A stretch of DNA of 64,000 nt. It comes from Hyphomicrobiales bacterium (GTDB lineage: Bacteria; Pseudomonadota; Alphaproteobacteria; Rhizobiales; Rhizobiaceae). Every line of letters begins with the position of its first letter. The stretch's first letter is position 1. The position numbers and the translations under genes were made by a program. Below, piece after piece: positions 1-64,000 of the stretch. A model generated the notes under the pieces. The model was not told where the DNA came from, searched no databases, and saw only the letters and a program-made list of their open reading frames with translations. The stretch lies in contig UBJR01000005.1 in NCBI GenBank assembly GCA_900465675.1, positions 672,273-736,272 on the forward strand, given 5' to 3'.

Positions 1-20
1 TCTCCCCGCTGGGGAGAAGG
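1..20. repeat. Truncated RIME-like palindrome at window edge
   Basis: The first 20 bases are identical to 27266-27285, the right-hand palindrome of the repeat between the two exporter genes (arms of CTTCTCCCC and its complement around a 3-nt centre). Only the inner part is inside the window, so the element presumably continues to the left. It lies just after the stop codon of the binding-protein gene. Such palindromes are typical of the dispersed rhizobial RIME intergenic elements; that family assignment is from memory. Confidence 0.6.
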
Positions 21-27
21 CAGTGCA

Positions 28-1161
28 TTACTTCACAGACTGCTCGTAGGCTTCGAGGATCGCGGTGTTGTAAGGCGCGATCGGGAAAGGCTTGCCTTTG
101 GTGGCGAGGTCTTCAGGCGTGATGTCGACGAACAGCTTGTTCCAGGTGGCGTCATCGAGCTTCGGCTTGACGAACTGGGCGTCGATACCCGGATACCAGT
201 TGAACTTCTTCACGATGCCGTCGGCCTGAACTTCAGGGCTGGTGGCGAGCGCGATGAACTTCTCGGCGAGGTCCTTATGCGATGCCTTAGCCGGAACGAC
301 ATAGTGCATCGGCTGACCCGGCATCCCCGGAGCCGGCAGAACCAGCTTCAGTTCCGGCGGCAGCTGGCCATTGGCCTGCCAGGAGTAGAACATGTCGACC
401 CAGACTGGGCCCATGGCGATTTCGCCGCGCGAGAGCAGGTCGAGCGTGCCGGCGTTGCCAGGCGTCAGCGTTGCGTTCTTCGTGAAGTCGGCGAGACTCT
501 TGAAGGCATCGCCCCACTTGGTGGTCTCATCCTGCTTGAACGGGCCGGTCATCAGGTTGGCAGCATCGCCGCCGCCGAAGGCGTAGATCCAGCCCATGAC
601 GAAGCTGACGCCCGATGCGCCGCCCTTGATGCCGTTATAGCCGAACTGCTTCGGATGTTCCTTGGCCCATGCTGCGAGCTCGGTGTAGCTCTTCGGCGGG
701 TTCGGAACGAGAGCCGGGTTATATGCAATCGCTGTCTGGCTGTTGAACATCGGCATGACATAGCCGTCGACGTCGGAACCGAGGGCGTTCTTGGCGTTGT
801 CGCGCGAGACCAGCTTGCCGGTGTCGATCGCGCCGCGATACTTCTCGAGATAGCCCTTCTGGACCATCGGGCCAGCGAACTTCTCGTGGACGACGGCAAC
901 GTCGATATCCCAGTTTGCCGTGTTGGCAGCCTGCTGGGCATCGAAGCGCTCGAGGATCTTCTGCGAACCGGCGTCGCCGGGGCCGGTGCCGACGGCGCGA
1001 ACCGTGTTGCCCGGATAGGCCTTTTCAAAAAGCGGTCCGAGATACTGGTTGATGTAATCGACCATGTTCTGGTCGCCAGCGGTCGCAACGGTCAGTTCTT
1101 CGGCCTTCAGCGGGAAGGCGGCGAGAGCGACGGCGAAAGCTGCATAGGTCAGTCTCTTCAT
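28..1161 (-). CDS. ABC transporter periplasmic binding protein (spermidine/putrescine/iron type)
   Basis: This 377-residue protein starts with a clear Sec signal peptide (KRLTYAAFAVALAAFPLKA, cleavage near residue 20) and so should be periplasmic. The mature part has the type II binding-protein layout, with an early IDVAVVHEKF strand, a MPMFNSQTAIAYNP hinge region and a C-terminal AEKFIALATSPEVQ segment, as in polyamine and ferric-iron family solute receptors. It lies 32 nt downstream of a PotA-like ATPase gene on the same strand, so the two form one operon. The permease genes are expected beyond the left edge, since none is present here. The substrate cannot be told from sequence; polyamines, small organic anions and iron chelates are all possible. 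Confidence 0.85.
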   Translation of the reverse strand: MKRLTYAAFAVALAAFPLKAEELTVATAGDQNMVDYINQYLGPLFEKAYPGNTVRAVGTGPGDAGSQKILERFDAQQAANTANWDIDVAVVHEKFAGPMVQKGYLEKYRGAIDTGKLVSRDNAKNALGSDVDGYVMPMFNSQTAIAYNPALVPNPPKSYTELAAWAKEHPKQFGYNGIKGGASGVSFVMGWIYAFGGGDAANLMTGPFKQDETTKWGDAFKSLADFTKNATLTPGNAGTLDLLSRGEIAMGPVWVDMFYSWQANGQLPPELKLVLPAPGMPGQPMHYVVPAKASHKDLAEKFIALATSPEVQADGIVKKFNWYPGIDAQFVKPKLDDATWNKLFVDITPEDLATKGKPFPIAPYNTAILEAYEQSVK

Positions 1162-1193
1162 GAGTATGTCTCCATGGGTTCAAAAAGATAAAG

Positions 1194-2324
1194 TCATGCG
1201 TGAGCTTTCCCGGCCGCGGACCGGGAAATGGCAATGGCCGGGTTGGACTCCGGCGAATTGAAAAGAAACAGCGCGTCCGGTCCGATATGGACCTGCACGC
1301 GGTCACCGGGCTCGAAGGCGCGTGGCGCATCGGCCATGATGTCGCGCTCGCCGAGCCTGACGGAATGGCGCCAATGGCCGCCCGGATAGCTAACGGCGGT
1401 CACCTCGCCCTCGAAGGTCATGCCGGGTGCCGCGATCGGCGTGTCCATCGGCAGCAGCTGGGCGGCTTCCGGCCGGAACCGCGCCTCGATGGCGCCGGGC
1501 GCAAGCTTGCGGCCGAGCAGCGGCACGCTGCCTGCGGCATTGGCAGGACCTGCGGCGATGTGGAAACAGTCACCCTGCGGCACGCCTTCCAGCGGCAGCA
1601 CGTTCTCGGCGCCCATGAAGGCGGCGACGAAGGCGGATGCCGGGCGGTTGTAGACATCCTCGGGCGTTCCCTGCTGGGCGATCTCTCCGGCATTGAGGAT
1701 GACGATGCGATCGGCCATCACCATGGCCTCTTCGCGGTCATGGGTGACGTGAACGGCAGTAATGCCGAGGCGCTTCTGCAGTGCGCGAAGCTCATGGCGG
1801 ACCGTGAGGCGAATGCGGGCGTCGAGATTGGAAAGCGGCTCATCGAGCAGCAGGATCTCAGGGTCGATGGCCAATGCACGGCCAAGGGCGACGCGCTGGC
1901 GCTGGCCGCCTGACAGTGCCGCGGGCTTTCGTGCACCAAGCCCGTCGAGGCCGAGCAGGCTCTGCATGGCGGCGACGCGCGTCGCGATCTCCGCCTTCGC
2001 AACGCCGCGCAGCTTCAGGCCGTAGCCGATATTCTGCGCCACCGTCATATGTGGCCACAGCGCGTAGGACTGGAAGACCAGCGCCATGCCGCGCTTGTCC
2101 GGCGGCAGGTGAGTAACGTCGCGATGGCGCACGGAAACCGTGCCGGAGGAGGGCGCGATGAAACCAGCCAGCACCCGCAACAGCGTCGTCTTTCCACAGC
2201 CGGAAGAGCCGAGCAGGGCCACGAATTCGCCGCGCTGAATGCTGAGGTTGATATCGTTCAGAACCTTGGTGCTGCCATATCTGCAGGCAACGGAATTCAG
2301 TTCCAGAAACGCGTCCTGGTTCAT
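1194..2324 (-). CDS. ABC transporter ATP-binding protein, PotA/FbpC family
   Basis: A 376-residue ATPase energising the importer of the downstream binding protein. Visible motifs are Walker A (GSSGCGKTT), Q-loop (VFQSYALWPHM), signature (LSGGQRQR), Walker B (ILLLDEPLSNLD) and the switch His (VHVTHD). They are followed by a C-terminal TOBE-like regulatory region of about 130 residues. The open frame extends upstream, but the ATG at 2324 is preceded by GGAGGAG at a good distance and matches where family members begin, so it is preferred. It is divergent from the Gfo/Idh operon across a 262-nt regulatory region. Its tie to the 28-1161 gene rests on a 32-nt gap and same strand. Confidence 0.88.
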   Translation of the reverse strand: MNQDAFLELNSVACRYGSTKVLNDINLSIQRGEFVALLGSSGCGKTTLLRVLAGFIAPSSGTVSVRHRDVTHLPPDKRGMALVFQSYALWPHMTVAQNIGYGLKLRGVAKAEIATRVAAMQSLLGLDGLGARKPAALSGGQRQRVALGRALAIDPEILLLDEPLSNLDARIRLTVRHELRALQKRLGITAVHVTHDREEAMVMADRIVILNAGEIAQQGTPEDVYNRPASAFVAAFMGAENVLPLEGVPQGDCFHIAAGPANAAGSVPLLGRKLAPGAIEARFRPEAAQLLPMDTPIAAPGMTFEGEVTAVSYPGGHWRHSVRLGERDIMADAPRAFEPGDRVQVHIGPDALFLFNSPESNPAIAISRSAAGKAHA

Positions 2325-2586
2325 CGTGTCTCCTCCCATTGCACGGCTGTGCAATCCGATCTGGAGCTTAGTAGAATGTTTGTTTAACAGCCAGATGACA
2401 TCGCAGATATTTCTGTGCTGCACTGCCGCGCAAACCAGCCTAAGCGCTGGCTTTCACTGATGTTTTCCGCAGCATTTTTTCTAATTTGCCGGTGCCTTGA
2501 CAGCGGGAAACCTTTCCGAATAGTATCGTAAACGTTTACGGGATGCGTTTTCGGAGGAGACTGAAAGCGCGCCGCGGGAGGAAATC
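2325..2586. promoter_or_regulatory. Divergent promoter region
   Basis: A 262-nt gap between the divergent ATPase and oxidoreductase genes. On the plus strand it carries TTGACA at 2497-2502 and TAGTAT at 2521-2526 (18-nt spacer), a good sigma-70-type promoter pointing to the sugar operon. The LacI-type palindrome follows at once. A GGGAGG ribosome site (2576-2581) precedes the GTG start at 2587. I see no small gene in it. Confidence 0.65.
2527..2540. promoter_or_regulatory. LacI/GalR-type operator palindrome
   Basis: CGTAAACGTTTACG is a perfect 14-bp palindrome with the central CG and AAACGTTT core typical of LacI/GalR family operators. It begins one base after the -10 hexamer, so it covers the expected transcription start, a position suited to repression of the downstream sugar operon. 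No LacI-family gene is encoded in this window; the regulator must lie elsewhere. Confidence 0.7.
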
Positions 2587-3621
2587 GTGACATTGAATGC
2601 CGTTTTATGCGGGTGCGGAGCTATGTCGAAAGGCTGGCTGCGCGCAATCCAGGAAACGCCGGCGCTGGCCGGTGCGATCGCCGTCAAGGGCCTCGTGGAT
2701 TTGAACCCTGCTGTCGCCGAAGCGCTCGCTGCCGAGTTCGGCTTGAGCGATGCTGTCATCGGCGCCGACCTTGGCGATGTCATCGCGCGGACAGAGGCCG
2801 ATATCGTCTTCGACGTCGTCATTCCCGCTGCCCGCTTCAATGTGGTCTCCACGGCCCTGAAGGCTGGTTGCCATGTGCTCAGCGAAAAGCCGATGGCGAC
2901 CTCGCTTGCTGAAGGGGCAGCGCTGATCGACCTCGCTGCCGATGCCGGGAAAATCCACGCCATCATTCAGAACCGCCGCTACATCTCGGGCGTGCGCCGC
3001 ATGCGCCGCTTCATCGAAAGCGGGGCGATCGGCGATCTCACCGGCATCCATTGCGATTTCTTCATCGCCCCGCATTTCGGCGGTTTCCGCGAGGAGATGG
3101 ACAATGTTCTTTTGCTCGACATGGCAATCCACACCTTCGACGCCGCCCGCTATGTGGCAGGCAAGAAGCCGCTGGCCGTCTATTGCGTCGAGAAGAACCC
3201 GAAGGGCTCGTGGTATCGTCATGGCGCTTCCGCCAACGCCACTTTCGAATTTGCCGATGATGTGATCTTCACCTATCGCGGCTCGTGGTGCGCCGAAGGG
3301 GAGCGCACCAGCTGGGAAAGCGAGTGGCGGCTGGTCGGCTCGAAGGGCATGCTGACCTGGGACGGCGCGGAGAATTTCAGCGCCGCCGTTTCGGGCGCAG
3401 AGCCGGGCTTGCTTCATGGCTTCAGCGCCGTCGAGGTTCCACAGCCCGAGCATGACGACGAGACGCATGGCCATGCCAGCGTCATCGCCAGTTTCGTCGA
3501 GGCCATCCGCTCCGGCAAACGGCCGGAGACCGTCAGCTCCGACAATATCAGAAGTCTTGCCATGGTTTTCGGCGCCATCGAGAGCGCCAAGACAGGCATG
3601 CGCATTGAAATTTCAGCATAG
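2587..3621 (+). CDS. Gfo/Idh/MocA family oxidoreductase
   Basis: A 344-residue NAD(P)-dependent dehydrogenase, first gene of the LacI-type-operator sugar operon. The N-terminal Rossmann fold shows GCGAMSKGW as the glycine-rich loop, and the family motif EKPMA (SEKPMATS) follows at about residue 100. The C-terminal half is the alpha/beta substrate domain. Family members oxidise or epimerise sugars and inositols. The start is GTG at 2587, supported by GGGAGG five bases upstream. It is followed after 11 nt by a TIM-barrel isomerase, a pairing common in inositol and keto-sugar operons. The substrate is not determined; it is presumably what the downstream importer takes up. Confidence 0.88.
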   Translation: MTLNAVLCGCGAMSKGWLRAIQETPALAGAIAVKGLVDLNPAVAEALAAEFGLSDAVIGADLGDVIARTEADIVFDVVIPAARFNVVSTALKAGCHVLSEKPMATSLAEGAALIDLAADAGKIHAIIQNRRYISGVRRMRRFIESGAIGDLTGIHCDFFIAPHFGGFREEMDNVLLLDMAIHTFDAARYVAGKKPLAVYCVEKNPKGSWYRHGASANATFEFADDVIFTYRGSWCAEGERTSWESEWRLVGSKGMLTWDGAENFSAAVSGAEPGLLHGFSAVEVPQPEHDDETHGHASVIASFVEAIRSGKRPETVSSDNIRSLAMVFGAIESAKTGMRIEISA

Positions 3622-3632
3622 GACATGAGATC

Positions 3633-4535
3633 GTGAGCAACCCCGCAAAGTCCATCCGTATCGGCACCATGATCAGCGCCTCCAATGGCGGCGCCGACAA
3701 GCGCATCGGCCAGATCGCCGACATGGGTTTCGAAAGTTTTGAGCCGTTCTTCTGGCAGACGACCAACGGCCAGGATCTCGCCGAACTCGGCAAGCGCTCG
3801 CTGGATGCGATCGGCGACCGCGACATCACCATCTCGACGCTCGGCATGTTCGGCAACCCGCTCGAAGAGACCGACATCGACCTGCAGACGCTGCAGGGCT
3901 GGAAGGATTGCATCGACAATGCCCATCATTTCGGCGCCACCTGCGTTGCCGGCTTCACCGGCCGTCTCCGCGGCAAGGTGCTGACCGACAGCCTGCCGCG
4001 CTACAAGCAGATCTTCGGGGATCTCGCAAAGCGGGCAGCCGACAAGGGCGTCAAGATCGCCTTCGAAAACTGCGCAATGGACGGCAACTGGGCGACCGGC
4101 GACTGGAACATCGCTCATAACCCCGATGCCTGGGAACTGATGTTCAACGAGACACCCGATGACAATATCGGCCTCGAATGGGAACCCTGCCATCAGATGG
4201 TTTATCTGATCGAGCCGCTGCCGCAGATCCGCAAATGGGCCTCGAAGATCTTCCACGTTCACGGCAAGGACGCGACGATCCGCTGGGATGTGATCAAGGA
4301 GCACGGCATTTTCGGCAAGGAGAAGTTCGTCTTCATGCGCACGCCGGGCTTCGGCGACAGCAACTGGACCGATATCATCTCCGAACTGCGCCTCGCCGGA
4401 TGGTCCGGTTCGATCGATATCGAAGGCTGGCATGACCCGGTCTATCGTGATGCGCTGGAGATGACCGGCCAGGTTCATGCGCTGAACCACCTAAAGCATG
4501 CCCGGGGCGGTGATTTTGTTGCCGATCCGGTTTGA
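3633..4535 (+). CDS. Sugar phosphate isomerase/epimerase family protein (TIM barrel)
   Basis: A 300-residue xylose-isomerase-like TIM-barrel protein. Probable metal-binding positions are the FENC glutamate near residue 148, the WEPCH segment, HVHGKD and the C-terminal DIEGWHD, which follow the usual Glu/Asp/His/Glu spacing of this superfamily. Members isomerise or epimerise keto sugars, or act as inosose dehydratases or isomerases. It starts with GTG at 3633 and lies between an oxidoreductase and an importer binding protein in one operon. A 94-nt gap follows before the binding-protein gene. The exact reaction is unknown; sequence supports only the fold and metal dependence. Confidence 0.82.
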   Translation: MSNPAKSIRIGTMISASNGGADKRIGQIADMGFESFEPFFWQTTNGQDLAELGKRSLDAIGDRDITISTLGMFGNPLEETDIDLQTLQGWKDCIDNAHHFGATCVAGFTGRLRGKVLTDSLPRYKQIFGDLAKRAADKGVKIAFENCAMDGNWATGDWNIAHNPDAWELMFNETPDDNIGLEWEPCHQMVYLIEPLPQIRKWASKIFHVHGKDATIRWDVIKEHGIFGKEKFVFMRTPGFGDSNWTDIISELRLAGWSGSIDIEGWHDPVYRDALEMTGQVHALNHLKHARGGDFVADPV

Positions 4536-4629
4536 CTGACCTATCGTGCGGCGTGCGCGGGCGGAGGAGGCCAGGCGTGCAACGCGATCATTTAAGCTTT
4601 CGCGGCATGGCCGCTTTTGGGAGGAAAGT

Positions 4630-5889
4630 ATGAAAGCGATATCAAAACTTGCGTTGGCGCTCGGCGTTTCGATGCTGCTGTCCACGACCGTCCATGCCGA
4701 GGACAAGACCTTCAAGATCTGGTGGTATGAAGACGCGGCAAGTGCTGCCGGTATCACCTGGAAGAAGGCGCTTGAAACCTTCCAGGAAAAGCATCCCGAC
4801 GTCAAAGTTCAGTTCGAGCTGAAGACGTTTGACCAGATCACCAAATCCGGCACCATGATCCTGAATTCGGCCGAAGCGCCGGATCTGATGGAATATAACA
4901 AGGGCAATGCCGTTGCCGGTCTCGCCGCATCGCAGGGCCTGCTGACCGATCTCGGCGACGTTGCCAAGCAGCGCGGCTGGGACAAGGTTCTCTCCGATGC
5001 CAGCAACCAGCTGAGCCGTTATGACGAGAAGGGCATTTACGGCAACGGTCCGCTGATCGGCGTTGCCAATTACGGCGAATTCGTCTCGGTGTTCTACAAC
5101 GAGAACATGTTCAAGGAAGCCGGCGTCGAGGTTCCCAAGACCCTCGAAGAGATGGAAAAGGTGATGGACGTCTTCGTCAAGAAGGGCGTCACGCCGATCG
5201 CAGAGGCTGCCAACGATTACCCGGCCCAGCATCTGATGTATCTCTTCGCGCTGTCGAAGGCCGATCCGAAGTGGGTCAACGACTTCCAGGCGATCCGTAC
5301 GCCACTCGATACGGCCCCCTTCGTCTATGCTGGCCAGAAACTGCAGGAATGGGTCAAGAAGGGCTATATTTCCAAGGATTCGACCGGCCTCAAGGCGCCT
5401 GACATGGCGAACCTCTTCGAAACCGGCAAGTCTCCGATGGTTGTGACCGGTACGTGGTACGGTGCCCAGTTCGGCGCCATCAAGAACTTCAAGGCCAGCC
5501 AGTTCCTGTTCCCGGGCAATGTCATTTCGCCCGCCTCGACCGGCAATATCTGGGTCGTGCCGAAGAACGCCAAGAACAAGAATCTCGCCTACGACTTCAT
5601 CGACATCACGCTGTCGAAGGATAACCAGGCGCTGTTCGGCAATTCCGGCGGTCTGCCGATCGCCGCAGATCCGGCCATGGTCACCGATCCGGTCGGCAAG
5701 ATCGAGGTCGAGCTCTTCAACAAGCTCGTCGCCCAGAATGGCCTCGGCTTCTATCCGGACTGGCCGGTTCCCGGCTACTACGATGTCATGCTGAAGGCCA
5801 CGCAGGCGGTCATCGGCGGCTCGGTCACTCCCGAGGAGTTCGCCGAGCGCCTGAAGGAGCCTTACGACGAAGTGCAGGGCGACCAGTAA
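4630..5889 (+). CDS. Carbohydrate ABC transporter solute-binding protein (CUT1)
   Basis: A 419-residue periplasmic sugar-binding protein. The signal peptide is MKAISKLALALGVSMLLS to VHA, with cleavage near residue 22. The mature chain opens with the CUT1 pattern FKIWWYED and has the PDLMEYNKGN and YNENMFKEAG segments of family 1 receptors. An in-frame upstream extension exists, but the ATG at 4630 directly after GGGAGGAAAG and before the signal peptide is clearly the start. It is followed by a strong hairpin (5902-5923) and then two permeases and an ATPase. It delivers an unidentified sugar or sugar-like compound to that importer. Confidence 0.92.
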   Translation: MKAISKLALALGVSMLLSTTVHAEDKTFKIWWYEDAASAAGITWKKALETFQEKHPDVKVQFELKTFDQITKSGTMILNSAEAPDLMEYNKGNAVAGLAASQGLLTDLGDVAKQRGWDKVLSDASNQLSRYDEKGIYGNGPLIGVANYGEFVSVFYNENMFKEAGVEVPKTLEEMEKVMDVFVKKGVTPIAEAANDYPAQHLMYLFALSKADPKWVNDFQAIRTPLDTAPFVYAGQKLQEWVKKGYISKDSTGLKAPDMANLFETGKSPMVVTGTWYGAQFGAIKNFKASQFLFPGNVISPASTGNIWVVPKNAKNKNLAYDFIDITLSKDNQALFGNSGGLPIAADPAMVTDPVGKIEVELFNKLVAQNGLGFYPDWPVPGYYDVMLKATQAVIGGSVTPEEFAERLKEPYDEVQGDQ

Positions 5890-5901
5890 GTCTCCTGACC
5901 G

Positions 5902-5923
5902 GCAGGGCGCCCCGGCGCCCTGC
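5902..5923 (+). other. Intercistronic stem-loop after binding-protein gene
   Basis: GCAGGGCGC (5902-5910) pairs perfectly with GCGCCCTGC (5915-5923) around a 4-nt loop. It lies 12 nt after the stop codon and has only a weak pyrimidine tail (TTCCCC). Such hairpins between binding-protein and permease genes usually protect the upstream mRNA or attenuate read-through, giving more receptor than permease. That role is inferred from position. Confidence 0.7.
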
Positions 5924-5952
5924 TTCCCCTCTCAAATGAAGCCGGAGGAAAT

Positions 5953-6861
5953 ATGTCGGGCGCATCCGCGGACGCACAGCCGGGCAGGGTCTATTGGTTT
6001 TACCTGATACCCGGAATGCTTGGTTTCGTGACCATCATTCTCATCCCGTTCGTCATGAATCTGATGATCAGCTTCACGACCTGGAAGGGCATCGGCATTC
6101 CGAAATTCGCCGGCCTGCGCAACTACGAACGGCTGCTGACGGACGATACGTTCTGGCATTCGCTGGTCAACACCGCCGCCTTCGTCTTCGCCATGGCCAT
6201 CATCCCGACCGCCATCGGCGTTCTTCTTGCCGCGCTTCTGTTCGATTACATCAGTTCGCGCTTTTCCAACGCGCTTGCCAGCTTCTTCCGGGCCGGCTTC
6301 TATCTGCCGCAGATCCTGCCGGTCTCGGCCGCCGGCATTCTCTGGGGCTGGATGCTGAACCCGTTCGGCATCATCAACGCCATCCTCGACGCAACCGGCA
6401 TGGGCAGCCTCAAGCAAAACTGGCTCGGCGAACCGCAGCTGGCGCTCTGGGCGATCATGGTCGTCATGGTTTGGCTGCAGCTTGGTTATTGCCTCGTCGT
6501 CTTCATGTCGGGCCTGGCCCGTGTCGATCCTTCGCTGCAAGAGGCGGCAGAACTCGATGGCGCTGCCTGGCTGCAGCGCTTCTGGACGATCACCGTGCCT
6601 CTCTTGAAACCTGAGATCTTCGTCGTCGGCCTGACCACGACCATCGCTGCGCTCAAGGTCTTCGCGCCGATCTTCGTGCTGACTTCGGGCGGGCCCGATA
6701 ACGCGACGATGGTGCCGTCGCAGATGTCCTACCACGAATTCTTCGCCACCAACCGCGTTGGATATGGTGCGGCCATCACCACGGCGCAGATGCTGATGAC
6801 CCTCGTCATCTGCTTCATTTTCATCCGCATCCAGTCGCGTCACACGGAGAACGATCGATGA
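5953..6861 (+). CDS. Carbohydrate ABC transporter permease, MalF type
   Basis: A 302-residue inner-membrane permease with about six transmembrane segments, the first being WFYLIPGMLGFVTIILIPFV. The cytoplasmic EAA loop that docks to the ATPase is visible as QEAAELDGAAWLQRF, ending in VPLLKPE. It begins at ATG 5953 after GGAGGAA. Its end overlaps the next permease gene by 4 nt (ATGA), indicating translational coupling. With the MalG-type partner it forms the channel for the sugar bound by the 4630-5889 protein. Confidence 0.92.
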   Translation: MSGASADAQPGRVYWFYLIPGMLGFVTIILIPFVMNLMISFTTWKGIGIPKFAGLRNYERLLTDDTFWHSLVNTAAFVFAMAIIPTAIGVLLAALLFDYISSRFSNALASFFRAGFYLPQILPVSAAGILWGWMLNPFGIINAILDATGMGSLKQNWLGEPQLALWAIMVVMVWLQLGYCLVVFMSGLARVDPSLQEAAELDGAAWLQRFWTITVPLLKPEIFVVGLTTTIAALKVFAPIFVLTSGGPDNATMVPSQMSYHEFFATNRVGYGAAITTAQMLMTLVICFIFIRIQSRHTENDR

Positions 6862-7745
6862 GCGAAGCAGCGATCTCCCTCGACACGGCCAGCCGGCCGG
6901 CGCATGCGGCATCGACCGGGTCGATGTACGGATCATCGCGCTGGTGGGTGCTTGCCGCCATTTCCTTCGCGCTCATCCTCTTCCTGTGCCCCTTCGTGCT
7001 GGCGTTCACTAACGCGATCCGGACACCTGAGGACTACGGCACCTACGGGCCGCTCGCCATTCCCCGAAGCTTCGACCTGACGGCACTCAAGACGTTCTGG
7101 AACAATGTCGATTTCACGCAGAAGCTGATCAACAGCACGATCATCAGCGCATCGACAGCCGTTATCGCCGTGCTGCTCAGTCTGTTGAATGCCTATGCGT
7201 TCGGCATCGGCAAGGTGAAGGGCAGCAAATACATGCTGACGATCCTGCTCGTCGGCATCATGATCCCGCATGAATCGCTGATCTATCCAATCTATTATCT
7301 CTCCAAGGCCGTCGGACTGTTCGACACGATCTGGTCGGTGATCATCGTCTTCTCGGTCCTGCAGAGCGCTTTCGGCACCTATCTTCTCTCGTCGGTCATG
7401 ACCGCATTCCCGCGCGAGATCATCGAGGCGGCCGAGATGGATGGCGCGACACCGTGGAAAATTCTCTGGACGATCGTCGTGCCGATGCTAATGCCAACGC
7501 TTGCGGTGCTGGCGACCTTCTTCTTCATCTGGACGTGGAACGAGTTCCTGCTGCCGCTGGTGCTGTTGGTGTCGAACGTCAACCAGACGGTCTCCGTATC
7601 GATGGGCGTCCTCAACGGCCAGTTCGTACAGACACCGACAACGACGGCTGCCGCAGCCCTGCTCGGCATTGCGCCAACGCTGATCTTCTTCCTGATCTTC
7701 CAACGCACTCTGACGCGCGGCATTGCCGTGGGAGCCGTGAAATGA
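6858..7745 (+). CDS. Carbohydrate ABC transporter permease, MalG type
   Basis: A 295-residue partner permease. A hydrophilic N-terminus of about 30 residues precedes the first membrane helix (WWVLAAISFALILFLCPFVL). Its EAA loop reads EAAEMDGATPWKILWTIVVP. The TWNEFLLPL segment near residue 222 is characteristic of MalG-type CUT1 subunits. It starts inside the stop of the preceding permease gene and is followed after 46 nt by the ATPase gene. Confidence 0.92.
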   Translation: MSEAAISLDTASRPAHAASTGSMYGSSRWWVLAAISFALILFLCPFVLAFTNAIRTPEDYGTYGPLAIPRSFDLTALKTFWNNVDFTQKLINSTIISASTAVIAVLLSLLNAYAFGIGKVKGSKYMLTILLVGIMIPHESLIYPIYYLSKAVGLFDTIWSVIIVFSVLQSAFGTYLLSSVMTAFPREIIEAAEMDGATPWKILWTIVVPMLMPTLAVLATFFFIWTWNEFLLPLVLLVSNVNQTVSVSMGVLNGQFVQTPTTTAAAALLGIAPTLIFFLIFQRTLTRGIAVGAVK

Positions 7746-7791
7746 TGCTCGTGAACAATCCGCTCTCCGTTCCAATCACAGGTCGCCTCGC

Positions 7792-8868
7792 ATGAACCAG
7801 GACATCCAGATCGAACTCTCCGGAATCGAGAAGCATTACGGCGCCTATCATGCCCTCAAGAATATCAATCTGACGATCCCGAAGGGGCAGTTCGTTGCCC
7901 TGGTCGGCCCGTCCGGCTGCGGAAAATCGACGCTGCTACGCTCGCTTGCTGGGCTCGAAAGGATCACCGGCGGTACCATGAAGATCGCCGGCGACGTGAT
8001 GAACGATGTGCCGCCGCGCATGCGCGATATCGCCATGGTTTTCCAGTCCTATGCGCTCTACCCGCATATGACCGTCGAGCAGAATCTCACCTACTCGCTG
8101 CGCATGCGCAAGGTCCCGAAGCCGGAGGCCAAGCGCAAGGCACAGGAAGTCGCGACGATCGCCGGGCTGACAGGCCTGCTGGATCGGTATCCCCGCCAGC
8201 TCTCCGGTGGCCAGCGCCAGCGTGTTGCCATGGGCCGGGCTATTATCCGAAACCCCAAGGCCTTCCTGTTTGATGAACCCTTGTCCAATCTCGATGCCGC
8301 ATTGCGTGTTTCGATGCGCAAGGAGATCCGCGCATTGCACGACCGGCTGCATGCGACGTCGGTCTATGTGACACACGACCAGATCGAAGCCATGACCATG
8401 GCCGACCATGTGGTCGTCATGCGTGACGGGATCATCGAGCAGCAGGGCAAACCGCTCGATCTCTACGACAAGCCGGCCAACAAGTTCGTTGGCGGTTTCA
8501 TTGGCTCACCGGCGATGAACTTCATCCCGGCAATCGCCGGCGAAGATGGACGCAGCCTCGTTCTCGATTTCGGCACCGTGAGGCAAACGATCGCTTCCAA
8601 CCATCAACTGCAGCCCGGCGCCAGGGTGACGGCGGGGCTGCGGCCCGAACATCTGGGGATCACCGGGCAGGGGCAGGGGACTTTCGATGTGCCTGTCGCC
8701 TTCGTGGAATCGACGGGCTCATCGACCTTCGTCGCCACGGCAACGGCACCCGAGCTGACGATCGTCCAGACCGGCCGCAGCGGCGCACATGCGGGCGAGA
8801 CCATCGGCGTGACCGTCGATCCTGCCCATCTTCATCTCTTCGACGAAACGAGCGGCGTCAGGATCTGA
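7792..8868 (+). CDS. Sugar ABC transporter ATP-binding protein, UgpC/MsmK family
   Basis: A 358-residue ATPase with Walker A (GPSGCGKST), Q-loop (VFQSYALYPHM), signature (LSGGQRQR), Walker B (FLFDEPLSNLD) and switch His (VYVTHD). A C-terminal TOBE/OB regulatory domain begins near residue 235 (FIGSPAMNF). This domain order is standard for MalK-like subunits of CUT1 importers. It is the last gene of the operon starting at 2587; its stop codon lies inside a 9-bp-arm hairpin (8852-8874). The length is normal for the family. Confidence 0.92.
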   Translation: MNQDIQIELSGIEKHYGAYHALKNINLTIPKGQFVALVGPSGCGKSTLLRSLAGLERITGGTMKIAGDVMNDVPPRMRDIAMVFQSYALYPHMTVEQNLTYSLRMRKVPKPEAKRKAQEVATIAGLTGLLDRYPRQLSGGQRQRVAMGRAIIRNPKAFLFDEPLSNLDAALRVSMRKEIRALHDRLHATSVYVTHDQIEAMTMADHVVVMRDGIIEQQGKPLDLYDKPANKFVGGFIGSPAMNFIPAIAGEDGRSLVLDFGTVRQTIASNHQLQPGARVTAGLRPEHLGITGQGQGTFDVPVAFVESTGSSTFVATATAPELTIVQTGRSGAHAGETIGVTVDPAHLHLFDETSGVRI

Positions 8869-8874
8869 CGCCGC
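8852..8874. terminator. Stem-loop across the stop codon, possible terminator
   Basis: GCGGCGTCA (8852-8860) and TGACGCCGC (8866-8874) are perfect complements around a 5-nt loop; the TGA stop of the ATPase gene is in the second arm. It lies between convergent operons and could end transcription from either side. There is no clear T-tract, so intrinsic termination is uncertain. Confidence 0.45.
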
Positions 8875-8883
8875 CTTCGATTG

Positions 8884-9915
8884 TCAGCGTCCGCCTTCCA
8901 TCTTGCGGTGGCGCTGGTTGGTGCCGTTGACGCCGTAGGGATATTGTCCGGGTGTCGGGGCGCTGATGTCGGTCAGCCGCTGCGTCTCTTCATCCGACAG
9001 CGCCAGCTTGGCGGCGCCGAGATTGTCGGATAGCTGCTCGGTGGTGCGGGCGCCGAGGATGACAGAGGTCACCGCGGGGCGTGCCGCGGTCCAGGCAAGC
9101 GCCACTTGCGCCATGCTGACGCCGCGGGCTCTGGCGATTTCCTCGACCGTGCTGATAATATTCCAGGTGCGTTCCTGCGCGTTGCGGGCCTCATAGGCCT
9201 CGCCGCCGCGCTTCGGATTTTCGCCGAGGCGCGTTGCACCCGTCGGCATCTGGTCGCGCTTGTATTTGCCGGTCAGCCAGCCGCCGCCGAGCGGCGACCA
9301 GGGAAGCAGTCCCATGCCGGCGTCCTGGCAGGCCGCGACGATCTCGAGCTCGATATCGCGCATCAGCAGATTGTATTGCGGCTGCAGCGTCACCGGCCGC
9401 GTATAGCCCTGCGCCTTGGCGATTTCCGAGGCCTTGGCGATATGCCAGCCGACATAATTCGAGAAGCCGTAATAGCCGATCTTGCCCGACGATATGGCGT
9501 CGTCGAGGAAGCGCAATGTCTCCTCGATTGGCGTCAGCGCGTCCCAGGCATGCATCTGGTAGAGATCGATATAATCAACGCCGAGGCGCTTCAGCGATGC
9601 ATTCAGCGCATCGTGAAGGTGGCGCCGCGACAGACCGATATCGTTGGGGCCGTCACCCATCGGAAAGCGGCCCTTGGTGGCGATCACGGCCTGCTTGGCC
9701 TCCGCCGGACGCGCCTTCAGCCAGCGGCCGATGATCTCTTCGGAAACGCCTGCACTGTAAACATCAGCGGTATCGATAAAATTGCCGCCCCAGGCGAAAT
9801 AGTCGTCGAGCAGCTTGTGCGAGGTCGCCTCATCCGACTCTGCGCCAAATGTCATGGTCCCCAGGCAATAGGCGGTCACGATCGTGCCGCTCGGACCGAG
9901 CTTGCGATAATCCAT
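8884..9915 (-). CDS. Aldo/keto reductase
   Basis: A 343-residue cytoplasmic NAD(P)-dependent oxidoreductase. The catalytic tetrad of the family is visible: Asp and Tyr in FIDTADVYSAG, Lys in ATKG and His in QMHAWD. The C-terminal cofactor-binding loop is VILGARTTEQL. It starts at ATG 9915 after GGAGGATT. It stands alone between the first sugar operon (convergent) and lldD (same strand, 96 nt upstream). An aldo/keto reductase serves as L-fucose dehydrogenase in the Xanthomonas non-phosphorylative fucose pathway, so a sugar dehydrogenase role in the neighbouring island is a reasonable inference, not shown directly. Confidence 0.88.
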   Translation of the reverse strand: MDYRKLGPSGTIVTAYCLGTMTFGAESDEATSHKLLDDYFAWGGNFIDTADVYSAGVSEEIIGRWLKARPAEAKQAVIATKGRFPMGDGPNDIGLSRRHLHDALNASLKRLGVDYIDLYQMHAWDALTPIEETLRFLDDAISSGKIGYYGFSNYVGWHIAKASEIAKAQGYTRPVTLQPQYNLLMRDIELEIVAACQDAGMGLLPWSPLGGGWLTGKYKRDQMPTGATRLGENPKRGGEAYEARNAQERTWNIISTVEEIARARGVSMAQVALAWTAARPAVTSVILGARTTEQLSDNLGAAKLALSDEETQRLTDISAPTPGQYPYGVNGTNQRHRKMEGGR

Positions 9916-10011
9916 TGAAAATCCTCCATTTCAAAAGACAACGCCAGATCTATCGCGCTGTGCCGTCACACACAACGCTTGCTCTCTCAATCGTGAACGG
10001 GAAGGCCCTGA

Positions 10012-11157
10012 TTAGCGGAAGCGGATGTTCGCGCGGGTGAGCTGGTCGATCGACGAGCAACCCATCAGCTTCATGCCGCGCTCGAGTTCCGCATGCATCA
10101 GCGTTAGCGCGCGCTCGACGCCCGCCTGGCCGGCTCCGGCCAGCGGGAAGAGATAGTAGCGGCCGAGCCCGACGGCCTTGGCCCCGAGCGAAAGCGCCTT
10201 CAGAACATGGGTGCCGCGCTGCACGCCGCCATCGATCATCACGTCGATCTTGTCGCCGACCGCATCGACGATCTCGGCCAGCTGGTCGAAGCCGCTGCGC
10301 GAGCCATCCAGCTGGCGGCCGCCGTGATTGGAGAGCACGATGCCGGTGCAGCCGATATCGATGGCGCGCTTGGCGTCCTCGACGGTCATGATGCCCTTGA
10401 GGCAGAACTGGCCGCCCCAGGTCTTCACCATATCGGCGACATCATCCCAGTTCATGGCGGGGTCGAGCATCTCGGTGAAATAGCGGCTGATCGACATGGT
10501 GCCGCTGCCCATGTCCACGTGGCTGTCGAGCTGCGGCAGCTTGAATTTCTCGTGGGTGAAGAAGTTGAGTGCCCAGCCCGGCTTGACCGCGAATTGTGCG
10601 ATGCCCGCGAGGTTCAGGCGGAAGGGGATGGAAAAGCCGGTGCGCTTGTCGCGTTCGCGGTTGCCGCCGGTGATGCTGTCGACGGTCAGCATCATTACCT
10701 GAACGCCGGCCTGCTTGGCGCGGGCCATCATCTCGCGGTTCAGGCCGCGGTCCTTGTGGAAATAAAACTGATAGACCTGCGGCGCGCCGCTGATCCGCCG
10801 CGCTTCCTCAAGGCTTACGGTGCCGAGCGAGGAGACGCCAAACATCGTGTCGAACTTGCCGGCAGCCCGCGCAACCGCCCGTTCGCCATCATGGTGGAAG
10901 AGCCGCTGCAGCGCCGTCGGCGAGCAATAGACCGGCATTGCCAGGCGCTGGCCCATGACCGTCACGGACATGTCGACATCGGTAACCCCGCGCAACACGC
11001 TCGGCAGCAGATCGCAGCTTTCGAAGGATGCCGTATTGCGCCGGTAGGTCACCTCGTCGTCAGCCGCGCCGTCGATGTAGTTGAAGATCGGGCCGGGCAG
11101 GCGGCGCTTCGCGAGACGGCGGAAGTCGTGGAAGTTATGGCACTCCGTAAGGCGCAT
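10012..11157 (-). CDS. lldD: FMN-dependent alpha-hydroxy-acid dehydrogenase (L-lactate dehydrogenase type)
   Basis: A 381-residue flavoprotein of the lactate dehydrogenase/glycolate oxidase family. The open frame runs far upstream, but the ATG at 11157 gives an N-terminus (FHDFRRLAKRRLPGPIFNYI) and length matching LldD. Conserved features are FNYIDGAADDE, the YCSPTALQRL substrate/FMN segment, QFYFHKDRG, the active-site SNHGGRQLDG and the DGGVQRGTHVLKAL phosphate-binding region. It oxidises L-lactate (or another small hydroxy acid) and passes electrons to quinone. Its position beside an island predicted to release lactate suggests it removes that product. It is divergent from the MaoC/CoA-transferase operon. 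Confidence 0.85.
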   Translation of the reverse strand: MRLTECHNFHDFRRLAKRRLPGPIFNYIDGAADDEVTYRRNTASFESCDLLPSVLRGVTDVDMSVTVMGQRLAMPVYCSPTALQRLFHHDGERAVARAAGKFDTMFGVSSLGTVSLEEARRISGAPQVYQFYFHKDRGLNREMMARAKQAGVQVMMLTVDSITGGNRERDKRTGFSIPFRLNLAGIAQFAVKPGWALNFFTHEKFKLPQLDSHVDMGSGTMSISRYFTEMLDPAMNWDDVADMVKTWGGQFCLKGIMTVEDAKRAIDIGCTGIVLSNHGGRQLDGSRSGFDQLAEIVDAVGDKIDVMIDGGVQRGTHVLKALSLGAKAVGLGRYYLFPLAGAGQAGVERALTLMHAELERGMKLMGCSSIDQLTRANIRFR

Positions 11158-11482
11158 GTTTGTGTCCAGAATCTCGTTGTCGCAGAGCGTCGCTTGCTTG
11201 GATTGATCGAGAAGCGCGAGCCGCCGGCGGACGGCAAGCGCTACCCTGGTTGGAAATTGGCGGCGGCGCCGGCGGGGAGCCGCGCCGCTATCGTCTTTAT
11301 ACACATCGGCACGCCGCCGTCGATGAACCTGCCTGACATCATCAGCATTTCGCTGCCGATATTGCACCGGCCGTGCCGGCGCTGACCTTCCAGTGTGTCT
11401 TGGCACAATCGACAGCTCTTGCAAAGATAACCCATATGTGAAAATAATCTTCACATAAGAAAATTCATGGCCGGGAGGAGGC
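11158..11482. promoter_or_regulatory. Divergent lldD / MaoC-operon regulatory region
   Basis: A 325-nt intergenic region. Near its right end lie TTGCAA (11419-11424) and AATAAT (11443-11448) with an 18-nt spacer, a plausible promoter for the plus-strand operon. The inverted repeat listed next is centred on the -10. The lldD-proximal part shows no obvious signal or small gene. Confidence 0.55.
11435..11457. promoter_or_regulatory. Operator-like inverted repeat centred on -10 box
   Basis: TATGTGAA (11435-11442) and TTCACATA (11450-11457) are perfect inverted arms separated by 7 nt, exactly bracketing the AATAAT hexamer. A bound dimer here would block the promoter of the MaoC/CoA-transferase operon. 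The core CATATGTGA recurs at 16157-16165 in front of the second transport operon, next to the IclR gene, making that regulator the leading candidate. Confidence 0.6.
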
Positions 11483-12037
11483 GTGATCGTGGCACAGGCG
11501 CCAACAGTCGGGATTTCGTCCACCCATCCGTCCGACATGCCGCAAGCGCATGCCGATCTGCCGGTATGGAATGCCGAGAACTGGTTCTACGAGGATTGGC
11601 CCGAGGGCCAGAAAATCCGCTCGCTCCGCCGCACGATCGGGGAGAGCGACAGCCACCTTTTCAATGTGCTGGTGACCGACATCCATCCCTATGTGCAGGA
11701 TCAGATGTTTGCGGAAAAGGACGGCGTGTTCGGGCGGCGTCTCGTTGCCGGCGCCTTCGTCTTCTCGGCAGGGCTTGGCCTGGTCGCCACCAACTGCGTC
11801 AACGCCTTTTCCTATGGCTACGACAAGCTGCGCTTCATCAAGCCGGTTTTCATCGGCGATACGATCTATACGATCCGAACGAACCTCGACAAACGCCCGC
11901 GCTACAAGGAGCTCGGCCTCATCCGCGCGAGCTACGAGATCTTCAAGGGCGAAGGGGAATTGGTGCTCTACTGCGAGCATCTGCAAACCGTGAAGTACAA
12001 GAACCCGGCCGACTTCGCCGGTAAGACAGAAAAGTAA
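11483..12037 (+). CDS. MaoC-like (R)-hydratase/dehydratase family protein
   Basis: A 184-residue hot-dog-fold protein of the MaoC family, whose members hydrate or dehydrate acyl-CoA thioesters. The region [18 protein letters not shown] corresponds to the family's substrate tunnel. The segment [21 protein letters not shown] is nearly the same as in the second MaoC gene at 23057. GTG at 11483 is only 2 nt from the GGGAGGAG ribosome site. GTG at 11489 has a better 8-nt spacing, so the true protein may be two residues shorter. It opens an operon with a CoA-transferase and a solute-binding homologue, which implies CoA-ester chemistry on an unknown intermediate. Confidence 0.83.
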
Positions 12038-12043
12038 GATGCA

Positions 12044-13204
12044 ATGACGCAATTCAGCGATCTTCCCTTAAACGGCCTCGTCGTCGTCGACATGAGCCAG
12101 TTCCTCTCCGGCCCCTATTGTTCACTGCGCCTGATGGATCTCGGCGCGCGTGTCATCAAGGTTGAACGGCCCGACGGCGGCGACCTTTCGCGCCGGCTCT
12201 ATCTCAGCGACACCGAAATAGGCGGCGACTCGACGATCTTCCACGCGATCAACCGCGCCAAGGAGAGCCTGGCGATCGACCTGAAGAACGAGAGCGACCT
12301 GAAGGCGCTGCGCGCCCTGCTCTTGAAGGCGGATGTGCTGATCCAGAATTTCCGCCCCGGCGTGATCGAACGGCTCGGCCTTCACTACGATGCGGTCAAG
12401 GAAATCAATCCGCGCCTCGTCTATGCGTCGATCAGCGGATATGGCGATGAAGGCCCCTGGGTGAAGCGTCCCGGCCAGGATCTGCTCGCCCAGTCGCGTT
12501 CCGGCGTGATGTGGCTGAACGGCGACGAGGACCAGGGGCCCGTGCCGTTCGGATTGGCGATCGGCGACATGCTGGCGGGAGCGGCTGCCTGCCAGGGCAT
12601 TCTTGCAGCGCTGGTGCGCCGCGGCATCACCGGCAAGGGTGCGCTCGTCGAGACCAGCCTGCTCGAGGCACTTGTCGATTTCCAGTTCGAGGTGCTGACG
12701 ACGCATCTGAACGACGGCAAGCGGCTGCCGAAGCGGTCCAACTTCCGCAGCGCCCATGCCTATCTCGCCGCTCCCTATGGTGTCTATGCCGCCTCGGACG
12801 GTTATCTGGCGATCGCCATGACGCCGATCCCGAAGCTCGCCGATCTCCTTGGTATGCCCGAGCTCGATCCCTATCGCGACGATCCGTCCAGCTGGTTCCT
12901 GCAGCGTGATGGCATCAAGGAACTGATCGCCAAGCGGATTGCGGCCAAGACAATCGACGAGTGGCTGGCAGTGCTCGAGCCGGCCGATATCTGGTGCGCC
13001 AAGGTTCTGAATTGGAACGAGCTGATGGACAGCGACGGTTTCAAGTCGCTCGACATGCTGCAGACGGTGACGCGCGAGGACGACGTCTCGATCCTGACGA
13101 CCCGTTCGCCGCTTCGCGTCGATGGCGCCCGCCCGGTCTTCCAGCGCGCTGCTCCCCGGATCGGCGAGCATAGCGCGGCCATTCGCGAGGAGTTCGGCCT
13201 GTGA
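12044..13204 (+). CDS. CaiB/BaiF family (class III) CoA-transferase
   Basis: A 386-residue class III CoA-transferase, moving CoA between carboxylic acids. The N-terminal family signature GLVVVDMSQFLSGPYCSLRL and the LGARVIKVERPDGGD strand are present. Asp175 in AIGDMLAG sits where the covalent-intermediate aspartate of CaiB and Frc lies. It starts 6 nt after the MaoC stop and its last codon overlaps the GTG of the next gene by 4 nt. A CoA-transferase is unexpected in a sugar island and suggests that a sugar-derived or related acid is activated to a CoA ester and then handled by the MaoC protein. Confidence 0.9.
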   Translation: MTQFSDLPLNGLVVVDMSQFLSGPYCSLRLMDLGARVIKVERPDGGDLSRRLYLSDTEIGGDSTIFHAINRAKESLAIDLKNESDLKALRALLLKADVLIQNFRPGVIERLGLHYDAVKEINPRLVYASISGYGDEGPWVKRPGQDLLAQSRSGVMWLNGDEDQGPVPFGLAIGDMLAGAAACQGILAALVRRGITGKGALVETSLLEALVDFQFEVLTTHLNDGKRLPKRSNFRSAHAYLAAPYGVYAASDGYLAIAMTPIPKLADLLGMPELDPYRDDPSSWFLQRDGIKELIAKRIAAKTIDEWLAVLEPADIWCAKVLNWNELMDSDGFKSLDMLQTVTREDDVSILTTRSPLRVDGARPVFQRAAPRIGEHSAAIREEFGL

Positions 13205-14331
13205 GCAAGGTGACCTTGAAAGGCATGACCTGGAGCCATCCGCGCGGCTACGATCCGATGGTGGCCTGCGCGCGGCTCTTCGAAGAGCAGACGGGCGTGG
13301 CTGTTCAATGGGAGAAGCGCTCGCTGCAGGATTTCGAGACCTATCCGGTCGAAGAGCTGGCGCGCGCCTATGATCTCATCGTCATCGATCACCCGCATGT
13401 CGGTCAGATCACCAATGAGAAATGCCTTCTGCCGCTCGACGTTTCCGGGCGCGAGGAAGAGCGCAAGGCGCTGGAAGACGGCAGCGTCGGCGCCTCCTAT
13501 CCGAGCTATCTCTGGCAGGGACATCAATGGGCCTTCCCGATCGATGCGGCGACCCAGGTCCAGGCCTTCCGGCCCGACCAGCTGCCGCAACCGGCTGCGA
13601 CCTGGCAGGAGGTGATCGCGCTGGCGAAGGACGGACGCGTGCTTCTGCCGCTTCGCCCGCCGCACACGCTGATGACCTTCTACACCCTGTCGGCCAACCG
13701 CGGGCATCCGTGCCGGACACAGGCTGGGCAGTTGATCGACCCTGAAGCCGGCGCTGAAACCGTCGAGATGATGCGTGAAATCTCCGCGCTGATCGACCCC
13801 GCCTGTTTCGAGATGGATCCGATCGCGGTCTTCGAGCAGATGGCGGCTGCCGATAGCAGGATCGTCTGCGTGCCGCTGATCTACGGCTATGTCAGCTATT
13901 CGATGCCGGGTTTCCGCGGCCGGCTGATCAAGTTTGCCGATATTCCCGTTGCCGGTGACCTCGGGCCAGTCGGCTCGGCGCTGGGCGGCACGGGCATCGC
14001 CGTCTCGGCCTTTTCAGGCAATCCCAAGGAGGCGGTCGATTTTGCCTATTGGGTTGCGGCCGCAGGTGTCCAGCGCGGACTCTATGCGAGCGCCGGCGGG
14101 CAGCCGGGCCATGCGGCGGCATGGGAAGACGGCGCGGTCAATCTGGCAACGGCGGACTTCTATCGCGGCACGCGCGCAACGCTGGAAGGCGCCTGGGTGC
14201 GTCCGCGGCACGATGGCTACATGGCGTTCCAGCAGCAGGGATCCGACAGGTTGAATGCCGGATTGAAGAGTGGCGAAAGTGCCGCGGCAATCGTTGCCGA
14301 TCTGAACAGGCTGTTTGCCGTCAGCTTCTAA
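13201..14331 (+). CDS. Solute-binding-protein homologue lacking a signal peptide
   Basis: A 376-residue homologue of family 1 extracellular binding proteins: LFEEQTGVAVQWEKRS, DLIVIDHPHVGQI and a late GGTGIAVSAFSGNPKEA hinge. It begins directly with MSKVTLKGMTWSHPRGY and has no hydrophobic export segment. The GTG start overlaps the CoA-transferase stop (GTGA), so translational coupling leaves no room for an upstream signal peptide. It should therefore stay in the cytoplasm. No permease accompanies it in this transcription unit. It might bind a metabolite or CoA-pathway intermediate, or be an enzyme-like derivative; its function is unknown. Confidence 0.78.
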   Translation: MSKVTLKGMTWSHPRGYDPMVACARLFEEQTGVAVQWEKRSLQDFETYPVEELARAYDLIVIDHPHVGQITNEKCLLPLDVSGREEERKALEDGSVGASYPSYLWQGHQWAFPIDAATQVQAFRPDQLPQPAATWQEVIALAKDGRVLLPLRPPHTLMTFYTLSANRGHPCRTQAGQLIDPEAGAETVEMMREISALIDPACFEMDPIAVFEQMAAADSRIVCVPLIYGYVSYSMPGFRGRLIKFADIPVAGDLGPVGSALGGTGIAVSAFSGNPKEAVDFAYWVAAAGVQRGLYASAGGQPGHAAAWEDGAVNLATADFYRGTRATLEGAWVRPRHDGYMAFQQQGSDRLNAGLKSGESAAAIVADLNRLFAVSF

Positions 14332-14337
14332 GGGGCA

Positions 14338-14378
14338 GCCCTGGCATTCTGATCCATCAAGGATGAGAGCGCCAGGGC
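14338..14378. terminator. Stem-loop between convergent genes
   Basis: GCCCTGGC (14338-14345) and GCCAGGGC (14371-14378) are perfect complements, with a short inner ATCC/GGAT pairing in the loop. It lies between the stop codons of the binding-protein homologue and the convergent amidohydrolase. No T-run follows, so a terminator role is tentative. Confidence 0.4.
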
Positions 14379-14388
14379 GAACCTGTTA

Positions 14389-15225
14389 TCAGAGATTCCA
14401 GAGCCGCTTCGCATTGCCGGAGAAGACCTTCGTCCGCTCTGCTTCGCTGCTGCCTGCAAACAGCGCGTGGGTGGTCGCAATCCAGGTGGAAAGCCCGCCG
14501 CCGAGGGTGCAGACGGGCCAGTCGCTGCCCCAGACGAGGCGGTCCCAGCCGAAGCTCGCCGTCACCTGCTCGATATAGGGCCTCAGGGTCTCGACATCCC
14601 AGGTCTCTGCATCGGCATAGGCCACGACGCCCGATACCTTGCAGACGACGTTCGGCCGCTTGGCGACCTCGCGAATGCCGTCCTTCCATGCGTCTAAGGC
14701 GCCGCTGCTGATCGCCGGCACGCCGCAATGATCGAGGACGAACTGAACCTCGGGTGCGAGGTCGATGAGCGCCAAAACCCGGTTCATCTGATGCGGTAGA
14801 GCGCAGATATCGAATGTAAGCCGCGAGCCGGACATGCGCCTGATGTTCTCGCGAAACACTGCACACTCTGAAAGTTCGTCGGGAACGACGTGCAGCACCC
14901 GGCGAAAGCCTTTGACGAAGGGATCGGCCGTCTGCCGTTCGAGATAGCCGGCAAAGCCCTCGTCCTCGGGACGGCAGGCAGCGATGGCGCCGTGGATCAG
15001 CTGGCCACTGGTGTCCGAGAGATCCCTGACTACATCGGTTTCGCGCTGCATTTCCCCGGCATCGACATCCACCTCCATGTGCAGCGCTGCATCGATGCCG
15101 CAGCGGCGGGCTTCCACCGCATAGGTATTGTAGAGGAAATCCCTGTCCAGAGCCGGGACGCCGGAGAGCCAGGGATAGGTCAGTTTCGACCTGTCGATCA
15201 GGTGCAGATGGGTATCGATAAGCAA
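14389..15225 (-). CDS. Amidohydrolase family 2 protein, probable sugar lactonase
   Basis: A 278-residue TIM-barrel amidohydrolase. The N-terminal metal motif DTHLHL, an internal FVLDHCG histidine and the C-terminal WGSDWPV aspartate are the hallmarks of this family (2-pyrone-4,6-dicarboxylate lactonase/L-fuconolactonase group). Members of this branch open sugar lactones to acids. It is transcribed with the IclR gene upstream (35-nt gap) and faces a set of deoxy-sugar acid enzymes. A lactonase step after sugar 1-dehydrogenation is therefore the best guess. Start ATG at 15225; length typical. Confidence 0.85.
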   Translation of the reverse strand: MLIDTHLHLIDRSKLTYPWLSGVPALDRDFLYNTYAVEARRCGIDAALHMEVDVDAGEMQRETDVVRDLSDTSGQLIHGAIAACRPEDEGFAGYLERQTADPFVKGFRRVLHVVPDELSECAVFRENIRRMSGSRLTFDICALPHQMNRVLALIDLAPEVQFVLDHCGVPAISSGALDAWKDGIREVAKRPNVVCKVSGVVAYADAETWDVETLRPYIEQVTASFGWDRLVWGSDWPVCTLGGGLSTWIATTHALFAGSSEAERTKVFSGNAKRLWNL

Positions 15226-15260
15226 AGCGTCCTCCGCGTTTTGCGATGAATGGAACGCGC

Positions 15261-16046
15261 TCAGGGCGCGACGTTGACGTCCGATCCGACCAGCAGCGAC
15301 AATTGTTCGGCGGTCTTCTGGAGATGGGTGATCGTTCGGGTGATATCCGGCGCGGACGGCGCGTTGACCAGCGCGATGTAGGGGCAGGTGAGGGCGGCGA
15401 TGCCCCGGCCATCGGGACCCATGATCGGCGCGGAAAGGTTATAGACGCCGGCGGTCTGGGCGCTGGCCATCATCTCGTATCCCCGCTCGCGGATCTGATC
15501 GAGTCTTTCGTAGAAGTCAGGCGTCAGGCGGGGATCGTCCTTGCTGCGGACGTGCTCCGAGATCATCAGTTCGCGTTCCTCGGCATCGCGGAAGGCCAGA
15601 AGCACATGGCCGGAGCCGGTGTCGAAAAGGTTCACATGCGAGCCGACTCGGATCGAGATGCCCCAGTAATCAGGGGCTTCCTGCTGGGCGATGACCACGG
15701 CATAGCCGCGGTCGAAAACGGCAAGATGATTGGCCTGGCGGGTCTTCTGTGCCAGATCGCGCATCAGCGGCGTTGCGAAGGATGCCAGGCGTCTTGTCGG
15801 TGCATGAAGCTGCGACAGGCCGAATAGCTTGAGCGTCAGCGCGAAGCGGTCGCCCTCCAGCTTGGTGACGTAGCCGCGGCGCACCAGGCGGTCGAGCATC
15901 CGGTAGAATTCGTTCGGGCTGCGATCGAGCCGCTTCGATATCTCGGCCTGCGTCAGGCCGTCCTCGACGCTGGCGAGCAGTTCCAGAATATCGAGACCCT
16001 TGTCGAGCGCGGGCGCGCGGTAACGGTCTGCGTCGTCCATGTCCAT
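15261..16046 (-). CDS. IclR family transcriptional regulator
   Basis: A 261-residue regulator. The N-terminal winged helix-turn-helix spans about residues 10-70 (ALDKGLDILELLA, then LTQAEISKRLDRSPNEFYRMLDRL and RRGYVTK). The IclR effector domain follows from about residue 85, with the C-terminal APIMGPDG and ALTCPYIAL segments. The frame runs on upstream, but ATG 16046 after GGGAGAT is the sensible start; a second ATG lies two codons in. It sits between, and divergent to, the two halves of the catabolic island, and is the likely local regulator, probably sensing a pathway intermediate. Confidence 0.9.
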   Translation of the reverse strand: MDMDDADRYRAPALDKGLDILELLASVEDGLTQAEISKRLDRSPNEFYRMLDRLVRRGYVTKLEGDRFALTLKLFGLSQLHAPTRRLASFATPLMRDLAQKTRQANHLAVFDRGYAVVIAQQEAPDYWGISIRVGSHVNLFDTGSGHVLLAFRDAEERELMISEHVRSKDDPRLTPDFYERLDQIRERGYEMMASAQTAGVYNLSAPIMGPDGRGIAALTCPYIALVNAPSAPDITRTITHLQKTAEQLSLLVGSDVNVAP

Positions 16047-16212
16047 GTGCGATCTCCCATGAATGATAGTTGCATATACGCAGATGAACCATTCGAGAAG
16101 GGAAAGTTCCGCTTGACGCCGCAACTTTCTTGTCGTTTGTATATAAACATAAAACTCATATGTGAGGAGAATCGGCGAACTCATCAAGATCGCCGTTGTG
16201 GAGGAGAGGAAT
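16047..16212. promoter_or_regulatory. Divergent iclR / transport-operon region with half operator
   Basis: A 166-nt gap. CATATGTGA at 16157-16165 repeats the core of the 11435-11457 operator but only one arm is recognisable here. AT-rich TATATAAA (16140-16147) could be a -10 region, and TTGACG at 16113 a -35, though the spacing is too long for confidence. GAGGAGAGGAA before 16213 is a strong ribosome site. Confidence 0.5.
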
Positions 16213-17523
16213 ATGAAAAGATTGCTAGCCAGCCTCGCGGCTGGAATTTCGCTGTTTGCATGCTCTGCCAATGCTGCGGACCTGCCCGGCAAGTTCGAAG
16301 GCGTGACGATCGATGCCAAGCTGATCGGCGGACAGCAGTACGAGCCGCTCTATGGACGCATCGCCGAATGGGAAAAGGCGACCGGCGCCAAGGTCAACGT
16401 GCTCTCGAAGAAGAACTATTTCGAGCTCGACAAGGAAATGAAGTCCGATATCGCGTCCGGCGATATCAAGTGGTGCGTCGGTTCCAACCACTCGTCCTTC
16501 GCGCCGATCTACGAAGGCCTCTACACCGATCTGAAGCCGCTTCTGCCGGCAGAAGAAATCGCCAAGTTCGTCGATTCCACCATTTCAGCGTCGACGATCG
16601 ACGACAAGCTGGTGATGCTGCCGCGCGCCCAGTTCGACGTTTCGGCGCTGTATTACCAGAAGAGCCTCTACACCGACGAAGCCAAGAAGAAGGCTTTCAA
16701 GGAAAAGTACGGCTACGATCTGACGCCGCCGGACACCTGGAAGCAGGTTTCGGATCAGGCGATCTTCTTCTCCAATCCGCCGAATTTCTTCGGCACGCAG
16801 TTCCCCGGCAAGGAAGAAGCGATCAACGGACGCTTCTTTGAAATGCTGGTCGCCGAAGGCGGCGAATATCTCGACAAGGACGGCAAGCCTGCGTTCAACT
16901 CCGAAGCCGGTATTCGTGCGCTCGACTGGTTCGTCAACATGTACAAGGCGAAGGCCGTTCCGGCCGGCACCACCAACTATCTCTGGGACGACCTCGGCGC
17001 CGGCTTTGCGTCCGGCACCGTGGCGCTCGATCTCGACTGGCCGGGCTGGGCCGCCTATTTCAACGACCCGAAGAACTCCAAGATTGCTGGCAATGTCGGC
17101 GTGATCGTCCAGCCTGCCGGTTCGTCCGGCAAGCGGACCGGTTGGTCCGGTCACCACGGCTTCTCGGTGACCGAAGCCTGCGAACACAAGGATGCGGCGG
17201 CCTCGCTCGTCTGGTTCCTGACAAACGAGGACTCGCAGAAGATCGAAGCGGCAAACGGCACGCTGCCGACCCGCAAGGCTGTCTGGGACTGGGATATCCA
17301 GCAGGCTGCCAGCGATCCTTACAAGAAGGAAGCCCTCGGCGCCTTCCAGGAAGCCATGAAGCATGCCTTCCCGGTTCCGCGCACGCCGGAATGGATCGAG
17401 ATCTCCAACGCGGTCTATCCGGAGCTGCAGTCCGCCATCCTCGGCGACAAGACCTCCAAGGAAGCGCTCGACGCGGCTGCCGAAAAGGCAACCGGCATCC
17501 TCAAGGACGCTGGCGCCCTCTAA
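16213..17523 (+). CDS. Carbohydrate ABC transporter solute-binding protein (CUT1)
   Basis: A 436-residue periplasmic receptor. The signal peptide is KRLLASLAAGISLFACSANA, with cleavage near residue 22. The chain contains the family features KLIGGQQYEPLY, a WEKATGAKVNVLS strand and a conserved GWSGHHGFSV loop. An in-frame extension upstream lacks a signal sequence, so ATG 16213 is chosen. It heads the operon that carries the dehydratase, mutarotase, SDR and hydrolase genes, which implies that its ligand is the sugar those enzymes degrade. A very stable hairpin follows the gene. Confidence 0.92.
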   Translation: MKRLLASLAAGISLFACSANAADLPGKFEGVTIDAKLIGGQQYEPLYGRIAEWEKATGAKVNVLSKKNYFELDKEMKSDIASGDIKWCVGSNHSSFAPIYEGLYTDLKPLLPAEEIAKFVDSTISASTIDDKLVMLPRAQFDVSALYYQKSLYTDEAKKKAFKEKYGYDLTPPDTWKQVSDQAIFFSNPPNFFGTQFPGKEEAINGRFFEMLVAEGGEYLDKDGKPAFNSEAGIRALDWFVNMYKAKAVPAGTTNYLWDDLGAGFASGTVALDLDWPGWAAYFNDPKNSKIAGNVGVIVQPAGSSGKRTGWSGHHGFSVTEACEHKDAAASLVWFLTNEDSQKIEAANGTLPTRKAVWDWDIQQAASDPYKKEALGAFQEAMKHAFPVPRTPEWIEISNAVYPELQSAILGDKTSKEALDAAAEKATGILKDAGAL

Positions 17524-17524
17524 T

Positions 17525-17566
17525 CCTGTCATAACAGGTCCCGCATCCGGCAACGGGTGCGGGGCC
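17525..17566 (+). other. Two mutually exclusive stem-loops after binding-protein gene
   Basis: A 13-bp stem (17537-17549 with 17554-17566, two G-T pairs) closes on a GCAA tetraloop. A smaller hairpin (CCTGT 17525-17529 with ACAGG 17534-17538) shares two of its bases, so both cannot form fully. TCATTTTT follows. Position between receptor and permease genes suggests mRNA stabilisation or partial termination, giving excess receptor. Confidence 0.7.
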
Positions 17567-17645
17567 TCATTTTTGGAAGACCGGAGCGCTTCCCGCGCTC
17601 CCTCTTGCGGTCCCGGCGCCCTATCAGGTGTGGACAGGTCACTCG

Positions 17646-18539
17646 ATGTTGAAAAAAATTCCGACACCCATTCTTCTGCTTCTGCCGGCGATCGTCGTGC
17701 TGGTCGCAGTCGTCCTGGTTCCCTTGCTGCTTTCGCTTTATTCCAGTTTCACGCCATTCCGCCTGACCCGGCCGCAGACGCTCTATGTCTTCGTCGGCCT
17801 GCGCAATTACGTGCGCATTCTGACCGATCCCGTTTTCCTCGCCGCTTTCGTCCGCACCGTTGTGCTTCTGACCATCGCGCTCAATCTGGAAATGCTGCTT
17901 GGCCTCGGCCTGGCGCTGCTCGTCAACAAGGCGACGATGGGCCAGCGCGTGCTGCGCACGCTGATGATGTTTCCGATGATGTTCTCACCCGTGCTCGTCG
18001 GCTTCCAGTTCAAGTTCATGTTCAACGACAATGTCGGGCTGATCAACAACTCGCTTCAGGCGCTCGGGCTGACCGACAATGCCATCCCGTGGCTGATCGA
18101 CGGCAATCTGGCACTGTTTTCGATCGTCGTCGCCGAGGTCTGGTCATCGACATCGGTCTTCGCGATCCTGATCCTCTCGGGCCTGCTCGCCATGCCGCAG
18201 GAGCCGGTCGAGGCTGCCCGCGTCGATGGCTGCACGCCGCTTCAGACGTTCCGCTATGTCATCTGGCCATTCCTGATGCCCTTCGCCTTCATCGCCATGA
18301 CCATTCGCTCGCTCGACGTCGCGCGCGCCTATGACATCGTCAAGATCATGACCGATGGCGGCCCGGCGCGGCGCACGGAGCTGCTCTGGACACTGGTCGG
18401 CCGCACCGCCTATGCCGATGCGCAGATGGGCCTTGCCAACGCCATGGCCTATGTCTCGATCATCCTGTCGATCGGCTTCACCGTCTATTTCTTCCGGAAG
18501 CTGGCGCTTGCCCGCACCCAAATCGGCGCGGAGTGGTAA
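17646..18539 (+). CDS. Carbohydrate ABC transporter permease, MalF type
   Basis: A 297-residue inner-membrane permease; helix 1 is TPILLLLPAIVVLVAVVLVP. The EAA loop reads EPVEAARVDGCTPLQTFRY and ends in WPFLMPF. A slightly longer frame begins at GTG 17628, but ATG 17646 fits the family N-terminus better; the ribosome site is weak in either case. It pairs with the downstream permease, whose ATG overlaps its last codons. Confidence 0.9.
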   Translation: MLKKIPTPILLLLPAIVVLVAVVLVPLLLSLYSSFTPFRLTRPQTLYVFVGLRNYVRILTDPVFLAAFVRTVVLLTIALNLEMLLGLGLALLVNKATMGQRVLRTLMMFPMMFSPVLVGFQFKFMFNDNVGLINNSLQALGLTDNAIPWLIDGNLALFSIVVAEVWSSTSVFAILILSGLLAMPQEPVEAARVDGCTPLQTFRYVIWPFLMPFAFIAMTIRSLDVARAYDIVKIMTDGGPARRTELLWTLVGRTAYADAQMGLANAMAYVSIILSIGFTVYFFRKLALARTQIGAEW

Positions 18540-18541
18540 TC

Positions 18542-19408
18542 ATGGATCGCAACGCTCAACAACGTCTGCGCCGCCGTATCGGCCAGGTTTTCTATCTCGT
18601 CGGCCTGTTTCTGGCGATGCTGATCATCTGCCTGCCGGGCTTCTGGATCGTTCTTAGCTCGCTGCGGCCGCCGGTCGAGATCATGGCCAAGCCGCCGGTC
18701 TGGATCCCCAACGAATTGTCGCTCGATGCCTACAGAGCGATGTTCTCCGGCATCGGCAAGGGCGGCATCCCGATCTGGGATTACTTCCGCAACTCACTGA
18801 TCATCTCGATCACCTCGACCGTCATCGCGCTGGTGATCGGCATGTCCGGCGGCTATGCCTTCGCGCGCTTCCGGTTTGCCGGCAAGTCGACAACCTTCCT
18901 CGGCCTGATGCTGACACGCTCCGTTCCCGGTATCGCGCTTTCGCTGCCGCTGTTCATCGTCTATTCGCGCATCGGCATCATCGATACGCATTTCGGCTTG
19001 ATCCTGACCTATGTGGCGCTCAACGTGCCCTTCACGATCTGGTTGATCGACGGCTTCTTCCGCCAGGTGCCGAAGGATCTGGCGGAAGCCGCGCAGATCG
19101 ACGGCTGCACGCGCTGGCAGGCGTTCTGGAAGGTCGAGTTTCCGCTGGCCGGTCCCGGCATTGCGTCGGCAGGCATCTTCGCCTTCCTCACCTGCTGGAA
19201 CGAATATGCGCTGGCGTCTCAGCTGACGCGGTCCGTCAATTCAAAGACACTCCCGGTCGGGCTCCTCGATTATACGGCGGAATTCACCATCGACTGGCGC
19301 GGTATGTGTGCGCTTGCGGTCGTGATGATCGTTCCGGCGCTGGCGCTCACCTTCATCATTCAGAAGCATCTCGTGTCCGGCCTGACATTCGGCGCGGTCA
19401 AAGGTTGA
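18542..19408 (+). CDS. Carbohydrate ABC transporter permease, MalG type
   Basis: A 288-residue permease with about six membrane helices, the first being FYLVGLFLAMLIICLPGFWI. Its EAA loop is LAEAAQIDGCTRWQAFWKVEFP, and the CWNEYALASQL segment matches MalG-type subunits. The ATG at 18542 lies 3 bases after the preceding gene's stop and uses GGAG near 18530; an in-frame GTG at 18533 is less likely. The ATPase follows after 6 nt. Confidence 0.9.
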   Translation: MDRNAQQRLRRRIGQVFYLVGLFLAMLIICLPGFWIVLSSLRPPVEIMAKPPVWIPNELSLDAYRAMFSGIGKGGIPIWDYFRNSLIISITSTVIALVIGMSGGYAFARFRFAGKSTTFLGLMLTRSVPGIALSLPLFIVYSRIGIIDTHFGLILTYVALNVPFTIWLIDGFFRQVPKDLAEAAQIDGCTRWQAFWKVEFPLAGPGIASAGIFAFLTCWNEYALASQLTRSVNSKTLPVGLLDYTAEFTIDWRGMCALAVVMIVPALALTFIIQKHLVSGLTFGAVKG

Positions 19409-19414
19409 TTTCCC

Positions 19415-20512
<1,098 letters not shown>

Positions 20513-20526
20513 GAGGGGAGAGAGAC

Positions 20527-21639
20527 ATGGCGCGCATCGAGAAAATTGACATCCGGATGGTCGACCTTGCTCCCAAGGTCAAGCGCACCGACGCGATCCA
20601 GAGCTTCGTCAGCCAAGAAACGCCGATCGTCACGATCACCGATTCCGACGGCGCGACGGGGATCGGGTACAGCTACACGATCGGCACCGGCGGATCGTCG
20701 ATCATGCGGCTGCTGTCGGATCATCTCGTCCCGCTGCTGATCGCCGAGGATGCCGATTGCATTGAGGCGATCTGGCGCAAGATGGAGTTCGCCACCCATG
20801 CCACGACGATCGGCGCGATTACTGCGCTGGCGCTTGCCGCCGTCGATACGGCGCTATGGGATCTCAGAGCGAAAAAGCAGGGCCTGCCGCTCTGGAAGCT
20901 GGCGGGTGGTGCCAAGGATAGCTGCCCCCTCTACACCACCGAAGGCGGCTGGCTGCATATCGAGAAGGAGGCGCTGGTCGAAGATGCGCTGCTCGCCAAG
21001 TCGAAGGGCTTCTCCGGCTCCAAGGTGAAGATCGGCAAGCCGCATGGCTCGGAGGATTATGCACGTCTGTCGGCTGTGCGTACTGCGGTCGGCGATGGCT
21101 TCGAGATCATGACCGACTGCAATCAGGGCTTCATGGTCGATGAAGTGATCCGCCGTGCCGCCCGGCTGAAGGAGCTCGATCTTGCCTGGATCGAGGAGCC
21201 GCTGCCCGCCGATGATCTCGACGGCCATATCCGCCTGTCGCGCTCGACCACCACGCCGATTGCCGTCGGCGAGTCGATCTATTCGATCCGTCATTTCCGC
21301 GAATATATGCAGAAGGGCGCCTGCTCGATCGTCCAGGTCGATGTCGCCCGCATCGGCGGCATCACGCCCTGGCTGAAGGTCGCCCATGCGGCAGAAGCCT
21401 TCGACATTCCGGTTTGCCCGCATTTCCTGATGGAGTTGCATGTCAGCCTCGTCTGCGCTGTGCAGAACGGCAAATATGTCGAATACATTCCGCAGCTCGA
21501 CCAGTTGACCACCAAGGGTATGGAAATCCGCGACGGCCGGGCGATTGCCCCGTCCGAACCGGGCCTCGGCATCAGCTGGGATTGGCAGGCGATCGAGGAG
21601 CGATCGATCAAGGAATTCATCCGAGAGTTTCGCGGTTGA
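20527..21639 (+). CDS. Mandelate racemase/muconate lactonizing enzyme family acid-sugar dehydratase
   Basis: A 370-residue enolase-superfamily enzyme. Every catalytic position of the mandelate racemase subgroup is present: Lys166 and Lys168 in KVKIG, metal ligands Asp197 (TDCNQ), Glu223 (WIEEP) and Glu249 (GES), Asp272 (VDVARIGG) and His299 (CPHF). The numbering is a constant two residues above the classical enzyme. In catabolic operons this subgroup mostly dehydrates sugar acids to 2-keto-3-deoxy acids. With the mutarotase, SDR and FAH-type hydrolase next to it, a 6-deoxy-sugar acid (fuconate or rhamnonate type) is a likely substrate. It is shorter than the known L-fuconate dehydratase (about 430 residues), so it may be a different branch. 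Confidence 0.9.
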   Translation: MARIEKIDIRMVDLAPKVKRTDAIQSFVSQETPIVTITDSDGATGIGYSYTIGTGGSSIMRLLSDHLVPLLIAEDADCIEAIWRKMEFATHATTIGAITALALAAVDTALWDLRAKKQGLPLWKLAGGAKDSCPLYTTEGGWLHIEKEALVEDALLAKSKGFSGSKVKIGKPHGSEDYARLSAVRTAVGDGFEIMTDCNQGFMVDEVIRRAARLKELDLAWIEEPLPADDLDGHIRLSRSTTTPIAVGESIYSIRHFREYMQKGACSIVQVDVARIGGITPWLKVAHAAEAFDIPVCPHFLMELHVSLVCAVQNGKYVEYIPQLDQLTTKGMEIRDGRAIAPSEPGLGISWDWQAIEERSIKEFIREFRG

Positions 21640-21650
21640 GGAGACGGGCC

Positions 21651-21980
21651 ATGCAGCGCATGGGAATGGTTGTCGGGCTGAAGCCCGAGAAGATCGCCGA
21701 GTACAAGCGTCTGCACGCCGCCGTCTGGCCGGAGATCCTGGCGCTGATCTCGGAATGCAACATCAGCAACTATTCGATCTTCCTGAAAGAGCCGGAAAAT
21801 CTGCTCTTCGGCTATTGGGAATATACCGGCAGCGACTTTGCGGCCGATATGGCGAAGATGGCCGATCACCCGAAAAACAAGGAATGGTGGGCCGTCTGCA
21901 TGCCACAGCAACAGCCGCTGGAAACCCGCAAGCCCGGCGAATGGTGGGCGATGATGGAGGAGGTCTTCCATCATGACTGA
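21651..21980 (+). CDS. L-rhamnose mutarotase family protein
   Basis: A 109-residue protein of the RhaM/RhaU family, interconverting alpha and beta anomers of 6-deoxy sugars. The family patterns KIAEYKRLHAAVWPEI (catalytic His and the WPE motif), NISNYSIFL, LLFGYWEYTG and the Trp-rich tail NKEWWAVC are all present. The start is ATG 21651 after TTGAGGAGAC; the open frame upstream is only read-through of another frame. It overlaps the next gene by 8 nt. It points directly to rhamnose- or fucose-type sugars as the island's substrate. Confidence 0.9.
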   Translation: MQRMGMVVGLKPEKIAEYKRLHAAVWPEILALISECNISNYSIFLKEPENLLFGYWEYTGSDFAADMAKMADHPKNKEWWAVCMPQQQPLETRKPGEWWAMMEEVFHHD

Positions 21981-23052
21981 GGTCTTCGATCCCATTCGTC
22001 TGCAGCAATTCTGGCCGCGGCCCGCCAAGCCGCGTCCGATCGTCATCTTCGGCGCCGGCAGCATCGTCGGCGACGCCCATCTGCCGGCCTACAGGAAGGC
22101 TGGCTTCCCGGTCGCCGGAATCTTTGATCCCGATCTCGCCAAGGCCAGCGCGCTGGCGGAGCAATGGGGCACGACAGCCTTTGCCTCCGAGAGCGAGGCT
22201 CTGCAAACCGCAGGTGCGATCTTCGATCTTGCCACCCCGCCCGCGGCCCATGCTGCCATCCTGTCGAAGCTACCGGAGGGCTCCTTTGCTTTGCTGCAGA
22301 AGCCGATGGGCAGCAATCTCGATGAGGCGACCGAAATTTTGAGGCTGTGCCGCGCCCGCGGCATCAAGGCTGCAGTCAATTTCCAGCTGCGCTTCGCGCC
22401 GATGATGCTGGCGCTGAAAGATGCGATCGCCAAGGGCCATCTCGGCGAGATCGTCGATTTTGACGCCTGGCTGGCGCTGGCGACCCCCTGGGGTCTCTGG
22501 CCATTCCTGAAAGGCCTGCCGCGCATCGAGATCGCCATGCATTCGATCCACTATCTCGATGTCGTCAGGGATCTGCTCGGCAATCCGCTCGGCGTTCACG
22601 CCAAGACCATCGGCCATCCGAACCATGACGTGGCGCAGACCCGCACGGCTGCGATCCTCGACTATGGCGATCGCATCCGCTGCGCCCTGTCGATCAACCA
22701 CGACCACGATTTCGGCCGCCGCTTCCAGGCTTGCGAGTTCCGGATATCGGGGACGAACGGGGCCGCCTACCTGAAGCTTGGAGTCAATCTCGACTATCCA
22801 CGCGGCGAGCCGGACGAGCTCTGGATTAAGACGGAGGGCGCCAGCGACTGGGTCTCCGTGCCGCTCGAAGGCACATGGTTCCCCGATGCCTTCGCCAACC
22901 GCATGGCGAACCTCCAGCGCTTCGCTTCGGGCGAAGACGACAGGCTCGTGGGCGCCGTCGAGGACGGCTGGCAGACCATGGCGCTGGTCGAAGCAGCCTA
23001 TCAATCGAGTGCCAGCCCGGCGACCCCGCTCAGCCCGCTGCCGAAGGAATAG
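21973..23052 (+). CDS. Gfo/Idh/MocA family oxidoreductase
   Basis: A 359-residue NAD(P)-dependent dehydrogenase: Rossmann loop [15 protein letters not shown], the LQKPMGSN lysine motif near residue 115, and a C-terminal substrate domain with [10 protein letters not shown], where family catalytic His/Asp residues lie. It overlaps the mutarotase gene by 8 nt, indicating coupling. It may be the sugar 1-dehydrogenase that makes the lactone for the amidohydrolase, an alternative to the aldo/keto reductase; sequence does not decide. Confidence 0.87.
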
Positions 23053-23056
23053 ACCG

Positions 23057-23512
23057 ATGTCGGAACAGATCATCCATTTTGAAGACTACGCACTGAACGC
23101 GTCGCGCACGACGATCGGCCGCACGATTACCGAGACGGATTTCGTCGTCCATGCCGGGCATACCGGCGATTTCTTTCCGCATCACATGGACGCCGAATTC
23201 GCCAAGACGCTGCCGGGCGGCCAGCGTATCGCCCATGGCACGATGGTCTTCTCGATCGGTATCGGCCTAACGGCGACGCTCATCAACCCCGTCGCCTTTT
23301 CCTACGGCTACGACCGGCTGCGCTTCGTCCGCCCGGTCCATATCGGAGACACGATCCGTACACGGGTGACCATCTCAGCCAAGGAAGACGATCCGAAGCG
23401 GCCGGATATGGGCCGCGTCGTCGAGCGCTGCGAGGTTTTGAACCAGCGCAATGAAGTGGTGCTGGCCGCAGACCATATCCTGCTCGTCGAGCGCCAACAG
23501 AAACAGGGATAA
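23057..23512 (+). CDS. MaoC-like (R)-hydratase/dehydratase family protein
   Basis: A 151-residue hot-dog-fold protein. Residues [22 protein letters not shown] contain the Asp and His of the MaoC hydratase motif (D-x4-H), which suggests real activity. The later [23 protein letters not shown] block is shared almost word for word with the 11483-12037 protein, so the two are paralogues. It lies in the dehydratase/SDR/hydrolase operon with 4-nt gaps on each side. Its substrate is unknown; a CoA ester made by the CaiB protein is one possibility. Confidence 0.87.
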
Positions 23513-23516
23513 GATC

Positions 23517-24251
23517 ATGTCACAGGATTTGACCGGCAAGACCGTTCTGATCACCGCCGCAGGGCAGGGGATTGGCCGCGCTTCGGCGATCGCCTTTCAG
23601 CAGGCTGGTGCCATCGTACATGCCACAGACATCAACACCGATGCACTGGCGCAGCTGACTGCCGAAACCGGGATTGCGACCCACAAGCTGAACGTTCTCG
23701 ACGAAGCCGCCGTCAATGCGCTGGTCTCAGAGATCGGCCAGATCGACGTGCTCTTCAATTGCGCCGGCTTCGTCCATGCCGGTTCAATCCTCGAGATGAA
23801 GGACGCCGATCTGGAGTTTGCCCTCGATCTCAACGTCAAGGCGATGATCCGCACCATCCGCGCCGTGCTGCCCGGCATGCTGGAGCGCAAGGACGGCTCG
23901 ATCATCAACATGGCCTCCGTTGCATCCAGCATCAAGGGCGTGCCGAACCGCTTCGCCTATGGCGTCACCAAGGCTGCCGTCATCGGTCTCACGAAGTCTG
24001 TTGCTGCCGATTATGTGGCGCAGGGCATCCGCTGCAACGCCATCTGCCCCGGCACGGTCGAGAGCCCGTCGCTGCAGGATCGCATGAAGGCGCAGGGCGA
24101 TTACGAGACGGCGCGCGCCGCCTTCATCTCGCGCCAGCCGATGGGCCGTCTGGGCTCACCCGAAGAGATCGCCGAACTCGCCGTCTATCTCGCCGGCGCC
24201 ACCTATACCTCAGGTCAGGCCTACGCCATCGACGGCGGCTGGACCATCTGA
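23517..24251 (+). CDS. Short-chain dehydrogenase/reductase
   Basis: A 244-residue classical SDR: glycine motif TAAGQGIGR, NAG-type NCAG, catalytic Ser in NMASVASS, Tyr and Lys in YGVTK, and C-terminal YAIDGGW. Start ATG 23517, 4 nt after the MaoC stop. It resembles SDRs that oxidise 2-keto-3-deoxy sugar acids at C4; next to an FAH-family hydrolase it probably makes the diketo acid which that enzyme cleaves. The assignment to this step is inferred from gene order. Confidence 0.88.
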   Translation: MSQDLTGKTVLITAAGQGIGRASAIAFQQAGAIVHATDINTDALAQLTAETGIATHKLNVLDEAAVNALVSEIGQIDVLFNCAGFVHAGSILEMKDADLEFALDLNVKAMIRTIRAVLPGMLERKDGSIINMASVASSIKGVPNRFAYGVTKAAVIGLTKSVAADYVAQGIRCNAICPGTVESPSLQDRMKAQGDYETARAAFISRQPMGRLGSPEEIAELAVYLAGATYTSGQAYAIDGGWTI

Positions 24252-24281
24252 CCTTCGAACCGACACAGGAATGGAATCCGC

Positions 24282-25127
24282 ATGAAATTTCTTCGTTACG
24301 GTGAAGCCGGCCAGGAAAAGCCCGGCCTTCTCGATGCCGGCGGCAAGATCCGCGATCTCTCCGGCCAGCTTGGCGATCTCGCCGGAGCGGCCCTGAACCC
24401 CGATCGTCTCGCCGAATTGTCGCGGCTCGACACCAGCACGCTGCCGGTTGTCGAGGGAACACCGCGGCTCGGCCCCTGCGTTGCCGGTACCGGCAAGTTC
24501 ATCTGCATCGGTCTCAACTATTCCGACCACGCTGCCGAGACCGGTGCGACGGTTCCCCCCGAACCGATCATCTTCATGAAGGCCACCTCGGCGATTGTCG
24601 GCCCCAATGATGATCTCGTCATCCCGCGCGGCTCGGAGAAGACCGATTGGGAAGTCGAGCTCGGCATCGTCATCGGCAAGACGGCGAAATATGTCAGCGA
24701 AGCCGATGCGCTCGACTATGTTGCCGGCTACTGCACGATCCACGATGTCTCCGAACGCGCCTTCCAGATCGAGCGCTCTGGCCAGTGGACCAAGGGCAAG
24801 TCCTGCGACACGTTCGGCCCGACCGGTCCCTGGCTCGTCACCAAGGACGAGGTGCCTGATCCGCAAGGCCTGAAGATGTGGCTGAAGGTCAACGGTGAAA
24901 CCATGCAGAACGGCTCCAGCAATACCATGGTCTTCGGCGCCGCCTATCTGGTCTCCTATCTCAGCCAGTTCATGTCGCTGCATCCCGGTGACATCATCTC
25001 GACCGGTACGCCGCCGGGCGTCGGCATGGGCATGAAGCCGCCGCGCTATCTGAAACCAGGCGATATCGTCGAGCTCGGCATCGAAAAGCTCGGCAACCAG
25101 CGGCAGGCCGTCAGGGCGGATATCTGA
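24282..25127 (+). CDS. Fumarylacetoacetate hydrolase family protein (diketo-acid hydrolase)
   Basis: A 281-residue FAH-fold hydrolase. The metal-binding Glu-x-Glu and Asp appear as DWEVELGIVIG and TIHDVSERAFQ. The catalytic-site loop KSCDTFGPTGPW and the ending IISTGTPPGVGMG are typical of the YcgM/diketo-deoxy-acid hydrolase group. In 6-deoxy sugar catabolism such an enzyme splits a 2,4-diketo-3-deoxy acid into pyruvate and L-lactate. As the last gene of this operon, directly after the SDR, it fits that role. A terminator follows. Confidence 0.9.
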   Translation: MKFLRYGEAGQEKPGLLDAGGKIRDLSGQLGDLAGAALNPDRLAELSRLDTSTLPVVEGTPRLGPCVAGTGKFICIGLNYSDHAAETGATVPPEPIIFMKATSAIVGPNDDLVIPRGSEKTDWEVELGIVIGKTAKYVSEADALDYVAGYCTIHDVSERAFQIERSGQWTKGKSCDTFGPTGPWLVTKDEVPDPQGLKMWLKVNGETMQNGSSNTMVFGAAYLVSYLSQFMSLHPGDIISTGTPPGVGMGMKPPRYLKPGDIVELGIEKLGNQRQAVRADI

Positions 25128-25146
25128 TAGCTCCATGGTGCTGATG

Positions 25147-25182
25147 GGCACGAGGCAGGCGACGCCATGCTTCGTGCCTTTT
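25147..25182 (+). terminator. Rho-independent terminator of catabolic operon
   Basis: An 11-bp stem (25147-25157 with 25168-25178, one G-T pair) and a loop that can pair further are followed by TTTT. It lies 20 nt after the hydrolase stop codon and reaches the stop codon of the convergent ABC exporter gene. Confidence 0.75.
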
Positions 25183-27079
25183 ATGTCGCCGAGCTGCCTG
25201 ATGCCGTCTCTTCGAGCACGTCTTCGGGAATATCGTCGAAAGACGCGTAGTTGAGATTATAGAGCCGGGAATAGAGCTTCCCGTTCTTCATCAGTTCACT
25301 GTGATTGCCGCTTTCAATCAGCTCGCCGTTCTGCAGCACGATGATGCGGTCGGCTTCGCGGATCGTCGCGAGACGGTGGGCGATGACGAGACCGGTGCGG
25401 TTTTCCAGCAGCTTCACCAGGGCCTTCTGGATCAGCATTTCGGTATAGCTGTCGATATTGGCCGTCGCCTCGTCGAGAACGAGGATCGTCGCATCGGCGA
25501 CGAGCGCGCGGGCGAAGGACAGAAGCTGCCTTTGCCCGAGCGAGAGATTGCCGCCGCGCTCACCGAGAATGCTGTCATAGCCTTCTGCCAGCCGCATGAT
25601 GAAATCATGCGCACCGACGGCCTTGGCCGCCTCGATCACCTGTTCGCGGGTGGCATTTGTCTTGTGATAGCGAATGTTTTCAAAGACGCTGCCCGTGAAG
25701 AGGAAAGGCTCCTGCAGAACCATGGCGATCTGGTCGCCGAGTGAATCCTGCGTCAGATCCCGCACGTCATTGCCGCCGACGAGCACCTGGCCCTGCTGCA
25801 CATCGTAGAAGCGATGGATCAACGACATGCAGCTCGATTTGCCAGAGCCTGTCGGTCCGACGAGCGCAACCGTTTCGCCCGGATTGACGCGGAAACTCAC
25901 ATGCTTCAGCACCGGATGCTTCGGGTTGTAGCCGAAGACCACGTCGCGGAATTCGACCGAGCCGTCCATATCTCGCGAAAGCACCTTGGCATCGGGGGCG
26001 TCCTGGATGTCGACGGGAACGTCCAGCACCTCTGTCAGCCGCTGGCCGGAGGCCATGGCGCGCTGCATCACCGAATATTGCAGCGTCAGCGAACGGATCG
26101 GGTCGAAGAAGCGCTGGATATAAAAGAGGAAGGCGACGAGCACGCCGACGTCAAGCGCCTGGTTCAGGACACGTGCCCCGCCGACGACGATGACGAGGGC
26201 CATAGCAACGCCCGTCAGGCTGTCGACGATCGGGACCATCACCTGCGCATAGCGCGCTGCCGTTAGATGGGTGAGAAGGTTGGCATGGGCCTTGTCGTCA
26301 TAGAGCGTGAAATTCACACTCTGGCGGTCCATGCTCTGGACTGCGCGCACGCCATGGATCGCCTCGGCCAGCGCGCCGTTCGCCACCGAGTTCGTTTCAT
26401 GTGCTGCCATGAACGACTTGCGCGCCAGCGGCAGCCAGAAGAGGCGGACGACGAAGAGCACCGGCAGGGCCGACAGCGTCAGCAATCCGAGCTTGAAATC
26501 GAGATACAGCATCACGAAGACGATGCCGAAGAGCAGGAAGATATCGCCGACGGACAGGACCGACGTTTCGAGAAACTCCTGCATCGAGTTGACGTCGCCC
26601 TGCAGCCGCGACATCAGGCGGCCCACTTCGGTCTTGTCCATGAAGGAGAGCGAGACGCGCTGCAGATGCGAGAACATCGCCTTGCGCATATCGAAGAGCA
26701 CGTTTTCGGCCACCCCGCCCACCAGCGTCTCTTGCGCATAGCTGGCAGCATAATTGACGAGGATGGCACAGAGGAAGGCAAGGATCGACCAGGTGAGCGC
26801 GTTGGAACTGCCGCCCTGCCGCATGCCGTGGTCGATGGCGTAGCGGATGATCAGCGGGATCAGCAGCTGCATGGCCGTGAAGGTCAGCACCGCCACGACG
26901 GACCAGATGATCTTGTCCTTGTAGGGATCGACGAAGGTCCAGATGCGCTTGACGATGTTGCCGTCGAAGGCGGTACCGAACATCTCTTCTTCGATTCGGT
27001 GCGAACCGACCACCGCCCGCGGCGGCCGTCTGCCGTCTTCGCGCGGATCAGGGCGCTCGGTTTCCATTTCCTCGGCCAT
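25181..27079 (-). CDS. ABC exporter half-transporter (membrane + ATPase domains), canonical NBD
   Basis: A 632-residue type I exporter subunit. About six membrane helices span residues 65-340, starting after a charged N-terminal stretch. The C-terminal ATPase has Walker A GPTGSGKSS, signature LSLGQRQ (second glycine replaced by Leu), intact Walker B VLDEATANID and switch His IAHRLAT. ATG 27079 after GGGAGGAATG is the start. With the upstream gene on the same strand (27290-29143) it likely forms a heterodimer for drug, lipid or peptide export. The altered signature here and the altered Walker B in the partner would meet in the same, degenerate ATP site. Confidence 0.88.
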   Translation of the reverse strand: MAEEMETERPDPREDGRRPPRAVVGSHRIEEEMFGTAFDGNIVKRIWTFVDPYKDKIIWSVVAVLTFTAMQLLIPLIIRYAIDHGMRQGGSSNALTWSILAFLCAILVNYAASYAQETLVGGVAENVLFDMRKAMFSHLQRVSLSFMDKTEVGRLMSRLQGDVNSMQEFLETSVLSVGDIFLLFGIVFVMLYLDFKLGLLTLSALPVLFVVRLFWLPLARKSFMAAHETNSVANGALAEAIHGVRAVQSMDRQSVNFTLYDDKAHANLLTHLTAARYAQVMVPIVDSLTGVAMALVIVVGGARVLNQALDVGVLVAFLFYIQRFFDPIRSLTLQYSVMQRAMASGQRLTEVLDVPVDIQDAPDAKVLSRDMDGSVEFRDVVFGYNPKHPVLKHVSFRVNPGETVALVGPTGSGKSSCMSLIHRFYDVQQGQVLVGGNDVRDLTQDSLGDQIAMVLQEPFLFTGSVFENIRYHKTNATREQVIEAAKAVGAHDFIMRLAEGYDSILGERGGNLSLGQRQLLSFARALVADATILVLDEATANIDSYTEMLIQKALVKLLENRTGLVIAHRLATIREADRIIVLQNGELIESGNHSELMKNGKLYSRLYNLNYASFDDIPEDVLEETASGSSAT

Positions 27080-27133
27080 GCCATTCCTCCCGCGGCCATT
27101 TCTCGTTCCATGGCCGGCATATTGGTTCTTTTC

Positions 27134-27285
27134 CCTTCTCCCCAGCGGGGAGAAGGTGGCCCGAAGGGTCGGATGAGGGGGACGCACTCACAAACTCGCC
27201 TTCGCTTGCCGCTCAGGCGCTCGCTCCGATGTCGCGCGCCCCCTCATCTGTCCTGACGGACATCTTCTCCCCGCTGGGGAGAAGG
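27134..27285. repeat. RIME-like intergenic repeat with paired palindromes
   Basis: Two near-identical palindromes, 27135-27155 and 27264-27284 (arms CTTCTCCCC/GGGGAGAAG, centres AGC and GCT), flank an inner inverted pair (GATGAGGGGG 27172-27181 with CCCCCTCATC 27239-27248). The whole 150 nt could fold into one long cruciform. It fills the space between the two exporter genes. The same palindrome is cut by the window's left edge. Organisation matches the rhizobial RIME elements. Confidence 0.7.
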
Positions 27286-27289
27286 GACT

Positions 27290-29143
27290 TCAAGCACTCA
27301 GCGCCTCATCTCCCGGCCGTACCTGCAGGTCGTAGAGCGCCTTGTAGCGCCCACCGAGAGCCAGCAGTTCGGCATGCGTGCCGCGCTCGACGATGCGGCC
27401 GTCCTCGACGAAGAGGATCTGGTCAGCATGCATCAGCGAGCTCAGCCGGTGCGCGACGATGATCGTGACCCGGTCGGCGGCGTATTTGCGCATCGCCGAG
27501 CGGATGCGCTGTTCGGTCGCCGCGTCGATTGCGGCCGTCGAGTCGTCGAAGACCATCACGGCGGGGCGCAGCATCAGGGCGCGAGCGATCGACAGGCGCT
27601 GGCGTTGGCCACCCGACAGCGAGACGCCACGCTCGCCGACGACGGTGCCATATCCCGTCGGCAGGCCGAGAACGTAGTTGTGCAGCTGCGCGCTTTCGCT
27701 GGCGCGCTCGATACGCGGCTCCTTCGCCCATGGGTCGCCATAGGCGATGTTGTTCTCGATCGTCGTTGTGAACAGGAAGGAATCCTGCTGCACGACGGCA
27801 ACGGAGCGGCGCAGCGATTGCAGTGTCGCCTTGCGGATATCCTGACCGTCTATGGTGATGCGGCCACCGGTGGCGTCATAGAAGCGCGGGATCAGATGCG
27901 CGATCGTCGACTTGCCGCTACCTGGAGGGCCGACAATGCCGATCGTTTCGCCGCGCTTCGCCTCGAAGCTGACATCGTAGAGAACCTGGTGCATCTCCGA
28001 GCTCGGATAGGCGAAGTCCACATGCTCGAAGCGAAGCGTTCCCTCGGTGATCTTGAGCTCCGCGGCATCGGGTGCATCGCGCACGGCAATCTCGAGGTCG
28101 AGAAGATTGAAGAGGCGCGTGCCGCAGGTCGAGGCCCGGGCAAAGGCGTTGACCATCAGGCCGAGCTGGCGCACTGGCATCTGCAGGATGGTCATGAAGG
28201 TCAGGAACGAGGCAAGCGTGCCCACGGTGATTTCGCCGGCCATGACCTTGCCGCCGCCGACCCAGAGCACGAGACCCATCGACACGAAGAACGAGAAGGT
28301 CATGGCGCTGGTATTGGCGACGCGGATGCCGACACGCTGATGCGCGAGTTCGATCGCACTTTCGGATGCCGCTTGGAATTTCGCCATCTCATGGTCCTGA
28401 GCCGCGAAGGCGCGGACGACGCGAATGCCGCCGAGGTTTTCTTCCATGATGCGGGTCAACACCGAAAGACGCTCCTGGAGCTCCAGCCAAGTGGCGCGCA
28501 GGCGCAGCTGCGTGACTGATGAACGCCAGCCGACGAAGGGAACGAAGCTCAGGGCGAGGAGACCGAGCACCGGATCGGTGGTGATAAGCATATAGGCGCC
28601 GATGCCGATCAGCATCGACAGCAGGAAGACACGCACCAGCGCCGTCGAGAAATACATCCGTACGCCTTCGAGATCGAGCAGGCCGATGGTGATGAGGTCG
28701 CCCGAATGCACGGTGTCGTGGAAGCTGAAGGACAGCCGCTGGATCTTTTCGTAACAGGCCAGCCGCAGCGAATAGCCCATATGGTGGCCGACGCTCTCGG
28801 AATAATAGTTCTGCACCATGGTGAAGAGGCCGCGCAGCACGCTGGCGCCAAGCAGCATCAGCGCCGTCGTCAGCAGCGCGTCCTGCGCCGCCTGGCCGAC
28901 GGTGCCTCCGCTCAGGGCGACCTGGGTGTGGTCGACCGCCTGGCCGAGTAGCCGCGGGATCATCAGTTGAAAGGTGGACGCCACAAGCGTCGCGCCGATC
29001 GCCAGGCTTGCCTGCCAGGGACGCCGGAAGGCCATGACGGTGATGCGGACCAGTGTGTAGAGGCCCTTGCCCCAGCCTGCCGCGGTTGCTTTCGCGAGCG
29101 AAGCCGAATGCTTCGTCGCGCTTAAGGACGCATCGCTGCTCAC
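27290..29143 (-). CDS. ABC exporter half-transporter with non-canonical Walker B
   Basis: A 617-residue type I exporter subunit: membrane domain to about residue 345, then ATPase with Walker A GPPGSGKST, signature LSGGQRQ, and switch His VAHRLSS. Walker B reads VMVFDDSTAAID, with Asp534 where the catalytic Glu normally is, as in degenerate sites of heterodimeric exporters. The start is uncertain: GTG 29143 gives a normal N-terminus but only a weak GGAA ribosome site; the open frame reaches 29254. It lies upstream of the second half-transporter on the same strand, with the palindromic repeat between them. Confidence 0.85.
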   Translation of the reverse strand: MSSDASLSATKHSASLAKATAAGWGKGLYTLVRITVMAFRRPWQASLAIGATLVASTFQLMIPRLLGQAVDHTQVALSGGTVGQAAQDALLTTALMLLGASVLRGLFTMVQNYYSESVGHHMGYSLRLACYEKIQRLSFSFHDTVHSGDLITIGLLDLEGVRMYFSTALVRVFLLSMLIGIGAYMLITTDPVLGLLALSFVPFVGWRSSVTQLRLRATWLELQERLSVLTRIMEENLGGIRVVRAFAAQDHEMAKFQAASESAIELAHQRVGIRVANTSAMTFSFFVSMGLVLWVGGGKVMAGEITVGTLASFLTFMTILQMPVRQLGLMVNAFARASTCGTRLFNLLDLEIAVRDAPDAAELKITEGTLRFEHVDFAYPSSEMHQVLYDVSFEAKRGETIGIVGPPGSGKSTIAHLIPRFYDATGGRITIDGQDIRKATLQSLRRSVAVVQQDSFLFTTTIENNIAYGDPWAKEPRIERASESAQLHNYVLGLPTGYGTVVGERGVSLSGGQRQRLSIARALMLRPAVMVFDDSTAAIDAATEQRIRSAMRKYAADRVTIIVAHRLSSLMHADQILFVEDGRIVERGTHAELLALGGRYKALYDLQVRPGDEALSA

Positions 29144-29374
29144 GGTAATGATTCCAAATAGATAAGTGCATTCGGACGCTGACCCGAAAACACGGCAATT
29201 CCATGATGGGATTGGTAGTGCGCTTACTTTTGCCGATTCCACCTGGCCGTTCAAGTAAAGAATTCACCAACTGGTTATTTTCTCGTGAGCGCGATCACGC
29301 GCCGTTTCCGCGCGGAACAATCGATGCTTTGCCGTGTTCGTGTGACGGACCGATATGAGTCCGTGGAGCACCGC

Positions 29375-29992
29375 ATGTCTCTCAAAGCACTCGCCCTCAA
29401 CGCCACCCTGAAAACCGCGGAAAGCCAGGAGCAGTCATCGACCGAACGAATGACCGCGCTGATCGACGACGAGTTGGCGAAATACGATGTCACGACCGAG
29501 GTTCTCCGGCTGGCGGATTTCAACATCAAGCCCGGCGTCACATCCGACGAAGGCGAGGGGGACGATTGGCCCGGCATCCGCGAAAAGATCCTCGCCGCCG
29601 ACATTCTGCTCGTCGGGACGCCGATATGGATGGGCCAACCGTCGAGCGTCTGCAAACGAGCCCTCGAGCGGATGGATGCGTTCCTATCGGAAACCGACGC
29701 GGAGGGTCGCATGGTATCGTATGGAAAGGTGGCGGCGGTTGCCGTGGTCGGAAACGAAGACGGCGCGCACCATGTCTCGGCCGAACTCTATCAGGCGCTG
29801 AACGATGTCGGTTTCACGGTGCCGGCTAATGCCGTCGCCTATTGGGTCGGTGAGGCGATGGGATCAACGAATTTCGCCGATCTGAAGCAGGTGCCGGAGA
29901 ACGTCACCACGATGATCGAGACCCTGGCGCGAAACGTCACCCATCTCGCCGCACTGCTCAAGGCGAAGCAATATCCCGGCGAAGAGAGCTAA
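29375..29992 (+). CDS. NADPH-dependent FMN reductase / flavodoxin-fold protein
   Basis: A 205-residue flavodoxin-like protein. LALNATLK corresponds to the FMN phosphate loop of this family, VGTPIWMGQPSSVCKRALERMD to the conserved central strand and helix, and VVGNEDGAHHVSAELYQAL to the second flavin-binding loop. Members reduce quinones, flavins or azo compounds with NADPH. The frame begins earlier, but ATG 29375 after GGAG is the natural start. It is a single-gene unit divergent from the exporter genes. Confidence 0.85.
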   Translation: MSLKALALNATLKTAESQEQSSTERMTALIDDELAKYDVTTEVLRLADFNIKPGVTSDEGEGDDWPGIREKILAADILLVGTPIWMGQPSSVCKRALERMDAFLSETDAEGRMVSYGKVAAVAVVGNEDGAHHVSAELYQALNDVGFTVPANAVAYWVGEAMGSTNFADLKQVPENVTTMIETLARNVTHLAALLKAKQYPGEES

Positions 29993-30109
29993 AAAACAGC
30001 ACCCGCAATCAATGCCTTAACCCGCATTTTCGCTTCAGCGGAAATCAGAGGCTTGCGGCGAAGCCATTTTAGCGCTTTCATACACGACTAGTTTAATAGA
30101 CTATGGACG

Positions 30110-30208
30110 GGAGAGTTTGCTCCCCTAAATTCCTTTCCGGCCAGTTCCGGACGACTGCTCGTATAGCAGTTCGAACCCCGGCCGACGCAGCCTGATTTTT
30201 CTGCGTCG
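30110..30208 (+). promoter_or_regulatory. Leader with successive stem-loops
   Basis: Before the gene at 30257, three inverted repeats follow each other: GGGAG/CTCCC near 30110-30124, ACTGCT/AGCAGT (30154-30159 and 30165-30170) and CGACGCAG/CTGCGTCG (30183-30190 and 30201-30208) with a T-rich loop. This is unusual for such a short leader and may be a structured 5' UTR or small RNA. The GTTCGAACCCC stretch resembles a tRNA T-loop, but no stem or cloverleaf fits. Confidence 0.4.
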
Positions 30209-30256
30209 ATACCTTGATCGAGACACGGATGCGGTGATGACCGCAAGGGAGTTGAG

Positions 30257-31663
30257 ATGACGGTTCAAGGACTTTTCTCTGCGAAGGCCGCGGCCGCGGC
30301 AAAGCCGTCGGCTATTCCGCGCATCGCGATTGTCGGGCGCGGCTTTTCCGGGATGATGACGGCAATTGCGCTGATGAAGACAGTGCGTACGCCCTTCCAT
30401 CTGCAACTCTTCGATCCGAATTCCTCCGTCAGCGGCGGACAGGCGCTGTCGTCGGCAAAGAGTTCCGCCATCCTCAACACCCGCGTCCGCGACCTTTCGG
30501 TGTCGGCTGGCGATGCTGATGATTTCAACGACTGGCTCTGTAGCAACGCGGAATTCCGCGCTGCCGTCCCGGCGGCGATCCCGGGATTCCGCCAGATCTT
30601 CGTGCCCAAGGAAATTTTCAGCGACTATGTCTACCAGCGCTTTTCCGAAGCGCTCTCGACCCGCAAGGATATCACTGTCCAGGTCTGTCATGAGCCCGTC
30701 GTGGCAATTCGCAGGAGCCACGGAAACCGCTTCCTGCTGGAACATGCCGGTCCCGCCAATCCGCTTTTCGACACCGTTTTCCTCGCCACCGGCTATGGCC
30801 TTGCGCCGTCCGCTGCCGTGACGGAGAACACTTCGCCGGTGCGCGCCCAGAGGCTGGTCGCGCGTCCGCATACGATTCTGCTCGGCAGCGGCATCCGCGT
30901 CGTCGATCAGTTGCTGCAGCTACGGGATCAGGGCTATTCCGGCCAGATCTCCATCGTTTCAAAGCATGGCTTCCTGCCGCAGAGCCATACGCCCAACTCC
31001 GCCGATCCGCTTTTCCCGGCCGAAGAGCTTCCCAAGGATCTCGCTGGCATTCTCCATTTCATCCGCAAGGCCTGCAGGGATGCCGAGGAGGGCGGCCGCA
31101 GCTGGCAATCCGTGATGAACGGCCTGCGCAAGCATGCGCGTTCGCTCTGGCGCTCGCTGCCTGCGCGCCAGAAGCAGCAATTCAACCGGCATCTGCGGGC
31201 AATCTACGACAGTCACCGTAACAGACTACCGGAGGCGATGTATGCGCGGCTGAAGCGTGAGCTTGCAGGCGGCAATACCGTTCTACGCCGCGGCCTGGCG
31301 GGTCGTCAGGGCCTGAGCGGTATCTTCTTCACGCCTTCAGGTACGCGAACCGAGGAAGTTATCCATGCCGATCGCGTGATCGATTGCCGTTGCAGAGCAG
31401 CCGACCTCGATGTGCCGCTGATGCAGAGCCTGTTTGCCTCAGGGCTTGCGATGCCGGACGAACTGTCGCTCGGCATTGCCGTCAACCAGCGCGGCGAGCC
31501 CTATCTTGCCGACGGATCGTCCGTCGGGGGGATTTTCGCAATCGGTCCGCTCGGGCTCGGCAGCCTTCCGGATATTGATCTGGTGCCGGAAATCGTCAGC
31601 CAGGCCTATGCCGCTGCCGAACAGGTTGCGGTCCGTGCATTTCCGCAATGCCGGGCCATGTAG
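30257..31663 (+). CDS. FAD/NAD(P)-binding oxidoreductase family protein
   Basis: A 468-residue protein with a dinucleotide-binding loop IAIVGRGFSGMMTAIAL at residues 23-39 and a second nucleotide-binding region HTILLGSGIRVVDQLLQL. The layout fits the FAD-NAD(P)-binding (NAD_binding_9) family found as stand-alone proteins in rhizobia. No signal peptide is seen. ATG 30257 follows GGGAGTTGAG. It lies behind a hairpin-rich leader and ends 12 nt from the convergent SURF1 gene. The substrate is unknown; I cannot assign a pathway. Confidence 0.75.
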   Translation: MTVQGLFSAKAAAAAKPSAIPRIAIVGRGFSGMMTAIALMKTVRTPFHLQLFDPNSSVSGGQALSSAKSSAILNTRVRDLSVSAGDADDFNDWLCSNAEFRAAVPAAIPGFRQIFVPKEIFSDYVYQRFSEALSTRKDITVQVCHEPVVAIRRSHGNRFLLEHAGPANPLFDTVFLATGYGLAPSAAVTENTSPVRAQRLVARPHTILLGSGIRVVDQLLQLRDQGYSGQISIVSKHGFLPQSHTPNSADPLFPAEELPKDLAGILHFIRKACRDAEEGGRSWQSVMNGLRKHARSLWRSLPARQKQQFNRHLRAIYDSHRNRLPEAMYARLKRELAGGNTVLRRGLAGRQGLSGIFFTPSGTRTEEVIHADRVIDCRCRAADLDVPLMQSLFASGLAMPDELSLGIAVNQRGEPYLADGSSVGGIFAIGPLGLGSLPDIDLVPEIVSQAYAAAEQVAVRAFPQCRAM

Positions 31664-31675
31664 CCGTCGCTTCGC

Positions 31676-32416
31676 TCATCGGCGGCGGAGCTCGCTGCGA
31701 ACGGCAGCTGCAAACAGCCCGATGACCATCAGCGCCATCGCGAACCAGGTGATCGCATAGCTCAGGTGGCTGTTCGGGAAGACGACGCGCGTCAGCCCGC
31801 CGACCGGGGCGCCACCCGGATTCGGAGCTTCATCGGCGTCGATGAAGTAGGGCTCGATCTTGCCGATGTCCTTGTCCGCGGCGATCGCCGCCACGTCGCG
31901 CGAATACCACCATCCGGTCGTGGGATCATTGGATTGCAGCAGTGAACCTTTCGGCTCTGTTGGCCGCAGCAACCCTGTCACGCTGACCGGTCCCGAAAGC
32001 TGGCCCTCAGTGCGCATTTTCGGGTCGCGCTTTTCCAGCGGTACGAAGCCGCGATTGATGAGGATGGCATTGCCGTCTTCCAGCCGGAGCGGCGTCATCA
32101 CCCAGTATCCGGGGCCGAGCTCGGTGGAGGCGTAGACCAGCGTTTCCTTGCTGTTGTCGAACGTGCCGGTCGCGGTGACCCGGAGGTATTCGTCGGCCAT
32201 GGCGTCGATGGTGGCGCCTTCGGGAGCGGGTACAGGTGCCGCATGAATGCGCTGATCGACGCGGGCGATCAGGTCGCGCTTCCAGTAGAGCCGCTCCACC
32301 TGCCAGATGCCAAGCGCCACGAAAGTGGCGATCGCGAGCAGCATCAGGCCGCCAAGCAGAATGAGCTTGCCGGTCGAGCGCGGTGTGGTGGGTTTGGAGC
32401 CGGACAGATCGGTCAT
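31676..32416 (-). CDS. SURF1 family oxidase assembly protein
   Basis: A 246-residue SURF1 protein: N-terminal membrane helix (LILLGGLMLLAIATFVALGIWQVERL), a large periplasmic domain with the family motifs YWVMTPL and ILINRGFVP, and a C-terminal helix (SYAITWFAMALMVIGLFAAA). SURF1 helps insert haem into the catalytic subunit of haem-copper oxidases. It is last in the cyoABCD direction, behind a strong hairpin, and probably serves this quinol oxidase. ATG 32416 is preferred over the TTG two codons earlier. Confidence 0.92.
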   Translation of the reverse strand: MTDLSGSKPTTPRSTGKLILLGGLMLLAIATFVALGIWQVERLYWKRDLIARVDQRIHAAPVPAPEGATIDAMADEYLRVTATGTFDNSKETLVYASTELGPGYWVMTPLRLEDGNAILINRGFVPLEKRDPKMRTEGQLSGPVSVTGLLRPTEPKGSLLQSNDPTTGWWYSRDVAAIAADKDIGKIEPYFIDADEAPNPGGAPVGGLTRVVFPNSHLSYAITWFAMALMVIGLFAAAVRSELRRR

Positions 32417-32427
32417 GGTCAAATGCA

Positions 32428-32451
32428 GCGGGCGGCCCGGAGGCCGCCCGC
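32428..32451. other. Stem-loop between cyoD and surf1
   Basis: GCGGGCGGCC (32428-32437) and GGCCGCCCGC (32442-32451) are perfect 10-bp complements around a 4-nt loop. It lies between the cyoD stop and surf1 start on the minus strand and lacks a U-run, so it is more likely an attenuating or mRNA-stabilising element than a full terminator. Confidence 0.6.
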
Positions 32452-32458
32452 ATCTGCC

Positions 32459-32866
32459 TTACGGCATGTTCTTCATCATTTCGGGGCTCATCGGCATCAT
32501 GTTGGTGTTCAGATGATGCATGACCCAGAAGGAGCCAGCGAGGGCGATGGCGACGATGACGATGGTGAAGATCAGCGCCATGATCGTCCAGCCGCCTTCC
32601 GAACGGGTGTTCATGTGCAGGAAGTAGATCATGTGAACGACGATCTGCACGGCGCCGAGCGCCATCACCGTGACCGCCGTCACCAGCGGGCTTTCGAAGA
32701 CGCCTGCCATAACCAGCCAGAACGGGATCGCCGTCAGGATGACCGACAGCACGAAGCCGATCATGTAGCTCTTGAAGGAGCCGTGATCCGCATCGTGGCC
32801 GCCGTGATCATGGCCGCCATGGCCGTGGTGGTGATGTGCGTCGTGGGCGTGAGTGTTCGAGCTCAT
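32459..32866 (-). CDS. cyoD: Cytochrome o ubiquinol oxidase subunit IV
   Basis: A 135-residue small subunit with three membrane helices ([60 protein letters not shown]) and the family pattern [10 protein letters not shown]. CyoD assists assembly of the CuB/haem centre. Compared with the 109-residue E. coli protein it has an extra N-terminal stretch very rich in His (about 12 His in residues 5-29), possibly metal-binding. It overlaps cyoC by 4 nt. Confidence 0.93.
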
Positions 32867-33492
32867 CCGAGAACTCCCAGCAGATAGACCAAGGAAAAGA
32901 CGCCGATCCAGACGACATCGAGGAAGTGCCAGAACATCGACAGGCACATCAGGCGGCGCTTGTTGGCTTCGATTAGGCCGTGCATCGAGACCTGCACCAT
33001 CAGCGTGATGAGCCAGATGATGCCGAAGGTGACGTGCAGGCCGTGGGTGCCGACCAGCGTGAAGAAGGCCGAGAGGAACGCGCTGCGCGACGGTCCGGCG
33101 CCTTCATGGATCAGATGCGCGAACTCATAGAGTTCGAGCCCGATGAAGGCGGCACCGAACAGGCCGGTGATCGCCAGCCAGAATAGCACGCCGGCCTTGT
33201 AACCCCTCATCATCTGCAGCATGGCGAAGCCATAGGTGATCGACGAGAACAGAAGCATCGAGGTGTTGATCGCCACCAGCGGCAGATCGAACAGATCCTT
33301 CGGCGACGGGCCGGCCGCATAATTGCGGCCGAGCACGCCATAGGTGGCAAAGAGCACGGCGAAGATCAGGCAGTCGCTCATCAGATAGAGCCAGAACCCG
33401 AGATTGGTGCTGCTCTCCGGATGATGATCCTCGGTCAGATAGAAGACGGGCTTTTCGGCCGAGTCGATGGTGTGATCGGTCATGGTCGTCAT
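32863..33492 (-). CDS. cyoC: Cytochrome o ubiquinol oxidase subunit III
   Basis: A 209-residue membrane subunit with five predicted helices. The family segments [32 protein letters not shown] and [14 protein letters not shown] are all present. Start ATG 33492 overlaps the cyoB stop by 4 nt; an ATG three codons later is also possible. Both ends overlap neighbours, so the operon is tightly coupled. Confidence 0.95.
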
Positions 33493-35492
33493 GCCTGAAC
33501 CGCAAGCTGCTTGGTGCGCTTGTCCTCTGTCGCGGTGACTTCCTCAACGGGAATGTAGAAATCACGCTTGTAGTTGAACGTATGGGCGATCGACACCGCG
33601 ACGATCGCGACGAAGGAGACGGCAGCCAGCCACCACATGTACCAGATCAGGCCGAAGGCGAGGCCGATGCTGAGGGCCGAAAGGATCGCGCCGGTGCCGG
33701 TGTTCTTCGGCATGTGGATCGGACGGAAACCTTCGTGCGGACGGACATAGCCGCGCTTCTTCATGTCGTACCAGCTGTCATGGTCGTGGACGACAGGCGT
33801 GAAGGCGAAGTTGTAGTCCGGCGGCGGTGAGGACGTCGCCCATTCCAGCGTACGGCCTTCCCAGGGGTCGCCCGTCTCGTCCTTCAGCGCCTCGCGCTTG
33901 CGGAAGCTGACGAAGATCTGCACGAGGAAGGAAACGATGCCGAGGGCGATAAGGCCGGCGCCGAAGGCGGCGATGATGAACCAGATTTGCAGCGACGGAT
34001 CCTCGAACTGCGAGACGCGGCGGGTCACGCCCATCAGGCCGAGCACGTAGAGCGGCATGAAGGCGAAGAAGAAGCCGATCTGCCAGAACCAGAAGCTCAT
34101 CTTGCCCCAGAACGGGTCGAGCTTGAAGCCGAAGGCCTTCGGGAACCAGTAGTTGACGCCGGCAAACAGGCCGAACAGCACGCCGCCGATGATCACGTTA
34201 TGGAAGTGGGCGATCAGGAACAGCGAGTTGTGGAGCACGAAGTCGGCAGGCGGGATGGCGAGCATGACGCCGGTCATACCGCCGATGACGAAGGTCACCA
34301 TGAAGCCGACGGTCCACAGCATTGGCACTTCGTAGCGAATGCGGCCGCGATACATCGTGAACAGCCAGTTGAACATCTTCGCCCCTGTCGGGATGGAGAT
34401 GATCATCGTCGTGATGCCGAAGAACGAGTTGACGCTGGCGCCCGAGCCCATCGTGAAGAAGTGGTGCAGCCACACGAGATAGGACAGGATCATGATGACG
34501 CAGGTGGCGTAAACCATCGATGCGTAGCCGAAGAGGCGCTTGCCGGAGAAGGTGGCGACGACTTCGGAGAAGATGCCGAAGGCCGGCAGGATCAGGATGT
34601 AGACTTCCGGGTGACCCCAGATCCAGATGAGGTTCACATACATCATCGGATTGCCGCCGAGATCGTTCGTGAAGAAGTTCGTGCCGGCATAGCGGTCGAG
34701 TGACAGCAGAACGAGCGTTGCGGTCAGGATCGGGAAGGAAGCGACGATCAGCACGTTTGTGCAGAGCGAGGTCCAGGTAAAGACCGGCATCTTCATGAAG
34801 GTCATGCCCGGCGCGCGCATCTTGACGATCGTCGCAATCAGGTTGATGCCCGATAGCGTCGTGCCGACACCTGCGACCTGCAGGCCCCATATATAATAGT
34901 CGACACCGACACCCGGACTATAGTCAGCCCCCGAAAGCGGCGGATAGGCCAGCCAGCCGGTGCGGGCGAATTCGCCGACGAACAGCGACATCATGATGAT
35001 GATCGCGCCTGCCGTCGTCATCCAGAACGAGAAATTGTTGAGGAACGGGAACGAGACGTCGCGCGCGCCGATCTGCAGCGGCACGACGAAGTTCATCAGG
35101 CCGGTGACGAATGGCATCGCCACGAAGAAGATCATGATCACGCCGTGCGCCGTGAAGATCTGGTCATAGTGATGCGGCGGCAGATAGCCTTCATTGCCGT
35201 TGAAGGCGATCGCCTGCTGGATACGCATCAGGATGGCGTCGGAGAAGCCGCGCAGCAGCATGATCACCGCGAGGATGATGTACATGATGCCGATCTTCTT
35301 GTGGTCGACGCTGGTGATCCAGTCGCGCCAGAGCGGACCCCAGAACTTGAAATAGGTGATGAGACCCAGCACGGCGATGCCGCCGATCGCCACGCCGATG
35401 AAGGTGAAGACCAGGATCGGCTCGTGATAGGGGATCGAATCGAGGGTCAACCGGCCGAAGATAAACTTCAGGAGGTCAGGATTGGAAAACAT
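33489..35492 (-). CDS. cyoB: Cytochrome o ubiquinol oxidase subunit I
   Basis: A 667-residue catalytic subunit (E. coli 663) holding haem b, haem o3 and CuB. Conserved His motifs are visible: [24 protein letters not shown] (His-Tyr cross-link region), [10 protein letters not shown] and [14 protein letters not shown]. About 14-15 membrane helices are apparent. It reduces oxygen with electrons from quinol and pumps protons. ATG 35492, 45 nt after the cyoA stop. Confidence 0.97.
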
Positions 35493-35537
35493 GGAATAAC
35501 CCGTTCATTGATGTCTTAGCGACGCAAAGCGCCAGGT

Positions 35538-36725
35538 TTAATTGTTGTTCAGCTGAGCCGGAGCCGGATCGCCAGTACCGTGGTTCATTCCGGGCATCGA
35601 ATGGCCATCGTGGCCGCCGCCGTTCATGTCCATTCCTGGCATGTCGTTCTGCATCGGCTGCTGGCCATTTTCGCCGGTGCCGGCGGGCTTCTCGTCGCTG
35701 CGGGCAGGCGTGCCGGTTGCCGGGAAGGTCGCGGCATTGGTGCCTTCGCCCTTCTCCACATGGCGGTTGTCATATTGCAGCTTCTCGCGGTTTTCGGCGC
35801 TTTCCTTGCCGCCGCCGCCCATCATGTCGATATGCATCATCTCGCTCATGCACATCTTACCGGGTGCGGCGCAGAGATTGAGGATCGCGTCGTAGAGATC
35901 CTTGTCGGCAGTGGCGTAATAGCGCACCGGCTCGCGTTCGGACGGCTTTTCGAGCTTCAGATAGGTGTCGCGATTCAGCGCCGTACCCTGGCTCTTCACC
36001 CGGGCGACCCAATCGTCGAAGCCCTGCTGGTTCAGACCGTGGAACTTGAAGCGCATGTGCGAGAAGCCGTCGCCGCTATAATTTGCGGAGAAGCCTTCGT
36101 ATTCGCCTTCCTTGTTGATGACGGCGTGCAGCCTGGTCTGCATGCCCGGCATCGCATAGATCTGGCCGGCAAGGGCAGGGATATAGAAGGAGTTCATGAC
36201 CGACGATGCGGTGATCTTGAAATTGATCGGCACATCGACCGGCGCTGCCAGTTCGTTGACCGTGGCAATGCCGAGATCCGGATAGAAGAACAGCCATTTC
36301 CAGTCGAGCGCAACGACCTCAACGGTCAGCGGCTTGGTGTCCGCGGGAATGCTGCGTTCCGCGTCGATCCGGTCGAGTGGCCGGTATGGGTCCAACTTGT
36401 GAGTTGAAATCCAGGTGATCGCGCCGAGCGCGATGATGATCGCCAGCGGCGCAGACCAGATAACCACTTCCAGTCGTGTCGAATGATGCCATTCCGGATC
36501 GTAGGTCGCTGCCGTGTTCGAACGCCGGTAACGCCAGGCGAAGAACAGCGTCAGGAACAGGACCGGCACGATGATCAGCAGCATCAGGAAGGTGGAGACC
36601 AGAATGAGATCTGCCTGCTGACTTGCGATATCGCCCGACGGCGACATCACGACCATATTGCATCCTGCCAGCATCATCAGCGGCAACACGGATAGAAGGC
36701 GGGAAAACTTCACGAGTTTTTGCAC
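35538..36725 (-). CDS. cyoA: Cytochrome o ubiquinol oxidase subunit II
   Basis: A 395-residue lipoprotein subunit: signal and lipobox MLAGC, two membrane helices, and a cupredoxin-like periplasmic domain (VVALDWKWLFFYPD; SVMNSFYIPALAGQIYAMPGM) without the CuA cysteines, as expected for quinol oxidases. It exceeds E. coli CyoA by about 80 residues. The extra C-terminal tail is Met/His-rich (MPGMDMNGGGHDGHSMPGM) and follows a CMSEMMHIDMMGGG region. GTG 36725 is the chosen start; GTG 36713 also works. No cyoE (haem O synthase) is present in the window. Confidence 0.92.
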   Translation of the reverse strand: MQKLVKFSRLLSVLPLMMLAGCNMVVMSPSGDIASQQADLILVSTFLMLLIIVPVLFLTLFFAWRYRRSNTAATYDPEWHHSTRLEVVIWSAPLAIIIALGAITWISTHKLDPYRPLDRIDAERSIPADTKPLTVEVVALDWKWLFFYPDLGIATVNELAAPVDVPINFKITASSVMNSFYIPALAGQIYAMPGMQTRLHAVINKEGEYEGFSANYSGDGFSHMRFKFHGLNQQGFDDWVARVKSQGTALNRDTYLKLEKPSEREPVRYYATADKDLYDAILNLCAAPGKMCMSEMMHIDMMGGGGKESAENREKLQYDNRHVEKGEGTNAATFPATGTPARSDEKPAGTGENGQQPMQNDMPGMDMNGGGHDGHSMPGMNHGTGDPAPAQLNNN

Positions 36726-37103
36726 GTCTCTAAGCTCTTGTTGTTTCGTCCAAACCGCGACTAAAGCACTGAACCTGATGGCAACATGAGGTGTTTGGTC
36801 GCACTGCAGCAAAGATGCCGCAGCGCGGCAAAAATTGTAAGACGCTACGGCTTTGAAATCCTGATAAAATTACGAAGGATTTGGCCCGGGCGCATGCATG
36901 TTAGCGGCATAATATATCCGTGAAAATGAAAAGGGCCACCTGGCGGCGGCTCGATTCGCCGGATCACGCCCGATTTCTCGTCCACATCTAATTTTGAGAA
37001 TGGATGATGAACTATTTACGTCCATCAGACTTGATAAGCTTGCGGGTTTGATCAAAATCGTCTTGAGGCGCTTTGCCGCGGCGTCTCAACGAGGGAGGCG
37101 TTA
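36726..37103. other. Divergent cyoA / MFS intergenic region
   Basis: A 378-nt non-coding gap that must contain promoters for cyoABCD and for the MFS gene. A TTTGATCAAA palindrome occurs at 37047-37056, but it does not have the spacing of an FNR/FixK box. GGGAGG precedes the ATG at 37104. I can identify no other element or small gene. Confidence 0.5.
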
Positions 37104-38432
37104 ATGACTGCAGCAAATTATGGACCATCGTCCACGACACTTGAACGCGACGCAAGACAGATCCACTCTGGCGAAAAGGTTTCGCCTGGCAGTATCGCCC
37201 TTGGCGTCATCATCGGTCGAATGTCGGAATTCTTCGACTTCTTCGTCTATGGCCTGGCTTCGGTTCTGGTCTTCCCGCAACTGATTTTTCCCTTCGCACC
37301 GGATCGCCTGACGGCGACGCTCTATTCCTTTGCGATCTTTTCGCTGGCCTTCCTGGCGCGTCCAGTCGGCTCGGTCGTCTTCATGACGATCGACCGTTTC
37401 TATGGCCGCGGCACGAAGCTGACGATTGCGCTTTTCCTGCTCGGCGGTTCTACGGCGTCGATCGCCTTCCTGCCCGGCTATAACGAGATCGGCTACTGGG
37501 CGATCGCGCTTCTGGCCCTGTTCCGCCTCGGCCAGGGCTTTGCGCTCGGCGGCGCCTGGGACGGCCTGGCATCGCTGCTGGCGTTGAATGCGCCGCAGAA
37601 CAAGCGCGGCTGGTACGCGATGATCCCGCAGCTCGGTGCGCCGATCGGCTTCGCGCTGGCGAGCATTATCTTCGGCTTCTTCATCGCCAATCTCTCCAAC
37701 GAGGATTTCCTCTCCTGGGGCTGGCGCTACCCGTTCTTCGTCGCCTTCGCGATCAACGTCGTGGCGCTCTTTGCCCGCCTGCGCCTGGTCATGACCCAGG
37801 AGTTCGGCACGCTGCTGGAACAGCATGAGCTCGAGGCCGCGCCGATCGGCAAGGTTCTGAAGGTTCATGGCCGCGACATCCTGATCGGTGCCTTCGTGCC
37901 GCTGGCGAGCTTCGCGATGTTCCATCTGGTCACCATCTTCCCGCTCGGCTGGATGAGCCTTTATGGAACGCAGCCGCTCGACACGTTCATGGTGGTGCAG
38001 ATCATCGGCGCACTCGTCGGCATCGTCGCGATCATTGCCTCCGGCCTGATCGCCGACCGCATCGGCCGCCGCGCCCAGCTTGCCGTCTGTGCGGTGCTGA
38101 TCGCGATCTTCTCCTTCGTCGGGCCGATGCTGATTGCATCCGGCGATGCCGGACAGGATGCCTTCGTCATCATCGGCTTCGGAGTGCTCGGCCTGTCCTT
38201 CGGTCAGGCGACCGGCTCGATCTCCTCGCGCTTCGGCCGCGGCTACCGTTATACCGGTGCCGCCTTTACCTCCGACCTCGCATGGCTCGTCGGCGCCGGC
38301 TTTGCGCCGCTGGTGGCGCTGAGCCTCTCCAGCAGCTTCGGCCTGACCTTCGTCGGCTACTACCTGCTCTCGGGCGCGATCTGCACGCTTGCAGCGCTGG
38401 CTTTCAGCAAGGCGCTGGAACAACGCGAGTAG
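37104..38432 (+). CDS. MFS transporter, metabolite:H+ symporter family
   Basis: A 442-residue inner-membrane protein with 12 predicted helices. The MHS-type start GRMSEFFDFFVYGLASVLVFPQLIFP, the loop FLARPVGSVVFMTIDRFYGRGTKL and the helix-4 region GQGFALGGAWDGLASLL correspond to the family signatures. Members take up organic acids, betaines or sugar acids. It is monocistronic, closed by a strong terminator, and divergent from the oxidase operon. The substrate is unknown. Confidence 0.88.
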   Translation: MTAANYGPSSTTLERDARQIHSGEKVSPGSIALGVIIGRMSEFFDFFVYGLASVLVFPQLIFPFAPDRLTATLYSFAIFSLAFLARPVGSVVFMTIDRFYGRGTKLTIALFLLGGSTASIAFLPGYNEIGYWAIALLALFRLGQGFALGGAWDGLASLLALNAPQNKRGWYAMIPQLGAPIGFALASIIFGFFIANLSNEDFLSWGWRYPFFVAFAINVVALFARLRLVMTQEFGTLLEQHELEAAPIGKVLKVHGRDILIGAFVPLASFAMFHLVTIFPLGWMSLYGTQPLDTFMVVQIIGALVGIVAIIASGLIADRIGRRAQLAVCAVLIAIFSFVGPMLIASGDAGQDAFVIIGFGVLGLSFGQATGSISSRFGRGYRYTGAAFTSDLAWLVGAGFAPLVALSLSSSFGLTFVGYYLLSGAICTLAALAFSKALEQRE

Positions 38433-38458
38433 CGCCTGATATCCTGATCAAACAGAAG

Positions 38459-38483
38459 AGCCCGGTTTCGTACCGGGCTTTTT
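38459..38483 (+). terminator. Rho-independent terminator
   Basis: AGCCCGGT (38459-38466) pairs perfectly with ACCGGGCT (38472-38479) around a 5-nt loop and runs into TTTTT. It ends the MFS gene 26 nt after its stop codon. Confidence 0.9.
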
Positions 38484-38497
38484 ATTAAATGGCGCAT

Positions 38498-38518
38498 TGC
38501 AAATTATAATTGATTGCA
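38498..38518 (+). promoter_or_regulatory. TA-module promoter with overlapping inverted repeat
   Basis: A perfect TATAAT -10 box (38505-38510) lies inside an inverted repeat, TGCAA (38498-38502) and TTGCA (38514-38518). The arrangement suits autorepression by the antitoxin encoded just downstream. The -35 region is poor. Confidence 0.5.
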
Positions 38519-38546
38519 TATCCTTCCAGACCAAGGAGATGCTCTG

Positions 38547-39005
38547 ATGACCCACTCGATGATCGACCATGCGACTCTCTCGCGCCTCGCGGAAGCCGGC
38601 GCCATCGACAAAACCCTTGTCGTCGGCCAGCTCGGTGGCTGGTCTATCGTCGTGCGCTACGGAAAGAGCGAGAATTCGCTTGCCGCCCAGCGCAGCCGCC
38701 AGGTCAGGCTTTTCAAGCGCATGGAGACGCTTGTCTCCTATCTCAAGGATGTCGGCATCTCGCAATTCGATGTGGATGCTGCGGAGTACGCCGCGGAGTC
38801 CAGCAAGCGTCCCGATCGAGCCGAAGCGCTGAAGCGCGCGCATGAGGCGGCCGAACACGACCGGTGGTTCCGCGAGCAAGTTGAGATCGGCCTTCGCGAG
38901 GCGGATGATCCGAATACCGTCTGGATCAGTAACGAAGATGCCAACAAGGAAATGGATGCGTTTCTGGCTAGCCTGATGTCTCGCGTACAGGAAGACGGTA
39001 AGTGA
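38547..39005 (+). CDS. ParD-like antitoxin with extended N-terminus
   Basis: A 152-residue soluble protein. The C-terminal half (from EAAEHDRWFREQVEIGLREAD) resembles ParD-type antitoxins, with the amphipathic segment that binds ParE. The N-terminal 75 residues (VVGQLGGWSIVVRYG, then QVRLFKRMETLVSYLKDVGI) form a further domain not found in short ParD proteins. ATG 38547 has AAGGAG eight bases upstream. Its stop overlaps the toxin's GTG start, the usual antitoxin-first order. It probably represses its own promoter and neutralises the toxin. Confidence 0.7.
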   Translation: MTHSMIDHATLSRLAEAGAIDKTLVVGQLGGWSIVVRYGKSENSLAAQRSRQVRLFKRMETLVSYLKDVGISQFDVDAAEYAAESSKRPDRAEALKRAHEAAEHDRWFREQVEIGLREADDPNTVWISNEDANKEMDAFLASLMSRVQEDGK

Positions 39006-39289
39006 TCGTCAACTGGTTGCCTCGCGCGCTGAATGATCGCCGGCGCCAGATATCCTACGTTTTTCAGCAGAACCCGCAGGCCGCCATCCGGCTGGAGACG
39101 CTTGTACGAAGCCAGGCGGATATCCTTAGCGCACACCCGCGTGTGGGCCGCAGCGGACGCAAGGACGGAACCCGGGAACTGGTGGTTCCCGGCAGTCCAT
39201 ATCTTACCATCTATCGCATCGATGAGAACGCGCAGGAAATCCAGATCCTGCGCCTGCTTCACGGCGCCCAGCAATGGCCGCCGGATTAA
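39002..39289 (+). CDS. ParE/RelE superfamily toxin
   Basis: A 95-residue toxin-fold protein: LPRALNDRRRQISYVFQQNP forms the first helices, PRVGRSGRKDGTRELVVPGSPYLTIYRI the beta-sheet core with the conserved GTRELVVP pattern, and ILRLLHGAQQWP the final strand and the HGAQxWP ending typical of ParE. ParE proteins inhibit gyrase. It starts with GTG 39002 overlapping the antitoxin stop. The pair is flanked by a terminator upstream and a convergent gene 6 nt downstream. Confidence 0.85.
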   Translation: MIVNWLPRALNDRRRQISYVFQQNPQAAIRLETLVRSQADILSAHPRVGRSGRKDGTRELVVPGSPYLTIYRIDENAQEIQILRLLHGAQQWPPD

Positions 39290-39295
39290 TGCTGA

Positions 39296-39763
39296 TCAGT
39301 TAACCGGTTCCGGTGGCTGCTTGGCGCGCGCCGCGGTCAGTTCGGCAGTCGTGTGGTTCAGGCGGTCGGCCAGCACGCGCATGATTTCGACGGCCATTTC
39401 TGGGAAGTCGCTGAGCAGCTTCAGGAAGTGCTCTTTGCTGATGCGCAGGACTTCGAGCCCCGAGGTGGCGCGCACGGTTGCCGTTCGCGAGACGTCGCAG
39501 AGAATGGCGATCTCGCCGACGATCGAGTTGAGTTCGACATCGGCGACCTTGATATCGCCAGCGGGAGAATGGACGAGAATGTCGGCCGTTCCCGAGAGGA
39601 TCACGTAGGCTGCATCGCCCGGATCGCCCTGATGGAAAAGGTTCTGACCGGCCTTGTAGGTCATCCGGTCGGAGGTGAATGCCAAAAGCTTGAGTTTTGC
39701 CGGCGCGATCCTGGAAAAGATCGGCACCCGCCGCAGCATTTCGACTTCATCTCTCAACAGCAT
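39296..39763 (-). CDS. Cyclic nucleotide-binding domain protein without effector domain
   Basis: A 155-residue Crp-like ligand domain on its own. The beta-roll carries YKAGQNLFHQGDPGDAAYVI and an intact phosphate-binding cassette, VGEIAILCDVSRTATV, with the Glu and Arg that hold cAMP/cGMP. After the C-helix region (MAVEIMRVLADRL) the protein ends with no helix-turn-helix, so it cannot bind DNA as Crp does. It lies 108 nt downstream of the pseudo-ABC exporter gene on the same strand. It probably acts as a cNMP-responsive partner of another protein, perhaps that membrane protein. Confidence 0.85.
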   Translation of the reverse strand: MLLRDEVEMLRRVPIFSRIAPAKLKLLAFTSDRMTYKAGQNLFHQGDPGDAAYVILSGTADILVHSPAGDIKVADVELNSIVGEIAILCDVSRTATVRATSGLEVLRISKEHFLKLLSDFPEMAVEIMRVLADRLNHTTAELTAARAKQPPEPVN

Positions 39764-39871
39764 GAGTGTTTTACCCCCTGGCGCCTCCTCTCGTATAAGG
39801 AGAAAGCGTTTTCTAAAACTCTACCAGGCATTCCCTCGCAAGAATGCCGTCTCAGCCGCCCCAGTAGATTA

Positions 39872-42586
39872 TTACGATAACAGTTCCTTGAACATAGTGT
39901 TTTTCTCCGAAAGTTCCGGATAGCCACCGGCTTGCGCCAGGCCACCGCGTTCGAAAAGCAGGATCCTGTCGAAGACCTCCGCAAGGCGTGCGTTCGACAG
40001 AACCCAGATGATTGCCGGGCGCTTGCCTTCTTCATGAAGGCCGGTCACCACGTTTCGGGTGATCTGGTCCTGGACGCGCTGGTCCAACGCCAGAAGCGGC
40101 CGGTTGAGGATGAAATAGTCGGAACGGCGCAGCAGCGCGCGCGCCAGGTTGATCTTCTGGCGCTGAACCATCGTCAGGCGCTTGCCGCCAGAGCCGACAT
40201 CGAATTCCATACCGATTGACAGCACGTCGTCGAACAGATCGAGCTTGTCGAAGAGCTCGCCCATGATCGAGCGGATATGCTCCGATGCATCGGCCTGCTG
40301 ATAGGCGATGCGGCCGAAAAGCACGTTGTCCATCAGGCTGGCAGACGCGGTGAAACGTTCCGGATCGTAGCGCTCGATAAGTGCCGAGAGATCACTGGGA
40401 ATATGTTCGTGGAACTGTTTGCGCGCCGAGACGATCTTTTCCATCAGCTCGTCGGTCAGCAGACCGAAGCGGTGGCGGGGCTCGATATAGGCGAAGCTCA
40501 GGCGGATGATACTTGAGCGTTCCTCGGCCGTCGCATCCTCGAACTTCCGGCTCTGCAGCTTTTGCAGCAGCGCCTGGTAGGCAGGGATGTCGTCCGCGGT
40601 CATGAAGGTCAGTTGCTGGAAGAACGGGTGATCCGGCGGCAGGTCATGGAACAGTTCCACGGCGTTTTCGGCGATCTCCAGGCCCATCGCGTAGAGATCG
40701 TTGCTGAGGCCGGTGTCGCGGAACAGTTGCTGGAAATAGGGGTGGGCGGCGAGGCGGCGGTTGGTCATCTGCGGCCGCTTCATCGTGCCGAAAAGCAGGT
40801 TCTCGCCAACCGTCGCCTGAGCGTTGTAGGCGTCGAAATCGAAGGGAACGACGATAGTGTCGAGCTTCTCTTCCTCCAGCCTCTCGCGCAAGGAGGCGCG
40901 TAGATCGACAATGCGCTCGGCAAGTGCCACATGAACGCTGGTATCGACCGAAGACCGCAGTGCCAGATCGAGAATGTCCTGCGAAATCAGCACAGCGTCG
41001 AGCACCGGGCGGATCGCTTTCAGCAGATCGTCGGGGCCTGTCGCACCGGCGGCGTTATAATCCACCCAGTCGCTGTTGAGGTCGAAAATCGGGTTTCCGG
41101 CGCGCAGCGCCTCCGCGTTTCGCCATTTGAATTCGAGAGCGTCCTGACCCTGGTAGCCCGGATCCGTCAGCGGCGCGTGCTTAAGGCCGTAGAGGATGTT
41201 GTCTTTCAGCGTACCGTGGAAAAAGTAGGTATCTGACGATACGTAAGAAATCCGTCTGCCGGTAATATATTCCGGCAGCGCAAGCAAATCCTGGCCGTCG
41301 ATGCTGATGCGCCCGCCTTCCGGCCAGACGATGCGCCCGAGCGCTTCGGCAAAGGCTTCCGCGCCGCTTCCATTCGGGCCGACGATCGCCACCGTTTCGT
41401 TCGGCTTGATCTCTACCGAGACGTGGTCGACCAGCCGCGCGCCGCTGTCGTCATTGACGGCGAGATTGGTTACGACGAGTGCCGCTGTCAACGGTCCGAT
41501 CGCTTCGGCCGGAACGTCCTGGATCTTGCTGTCGATCAACGGCTCGACGTTGAACTGCTCGTAGACCTGCTGATACTTGACCTGAACGTCTTGGCGCATC
41601 TGGTCCCAGTCGATCAGTTCCTTCAGCGGTCCCGGCAGATCCTTGTAGGCGGAGATGACGGCTACCAGCTGGCCGATGTCGAGGCGGCCCTGAAGCGCCA
41701 GATATCCGCCGATGGCGTAGAACAGGAACGGGGTGACCTGGGCCAGGAAGTTGTTCAGGAATTTCACCATGAACTTCCACTGGTAGAGGTCGTAGCGGAT
41801 CGAGAAGATCAGGCCGAGGCGCGCTGCGATATCGGCGCGCTCGAGGTTGGAAGTGTCGTTGCCATGGATGGTACCAATGCCATCGACGATTTCGCCGACG
41901 CGGCCCGAGAGTTCGCGTGCCGTCAGCTGCCGCTGGCGGCCGAGTTCGAGCAGGCGCTTCCTCATGCGCGGGATGACGATCGCCTGCACGCCGACGATAC
42001 CGGCGGCGATCATGCCGAGCCAGAAATTCTGGATGATGATGAAGGCGAGCGCCGTCAGCGCCTGGCCGCCAAGCAGGGCAGGCGAGACGAAGGCGTCGCC
42101 GGTAAAGCCGCCCATCGGCTCCACCTCGTCCTTGATCATCGTGGCGATTTCAGCGGATTTCACCCGCTTGAAATGCGCCGGCGGAAAGCGCAGCACCCGG
42201 TCGATCAGCTGAAAGCGGATACGGCGCAGCATGCGCTCGCCCAGGCGGCCCTTGTAGGTGTTGATGTAGAATTTGAAGAGGCCGTTCAGCACCACGAGCG
42301 CCAGGAAAACCAGGCTGAGCGCCATCAGCATCTGCAGACGGTTGAGCTGCAGACCCTGGAAGAACTCGACATGCCCGATCAGCGGCAGATCGTAGGCCAG
42401 ATGCATGAAGGTCTGCGTGGCGTTGGCATTGTCGAAGCCGTCACCCTGGATCGGTCCATTGACGATCTGCTTCGGCAGATCGAACGACAGGAAGTACGGG
42501 ATCATCGATGCCGCAACGACCGCCAGAATCCAGAGCTGCTGGAGGCGGGTGTTCGACCAGATGTAGCGGGCGAGACTCTTTTCCAT
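39872..42586 (-). CDS. ABC-exporter-like membrane protein with degenerate, expanded nucleotide-binding region
   Basis: A 904-residue protein with a type I exporter membrane domain (residues about 15-340) and an enlarged C-terminal ATPase-like region. Walker A is GPNGSGA with Ala409 replacing the essential Lys. The signature is LTMVQ (804-808) rather than LSGGQ. Walker B reads ILNRPLLALD with Asn828-Arg829 for Asp-Glu, and the switch His is Asn865. The x-ENILYG-type motif after the Q-loop occurs three times (Asn463, Asn596, Asn754), which suggests internal duplications or insertions. ATP hydrolysis looks impossible, so a scaffold, channel or regulatory role is likely. The frame is intact, so it is not a decaying gene. 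It is followed by a cNMP-binding protein and preceded by glycosyltransferases. Confidence 0.85.
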   Translation of the reverse strand: MEKSLARYIWSNTRLQQLWILAVVAASMIPYFLSFDLPKQIVNGPIQGDGFDNANATQTFMHLAYDLPLIGHVEFFQGLQLNRLQMLMALSLVFLALVVLNGLFKFYINTYKGRLGERMLRRIRFQLIDRVLRFPPAHFKRVKSAEIATMIKDEVEPMGGFTGDAFVSPALLGGQALTALAFIIIQNFWLGMIAAGIVGVQAIVIPRMRKRLLELGRQRQLTARELSGRVGEIVDGIGTIHGNDTSNLERADIAARLGLIFSIRYDLYQWKFMVKFLNNFLAQVTPFLFYAIGGYLALQGRLDIGQLVAVISAYKDLPGPLKELIDWDQMRQDVQVKYQQVYEQFNVEPLIDSKIQDVPAEAIGPLTAALVVTNLAVNDDSGARLVDHVSVEIKPNETVAIVGPNGSGAEAFAEALGRIVWPEGGRISIDGQDLLALPEYITGRRISYVSSDTYFFHGTLKDNILYGLKHAPLTDPGYQGQDALEFKWRNAEALRAGNPIFDLNSDWVDYNAAGATGPDDLLKAIRPVLDAVLISQDILDLALRSSVDTSVHVALAERIVDLRASLRERLEEEKLDTIVVPFDFDAYNAQATVGENLLFGTMKRPQMTNRRLAAHPYFQQLFRDTGLSNDLYAMGLEIAENAVELFHDLPPDHPFFQQLTFMTADDIPAYQALLQKLQSRKFEDATAEERSSIIRLSFAYIEPRHRFGLLTDELMEKIVSARKQFHEHIPSDLSALIERYDPERFTASASLMDNVLFGRIAYQQADASEHIRSIMGELFDKLDLFDDVLSIGMEFDVGSGGKRLTMVQRQKINLARALLRRSDYFILNRPLLALDQRVQDQITRNVVTGLHEEGKRPAIIWVLSNARLAEVFDRILLFERGGLAQAGGYPELSEKNTMFKELLS

Positions 42587-42768
42587 TGCTAACCGTCAAC
42601 CTGAAGGGAGGGTCCGGAGACGTTTACGAAGGGGGATTCGGAAAACAGGTTCATGCCGCCGGACCGCCGGATATCGTAACGAAAACAAGGCGAAGCGGAC
42701 TACCATCGAACTGCCGATTCTGCCGGAAATCCGTTTATATCACAGGACTTTCATAAAGTGCGAGCAAT

Positions 42769-43902
42769 TCAGCCGAGCATTGAGCGAATGATCGCCGCTG
42801 TGGTTTCAGCGCCCGCAAGGTCCAGCGCGGCGGCCTGCCGGGGGGGACGCGCAAGGGCTTCGGAGACGGCACTTGCGACATGCTCAGCGGTGAGCCCGGT
42901 CTCCGGAAGAATGCTGGCCAGACCCATGGCTTTCAGCCGCTCGGCACGCACGGTCTGCTCCGTTTCGCCACCGGCAACAAAGGGGATCAGGATTGCCCGG
43001 CAATCGGTGCGCAGCAGATCGCCGACCGTATTGTAGCCGGCTTGCGAGATCGACACCTTGGCGCCCTTCAGCAGAGAGGGGAAATCCTTGCGGAACCGCA
43101 CCAGCGTCACGTTTGCGGGGGCCTCGTGCTGCAGTGCTGCGAAATCCCGTTCGGGAAGGTTCGGGCCTGAAATCAGCAGCCAGCGATAGCTCGCCGGAAG
43201 CGAGCATGCGGCATCGCGGGCGGCGCGGATCAAATCCAGGCCGACAGCGCCACCGCCTGCTGATGCGATGATATCGAATCGCTCAGCCGGATCGGCCGCC
43301 GGGGGCGGGGCGACGAGGCCGGTGTATCGCACCTTGTCGGCAATATCAGCAGTCAGCGGAAAGGTGTCTTCCAGCCGCACGAAATCAGGATCGCCGTGAA
43401 CGAGAACGGCATCGAAGTGATCCTTGACGAGCTTGACGGTTTCTTCGTCGCGGCCGGGTTTACGGTTCTCCTGCAGGATATCGCGGACCGAGCTGAAGAG
43501 TTTTGGCCGCGGATTGACCGAAGCGATCGCATCGAGCAGCGGCAGCAATTCGAAGCGCATTTGCCGGCGGCCGAAGGGAAAGGCTTCGATGATGACTGCA
43601 TCCGGCTTGGTCTCGCGAAATGCCGAAAGCAGCATGTCGCGGCGGGAAGACAGGAACGCTTCGGTGGCCGGATTGCCGTTTGCGTCTGCAAGCCCTGAAA
43701 ACCCGGCGTTGCTGGCAACGACAGGAGGAAGTGCAATCGTCTTCAGTCCCCCGGCCGGAAAGCCCGGAACAGGCAGGCCGCCGGTGACGACGGTGACGTC
43801 GAAACCATCTGTTGCCATGGCATTGGCGATGCGGCTCGCGCGGGCGATATGGCCGATGCCGAGCAGGTGCTGAACGTAGAAGAAGGCTCGCTTGCCGCTC
43901 AT
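42769..43902 (-). CDS. Glycosyltransferase, GT28/MurG-like
   Basis: A 377-residue GT-B-fold transferase. The N-terminal YVQHLLGIGHIARASRIANAM is the glycine-rich acceptor-side motif of GT28-like enzymes; the C-terminal donor site shows VSISQAGYNTVGDLL and IPFVAGGETEQ, matching MurG-type UDP-sugar binding. It is related to the 45158-46366 protein. ATG 43902 overlaps the stop of the preceding GT4 gene by 4 nt. It presumably adds a sugar to a lipid-linked or protein acceptor in a surface glycan. Confidence 0.85.
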   Translation of the reverse strand: MSGKRAFFYVQHLLGIGHIARASRIANAMATDGFDVTVVTGGLPVPGFPAGGLKTIALPPVVASNAGFSGLADANGNPATEAFLSSRRDMLLSAFRETKPDAVIIEAFPFGRRQMRFELLPLLDAIASVNPRPKLFSSVRDILQENRKPGRDEETVKLVKDHFDAVLVHGDPDFVRLEDTFPLTADIADKVRYTGLVAPPPAADPAERFDIIASAGGGAVGLDLIRAARDAACSLPASYRWLLISGPNLPERDFAALQHEAPANVTLVRFRKDFPSLLKGAKVSISQAGYNTVGDLLRTDCRAILIPFVAGGETEQTVRAERLKAMGLASILPETGLTAEHVASAVSEALARPPRQAAALDLAGAETTAAIIRSMLG

Positions 43903-45161
43903 GGGGTCTTCTCCCACTCGGCTTCAAAAAGCTGCGTCAGCTGCGCGATGCTGGAATGGTAGTCGAAATGCGCCCGGACGCGCTGTTCGGCGGCGTCGCC
44001 GAGGCGGTGGCGCAGAGCCGGATCGCGGATTGCCCGCTCAAGCGCTGCAGCCAGCGCTATCGGGTCTTCAGGGGGCACGACAAGGCCATTTTTGTCGTCT
44101 GTCAGCAGTTCCGGCACGCCCGAGATATTGGTGGACAGGCAGGCAAGCCGTTGGCTCGACGCCTCGACCAGCACGTTCGGCAGCCCGTCACGATCGCCAT
44201 TGGCGGCGATCCGGCAGGCGAGCACGAAGAGATCGGCCCGTCTGTAGTGATCGAGAACATCTTCCTGGGCGAGCGCGCCCTTCCAGACGATGCGCTCAGA
44301 AAGACCAAGAGTGCTGGCAAGTGCCTTGAGCTTCGCAAGCTCGTCGCCGCCGCCGATGTGCTCGAGGCGCCAGGCCAGATCTTTCGGCAGCAGGGCCAGC
44401 GCGTTGAGCAGGATGTCGTAACCCTTCTTCTCGACGGCGCGGCCGACGCTGAGCAGGAAGACCGGATCGCTGGTGGCCGATCCGTCACGCTTCGACCGAT
44501 CGCCTGAAAAATGGCCGAAACGGGCAAGATCGAGCCCGTGATAGCTGAGATGCACCGCATCCGGACGGCTGGTCAGCGTCCGCATGTGTTCATAGCCGGT
44601 GCGTGTGCAGGTCACCGCCCAGCGGGCGCTCGAAAGCTTCTCGTTCAGCTCCCAATCCGGCGAGGTCCAGATGTCCTTGGCATGGGCGGAAACCGTCCAC
44701 GGGACGCCGGTCAGAATGCTGGCATATTCCGTTACCGAGGCCGGCGTATGGATGAAATGGGCATGCAGCCACTGGCCGTTATCAGGCCATTCACGCGCGA
44801 GAACCAGCGCCTGGCCAAGCCTGCGGAAGCGATTGCGGGAAATGTCGCGCGGCAGGTCGGCGAAGAAGCGCTTCATCAGCGCTCCGAACCCCTTCCTGCT
44901 GAAGCCGGCGAAAAGGCTCTTCAGGACGCGAAGCGGTTCCTCGTGCAGATATTCCGGCAGATAGACGACGCGCGCCTTGATCTCGTCATGAACAGGATGC
45001 CGCTTCTTGTCGGTCGGGCGGCGCATGGAAATCAATGTCAGGTCGAAGCCTGCCTTTTCGAGGCCAAGCAGCTCCTGGGCAATGAAGGTTTCCGAAAGGC
45101 GTGGATAGCCTTTCAGGACGACGAGGATCTTCCGGCGCTCTGGCAATGTCGGTGTCTTCAC
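43899..45161 (-). CDS. Glycosyltransferase family 4
   Basis: A 420-residue GT-B transferase. The N-terminus KGYPRLSETFIAQELLGLEKAG is typical of exopolysaccharide GT4 enzymes. LLSVGRAVEKKGYDIL is the donor-domain entry and EASSQRLACLSTNISGVPEL contains the conserved Glu region. Start is GTG 45161, overlapping the preceding gene (GTGA), and its end overlaps the next. It forms the middle of a three-gene glycosyltransferase set. Confidence 0.9.
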   Translation of the reverse strand: MKTPTLPERRKILVVLKGYPRLSETFIAQELLGLEKAGFDLTLISMRRPTDKKRHPVHDEIKARVVYLPEYLHEEPLRVLKSLFAGFSRKGFGALMKRFFADLPRDISRNRFRRLGQALVLAREWPDNGQWLHAHFIHTPASVTEYASILTGVPWTVSAHAKDIWTSPDWELNEKLSSARWAVTCTRTGYEHMRTLTSRPDAVHLSYHGLDLARFGHFSGDRSKRDGSATSDPVFLLSVGRAVEKKGYDILLNALALLPKDLAWRLEHIGGGDELAKLKALASTLGLSERIVWKGALAQEDVLDHYRRADLFVLACRIAANGDRDGLPNVLVEASSQRLACLSTNISGVPELLTDDKNGLVVPPEDPIALAAALERAIRDPALRHRLGDAAEQRVRAHFDYHSSIAQLTQLFEAEWEKTP

Positions 45162-46366
45162 TCTGCGCCGACGAGGGAGAGATGACGGCCGCGATTGTCG
45201 AGCCAGCGGCCGACGGTCTGCGAGATATGATCGAGGCCCTCAAGCCGCATTGTGCAGCCGCTCTGCGACGGCGGCTGGCGGTTTGGCAGCTGTTTCAGGG
45301 CTTCGGCCATGATGGCAGGATTGGCGGACTGATCCGGCAGCAGCATATCGACGAGGCCGAGTTCGCTGGCGCGCTGCGCCCGCAGCAACTGCTCCTCACG
45401 CGGCTTGACGCGCGGCACGATCAGCGCGGGCTTGTCGAAGGAGAGGATCTCGCAATAGGTATTGTAGCCGCCCATGGCGACCACGCCCGTTGCCCCCTCG
45501 ATCAGCTCTTCCATGTGATTGTCGAATTCGATGACCTCGATGGACGGGATCTTTTCACCCTTCTTGACGAGCTTCGTGCGCTCTGCGGCCGGCATATAGG
45601 GGCCGAGCACCACAAGCGCCTTCAATTGAAGGGTCGAATCCTGCTCGTAAGCGTTCATCACGTCGTGGACGAGATCGGAGCCGTCGCCTCCGCCGCCCGT
45701 CGTGACGAGAATGTATTTTTCCTTAGGCGTGTTCACCGACTTCTTGCTCTTCGAAACGCTGCGCTGCAGGAAGCCGACGAAATCCATCTTGCGTCGGACA
45801 TTGGCGGGAACATCGAGGCCGACCAACGGATCGTAGAAGTCCGGCGGGCCATAGACCCAGACGCTGTCGTAATACTGGTCGATCTTCTGCATGATGCCGT
45901 TGCGCTTCCATTCGGCATCGAGCAGGTGCGGCGCGTCCATGATCTCGCGAAGGCCAAGCACCAGCGTCGTACCGCGCGCTTTCAGATAGGCGAGCGTATC
46001 CTCGACTTCACCCTTCAGACCCATGGGCTCCTTGTCGACGATGAAGATGTCGGGCTGGAAGGTCTCGGCGGTATGGCGAATGCTGGATTCGCGCATCTTC
46101 AGCGTATCCTGCAGATCGATATGGCTCGCCATCGACGTATATTCGCCGTTGCGAAGCTTGATCACGCTCGGGATCTTCACGAAATCGACGCGGGCGCGGT
46201 AATCGAAGGCGCCGGCGATCGTGGCGCCCGAGATGATCAGGATGTTGAGGCCGCGATAGTCTTCGACCAGCGCATGGGCGATCGTTCTGCAGCGGCGCAG
46301 ATGGCCGAGACCGAACGTGTCGTGGCTGTACATGAGGATACGTGCATCTTCAACACGTCTGGCCAT
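45158..46366 (-). CDS. Glycosyltransferase, GT28-like
   Basis: A 402-residue GT-B protein: MYSHDTFGLGHLRRCRTIAHAL is the glycine-rich N-terminal motif, VTTGGGGDGSDLV and VAMGGYNTYCEIL the donor-binding region. ATG 46366 is preceded by GAGG at a suitable spacing; ATG 46393 is an alternative with a poorer site. It heads the three-gene glycosyltransferase unit, 88 nt after the end of the peptide-transporter genes on the same strand. Acceptor and sugar are unknown. Confidence 0.85.
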   Translation of the reverse strand: MARRVEDARILMYSHDTFGLGHLRRCRTIAHALVEDYRGLNILIISGATIAGAFDYRARVDFVKIPSVIKLRNGEYTSMASHIDLQDTLKMRESSIRHTAETFQPDIFIVDKEPMGLKGEVEDTLAYLKARGTTLVLGLREIMDAPHLLDAEWKRNGIMQKIDQYYDSVWVYGPPDFYDPLVGLDVPANVRRKMDFVGFLQRSVSKSKKSVNTPKEKYILVTTGGGGDGSDLVHDVMNAYEQDSTLQLKALVVLGPYMPAAERTKLVKKGEKIPSIEVIEFDNHMEELIEGATGVVAMGGYNTYCEILSFDKPALIVPRVKPREEQLLRAQRASELGLVDMLLPDQSANPAIMAEALKQLPNRQPPSQSGCTMRLEGLDHISQTVGRWLDNRGRHLSLVGAE

Positions 46367-46454
46367 GGAGAGTACCTCTGGGGCGAATGACATAGTTCAC
46401 CCCCGTTTGCCGGAGGCCAAGAGACAGCGGGCCGATGATCCGCTGGACTTGCTG

Positions 46455-47627
46455 TTATTTGTAGGGATCTGCGGCATCGCGCAACCCGTCTCCCAGAAAG
46501 TTGAAGGCAAGAATGACAAGAACCACCGGAATTATCGGGAACAGAAGCCACGGGTAGAAAGCGATGACACTGACGCTTTTCGCTTCGGTGAGCAAGATCC
46601 CCCAGCTGGTGATCGGTGGCCGAAGGCCAAGGCCGAGGAACGACAGCGCCGTTTCGCCAAGGATCATTCCGGGGATGGAAATCGTTGCAGAAGCAATGAG
46701 ATGCGACATGAAACCGGGAACCAGATGGCGGCCGATGATGCGCGGTGTGCTGGCGCCCATCAACTGTGCGGCCTGCACATAATCCTCTTCGCGAAGCGCC
46801 AGAAGCTTGGATCTGACGGCACGTGCCAGCCCGGTCCAGTCGATGATGCCGAGGATTACGGTAATGCCGAAATAGATGACGATCGGGCTCCAGGTCACCG
46901 GCATGATGGCGGCAAGCGCCATCCAGAGAGGCAAGCTCGGCAGCGATTGCAGCACCTCGATCATGCGCTGCACGATCAGATCGAAGACGCCTCCGCGATA
47001 GCCGGCGAGGCCGCCGATGACGATGCCAAGCACAAAGCTGATGGTGATGCCGATCAGGCCGATCGTCAGCGAGATTCGCGCGCCATAGAGGATGCGCGAC
47101 AGCACGTCGCGGCCGAGCCGGTCGGTCCCGAGCAAATACATCTGTCCGCCTTCGGCCGGGCAGACGAGGTGCCGTCTGGATTCGAACAGACCCCAGAAAC
47201 GATAGGCATCGCCGCTGCAGAAGAAGCGTATCGGCTGAATGTCGTCGGGTTTCTCGGTGTAAATGCGGCGCAGCGTATCGATATCGAGCCGCATCGAGCG
47301 GCCATAGACGAAGGGACCGATGAATTCGCCCTTGTCGAAGAAATGCACCCGCTGCGGCGGCGAATGGATGTAGTCGACATTGCGGCTATGCAGGCCGTAA
47401 GGCGCCAGGAACTCGACGATCAGGATCGCGAAATAGACCAGTGCGAGAAAGATGCCGGAAATCAGCGCCAGGCGGTGCTGCTTGAACTTCCACCACATCA
47501 GCTGCTTCTGCGACGCGAGATGAATGCGCGACTGCGCAGAGGTCATCGTCTCCTGCGCTTGCGGATCGAACGGGGTGGTCGAGACAAAGTGCTCCAGGGG
47601 GGCGCCTGGTGGCGGCAAGGGCGACAT
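46455..47627 (-). CDS. Oligopeptide-type ABC transporter permease (OppC family)
   Basis: A 390-residue permease. After the first membrane helix (LALISGIFLALVYFAILIVEFLAP) comes a periplasmic insertion of about 100 residues, including FVYGRSMRLDIDTLRRIY, not seen in typical OppC. The conserved LLGTDRLGRDVLSRILYGARISL then leads to the transport core and EAA loop QAAQLMGASTPRIIGRHLVP. It overlaps the OppB-type gene by one base (TAATG). It is part of a PepT-family importer for peptides, opines or oligosaccharides. Confidence 0.9.
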   Translation of the reverse strand: MSPLPPPGAPLEHFVSTTPFDPQAQETMTSAQSRIHLASQKQLMWWKFKQHRLALISGIFLALVYFAILIVEFLAPYGLHSRNVDYIHSPPQRVHFFDKGEFIGPFVYGRSMRLDIDTLRRIYTEKPDDIQPIRFFCSGDAYRFWGLFESRRHLVCPAEGGQMYLLGTDRLGRDVLSRILYGARISLTIGLIGITISFVLGIVIGGLAGYRGGVFDLIVQRMIEVLQSLPSLPLWMALAAIMPVTWSPIVIYFGITVILGIIDWTGLARAVRSKLLALREEDYVQAAQLMGASTPRIIGRHLVPGFMSHLIASATISIPGMILGETALSFLGLGLRPPITSWGILLTEAKSVSVIAFYPWLLFPIIPVVLVILAFNFLGDGLRDAADPYK

Positions 47628-48625
47628 TATTTGGTGCTCCTGCCTTGCAAGCGGATGCGGGGATCAAGGAAGCCGAGAGCGATATCCGAGATCAGCACGC
47701 CGATAACGTTCAGGAAGGCGAGGAACATCAGGAACGAACCGGCAAGGTACATGTCCTGGCTCTGCAGCGCCTTGACCAGCATCGGCCCGGTCGTTTCGAG
47801 CGACAATACGATGGCAACGATTTCGGCGCCCGAAATGATCGATGGCAGGATGGAGCCGATATCGGCGACGAAGAAGTTCAGCGCCATGCGCAGCGGATAT
47901 TTGATCAGCGCCCGGGTCGGATGCAGGCCCTTCGCACGCGCCGTCGTCACATATTGCTTCTGCATCTCGTCGAGCAGGTTGGCACGCAGGCGGCGGATCA
48001 TGCCTGCTGTTCCAGCGGTGCCGACGATGATCACCGGGATCCAGAGATGCGCGAGGATCGACTTCGCCTTCTCCCAGCTCATCGCCTCGTTCAGATATTG
48101 CTGGTCCATGAGATGGCCGATGGAGAGGCCGAACCACACGTTGGCGAAATACATCAGGATCAGCGCCAGCATGAAATTCGGGATGGCGATGCCGAGCAGA
48201 CCGAAGAAGGTCAACCCGTAATCGCCCCAGCTATATTGATGGGTGGCCGAATAGATGCCGATCGGGAACGCGATAAGCCAGGTGACGAGGATGGTGGTGA
48301 AGGAGACGAGGATCGTCAGCCACAACCGGTCGCCGACGACATCGGAAACCGGCAGCTGGTATTCGAACGAATAGCCGAAATCGCCATGCAGCATGCCGCC
48401 GACCCAGTAGAAATAGCGGACGATCTCCGGCTTGTCGAAGCCGTACTGCTTCCGGAGTTCCTCGATTTCCTGGAGGTTGGCGGCTTCGCCCTGGGCGCGC
48501 AGCTCGGCGATCTGGCTTTCGAAGAAGTCGCCCGGCGGCAGCTCGATGATGGTGAAGACCAGAGCCGAGATCACGAACAGCGTCGGCACCATGGCGGCGA
48601 TACGCCAGAGGATATATCTCAGCAT
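47627..48625 (-). CDS. Oligopeptide-type ABC transporter permease (OppB family)
   Basis: A 332-residue permease beginning with RYILWRIAAMVPTLFVISAL, the usual first OppB helix, and containing GIAIPNFMLALILMYF and the EAA loop VTTARAKGLHPTRALIKYPLR. Six membrane helices are expected. It starts one base after the binding-protein gene and overlaps the OppC-type gene, giving a fully coupled unit. Confidence 0.92.
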   Translation of the reverse strand: MLRYILWRIAAMVPTLFVISALVFTIIELPPGDFFESQIAELRAQGEAANLQEIEELRKQYGFDKPEIVRYFYWVGGMLHGDFGYSFEYQLPVSDVVGDRLWLTILVSFTTILVTWLIAFPIGIYSATHQYSWGDYGLTFFGLLGIAIPNFMLALILMYFANVWFGLSIGHLMDQQYLNEAMSWEKAKSILAHLWIPVIIVGTAGTAGMIRRLRANLLDEMQKQYVTTARAKGLHPTRALIKYPLRMALNFFVADIGSILPSIISGAEIVAIVLSLETTGPMLVKALQSQDMYLAGSFLMFLAFLNVIGVLISDIALGFLDPRIRLQGRSTK

Positions 48626-48626
48626 C

Positions 48627-50540
48627 TCACGCCTCCTTCAGCCAGAACGCGTCAGGCATGTAGATGCCGAGGAAGGAGGTCGGGTCGAAGCCGTAAAGCG
48701 CCCGTTCCGGAACGTTCTGCATCTTCTTCGAGATCAGGATCGGCTGCAGCGCGCCGTTGATCAGGCCGATCGAGAAGACCTGCTGGGTATAAAGCGCCAG
48801 CATCTTGTGCCAGATCTCCTCCCGTTTCTTGAAGTCGGCGGTTGCTCCCCACTGGCTCAGCAGATCGACGAGCTGCACGACCTCGGGGATATCGGGCGCG
48901 CTACCTTCCTGGCCGGCCGAGAGGTAGTACATGCCCCAGATCGGCCATTGCAACTGATCGTCTACGGTCGGTGCAAGCTGTACCGGCGCCATGTCGGCGG
49001 TCGGCACGCCGTTCTCGATGCCGAACCAGATCGCCATCATGATCGAGCCGCTCATCGCGCGGCTTCTGAAGATGTCACGCTGGGAGGTCCGCGTGTAGAG
49101 CGCGATGCCGATCGTGCGGAAGTGATCGCGCACGAGTTCCAGCACGTCGGTATCGAGCGTGCTTTCGCCGGGTGTCTCGACGGTGATCTCGGCACGCCGC
49201 CCGTCCGGCAGAAGGCGGATATCCTCTTCGTCGCGATTCGTCAGGCCGAGTTCGTCGAGCAGCTTGTTTGCCTGATCGACATCATGCTGGATGAAGGCGT
49301 CGGCATATTCCTGCTTGAAGAGCGGGCTGTCGGGCAGAACCGTATCGGCGCTCGGCGTGCCAAGCCCATAAAACGCCACCATATTGATCTCGTGGCGGTC
49401 GATCGCCAGCGACAGCGCCCGGCGGAAGCGGACGTCGCGGAACAGCTTGCGCCAGACCTCATCGGCGCAATTGAGGTTCGGCAGCAGCGCAACGCGCGAG
49501 CCGCGGGCCTGCTTCCAGAGATTGACCTTCACCGGGAAGCGCTGCTCGGCCTCTTTCAGGAAGGTATAGTCGTTGAAGTCGATGCCGGTTGCCTGCAGGT
49601 CGGATTCGCCGGCGCCCGCCTTGGCGGCGATGATCGACGAGGAGCTGACATTCAGGATGAAGCGGTCGATATAGGGAAGCTGCACGCCGTTCTCATCGAC
49701 ACGGTGGAAAAAGGCGTTGCGGTCGAAGATGAACTGATCGGCCGGCGGCTTGGTCATGACCTTCCAGGGGTCGAGAGTCGGCAGATCCGGGTTCTCGGGA
49801 CGCGAGGCGCGCGACATCTTGATGTGCAGGTCGGCCCACTTCTTGACCCGGTTTTCCTTCATCAGCGCCGAAAGGCGGAAATCGTCCTGATACTTCTTGT
49901 GAAACTGTTTCAGGTAGTGTGCCGGCCCGAAGATGACGAGCGGCAGCGGACCGGCGAGTGCCGGCAGGAAGCTTGGGTTCGGCTTTTCCCAGGTATAGCG
50001 GACGATGAGGTCGTCGAGCACCTCGAACTTCGGCAGGTCGCCGTGCGGACGCAGCTCCAACGCACCGCCGCCTGGGGTCGCTTCCTTGTTGAGGATAACA
50101 TCCTCCCACCAGTAGCGGAAGTCATCGACCGTAAACGGCTTGCCATCCGACCACTTGTGATCTTCGCGAAGGTGGAAGGTGAAGATGCGGTCGTCTTCTG
50201 TCGTGTAACCGCCGAGAATGTCCGGCTGGAACTGCAGGTGCTTGTCGTAACCGATCAGCCTCGAATAGCCATAGACGGTCATGTAGCGGACGTCGCGCGG
50301 GCCGCCGATGATGGTCTTGACCTGGCCGCCATAGGTGCCGGGCGCCAGGCCCGCTTCCTTCATGTTGATGATGCGCGGATGCTTCGGCAGCCGCTGCGCC
50401 ATCGGCGGAATGGCGTCGGCGCGCAGCTGGTCGCGCAGGAATTCCGGCTCGATATCGCGATCGTCGGAGGCGGCGCGGACAAGGGTAGGCGCAACCGTTG
50501 CGCCGATCATGCCGCCGAGGAAGGTGCGACGCGTTACCAT
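48627..50540 (-). CDS. ABC transporter solute-binding protein, family 5, Tat-type signal
   Basis: A 637-residue receptor, longer than typical Opp/Dpp receptors (about 530-550). The N-terminus [23 protein letters not shown] carries a twin-arginine motif, suggesting export in folded form. Family 5 features include WSDGKPFTVDDFRYWWEDV and FRRALSLAIDRHEINMVAFYGLG. It overlaps the end of the ATPase gene by 7 nt. The ligand could be a peptide, opine or galactoside; sequence does not decide. Confidence 0.9.
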   Translation of the reverse strand: MVTRRTFLGGMIGATVAPTLVRAASDDRDIEPEFLRDQLRADAIPPMAQRLPKHPRIINMKEAGLAPGTYGGQVKTIIGGPRDVRYMTVYGYSRLIGYDKHLQFQPDILGGYTTEDDRIFTFHLREDHKWSDGKPFTVDDFRYWWEDVILNKEATPGGGALELRPHGDLPKFEVLDDLIVRYTWEKPNPSFLPALAGPLPLVIFGPAHYLKQFHKKYQDDFRLSALMKENRVKKWADLHIKMSRASRPENPDLPTLDPWKVMTKPPADQFIFDRNAFFHRVDENGVQLPYIDRFILNVSSSSIIAAKAGAGESDLQATGIDFNDYTFLKEAEQRFPVKVNLWKQARGSRVALLPNLNCADEVWRKLFRDVRFRRALSLAIDRHEINMVAFYGLGTPSADTVLPDSPLFKQEYADAFIQHDVDQANKLLDELGLTNRDEEDIRLLPDGRRAEITVETPGESTLDTDVLELVRDHFRTIGIALYTRTSQRDIFRSRAMSGSIMMAIWFGIENGVPTADMAPVQLAPTVDDQLQWPIWGMYYLSAGQEGSAPDIPEVVQLVDLLSQWGATADFKKREEIWHKMLALYTQQVFSIGLINGALQPILISKKMQNVPERALYGFDPTSFLGIYMPDAFWLKEA

Positions 50541-52432
50541 GCGCGTAGCTCCTTGACGTCGGCACCTTTTCGGGCGCGCACGAAATGGCCTTCGCCGAGA
50601 TCGGCATAGGCAAGCTCGGAAGCGTCGTCATGTTCGGCGGTAAAGGTCAGGCCCCAGTTCTGCTTGTCGGCAGCACCATTCTTGCGCAGCGCTTCGAAAT
50701 CGAGTGGCCGGTCGAGATCGGGGAAGGGGACGGCTGCCAGCAGCGACTTGGTATAGGGGTGAACCGGATCGCGCAGGATGATTTCGCGCGGTGCGATTTC
50801 GACGATGCGGCCCTTGCACATGACGGCGATGCGGTCGGCCATGTAGTCGACGACGGCAAGATTGTGCGAGATGAACAGATAGGTCAGGCCAAGTTCCTTC
50901 TGCAGGTCCTTCAAGAGATTGAGGATCTGCGCCTGAACCGAGACGTCGAGCGCCGAAACCGGCTCGTCGAGGATGATGAGTTTGGGGCCGAGAGCAAGCG
51001 CGCGAGCGATACCGATGCGCTGGCGCTGGCCTCCGGAAAAGCTGTGCGGATAGCGGCTGAGGTAGCGGCGGTCGAGGCCGATGGCGCCCATCAGCGCTTC
51101 GACCTTGCGCTTGCGCTCCTCGCTGTCGCCGCGGTCGTGAATCTCGAGCGGCTCGCTGAGAATATTTCGCACCGTCATGCGCGGCGAGAGTGATGAGACC
51201 GGATCCTGAAACACCATCTGGATCTTGGTGCGCAGCTCCTGCAGCTCGTCGCCCTTGACGGTCAGAACGTCGATGACTTCCTTGCCGTCGTTGAAAACCA
51301 CCGAACCGCTATCCGGTGTGATCGCCCGCATCAGGATCTTGCTGACCGTGGTCTTGCCGCAGCCGGATTCGCCGACGAGACCCAGGCACTCGCCGCGCCT
51401 GATGTCGAAGCTGACGTCATCGACGGCGCGCAGCACGGATTTTTCGCCCTGGCCGAAAAGGCCGCGCTTGCGGATCGCATAGGTTTTCGAGAGATTGTTG
51501 ACCGACAGCAGCACCTTCGGCGCGTCGTGATCGACGGACGACTTCTTCTTGCCGATCAGCGATTCGAGATTGACCGGCACGTCGCGTAGCGCCTTCAGCC
51601 GTTCGCCGGGCTTCATGTCGAAATGCGGGACCGCGGCCATCAGGCCCTTCAGATAGGGATGCTGCGGGTTGCGGAAGATTTCCTTGACCGGACCGGCTTC
51701 CATGATCTCGCCGTGATAGATGACGACCACTTCGTCGGCCATGTTAGCGACAACGCCGAGATCGTGCGTGATCAAGAGCATCGCCATGCCGAGCTTGTGC
51801 TGCAGGTCGCGCAGGAGTTCCAAGATCTGCGCCTGGATCGTCACGTCGAGCGCCGTCGTCGGTTCGTCGGCGATCAGCAGCGCCGGCCGGCAGATCAGCG
51901 CCATCGCGATCATCGCGCGCTGGCGCATGCCGCCAGACAGCTCGAACGGGTACATGTCGTAGGTGCGCTTCGGATTGGCGAAGCCGACGAGGGCAAGCAT
52001 CTCCTCGGTCTTCTCGCGCGCTTCCTTCTTGTCGGCGTCGGTGTGGATCAGTAGCGACTCGCTGATCTGGTTCCCAACCGTATGAAGCGGCGAAAGCGAG
52101 GTCATCGGCTCCTGAAAGATCGTCGCCATGCGCTTGCCGCGCAGATCGCGCATCTGTTCGCTGTCGCGGCCATATTGCAGAATATCGGTGGTCTTGCCGT
52201 CGAGGGGATCGGTGAACAGGATCTTGCCCGTCGCCTTGGCCGGCGTCGGCAGAATGCCCATGATCGATTGACTGATGACGGATTTTCCGGAGCCGGATTC
52301 ACCGACAAGTGCGGTGACCTTACCCGGTAGGATACGTAGCCCGGCGTCTTTTACGACACGCAGCTTGTCCCCGAAAACCGAGAATGAGACGTCGAGATTC
52401 TCGATACGCAACAAGTCGGACGCGGACGCCAT
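50534..52432 (-). CDS. Peptide-type ABC transporter ATPase, fused DppD-DppF
   Basis: A 632-residue protein with two complete ATPase domains. The first has [16 protein letters not shown] and [11 protein letters not shown]; the second [17 protein letters not shown] and [11 protein letters not shown]. Each is followed by the peptide-transporter C-terminal region ([30 protein letters not shown]). The frame extends upstream but ATG 52432 after GGGGAA gives the family N-terminus. It energises the importer encoded downstream and lies 144 nt after the cyclase gene. Confidence 0.93.
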
Positions 52433-52576
52433 ACCAATGATATTCCCCAGTCTTATTCTGTTCCCGTTAAGGCACACTAGCCTACCGTAAGCGGGGTGTC
52501 CAGTTTATGACAGCTCTGGAGAATTTGGCGCTTTAGCGCTGATATTCAAGCAAAAATCGGCCTCTTTGAAGGCCAC

Positions 52577-53920
52577 TTACTGAACGAACCTTTCAACCAT
52601 CGGACGCTTCTCCTGCTTCTTCGCGTCACGATGCAGCAGGATCACCTGTTCGGCTTCGGACAGCCCATTCTGGGCGACGTCCTGGAAGGTTCCGCCATCG
52701 GCGAGCGGCGGCGGCGTGATGCGCGGCTGCAGCACGGTGACCTTCTGGCGGATGCCGCGCAGCTTTTCCTCGCCGAGCGTCGTCCATTCGCCGCCGCAAT
52801 AGCCGGCGAACGCCTGGCTGGCGACAACCTCACGATTATACTTCTTGGTCAGCGACTGCAGGCGCTGGACTTCGTTGACGGCCGAACCGAAGGCCGAGAA
52901 CGTTAGCCGGTCCTTCAGCCCGACATTGCCGAACATGACGTTGCCGATATGCAGGCCGATGCCGTAGCGCACCGGGCTCATGCTTTTTCCGGCGCGCTCA
53001 TTGTTGAGCTCGGCAACACGCGACTGTGCCTGATGGACGGCCGATAGTGCTGCTTGTGCCGCAATCTTTGAAGGATCCTTGTGGCGGCCGCATGGATAGA
53101 CGGCGAGAAAGCCGTCGCCGAGGAAGCTCAGGATCTCGCCGCCATTGCGGTTGAAGGGTGCGGCAATCGCGTCGAAGAACTCATTCAGCGTATCGATATA
53201 GGCCTGGCGGCCCTCCTTTTCGGCGAACATCGTCGACTGGCGCATGTCGCCCATGACGAGCGCGGCACGGATCGTCTCGCCGTCGCCGCGGCGGATCTGG
53301 CCGTTCAGCACCCGCTTGCCGGCATCGCCGCCGAGATAGGTGGTCAGCATATTGTTGGCGAGCTTGCCGAGCACCGCCATCTTGGCGGCGACGGCCAGAT
53401 GGTTCTGCATGCGCAGCAGCGCTTCGATCATGTCGTCGGAAAAGCCGGAATGCGCGTCCGTCGACCACGAGCCCATCATGCCCTGTACGGAGCCATCGCC
53501 GAACGGCTGCACGAAGGCGAGATAGTCGGTGATCTTCTCCTTGCGGAGATCGTCGAAGATCGGGAATTCGGCCGGTCCTTCCTGGCTCATCCGGCGGCGA
53601 ATGTGCTGCAGGTTGTTGTCGAGCAGGTAGTAATAGGGGCTTTGGAGGAAACGATCCGGCTTGGCGCCGGCCGAATGCCGGTAACCCTCGATGGTGACGC
53701 CACTCGAGCGCCGCCAGGTGAAGCTCAGCGCATCATAAAGCGGATGCAGCATTGAAAAGGTCAGGTGAACGCGGGCGATCGGCAGACCGGCAGCGGCGAT
53801 GCGCTCGCAAAAACCACGAACGATATTCTCCAGATCATCGCCGGCCAGCGAAGAATTGGTCAGCCATTCGGCGACGCGGTCCAGAAGAATGGAGGACACG
53901 CTGGATTCGATGGTGCTCAT
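52577..53920 (-). CDS. Class III nucleotide cyclase with atypical substrate residues
   Basis: A 447-residue cytosolic protein with an N-terminal sensory region of about 210 residues and a C-terminal cyclase domain. The metal aspartates are in MGDMRQSTM and FLGDGFLAVY, and the transition-state Asn and Arg in AVNEVQRLQ. The Lys that normally precedes IGDG is Ser (GGEILSFLGDG) and the adenine-recognising Asp of GDTVN is Ser (FGSAVN), so substrate choice may be unusual or activity low. ATG 53920 is chosen; an ATG seven codons earlier is possible. It precedes the peptide-importer genes on the same strand. Confidence 0.82.
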   Translation of the reverse strand: MSTIESSVSSILLDRVAEWLTNSSLAGDDLENIVRGFCERIAAAGLPIARVHLTFSMLHPLYDALSFTWRRSSGVTIEGYRHSAGAKPDRFLQSPYYYLLDNNLQHIRRRMSQEGPAEFPIFDDLRKEKITDYLAFVQPFGDGSVQGMMGSWSTDAHSGFSDDMIEALLRMQNHLAVAAKMAVLGKLANNMLTTYLGGDAGKRVLNGQIRRGDGETIRAALVMGDMRQSTMFAEKEGRQAYIDTLNEFFDAIAAPFNRNGGEILSFLGDGFLAVYPCGRHKDPSKIAAQAALSAVHQAQSRVAELNNERAGKSMSPVRYGIGLHIGNVMFGNVGLKDRLTFSAFGSAVNEVQRLQSLTKKYNREVVASQAFAGYCGGEWTTLGEEKLRGIRQKVTVLQPRITPPPLADGGTFQDVAQNGLSEAEQVILLHRDAKKQEKRPMVERFVQ

Positions 53921-54335
53921 TTTTGGTATTATCCTCATCAAGCACGTCCGTTCCTGAAAGCGACGAAAAACCTGCCTGCAGCGCGGTCACGCGCAGGGCG
54001 GGGGGCAAGATGGACGAGCGGTATTATTGTGTCAACGATCTGCCGAAGACCCGGCAAACCTACCTGTCAGAGCCCGAAAAGAGCGAGGACGGGTGTCCTT
54101 TCTGGTGGTTCATTATCCTAATCAGATAGGCATTTGATCGATCCGAAACAATGCTATCCGGATAATTTTCTGCCTCCGGTTTCGATGTCTGCGGCCAGCG
54201 AGTCTTTTCGGCCACAGTGCAAAAGAGGTGCGATGCGATTACGGCTTGTATCGGGCAGCGCCGATCACGACCGCTTCACCATCCTGTCAGGCAGAAGGCG
54301 GGTTTAAATCATTGCGATCTTGCATTATCTCACCC
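53921..54335. other. Intergenic region between divergent cyclase and dehydrogenase genes
   Basis: A 415-nt gap between the cyclase start and the UDP-sugar dehydrogenase start. The only coding candidate is the 39-codon frame at 54010-54129. The remainder shows no clear promoter hexamers or repeats that I can support. Confidence 0.5.
54010..54129 (+). CDS. Possible small protein (39 aa), hypothetical
   Basis: A 39-codon frame with ATG 54010 preceded by GGGGGCAAG. The product is charged in its first two thirds (MDERYYCVNDLPKTRQTYLS) and ends in a short hydrophobic tail, CPFWWFIILIR, that could touch the membrane. It lies alone upstream of the dehydrogenase gene. It may be a chance frame; nothing but the ribosome site and composition supports it. 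Confidence 0.3.
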   Translation: MDERYYCVNDLPKTRQTYLSEPEKSEDGCPFWWFIILIR

Positions 54336-55706
54336 ATGACTTTCCTCGTCAGAAGAGACCCCGTCTTGGCCACCTCGCAGACATCAGCCGCCCTTTCCGC
54401 AAAGATCAGCGATCGCACCGCCCGCGCCGGCATCATCGGCCTTGGCTATGTCGGCCTGCCGCTGGCCATGGCGATCGCCCGCAGCGGCTTTCCGGTCACC
54501 GGTTTCGACATCGATCCGAAGAAGATCGTCGCGCTTGATGCGCGAAAATCCTACATCGATGCGGTGACCGATGTGGCGCTCGCCATTGAGATCGACGCAG
54601 ACCGCTTTTCGGCAACGACCGATTTTGCCGGGCTGAAAGCTTGCGATGTCATCGTCATCTGCGTGCCGACGCCGCTGACCAAGCACCGGGATCCGGATCT
54701 TTCCTATGTCGAGGCGACGTCGCGCGCCATTGCGGAACACCTTCGGCCGGGCCAGCTGGTCGTGCTGGAATCGACCACTTATCCGGGGACAACCGATGAC
54801 GTCGTCAAGGTAATCCTCGAAAAGACCGGTCTGAGGTCGGGCGCCGATTTCTTCATCGGCTTTTCTCCGGAGCGCGAAGACCCCGGCAACCAGCATTACA
54901 ACACGGCGACCATTCCCAAAGTCGTCGCGGGTGACGGGCCGGATGCGCTGGAGCTGATGACGAGCTTCTACGGGGCGGCCGTCTCGACAGTCGTCCCTGT
55001 CTCGTCGAATGCGACCGCTGAAGCTGTCAAGCTAACGGAGAACATCTTCCGCTCGGTCAATATAGCGCTCGTCAATGAACTGAAGACCGTTTACGCCGCC
55101 ATGGGTATCGACGTCTGGGAAGTGATCGACGCCGCCAAGACCAAGCCGTTCGGCTATATGCCGTTCTATCCCGGTCCCGGTCTCGGCGGGCACTGTATCC
55201 CGATCGATCCCTTTTACCTGACCTGGAAGTCGCGCGAATACGAGCTTCCCACACGCTTTATCGAGCTGGCCGGTGAGATCAATTCCGCAATGCCGCGCTA
55301 TGTCGTCGGAAAGCTTGCCGAGGCACTCGATATCCGCGCCGGCAAGGCGCTGAGCCGCAGCAAGGTGCTGGTGATCGGTCTTGCCTACAAGAAGAACGTC
55401 GCCGATATTCGTGAGAGCCCGTCGCTCAGGCTGATCGAGATCATTGAGGAGCGCGGCGGCAAGGCCGACTACAGCGATCCTTTCGTGGCCGAAATCCCGC
55501 CGACGCGCGAATACCAGGCGCTGAAGGGCCGGAAGTCCGTTGAGATCAGCACCGAGACGCTTGCGGACTATGATGTAGTTCTTATCGCCACCGATCATGA
55601 CGCGGTTGACTACGGCGTGCTGGCTAAGAGCGCGCCTCTGATCGTCGATACGCGCAATGTATTCGCGCGCCTCGGCCTGGCTGGCGATCACATCATCAAG
55701 GCGTGA
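54336..55706 (+). CDS. UDP-N-acetylglucosamine/UDP-sugar 6-dehydrogenase (WbpA/WecC-like)
   Basis: A 456-residue nucleotide-sugar dehydrogenase making a uronic acid donor for glycan synthesis. The Rossmann loop is GIIGLGYVGLPLAMAIA, the substrate segment GFSPEREDPGN, and the catalytic Cys lies in PGPGLGGHCIPIDPFYL. The DPF/LAYKKNVADIRESP C-terminal domain matches the UDP-HexNAc dehydrogenase branch. ATG 54336 lacks a good ribosome site; a TTG at 54366 is possible. Nearby glycosyltransferases would use its product. Confidence 0.9.
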   Translation: MTFLVRRDPVLATSQTSAALSAKISDRTARAGIIGLGYVGLPLAMAIARSGFPVTGFDIDPKKIVALDARKSYIDAVTDVALAIEIDADRFSATTDFAGLKACDVIVICVPTPLTKHRDPDLSYVEATSRAIAEHLRPGQLVVLESTTYPGTTDDVVKVILEKTGLRSGADFFIGFSPEREDPGNQHYNTATIPKVVAGDGPDALELMTSFYGAAVSTVVPVSSNATAEAVKLTENIFRSVNIALVNELKTVYAAMGIDVWEVIDAAKTKPFGYMPFYPGPGLGGHCIPIDPFYLTWKSREYELPTRFIELAGEINSAMPRYVVGKLAEALDIRAGKALSRSKVLVIGLAYKKNVADIRESPSLRLIEIIEERGGKADYSDPFVAEIPPTREYQALKGRKSVEISTETLADYDVVLIATDHDAVDYGVLAKSAPLIVDTRNVFARLGLAGDHIIKA

Positions 55707-56060
55707 TCGCAGGGTGCTTGGCCCGGTGCCTATTCTTTCCAGCACTGAGATCAGTCCTCTGTAGACGAAGGTCGCATTAGGCTCCAATTTGCAATTTGCG
55801 ACATTAGAACCCATCTAATGTCAGGAAACACGGATCCGTTCTCCGCCATTTGCAGGCCCAGCCGCTTCCGTTTACCGAAAACAAACCATATCCAGTTGCA
55901 ATCCAAGGCGAAAACCGCTTGCTTAGGAAAATCTACTTGTTCTGCCTGTAGCGGTAGGCGGATTGGTAAGGAAACGGCATGTCCGTAGCATGGTGCTCTT
56001 CGCAACCAGATCAGTTTGTGGTTACGATCGCATCCACGGGAACGTCCGATCGACGAAAGA
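55707..56060. other. Intergenic region with perfect hairpin
   Basis: A 354-nt gap between two plus-strand genes. It contains a perfect 9-bp inverted repeat with 5-nt loop at 55800-55822. No convincing open frame is present. The ribosome site for the next gene is weak (GAAAGA). Confidence 0.5.
55800..55822. other. Perfect 9-bp inverted repeat
   Basis: GACATTAGA (55800-55808) and TCTAATGTC (55814-55822) around ACCCA. AT-rich arms and no T-run on either side argue against an intrinsic terminator; an operator or an RNA structural element is more likely. Confidence 0.55.
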
Positions 56061-56891
56061 ATGAGCAAAGAACTATTTCAGGTTAAGTTTTGGGGCGTCC
56101 GGGGCAGCATTCCGGTTTCGGGACCCGAGTTCGATCACTATGGTGGCAACACCACGTGCATCGAAATCCGTTGCGGCGCCCACCGTATGATTTTCGACGC
56201 GGGCTCCGGCCTGCGCGAAGCCGGGCTCGCGATGCTCAACGAGAGCGTCAGCGACGTCGATCTGTTTTTCAGCCACTGCCACTATGACCACATCATCGGT
56301 CTGCCCTTCTTCAAGGCTATCTATTACCCGTCGATCCACCTGAACATCTGGTCAGGACATCTGGACGGCAAGATGACCACCAAGGAGATGGTCAACCAGT
56401 TCATCAGCCCGCCCTGGTTTCCGGTGAAGACCGATATTTGCCAGGCGACGATGGATTTCCGCGATTTCCACGCCGGTGAAGTCCTGTCGCCGCGCGACGG
56501 CATCAAGATCAAGACCTACATGCTGAACCATCCGGGCGGCGCCATCGGCTACCGTATCGAATGGGGTGGCCGGTCCGTTGCGCTGATCTTTGATATCGAG
56601 CATATCCCGGGTTCTTACGATCCGGTGTCGCTGGAGATGATGAAGGACGCCGATCTGGCGATCTACGACTGCACCTATAACGAAGACGAGATGCAGCGCT
56701 TCAAGGGTTTCGGTCACTCGACATGGCAGCACGGCGTCGAGCTTGCCAAGATGGCGGGCACGAAGCAGTTCGCGCTCTTCCATCACGCGCCGTCGCGTAC
56801 CGACCAGCAGCTCGGCCAGATGGAGCGTGAGGCGCAGGCCGCTTTCCCGACATCCTTTGCCGCCCGCGACAATCAGGTTATCGATATCTAG
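56061..56891 (+). CDS. MBL-fold metallo-hydrolase
   Basis: A 276-residue metallo-beta-lactamase-fold protein. The zinc motif is SHCHYDHIIGLPF (H-x-H-x-D-H); further ligands are likely in YMLNHPGGA, FDIEH and the final FHHAPSRTD. The start FWGVRGSIPVSGPEF with YGGNTTC defines a bacterial family related to cyclic-phosphodiester and RNase Z-type hydrolases. Acting on a cyclic nucleotide is possible, given the cyclases nearby, but unproven. Its stop codon is shared in a CTAG with the convergent deacetylase. Confidence 0.85.
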   Translation: MSKELFQVKFWGVRGSIPVSGPEFDHYGGNTTCIEIRCGAHRMIFDAGSGLREAGLAMLNESVSDVDLFFSHCHYDHIIGLPFFKAIYYPSIHLNIWSGHLDGKMTTKEMVNQFISPPWFPVKTDICQATMDFRDFHAGEVLSPRDGIKIKTYMLNHPGGAIGYRIEWGGRSVALIFDIEHIPGSYDPVSLEMMKDADLAIYDCTYNEDEMQRFKGFGHSTWQHGVELAKMAGTKQFALFHHAPSRTDQQLGQMEREAQAAFPTSFAARDNQVIDI

Positions 56892-57640
56892 GTCTTGAGC
56901 AAGCTGGCGGCGGGCGTCCAGGCGACCGCCTTGATCCCGGCTGTCTCCCTGAACAGCGCATCGCAGAAATTCCAGGCTGCGGCGTCATGGACGAGATGGT
57001 GCGTCAGAAGACCGATCGGCTCGTCGCTGCCCTCGAAGCGGTTCTGCAGCTCGGCGACCAGTTCTGCAATCAGCTCTTCTTCCGGCCGCCCGCCGCGGGT
57101 ACCATGCCAATCCATGATATCTACATGGGTATTCAGAATGCCGATCGGCTGGCCCGGCGCGGCTTGTCCATAGGTGGAGAGGCTTTCGAAGCCGAGTGCG
57201 GAAAGCTTCGGGATCAGCGCATCGTCGATCCGGTTCCACGGCGGCACCAGCATCGGCACGAAAGACGTCTCGTGAAGCTGCTTCAGATTGAGGAAGCCGT
57301 GATAGAGCTCGCCAAGCACCGCCTCGGCCAGGCGATGGCTGCCAAGCTCCTGCTTCTTCTCCTCCGCCGGGGCGTGATTTTGATGCGCCCAGCCATGAAC
57401 TGCCACGGCTGCATGTTTCTCATTGGCCAGGCGCTGCGAGAGCGCCGGTCCGGTCTTCGCCGGCACCACAGCAAGCGTCACCGGCACGTCGTAGCGATTG
57501 GCAAGCCCCAGCAGTGTGTCGAGCGCGCCGGTCGGTTCGATCGCATCGTCATCGCGCCACCAGAACGCCGCGGTGCGGCCCGCGGCAGTCCACCGCGCCA
57601 ACTCGCCGCGAAGGGGTTCCCAGGCCGTATTGCCGCTCAT
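56888..57640 (-). CDS. Polysaccharide deacetylase family protein
   Basis: A 250-residue NodB-like barrel protein: FWWRDDDAIEP carries the paired Asp of the family's first motif, AVHGWAHQNH the His-x4-His metal motif, and VPPWNRID the substrate loop. No signal peptide is visible, so it may act in the cytoplasm on a precursor. It is the second gene after the GT4 gene, overlapping it by 4 nt. It probably trims acetyl groups from a glycan intermediate; the substrate is not known. Confidence 0.83.
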   Translation of the reverse strand: MSGNTAWEPLRGELARWTAAGRTAAFWWRDDDAIEPTGALDTLLGLANRYDVPVTLAVVPAKTGPALSQRLANEKHAAVAVHGWAHQNHAPAEEKKQELGSHRLAEAVLGELYHGFLNLKQLHETSFVPMLVPPWNRIDDALIPKLSALGFESLSTYGQAAPGQPIGILNTHVDIMDWHGTRGGRPEEELIAELVAELQNRFEGSDEPIGLLTHHLVHDAAAWNFCDALFRETAGIKAVAWTPAASLLKT

Positions 57641-58725
57641 CGCTTCACTCCTGCATAGGTCTTCAAGATATCGTCGAGGGCCGCTGCCGCGGTTGCGATC
57701 GACCGCTCTTCGAGAACGAACCGGCGCGCTTCGGCGCCCATCTTACGCCGTTTCTCCGGGCGCTCCAGCAGCTCACGGATCGCGACTGCATAGGCCGCCA
57801 CGTCGCCTTCAGATGTCAATACGCCGGTGGAGCCGTTGCCGATCACTGCGGGGACACCCGCGGTCTCCTGGGCGACGGCGGGAAGTCCGGCGGCCTGCGC
57901 CTCCAGATAGGCCAGGCCATAGGCCTCACCGCAACCCGGCCAGACATATATCGCAGACTGCTTCAGCAGCGCAGCGATCTCCACCGGGCTGCGCTCACCG
58001 CACCACTCGATGCGTCCGGGCTCGAAACCGACAAACAGCGCTTCGACAGCATTCCTTTCAGGACCGTCACCGGCGATCGCCAGCGTCCAGGCCGTATCGC
58101 GGATCTGATGCAAAGCGGCCGCGAGCATCGCATAGCTTTGCATCTTGTCGCCCGGGCGCATCATCGCGACCGCGATCAACCGCGTTGGATCGGCAACCGT
58201 GCCGGGCTCCGCATAGAGCGCCGGATCGATGAATGGCTGGATCGAGGCCATGCGTGCCTCGGGAATCGCCCGCTCGACACCGGCGCGGTCCCGCGCCGTC
58301 ATCGCGATGTTAACCGCCGCCTGCCGGATAGCGCTGGCGACCAGCGCCTGTGCCGGCTGCCAGGGGCCTTGATCACGCTTCGGCGAATAGGATGCCTCGA
58401 CGGTCACATAGGGAATGTCGAGTTCACCGCAAAGGACGGGACCGAACGGATCCGGCGATTTGTAATAGGGGTGGTAGCAAAACCAGAAGTCCGGCTTAGC
58501 GCCGGCAGCAAACTCTGCCCGCAGCCGCTGCAATTCGCTCTGGCGGCCCTCTTCCAGGAGCGCTGCGGCCTCCGGTGTTGCGGCGAAATTCCGGAAGCTG
58601 GAGACGAGTTCGACCTCATGGCCTGCCAGATCGAGCGCGCGCATCAGAAGCCTGCCCATCAGCCGGTCGCCGGAGGGGACGGGATGGCCGGGAGACTTCA
58701 AAGGCGCGTAAAAGGCAATCTTCAT
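57637..58725 (-). CDS. Glycosyltransferase family 4
   Basis: A 362-residue GT-B transferase. It begins MKIAFYAPLKSPGHPVPSGDRL, the usual GT4 start with the SGDR loop, and contains LAIAGDGPERNAVEAL and a donor-site EAYGLAYLEAQAAGLPAVAQ with the conserved Glu. ATG 58725 is preferred over the in-frame ATG 58758. It pairs with the deacetylase gene (4-nt overlap) and is divergent from the cyaC-like gene. Confidence 0.9.
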   Translation of the reverse strand: MKIAFYAPLKSPGHPVPSGDRLMGRLLMRALDLAGHEVELVSSFRNFAATPEAAALLEEGRQSELQRLRAEFAAGAKPDFWFCYHPYYKSPDPFGPVLCGELDIPYVTVEASYSPKRDQGPWQPAQALVASAIRQAAVNIAMTARDRAGVERAIPEARMASIQPFIDPALYAEPGTVADPTRLIAVAMMRPGDKMQSYAMLAAALHQIRDTAWTLAIAGDGPERNAVEALFVGFEPGRIEWCGERSPVEIAALLKQSAIYVWPGCGEAYGLAYLEAQAAGLPAVAQETAGVPAVIGNGSTGVLTSEGDVAAYAVAIRELLERPEKRRKMGAEARRFVLEERSIATAAAALDDILKTYAGVKR

Positions 58726-58918
58726 CAGCGAGCGCCCGCCGAGACAGAGCGTTTCCAATTCCCGATCCAGCCTGCGGCGAAATTCTGCGCTATGGTCCGC
58801 TTCCTTAAGAGTTGCTGATAAACATATAGAATGTGATCGCAGTTGAAGAAGGCGGCATTCCGCTTCTCTTCGAACATCTCTATTGCATAAGAGATTCGAT
58901 CTTCAAGAACGGGAATGA

Positions 58919-60637
58919 ATGGCCGCCGTCGCAGACACAAGCATTTTCACCGAGCGGAACATCCGGCGTGCCCGGCTGGGCGCCGGGCTGATCATGTTCC
59001 TGTTCGTGACGCTGCATCTGTCGAACCATGCGCTCGGCCTGATTTCGGTCGGAGCCGCCGAAGATGGCCGCCGGCTGTTCATGATGCTGTGGCGTAACCC
59101 GGTCGGGACGGTTGCTCTTTATGGCGCCATCCTCACCCACATGACGCTGGCGCTGCGCTCGCTTTATATCCGGCGCAGCCTCGTCATGCCAAAGGGTGAG
59201 CTGGCGCAGATCGCCCTCGGCCTGGCCATACCACTGATCATCATGGACCATGTGATCGGCACGCGCATCGTCCACGAGCTGTTTCACTACTCCGACAACT
59301 ACGAAACGATCGTCAGTCTGTTGTGGATCAATTCGCCAAGTTCGGGTGTGCGCCAGGCACTTGCGGTCGTCGTCGTCTGGACCCACGGATGCATCGGCCT
59401 GCATTTCTGGCTGCGCTATCGCCCGTGGTATCAGGCTTTTTCGCCGCTGCTTCTGGCTTTGGCAATCCTGCTTCCGGTGCTCGCCCTTCTCGGCTTTGCC
59501 GAAATGGGCCGGACGATCGCCGAGCCTGCCTATGAGGGTCTCGTCGATACCGGCCACTATCTGCAGAACCTGAACCGCCGCTACTATTCCGACCCGGAAG
59601 CGCAAAGGCAGATCGCCTTGATCCGCGCCGGTCTCTACAGCAGCTTTTCGCTGGCGCTGCTCTCGGTCGTCCTCGCCCGCAGCCTGCGCAAATGGAAGGA
59701 AGCCACCGATCAGATCGCCGTCCACTACCCGGCTGGTGAGACCATCCATGTGCCGCGCGGCTTCACCGTGCTGGAGGCGAGCCGTCTTGGCGGCTTGCCG
59801 CATTATTCTGTCTGCGGCGGCAAAGGGCAGTGTTCCACCTGCCGCGTGCAGATCCTCAGCGACTATGAGAGCCTGCCGCCACCCGACAAAATGGAACAGA
59901 CGACGCTCCGGCGGATCAATGCCGCCCCGGATGTCCGGCTTGCCTGCCAGCTGCGGCCGAACCATGACCTGACCGTCGTGCCGCTGCTGATCCCGGCAAC
60001 GGAGGCGACTCTACCTGCCAACACGCAGGAAACGAGCCCCGGCCGCGAGCGGGATATCGCGGTACTCTTCTGCGACATGCGCAATTTCACGGCGCTGACG
60101 GAGCCCCGTCTTCCCTTCGATATCGTCTTCCTGCTGAACCGCTATTTCGCGCTGGTCGGCAAGGCTGTCGAGCAGGCCGGCGGCCGCGTCGACAAGTTCA
60201 TCGGGGACGGCGCCATGGCGCTGTTCGGCATCAACACCTCGCCGGAAGAGGGCTGCAGGCAGGCGCTGAAGGCGGCCGCGACCATCGCCGAAGAGATCGA
60301 GAAGCTCGGTCATGAACTGGCCGAGGAGCTGTCGATCCCGTTGCAGATCGCTATCGGCATCCACACCGGTCCGGCAGTCGTCGGCACGATGGGATACGGC
60401 CGCGTCCGCAGCCTGACCGCCGTCGGCGATACCGTCAACGTCGCCAGCCGCCTCGAGCATGCCGCCAAGGAATTCGACGCGGCGATCGTCATTTCCGAAC
60501 CAGTCGCCGAGCGCGCCGGCGCCGACATGACCGGCATCGAAAGCCACGAGATCAACGTCCGCGGCCGGGCGCTGCCGCTGAAGGTCTTCGTGATTCCCAA
60601 GGACAAGGCGGCGCTGCCGCTGCAAGGAAAAGCCTGA
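58919..60637 (+). CDS. cyaC: Membrane-bound adenylate cyclase with 2Fe-2S ferredoxin domain (CyaC-like)
   Basis: A 572-residue three-part signalling enzyme. Residues about 20-260 form six membrane helices containing His residues (TLHLSNH, MDHVIG, VHELFHYSD, WTHGCIGLHFW) like the haem-b anchor of succinate dehydrogenase. Residues about 268-360 are a 2Fe-2S ferredoxin domain with Cys299, Cys305, Cys308 and Cys343. The C-terminus is a class III cyclase with metal ligands Asp386 and Asp430, the substrate Lys before FIGDG, and GDTVNVASR with Asp, Asn and Arg intact. The layout matches the redox-regulated CyaC described in Sinorhizobium meliloti. It likely couples quinone-pool redox state to cAMP. 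Confidence 0.9.
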   Translation: MAAVADTSIFTERNIRRARLGAGLIMFLFVTLHLSNHALGLISVGAAEDGRRLFMMLWRNPVGTVALYGAILTHMTLALRSLYIRRSLVMPKGELAQIALGLAIPLIIMDHVIGTRIVHELFHYSDNYETIVSLLWINSPSSGVRQALAVVVVWTHGCIGLHFWLRYRPWYQAFSPLLLALAILLPVLALLGFAEMGRTIAEPAYEGLVDTGHYLQNLNRRYYSDPEAQRQIALIRAGLYSSFSLALLSVVLARSLRKWKEATDQIAVHYPAGETIHVPRGFTVLEASRLGGLPHYSVCGGKGQCSTCRVQILSDYESLPPPDKMEQTTLRRINAAPDVRLACQLRPNHDLTVVPLLIPATEATLPANTQETSPGRERDIAVLFCDMRNFTALTEPRLPFDIVFLLNRYFALVGKAVEQAGGRVDKFIGDGAMALFGINTSPEEGCRQALKAAATIAEEIEKLGHELAEELSIPLQIAIGIHTGPAVVGTMGYGRVRSLTAVGDTVNVASRLEHAAKEFDAAIVISEPVAERAGADMTGIESHEINVRGRALPLKVFVIPKDKAALPLQGKA

Positions 60638-61515
60638 TGGCCGCCAATGCGCTGCTGACGCAAAAATACTGGATCAAGCGGCTTCGCAAGATGCGCAATG
60701 CCACTGCTGCCCGCTTCTTCGATACCCGCCTTGGCCGCCGTCTGCTGATCGAAAGCATCGGGCCGCGGGTACTGACGATGACCGTCGATGCCGGCGACCA
60801 CCGCATGACCTTTTCGCCATCCGACTATATCGGCCGCAAGGTCTTCCGGAAGGGGCATTTCGAGCGTGATCATGTCGACCGGTTGCTGGCCGTGCTCCGG
60901 GAGCGCGGCCTGTCGCGCAAAGACAGCGTGCTGCTGGAACTCGGCGGCAATATCGGCACCCAGACCGTCTATTTCGCGCTGAGCGGCGCCTATTCCCGCA
61001 TTGTCAGCGTCGAGCCGGATCCGCGCAACTTTCCCCTGCTGCAGACGAATATCCGCCAGAACCGGCTGGACGGGATCGTCACACCGGTCAATTGTGCCGC
61101 AGGAGAGATGGCAGGCGAGATCGACTTCTTCATGAACGCCGCCAATCATGGCAAGAGCAGCGCGATTAGACAGAGCCCGTCCGATATCAAGATCAGCGTT
61201 CCCGTCCGCCCGGTCGCGGCAATCCTTGGCGATCTCGGCCTCGAACAGAGCGCCGTCGGTCTGGTCTGGATGGATATCGAGGGATACGAGCCCGTCGCCT
61301 GCCGCTCGATGACCGAGCTGATGAAGCGGCGCGTGCCTCTATACATGGAGTTCACGCCGCTCTTTTACGGCCCGGATCAGACCCGCGATTTCATCTCCAC
61401 CCTGGCTTCCTTCTACGAGAACTGCCTCGTGTTTTTCGAGGAGGGCGAGCAGCAGATGAAAGTGCGCGAGCTGCCCGGCGGTATCGACCAGTACGACGTG
61501 CTGTTTCTACCCTAA
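60637..61515 (+). CDS. FkbM family methyltransferase
   Basis: A 292-residue SAM-dependent methyltransferase. The nucleotide loop is LLELGGNIGTQTVYFAL, the acidic strand IVSVEPDPRNFPLLQTNI, and the motif VGLVWMDIEGYE is typical of FkbM enzymes, which O-methylate sugars or polyketides. It overlaps the cyclase stop by one base (TGATG), so the two are co-translated. Its stop overlaps that of the convergent reductase by 4 nt. It may methylate a cell-surface sugar. Confidence 0.87.
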   Translation: MAANALLTQKYWIKRLRKMRNATAARFFDTRLGRRLLIESIGPRVLTMTVDAGDHRMTFSPSDYIGRKVFRKGHFERDHVDRLLAVLRERGLSRKDSVLLELGGNIGTQTVYFALSGAYSRIVSVEPDPRNFPLLQTNIRQNRLDGIVTPVNCAAGEMAGEIDFFMNAANHGKSSAIRQSPSDIKISVPVRPVAAILGDLGLEQSAVGLVWMDIEGYEPVACRSMTELMKRRVPLYMEFTPLFYGPDQTRDFISTLASFYENCLVFFEEGEQQMKVRELPGGIDQYDVLFLP

Positions 61516-62417
61516 TGCGCCATACCCAGCGCCAGCGAGTGGTGGCAATGGACGCCGGCAAGCACGCCGGAGGCTGAGGCCAGTGTGGCGTTGTGCATCG
61601 GGTTCGTCGCGTCGCCTGCGGCGTAGACGCCTTTCACTGTGGTTTCCTTGCGCTCATCGAGACGAATGACAGGGCCAAGCGGCGCATCGCCAAATTCGCA
61701 GCCGAGCTGTTCGGCAAGCGGGGTGGCCATCGATACTTTGGGCGCGACGAAGATCGCCGAGAGCGGTACGACACGGCCATCCTGAAGCCTGACAGCCTCG
61801 AGATCTGGCGCGGTGCCGAGGAATTCGACGATCGGGCTGCTTTCGACGCGAACCTGACGGGCCGCCAGTTGCGCCAGCTGCTCCTGATCAGGCTCGACGA
61901 GGCCCTGCGAGAAATAGGTGGCCGGACCCCAATCCGGGATCAGCAGCGCCGCGTGAATCGAGAAGGGATGACTGCCGAGCACGCCGAGCGCACGATCGCG
62001 CACCTCGTATCCGTGGCAATAGGGGCAATGAAGCGCCGAGCGGCCCCAGCGTGCGGCAAGCCCCGGAATATCCGGCAGCGTATCCCTGACGCCTGTCGCC
62101 AGCAGCAACCGGTCGGCGCTGAACTGCCGTCCATCCGCCAGCACCACATTGAATTTGCCACCGGTCTTTTCGGCGGTGATCGCTTCCCCTTCGGCGAAGC
62201 TCACCGTCGGATAGGCCGAAAGCTGGCGCTTGCCCTCCAGCATGATCGCGGCCGGGGTCATGCCGTCCTGGCCGAGAAACCCGTGCGATGCCTCGGCGAA
62301 GCGATTGCGCGGACGCCCGGCATCGATCAGCAGGATGCTGCGGCGGGCGCGGGCGAGCTGCATGGCGGCGGAGAGCCCGGCAAAATTGCCGCCGATGACG
62401 ATTGCTTCATAATGCAT
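61512..62417 (-). CDS. Thioredoxin-reductase-like NAD(P)/FAD oxidoreductase
   Basis: A 301-residue flavoprotein: FAD loop VIGGNFAGLSAAMQLAR, redox-active CPYC (SALHCPYCHGYEV) and the closing YAAGDAT motif. The NAD(P) loop is altered to VLGSHPFSIHAAL, lacking the usual GxGxxA/G, so pyridine nucleotide use may differ from true thioredoxin reductase. ATG 62417. It is divergent from an Rrf2 regulator with an inverted repeat between them, a typical redox-response pair. Confidence 0.85.
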   Translation of the reverse strand: MHYEAIVIGGNFAGLSAAMQLARARRSILLIDAGRPRNRFAEASHGFLGQDGMTPAAIMLEGKRQLSAYPTVSFAEGEAITAEKTGGKFNVVLADGRQFSADRLLLATGVRDTLPDIPGLAARWGRSALHCPYCHGYEVRDRALGVLGSHPFSIHAALLIPDWGPATYFSQGLVEPDQEQLAQLAARQVRVESSPIVEFLGTAPDLEAVRLQDGRVVPLSAIFVAPKVSMATPLAEQLGCEFGDAPLGPVIRLDERKETTVKGVYAAGDATNPMHNATLASASGVLAGVHCHHSLALGMAH

Positions 62418-62434
62418 GATGTCGCTCCTTCTTG

Positions 62435-62467
62435 CATTTCACGCATCTACATAAGTTACGTGAAATG
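62435..62467. promoter_or_regulatory. Operator-like inverted repeat between reductase and Rrf2 genes
   Basis: CATTTCACG (62435-62443) and CGTGAAATG (62459-62467) are perfect 9-bp arms with a 15-nt spacer, placed between the divergent starts. It is the natural binding site candidate for the Rrf2-family protein encoded at 62546, which would control both genes. Confidence 0.6.
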
Positions 62468-62545
62468 ATGTCGTCAAGTCCTACGTCACTTGTGTTGTTA
62501 CGAATGGCATGGGATAGTGCGGAGTAGACGCATACGAGGATGATG

Positions 62546-63010
62546 ATGAGAAGTGACAGCCGCCTGTCCCGCATGCTGCATGTGCTGCTCCACATGGATC
62601 GGTATCAGAAACCGGTGACATCCGAGATGATCGCCGGGATGCTGAGCACCAATCCCGTTGTCGTCCGCCGCACCATGGCGGGGCTCAGGGATCAGGGATA
62701 TGTGCGCTCGGAGAAGGGTCATCATGGTGGCTGGACGCTGGTCAAGCCACTGTCCGAGATCGCCCTGCTCGATGTCTATCAGGCGATCGGCGAGCCGGAG
62801 CTGTTCGCCATCGGTCCGGCATCCGATCATCCGGAATGCCTGGTCGAACAGGCGGTCAACAATGCCGTCGGCGACACCTTGCGGGAGGCCGAGGCGCTGA
62901 TCCTCGCCCGGCTGAAAGCGGTGACGCTCGGCGATCTCGCCGGCGAATTCGAGCGCCGCTACGCGAAGCTCGGCGCGTCCGGCCCAATGCCGGAGATCTG
63001 TAGCGACTGA
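62546..63010 (+). CDS. Rrf2 family transcriptional regulator
   Basis: A 154-residue regulator with an N-terminal winged helix (MRSDSRLSRMLHVLLHM, then MLSTNPVVVRRTMAGLRDQGYV and the wing KGHHGGW). The dimerisation helix follows. It has one central Cys (HPECLVEQAV) and one near the C-terminus, not the three-Cys cluster of IscR/NsrR, so thiol or small-molecule sensing is more likely than Fe-S. Three ATGs are in a row; 62546 has the best distance from GAGGA. It probably controls the divergent reductase. Confidence 0.88.
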   Translation: MRSDSRLSRMLHVLLHMDRYQKPVTSEMIAGMLSTNPVVVRRTMAGLRDQGYVRSEKGHHGGWTLVKPLSEIALLDVYQAIGEPELFAIGPASDHPECLVEQAVNNAVGDTLREAEALILARLKAVTLGDLAGEFERRYAKLGASGPMPEICSD

Positions 63011-63013
63011 AAG

Positions 63014-63493
63014 CTATGTGCGGCGGTAGAGGAAATAACGCCCGGATTTGATGCCGTCAGGCAGCGGCAGGGGATCGAGTTCAGGCCGGTCGAGCGGCAG
63101 GCCGGAGACGGCAATGCCGCCGGAGCGCAGAACCCCGGCCATCAGCTGCGGCAGCCAGGTCAGGGTCACGGCATCGATATCGTCGTGACCGGTGCCGATA
63201 TCGGCATGCGCAAGCGCCGCGTTGACGCCGAGAAAACGCTGCCCCGTCTCGCGGATATCGCCGGTCACCATATCTTCGGCGGGCGGCGTCGAGGCGGAAT
63301 AGGAGCGGACCTCGCGGTCGAAGGCGATGATGCGGCGGCCGGCGAAAATCTCGCGTAGATGGTCGTAGGTCCGTCCGTTGCCGAGGCCGAATTCGATGAC
63401 CGGGCCCTCAAGCGGCCCGACCAGACCGACGATCGAATTCAAGATATCGCGCTGAGCCGTCAGGCGGCGGATGAAGCTGTCGAGGCGGCTCAT
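63014..63493 (-). CDS. Small SAM-dependent methyltransferase family protein
   Basis: A 159-residue protein with a methyltransferase core: VIEFGLGNGRTYDHL is the SAM loop and IIAFDREV the acidic strand. It lacks the usual C-terminal extension of larger class I methyltransferases and fits the short Methyltransf_17-type family. Its stop is 3 nt from the convergent Rrf2 stop. The substrate is unknown. Confidence 0.75.
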   Translation of the reverse strand: MSRLDSFIRRLTAQRDILNSIVGLVGPLEGPVIEFGLGNGRTYDHLREIFAGRRIIAFDREVRSYSASTPPAEDMVTGDIRETGQRFLGVNAALAHADIGTGHDDIDAVTLTWLPQLMAGVLRSGGIAVSGLPLDRPELDPLPLPDGIKSGRYFLYRRT

Positions 63494-63617
63494 CTATGTC
63501 CTTGTCCGTCATTCATTTATCTTGCGGTGCTATCACACGAAACTGTGCGAAGTCGATTGCCGTAACTCCTGAAATGGCGTTGCCGCCGCTACAACTGTCT
63601 GTGATAAGGTCGGGTCA

Positions 63618-64000
63618 TGAGCGCCGCTTCCAACGATCAGTTCTTTGCTTCCGTGCCGGTCTTTGCCGAGTTCAAGGGTGTGGCCGATACTGGCAATTAC
63701 CGCCCCCTGCCCGAGGGATGGATCCTGGCGCTGGCCGACATCGTCGGCTCCACCAAGGCGATCGGTGACGGGCGCTACAAGGACGTCAACATGGCGGGCG
63801 CTTCGGTGATTTCCGCCGTGCTGAACGCTGTCGGAAAGGGTGACTTTCCCTTCGTCTTCGGCGGCGACGGTGCGATGATCGCCCTGCCTGCATCGCATGA
63901 GGATGCTGCCCGCGCGGCACTTGCCGCGGTCCAGGTCTGGGTGAGGGAAGATCTCGTCCTCGACCTGCGGACCGCGATCGTTCCCGTTGCCGATATCCGC
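63618..64000 (+). CDS. DUF3095 family protein, cyclase-like (partial, runs off window)
   Basis: The first 127 residues of a protein expected to reach about 390. LALADIVGSTKAI and FGGDGAMIALP correspond in position to the two metal-binding segments of class III nucleotide cyclases, and DUF3095 proteins are thought to share that fold. Function is uncharacterised. ATG 63618; the 3' end is outside the window, so the rest cannot be judged. Confidence 0.75.

Follow-up and report, generated by a model that had tools for sequence, protein, structure and literature searches.

Type IV (ABCB-like) exporters, such as MsbA, TM287/288, PCAT1 and ComA, combine a membrane domain with a single NBD fold. ABC proteins that have abandoned ATP hydrolysis are, to our knowledge, rare and instructive. 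CFTR and SUR are ABC proteins that, controlled by signals or nucleotides, came to act as a gated channel and a channel regulator; both are eukaryotic, bind ATP and have regulators other than that considered here. A cNMP-binding domain is linked to an ABC exporter in the NHLM bacteriocin export systems (TIGR03896), which have intact ATPase domains and export peptides. The nearest precedent found for an ATP-free ABC-like membrane domain is SbmA/BacA (SLiPT), whose exporter-derived membrane domain, according to the accessible part of the source, works without ATP: these proteins have no NBD and no coupling helices, contain a glutamate ladder and are proton-driven (PMC13316013).

Here we describe a protein, termed pseudo-ABC, that is encoded in the window (the whole stretch of 64,000 nucleotides analysed; Table 1). 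It shares the membrane domain and the single NBD fold with type IV exporters, but differs from them in the loss of catalytic residues, in an insert of ~315 residues with a repeated helical subdomain, and in its cNMP partner. The NCBIfam MsbA model gives 167 bits against a cut-off of 602, and no NCBIfam model reached its cut-off among the 25 listed of 96 matched. Unlike SbmA/BacA, pseudo-ABC has a pseudo-NBD and conserved cytoplasmic-loop sequence; its kinship to CFTR and SUR is considered at the level of the ABC family only.

Table 1 Features of the pseudo-ABC locus, in window coordinates
Feature	Position	Strand	Evidence or remark
Cyclic-nucleotide-binding (cNMP) protein, 155 aa	39296..39763	-	108 bp downstream of pseudo-ABC
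Pseudo-ABC half exporter, 904 aa	39872..42586	-	Uninterrupted ORF, Pfam, AlphaFold2 model, structural alignment
Exporter membrane domain (PF00664), residues 1-345	41552..42586	-	Pfam and conserved columns
N-terminal half of pseudo-NBD, residues 363-470, degenerate Walker A and Q-loop	41177..41500	-	
Degenerate Walker A GPNGSGAE, residues 403-410	41357..41380	-	
Insert, residues 470-784; 274-387 residues in aligned full-length members	40235..41179	-	No Pfam match
Repeat unit 1 (DNILYG), residues 443-549	40940..41260	-	Matches 734-799, probability 96.2
Repeat unit 2 (ENLLFG), residues 551-638	40673..40936	-	Matches 710-795, probability 99.1, E 1e-18; weak structural support
Repeat unit 3 (DNVLFG), residues 710-795, continues into signature helix	40202..40459	-	Profile-profile comparison
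C-terminal half of pseudo-NBD, residues 785-904: LTMVQ, Asn828-Arg829, Ser864	39875..40234	-	
MurG-like glycosyltransferase	42769-43917	-	
GT4-type glycosyltransferase	43899-45161	-	
GT28-like glycosyltransferase	45158-46393	-	
Opp/dipeptide-type importer, 4 genes: two permeases, substrate-binding protein, double ATPase	46455..52477	-	
Class III adenylate/guanylate cyclase, first gene of co-directional run	52577..53941	-	

Domain organization and catalytic motifs

A preliminary description of this DNA had reported an intact 904-residue frame that keeps the exporter membrane domain, and this is confirmed by the uninterrupted ORF and by a Pfam match to ABC_membrane (PF00664; 55.5 bits, cut-off 28; residues 86-311). 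ABC_tran (PF00005) matches with 49.6 bits (cut-off 25) at residues 386-484, the numbering of both Pfam ranges being one short. Across the 93 aligned full-length members, 76 membrane-domain columns are at least 85% conserved. The source genome carries one full-length copy, its further matches being partial, to ABC proteins, with 20-40% identity.

Catalytic positions were assigned by alignment to three canonical exporters that the same genome encodes; of seven canonical exporters retrieved, L002, L004, L006 and L007 had wrong or partial frames and were excluded from the tree and the motif comparison. The Walker A Lys position is occupied by Ala409 and the following Ser/Thr position by Glu410, the Q-loop Gln by Ser451, and Walker B Asp-Glu by Asn828-Arg829, while LTMVQ replaces the LSGGQ signature, the glycines of which are gone. 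The alignment bears out the earlier calls of Ala409, LTMVQ and Asn828-Arg829, but places the switch His at Ser864 and not at Asn865 as first proposed. The initial claim that every catalytic motif was lost stands for the Walker A Lys, the Q-loop Gln, the signature glycines, Walker B and the switch His; however, the signature Gln808, the D-loop Asp835 and the Walker A glycines 403 and 408 are retained. As read from the sequence, pseudo-ABC no longer has the residues needed to bind and hydrolyse ATP, and hydrolysis itself is predicted to be absent.

Helical-subdomain repeats around a single NBD core

The pseudo-NBD is split by the insert, which is present in every aligned full-length member. The columns between Q-loop and signature hold 315 residues, as opposed to 27 in the three canonical exporters of the same genome, in agreement with the enlargement of about 300 residues noted before; the insert measures 274-333 residues in other full-length members, with two at 344 and 387. 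An ENILYG-like motif had been reported three times, at Asn463, Asn596 and Asn754, and is indeed found as D462-N463-ILYG, E595-N596-LLFG and D753-N754-VLFG.

The suggestion that parts of an NBD were duplicated is supported, because profile-profile comparison (L234, L235, L237 and rows consisting of the membrane domain only (TMD-only) excluded) reveals helical-subdomain repeats around one core. In 40 column-shuffled controls per comparison, the highest value was 7.4 for residues 551-638 versus 710-795, and 1.0 for unit 1 versus residues 656-812, for which the real value is 95.3. Segments outside the insert scored at most 5.2 in the first repeat test. Two control segments within it, 500-570 and 655-728, gave values of 65-86 in three comparisons, as would be expected of longer repeat units.

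The full-length AlphaFold2 model has a mean pLDDT of 75.1 and a pTM of 0.57; the NBD and insert lie mostly at 70-90, and loops of the membrane domain are weak (pLDDT <50 at model residues 122-163, 225-249 and 339-350). In structural alignment with VIA-align, the row with the highest Z matches model residues 362-903 to the NBD of ComA (3vx4_D; Z 26.9, r.m.s.d. 2.2 Å, 240 of 240 residues). The count of NBD-like folds, which had been proposed as a check, is therefore one core, and the presence of several NBDs in one chain was rejected on this result.

When residues 440-800 were modelled separately (mean pLDDT 81.7), Foldseek returned no match with E of 0.001 or lower. In VIA, 14 of the 15 best rows for this model are ABC exporters over the part between Q-loop and signature, aligned at model residues ~146-288 (protein residues 585-727); with Z scores of 3.6-4.9, below the level at which they could be trusted alone, these rows agree with the sequence repeats. 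The best match of the insert profile to PDB sequences (E 0.13) is ABCC4, over the Q-loop stretch only, and Rfam gives no match in the window at gathering scores. The insert thus consists, at least in good part, of repeated copies of the helical subdomain that lies between Q-loop and signature.

Family distribution and graded loss of catalytic residues

Homologues occur in 97 of 199 sampled genomes of the family (E 1e-60), 99 of 297 of the order (E 1e-40) and 32 of 398 of the phylum (E 1e-30). All but one of these 32 belong to the same class, the exception being a TMD-only ORF at a contig end. Copies covering at least 80% of the protein are present in 262 of 72,556 plasmid records (E 1e-60), chiefly from Rhizobium (144) and Sinorhizobium (80), but also from Ruegeria, Azospirillum and others.

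None of the 93 aligned full-length members, window included, has a complete catalytic set. The Walker A Lys persists in 6 members, Walker B retains its Asp in 22 and its Glu in 9, the switch His survives in 2 and the Q-loop Gln in 1, and no member has both signature glycines; Arg takes the place of the Walker A Lys in 27. The best preserved lineage (L248 and L249, also L161) has Lys-Ser in Walker A and Asp-Glu in Walker B. The finding named beforehand as evidence against a selected non-ATPase role, orthologues whose Walker motifs are intact, is thus made only in part, in this one lineage, which has neither the signature glycine pair nor the switch His. As L248 and L249 keep Walker A and B, and as 27 members have Arg, nucleotide binding may persist in these proteins. 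The motif counts and the intermediate state of L248 and L249 indicate loss by degrees across the whole family, whose ancestor was presumably a normal exporter.

A Glu410-Arg829 charge swap forming a locked, ATP-free site was considered and rejected. An acid at 410 and a base at 829 occur together in 38 of the 93 rows, the acid alone in 16, the base alone in 8 and neither in 31 (Fisher P 2.5e-6); the swap is not claimed because supported branches of the tree yield just eight independent pairs (sign test median P 0.5).

Purifying selection

For dN/dS, an initial set of 72 sequences was drawn from the window and 80 loci, excluding L105 and eight sequences that are not 904 aa long; removal of L116, which is out of register, gave the final 71 Rhizobiaceae coding sequences of equal length. 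With pairs of dS outside 0.1-1.2 excluded, the median pairwise dN/dS is 0.096 and the maximum 0.234, far from the value near 1 that had been named as the mark of decay. Medians by region are 0.064 for the membrane domain, 0.137 for the first NBD part, 0.121 for the insert and 0.093 for the last part, and the largest single value in the four sub-regions is 0.420. The substitutes are themselves conserved in the 72-sequence set, in which one row is out of register (Glu410 in 71, Asn828 in 71 and Arg829 in 69). Broken copies are rare and were met twice, as a frame cut at 791 codons in L105 (1 of 80 named loci) and as an in-frame stop in G043 (1 of 97 matched family genomes).

Decay into a pseudogene is ruled out by dN/dS together with the family-wide motif losses, and a chance ORF by the homologue searches in genome and family together with dN/dS. 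The non-ATPase role under selection that had been proposed is supported by purifying selection in each region, by the family-wide losses and by the conserved length of the insert.

Linkage to a cyclic-nucleotide-binding domain

The protein encoded next to pseudo-ABC matches PF00027 with 68.9 bits (Pfam, cut-off 27.5), and the phosphate cassette GE...R is present (VGEIAILCDVSRTATVRA). As in the NHLM systems, a cNMP-binding domain is thereby linked to an exporter-type protein; the partner matches TIGR03896 itself at 8e-11 and 41.9 bits, below the cut-off of 161 (NCBIfam). Besides the window, 85 full-length loci were surveyed, which include paralogues of one genome; such a domain is linked to pseudo-ABC in 82 of them. 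In 66 it is encoded by the following gene on the same strand (65 identified by script, and L214, with overlapping ORF calls, by hand), and in 16 it forms a C-terminal fusion. It was not detected in the searched stretch of the deep members L234, L235 and L237. The preliminary description did not mention this domain and pointed to the glycosyltransferases, which are not the commonest partner.

Fused forms measure 1020 aa in Azospirillum and 1031 aa in Ruegeria. On a quick membrane-domain tree, whose root branches are long and uncertain, the fused state requires three changes, two of them forced by supported branches. The phosphate cassette is well kept over 83 domains (window included), with Gly in 83, Glu/Asp in 81 and Arg in 81; 11 have Asp for Glu, two have neither and two are without Arg. 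Judged by gene organization, co-location and fusion show a working link between the cNMP domain and pseudo-ABC, a link that does not imply gating.

Gene neighbourhood

Pseudo-ABC and its partner close a run of ten co-directional genes (53941 to 39296, gaps of at most 182 bp) that begins with the cyclase and continues with the four Opp-type importer genes and three overlapping glycosyltransferase genes (together 42769..46393). Rhizobium johnstonii 3841 has the identical gene set and order, whereas in R. leguminosarum WSM2304 and Sinorhizobium meliloti other genes lie between the glycosyltransferases and pseudo-ABC. The 3841 copy may include pRL110056, described in the accessible part of the source as an O-antigen enzyme needed in root colonization (PMC11103875). 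In Azospirillum, importer and glycosyltransferase genes come immediately after the fused form.

Over stretches of ~8.5 kb per side for most loci, 42 of 85 loci have homologues of both glycosyltransferases, GTa and GTb, nearby and 51 of 85 have Opp components, and 43 of the 85, Ruegeria for example, are without one or both glycosyltransferases in the searched stretch.

Neighbours were taken from a mechanical ORF survey, in which a cyclase-like ORF appears at 44 of 80 loci, in 32 of them downstream on the same strand within 3.5 kb. All ten cyclase ORFs scanned contain PF00211, and six also a 2Fe-2S ferredoxin domain. A cyclase lies near 22 of 39 loci (34 genomes), compared with 1.9 expected by chance given the number of PF00211 matches in each genome. 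The P value, 2e-20, takes no account of kinship, and the 85 surveyed loci include paralogues of one genome. The 22 loci are likely an undercount, because L191 and L216 hold a cyclase inside that the ORF survey missed. No cyclase is annotated in the stretches around the fused Azospirillum and Ruegeria forms. The source genome has 21 PF00211 matches. Further recurring ORF clusters resemble antisense ORFs of known genes and were set aside by eye.

Relatives consisting of the membrane domain only

Eight TMD-only relatives (L169 and L250-L256) have open frames between 382 and 489 aa long; that of L169 has 434 aa, and that of L256 is cut by the contig start. No ORF matching the ABC ATPases of the window was found in the fetched stretches of L250-L256, of which that of L256 is only 3.2 kb long, and the annotation of the L169 stretch shows no ABC ATPase. 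At 70 of the 76 strongly conserved membrane-domain columns, the most frequent residue among seven TMD-only rows is that of the family, and the TMD-only state has at least two origins or losses on the membrane-domain tree. These shared positions, together with the failure to find an NBD, favour the idea that the membrane domain can function without ATP. Copper genes, including those for multicopper oxidase, CopB, PCuAC and a copper ATPase, surround four of the five TMD-only relatives checked (L169, L252, L253 and L254); in the fifth, L250, the two flanking ORFs scanned are not copper genes.

Proposed mechanism and alternatives

On balance, the evidence tips slightly towards a former type IV ABC exporter having been rebuilt as a cNMP-responsive membrane switch free of ATP hydrolysis. 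Such a protein would be a homodimer, with the cNMP domain docking onto the enlarged pseudo-NBD. Local cyclases would supply cAMP or cGMP, which would set the conformation of the membrane domain in place of ATP, the enlarged pseudo-NBD passing on the state of the cNMP domain to this exporter-like part. The latter could serve as a gated passage or as a regulated scaffold for an envelope process, and in rhizobia and their relatives the output would probably be tied to the neighbouring glycan genes. More tentatively, pseudo-ABC could be a bacterial ABC-derived cyclic-nucleotide-gated channel or transporter in which a cNMP domain acting on the enlarged pseudo-NBD replaces the ATP engine, a counterpart to CFTR and SUR with NBD-less branches, some of which handle copper.

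The compact ten-gene run, the presence of both glycosyltransferases at about half of the loci, the still more frequent Opp components and the gene order after the Azospirillum fusion would also fit a protein without transport activity that serves as a scaffold or receptor, as SUR does in the KATP channel, and under cNMP control positions the glycosyltransferases and the Opp importer at the membrane. That it might be a scaffold for the neighbouring glycosyltransferases had been suggested from the start; since one or both are missing from the searched stretch at 43 of 85 loci, this is not a general role unless the partners differ or lie further off, and we regard the explanation as unlikely. A secondary transporter of the SbmA/BacA type, in which a proton gradient drives the membrane domain and the pseudo-NBD and cNMP domain only regulate, is improbable. 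The capacity of an ABC-derived membrane domain to act without ATP, as stated in the accessible part of the source (PMC13316013), speaks for it. So does the existence of the TMD-only relatives. However, Pfam gives only ABC_membrane and ABC_tran at E 0.001 or better, with no match at this level to what we take to be a separate Pfam family for SbmA/BacA. The membrane-domain acids that are at least 85% conserved (E117, E146, E154, E156 and E232) moreover seem cytoplasmic, and a glutamate ladder is not evident, in a weak model inspected by eye.

Quite improbable, in our judgement, is a degenerate subunit of a heterodimeric ABC exporter whose ATP sites come from a canonical half transporter encoded elsewhere. 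The window does hold two canonical exporter genes (25181-29254), but because pseudo-ABC has lost Walker A as well as the signature, both composite sites would be incomplete even with a canonical partner, an argument that rests on the known NBD dimer. A dedicated partner is not conserved nearby either, because an ORF best matching the canonical exporters of the window occurs at just 6 of 85 loci (counted by eye), and the TMD-only relatives have no NBD. The precedent for such a heterodimer is TM287/288, known to have a non-canonical ATP site according to the accessible part of the source (PMC5216877).

If pseudo-ABC is a cNMP-responsive switch, it would give the numerous rhizobial cyclases a target at the envelope that they could possibly address directly, without a transcriptional step. 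The protein seems to represent a widespread alphaproteobacterial ATPase-free family that includes motif sets in intermediate states, branches without an NBD and, at some loci, fusion to a second-messenger domain, and in which it becomes testable how an exporter is re-powered or becomes a switch. Searches by topic and locus tag, covering titles and the starts of abstracts, with subscription papers mostly beyond reach, returned no description of the protein. Annotated records mostly name the gene ABC transporter or ABC transporter ATP-binding protein, which is probably misleading.

Genomic context of the pseudo-ABC gene and its relatives

Class III cyclases carrying a 2Fe-2S ferredoxin domain repeatedly adjoin the pair formed by the pseudo-ABC gene, encoding a half ABC exporter whose nucleotide-binding domain (NBD) has lost its catalytic residues, and the gene for its cyclic-nucleotide-binding (cNMP) partner, a recurrence that hints at cyclic nucleotide signalling under redox control.

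Positions of the ferredoxin-domain (2Fe-2S) cyclases
Locus	Coordinates in locus
L209	11682-13418
L206	11689-13389
L181	6469-8328
L214	11543-13408
L222	6168-7964
L243	5861-7615

Two proteins of the best-preserved lineage with a fused cNMP domain (L248 and L249) retain the Walker A Lys-Ser and the Walker B Asp-Glu and lack the signature glycines and the switch His; they are good candidates for the question of ATP binding without hydrolysis. Several S. meliloti pSymB records (for example, NC_003078.1, 841723-844435) hold matches to the pseudo-ABC gene that differ in length from the 2712-base query by one or a few bases, in either direction, so a frameshift or sequencing error may lie behind these offsets.

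Proteins that share the family's exporter membrane domain but lack an NBD (L169:13773-15077, and those in L252, L253 and L254) lie amid copper-resistance genes, namely those for a multicopper oxidase, CopB, PCuAC and a copper ATPase. A Phaeobacter plasmid typed as conjugative is among the carriers.

Elsewhere in the window, a strict pattern search found complementary motifs in two side-by-side exporter genes (25181-29254), with Walker A and Walker B in one and Walker A and LSGGQ in the other, as could be expected for a heterodimeric exporter. At 38514-39289, a ParE-type toxin gene (PF05016) adjoins the cNMP gene on the opposite strand, together with a small ORF upstream of the toxin gene that is possibly its antitoxin.
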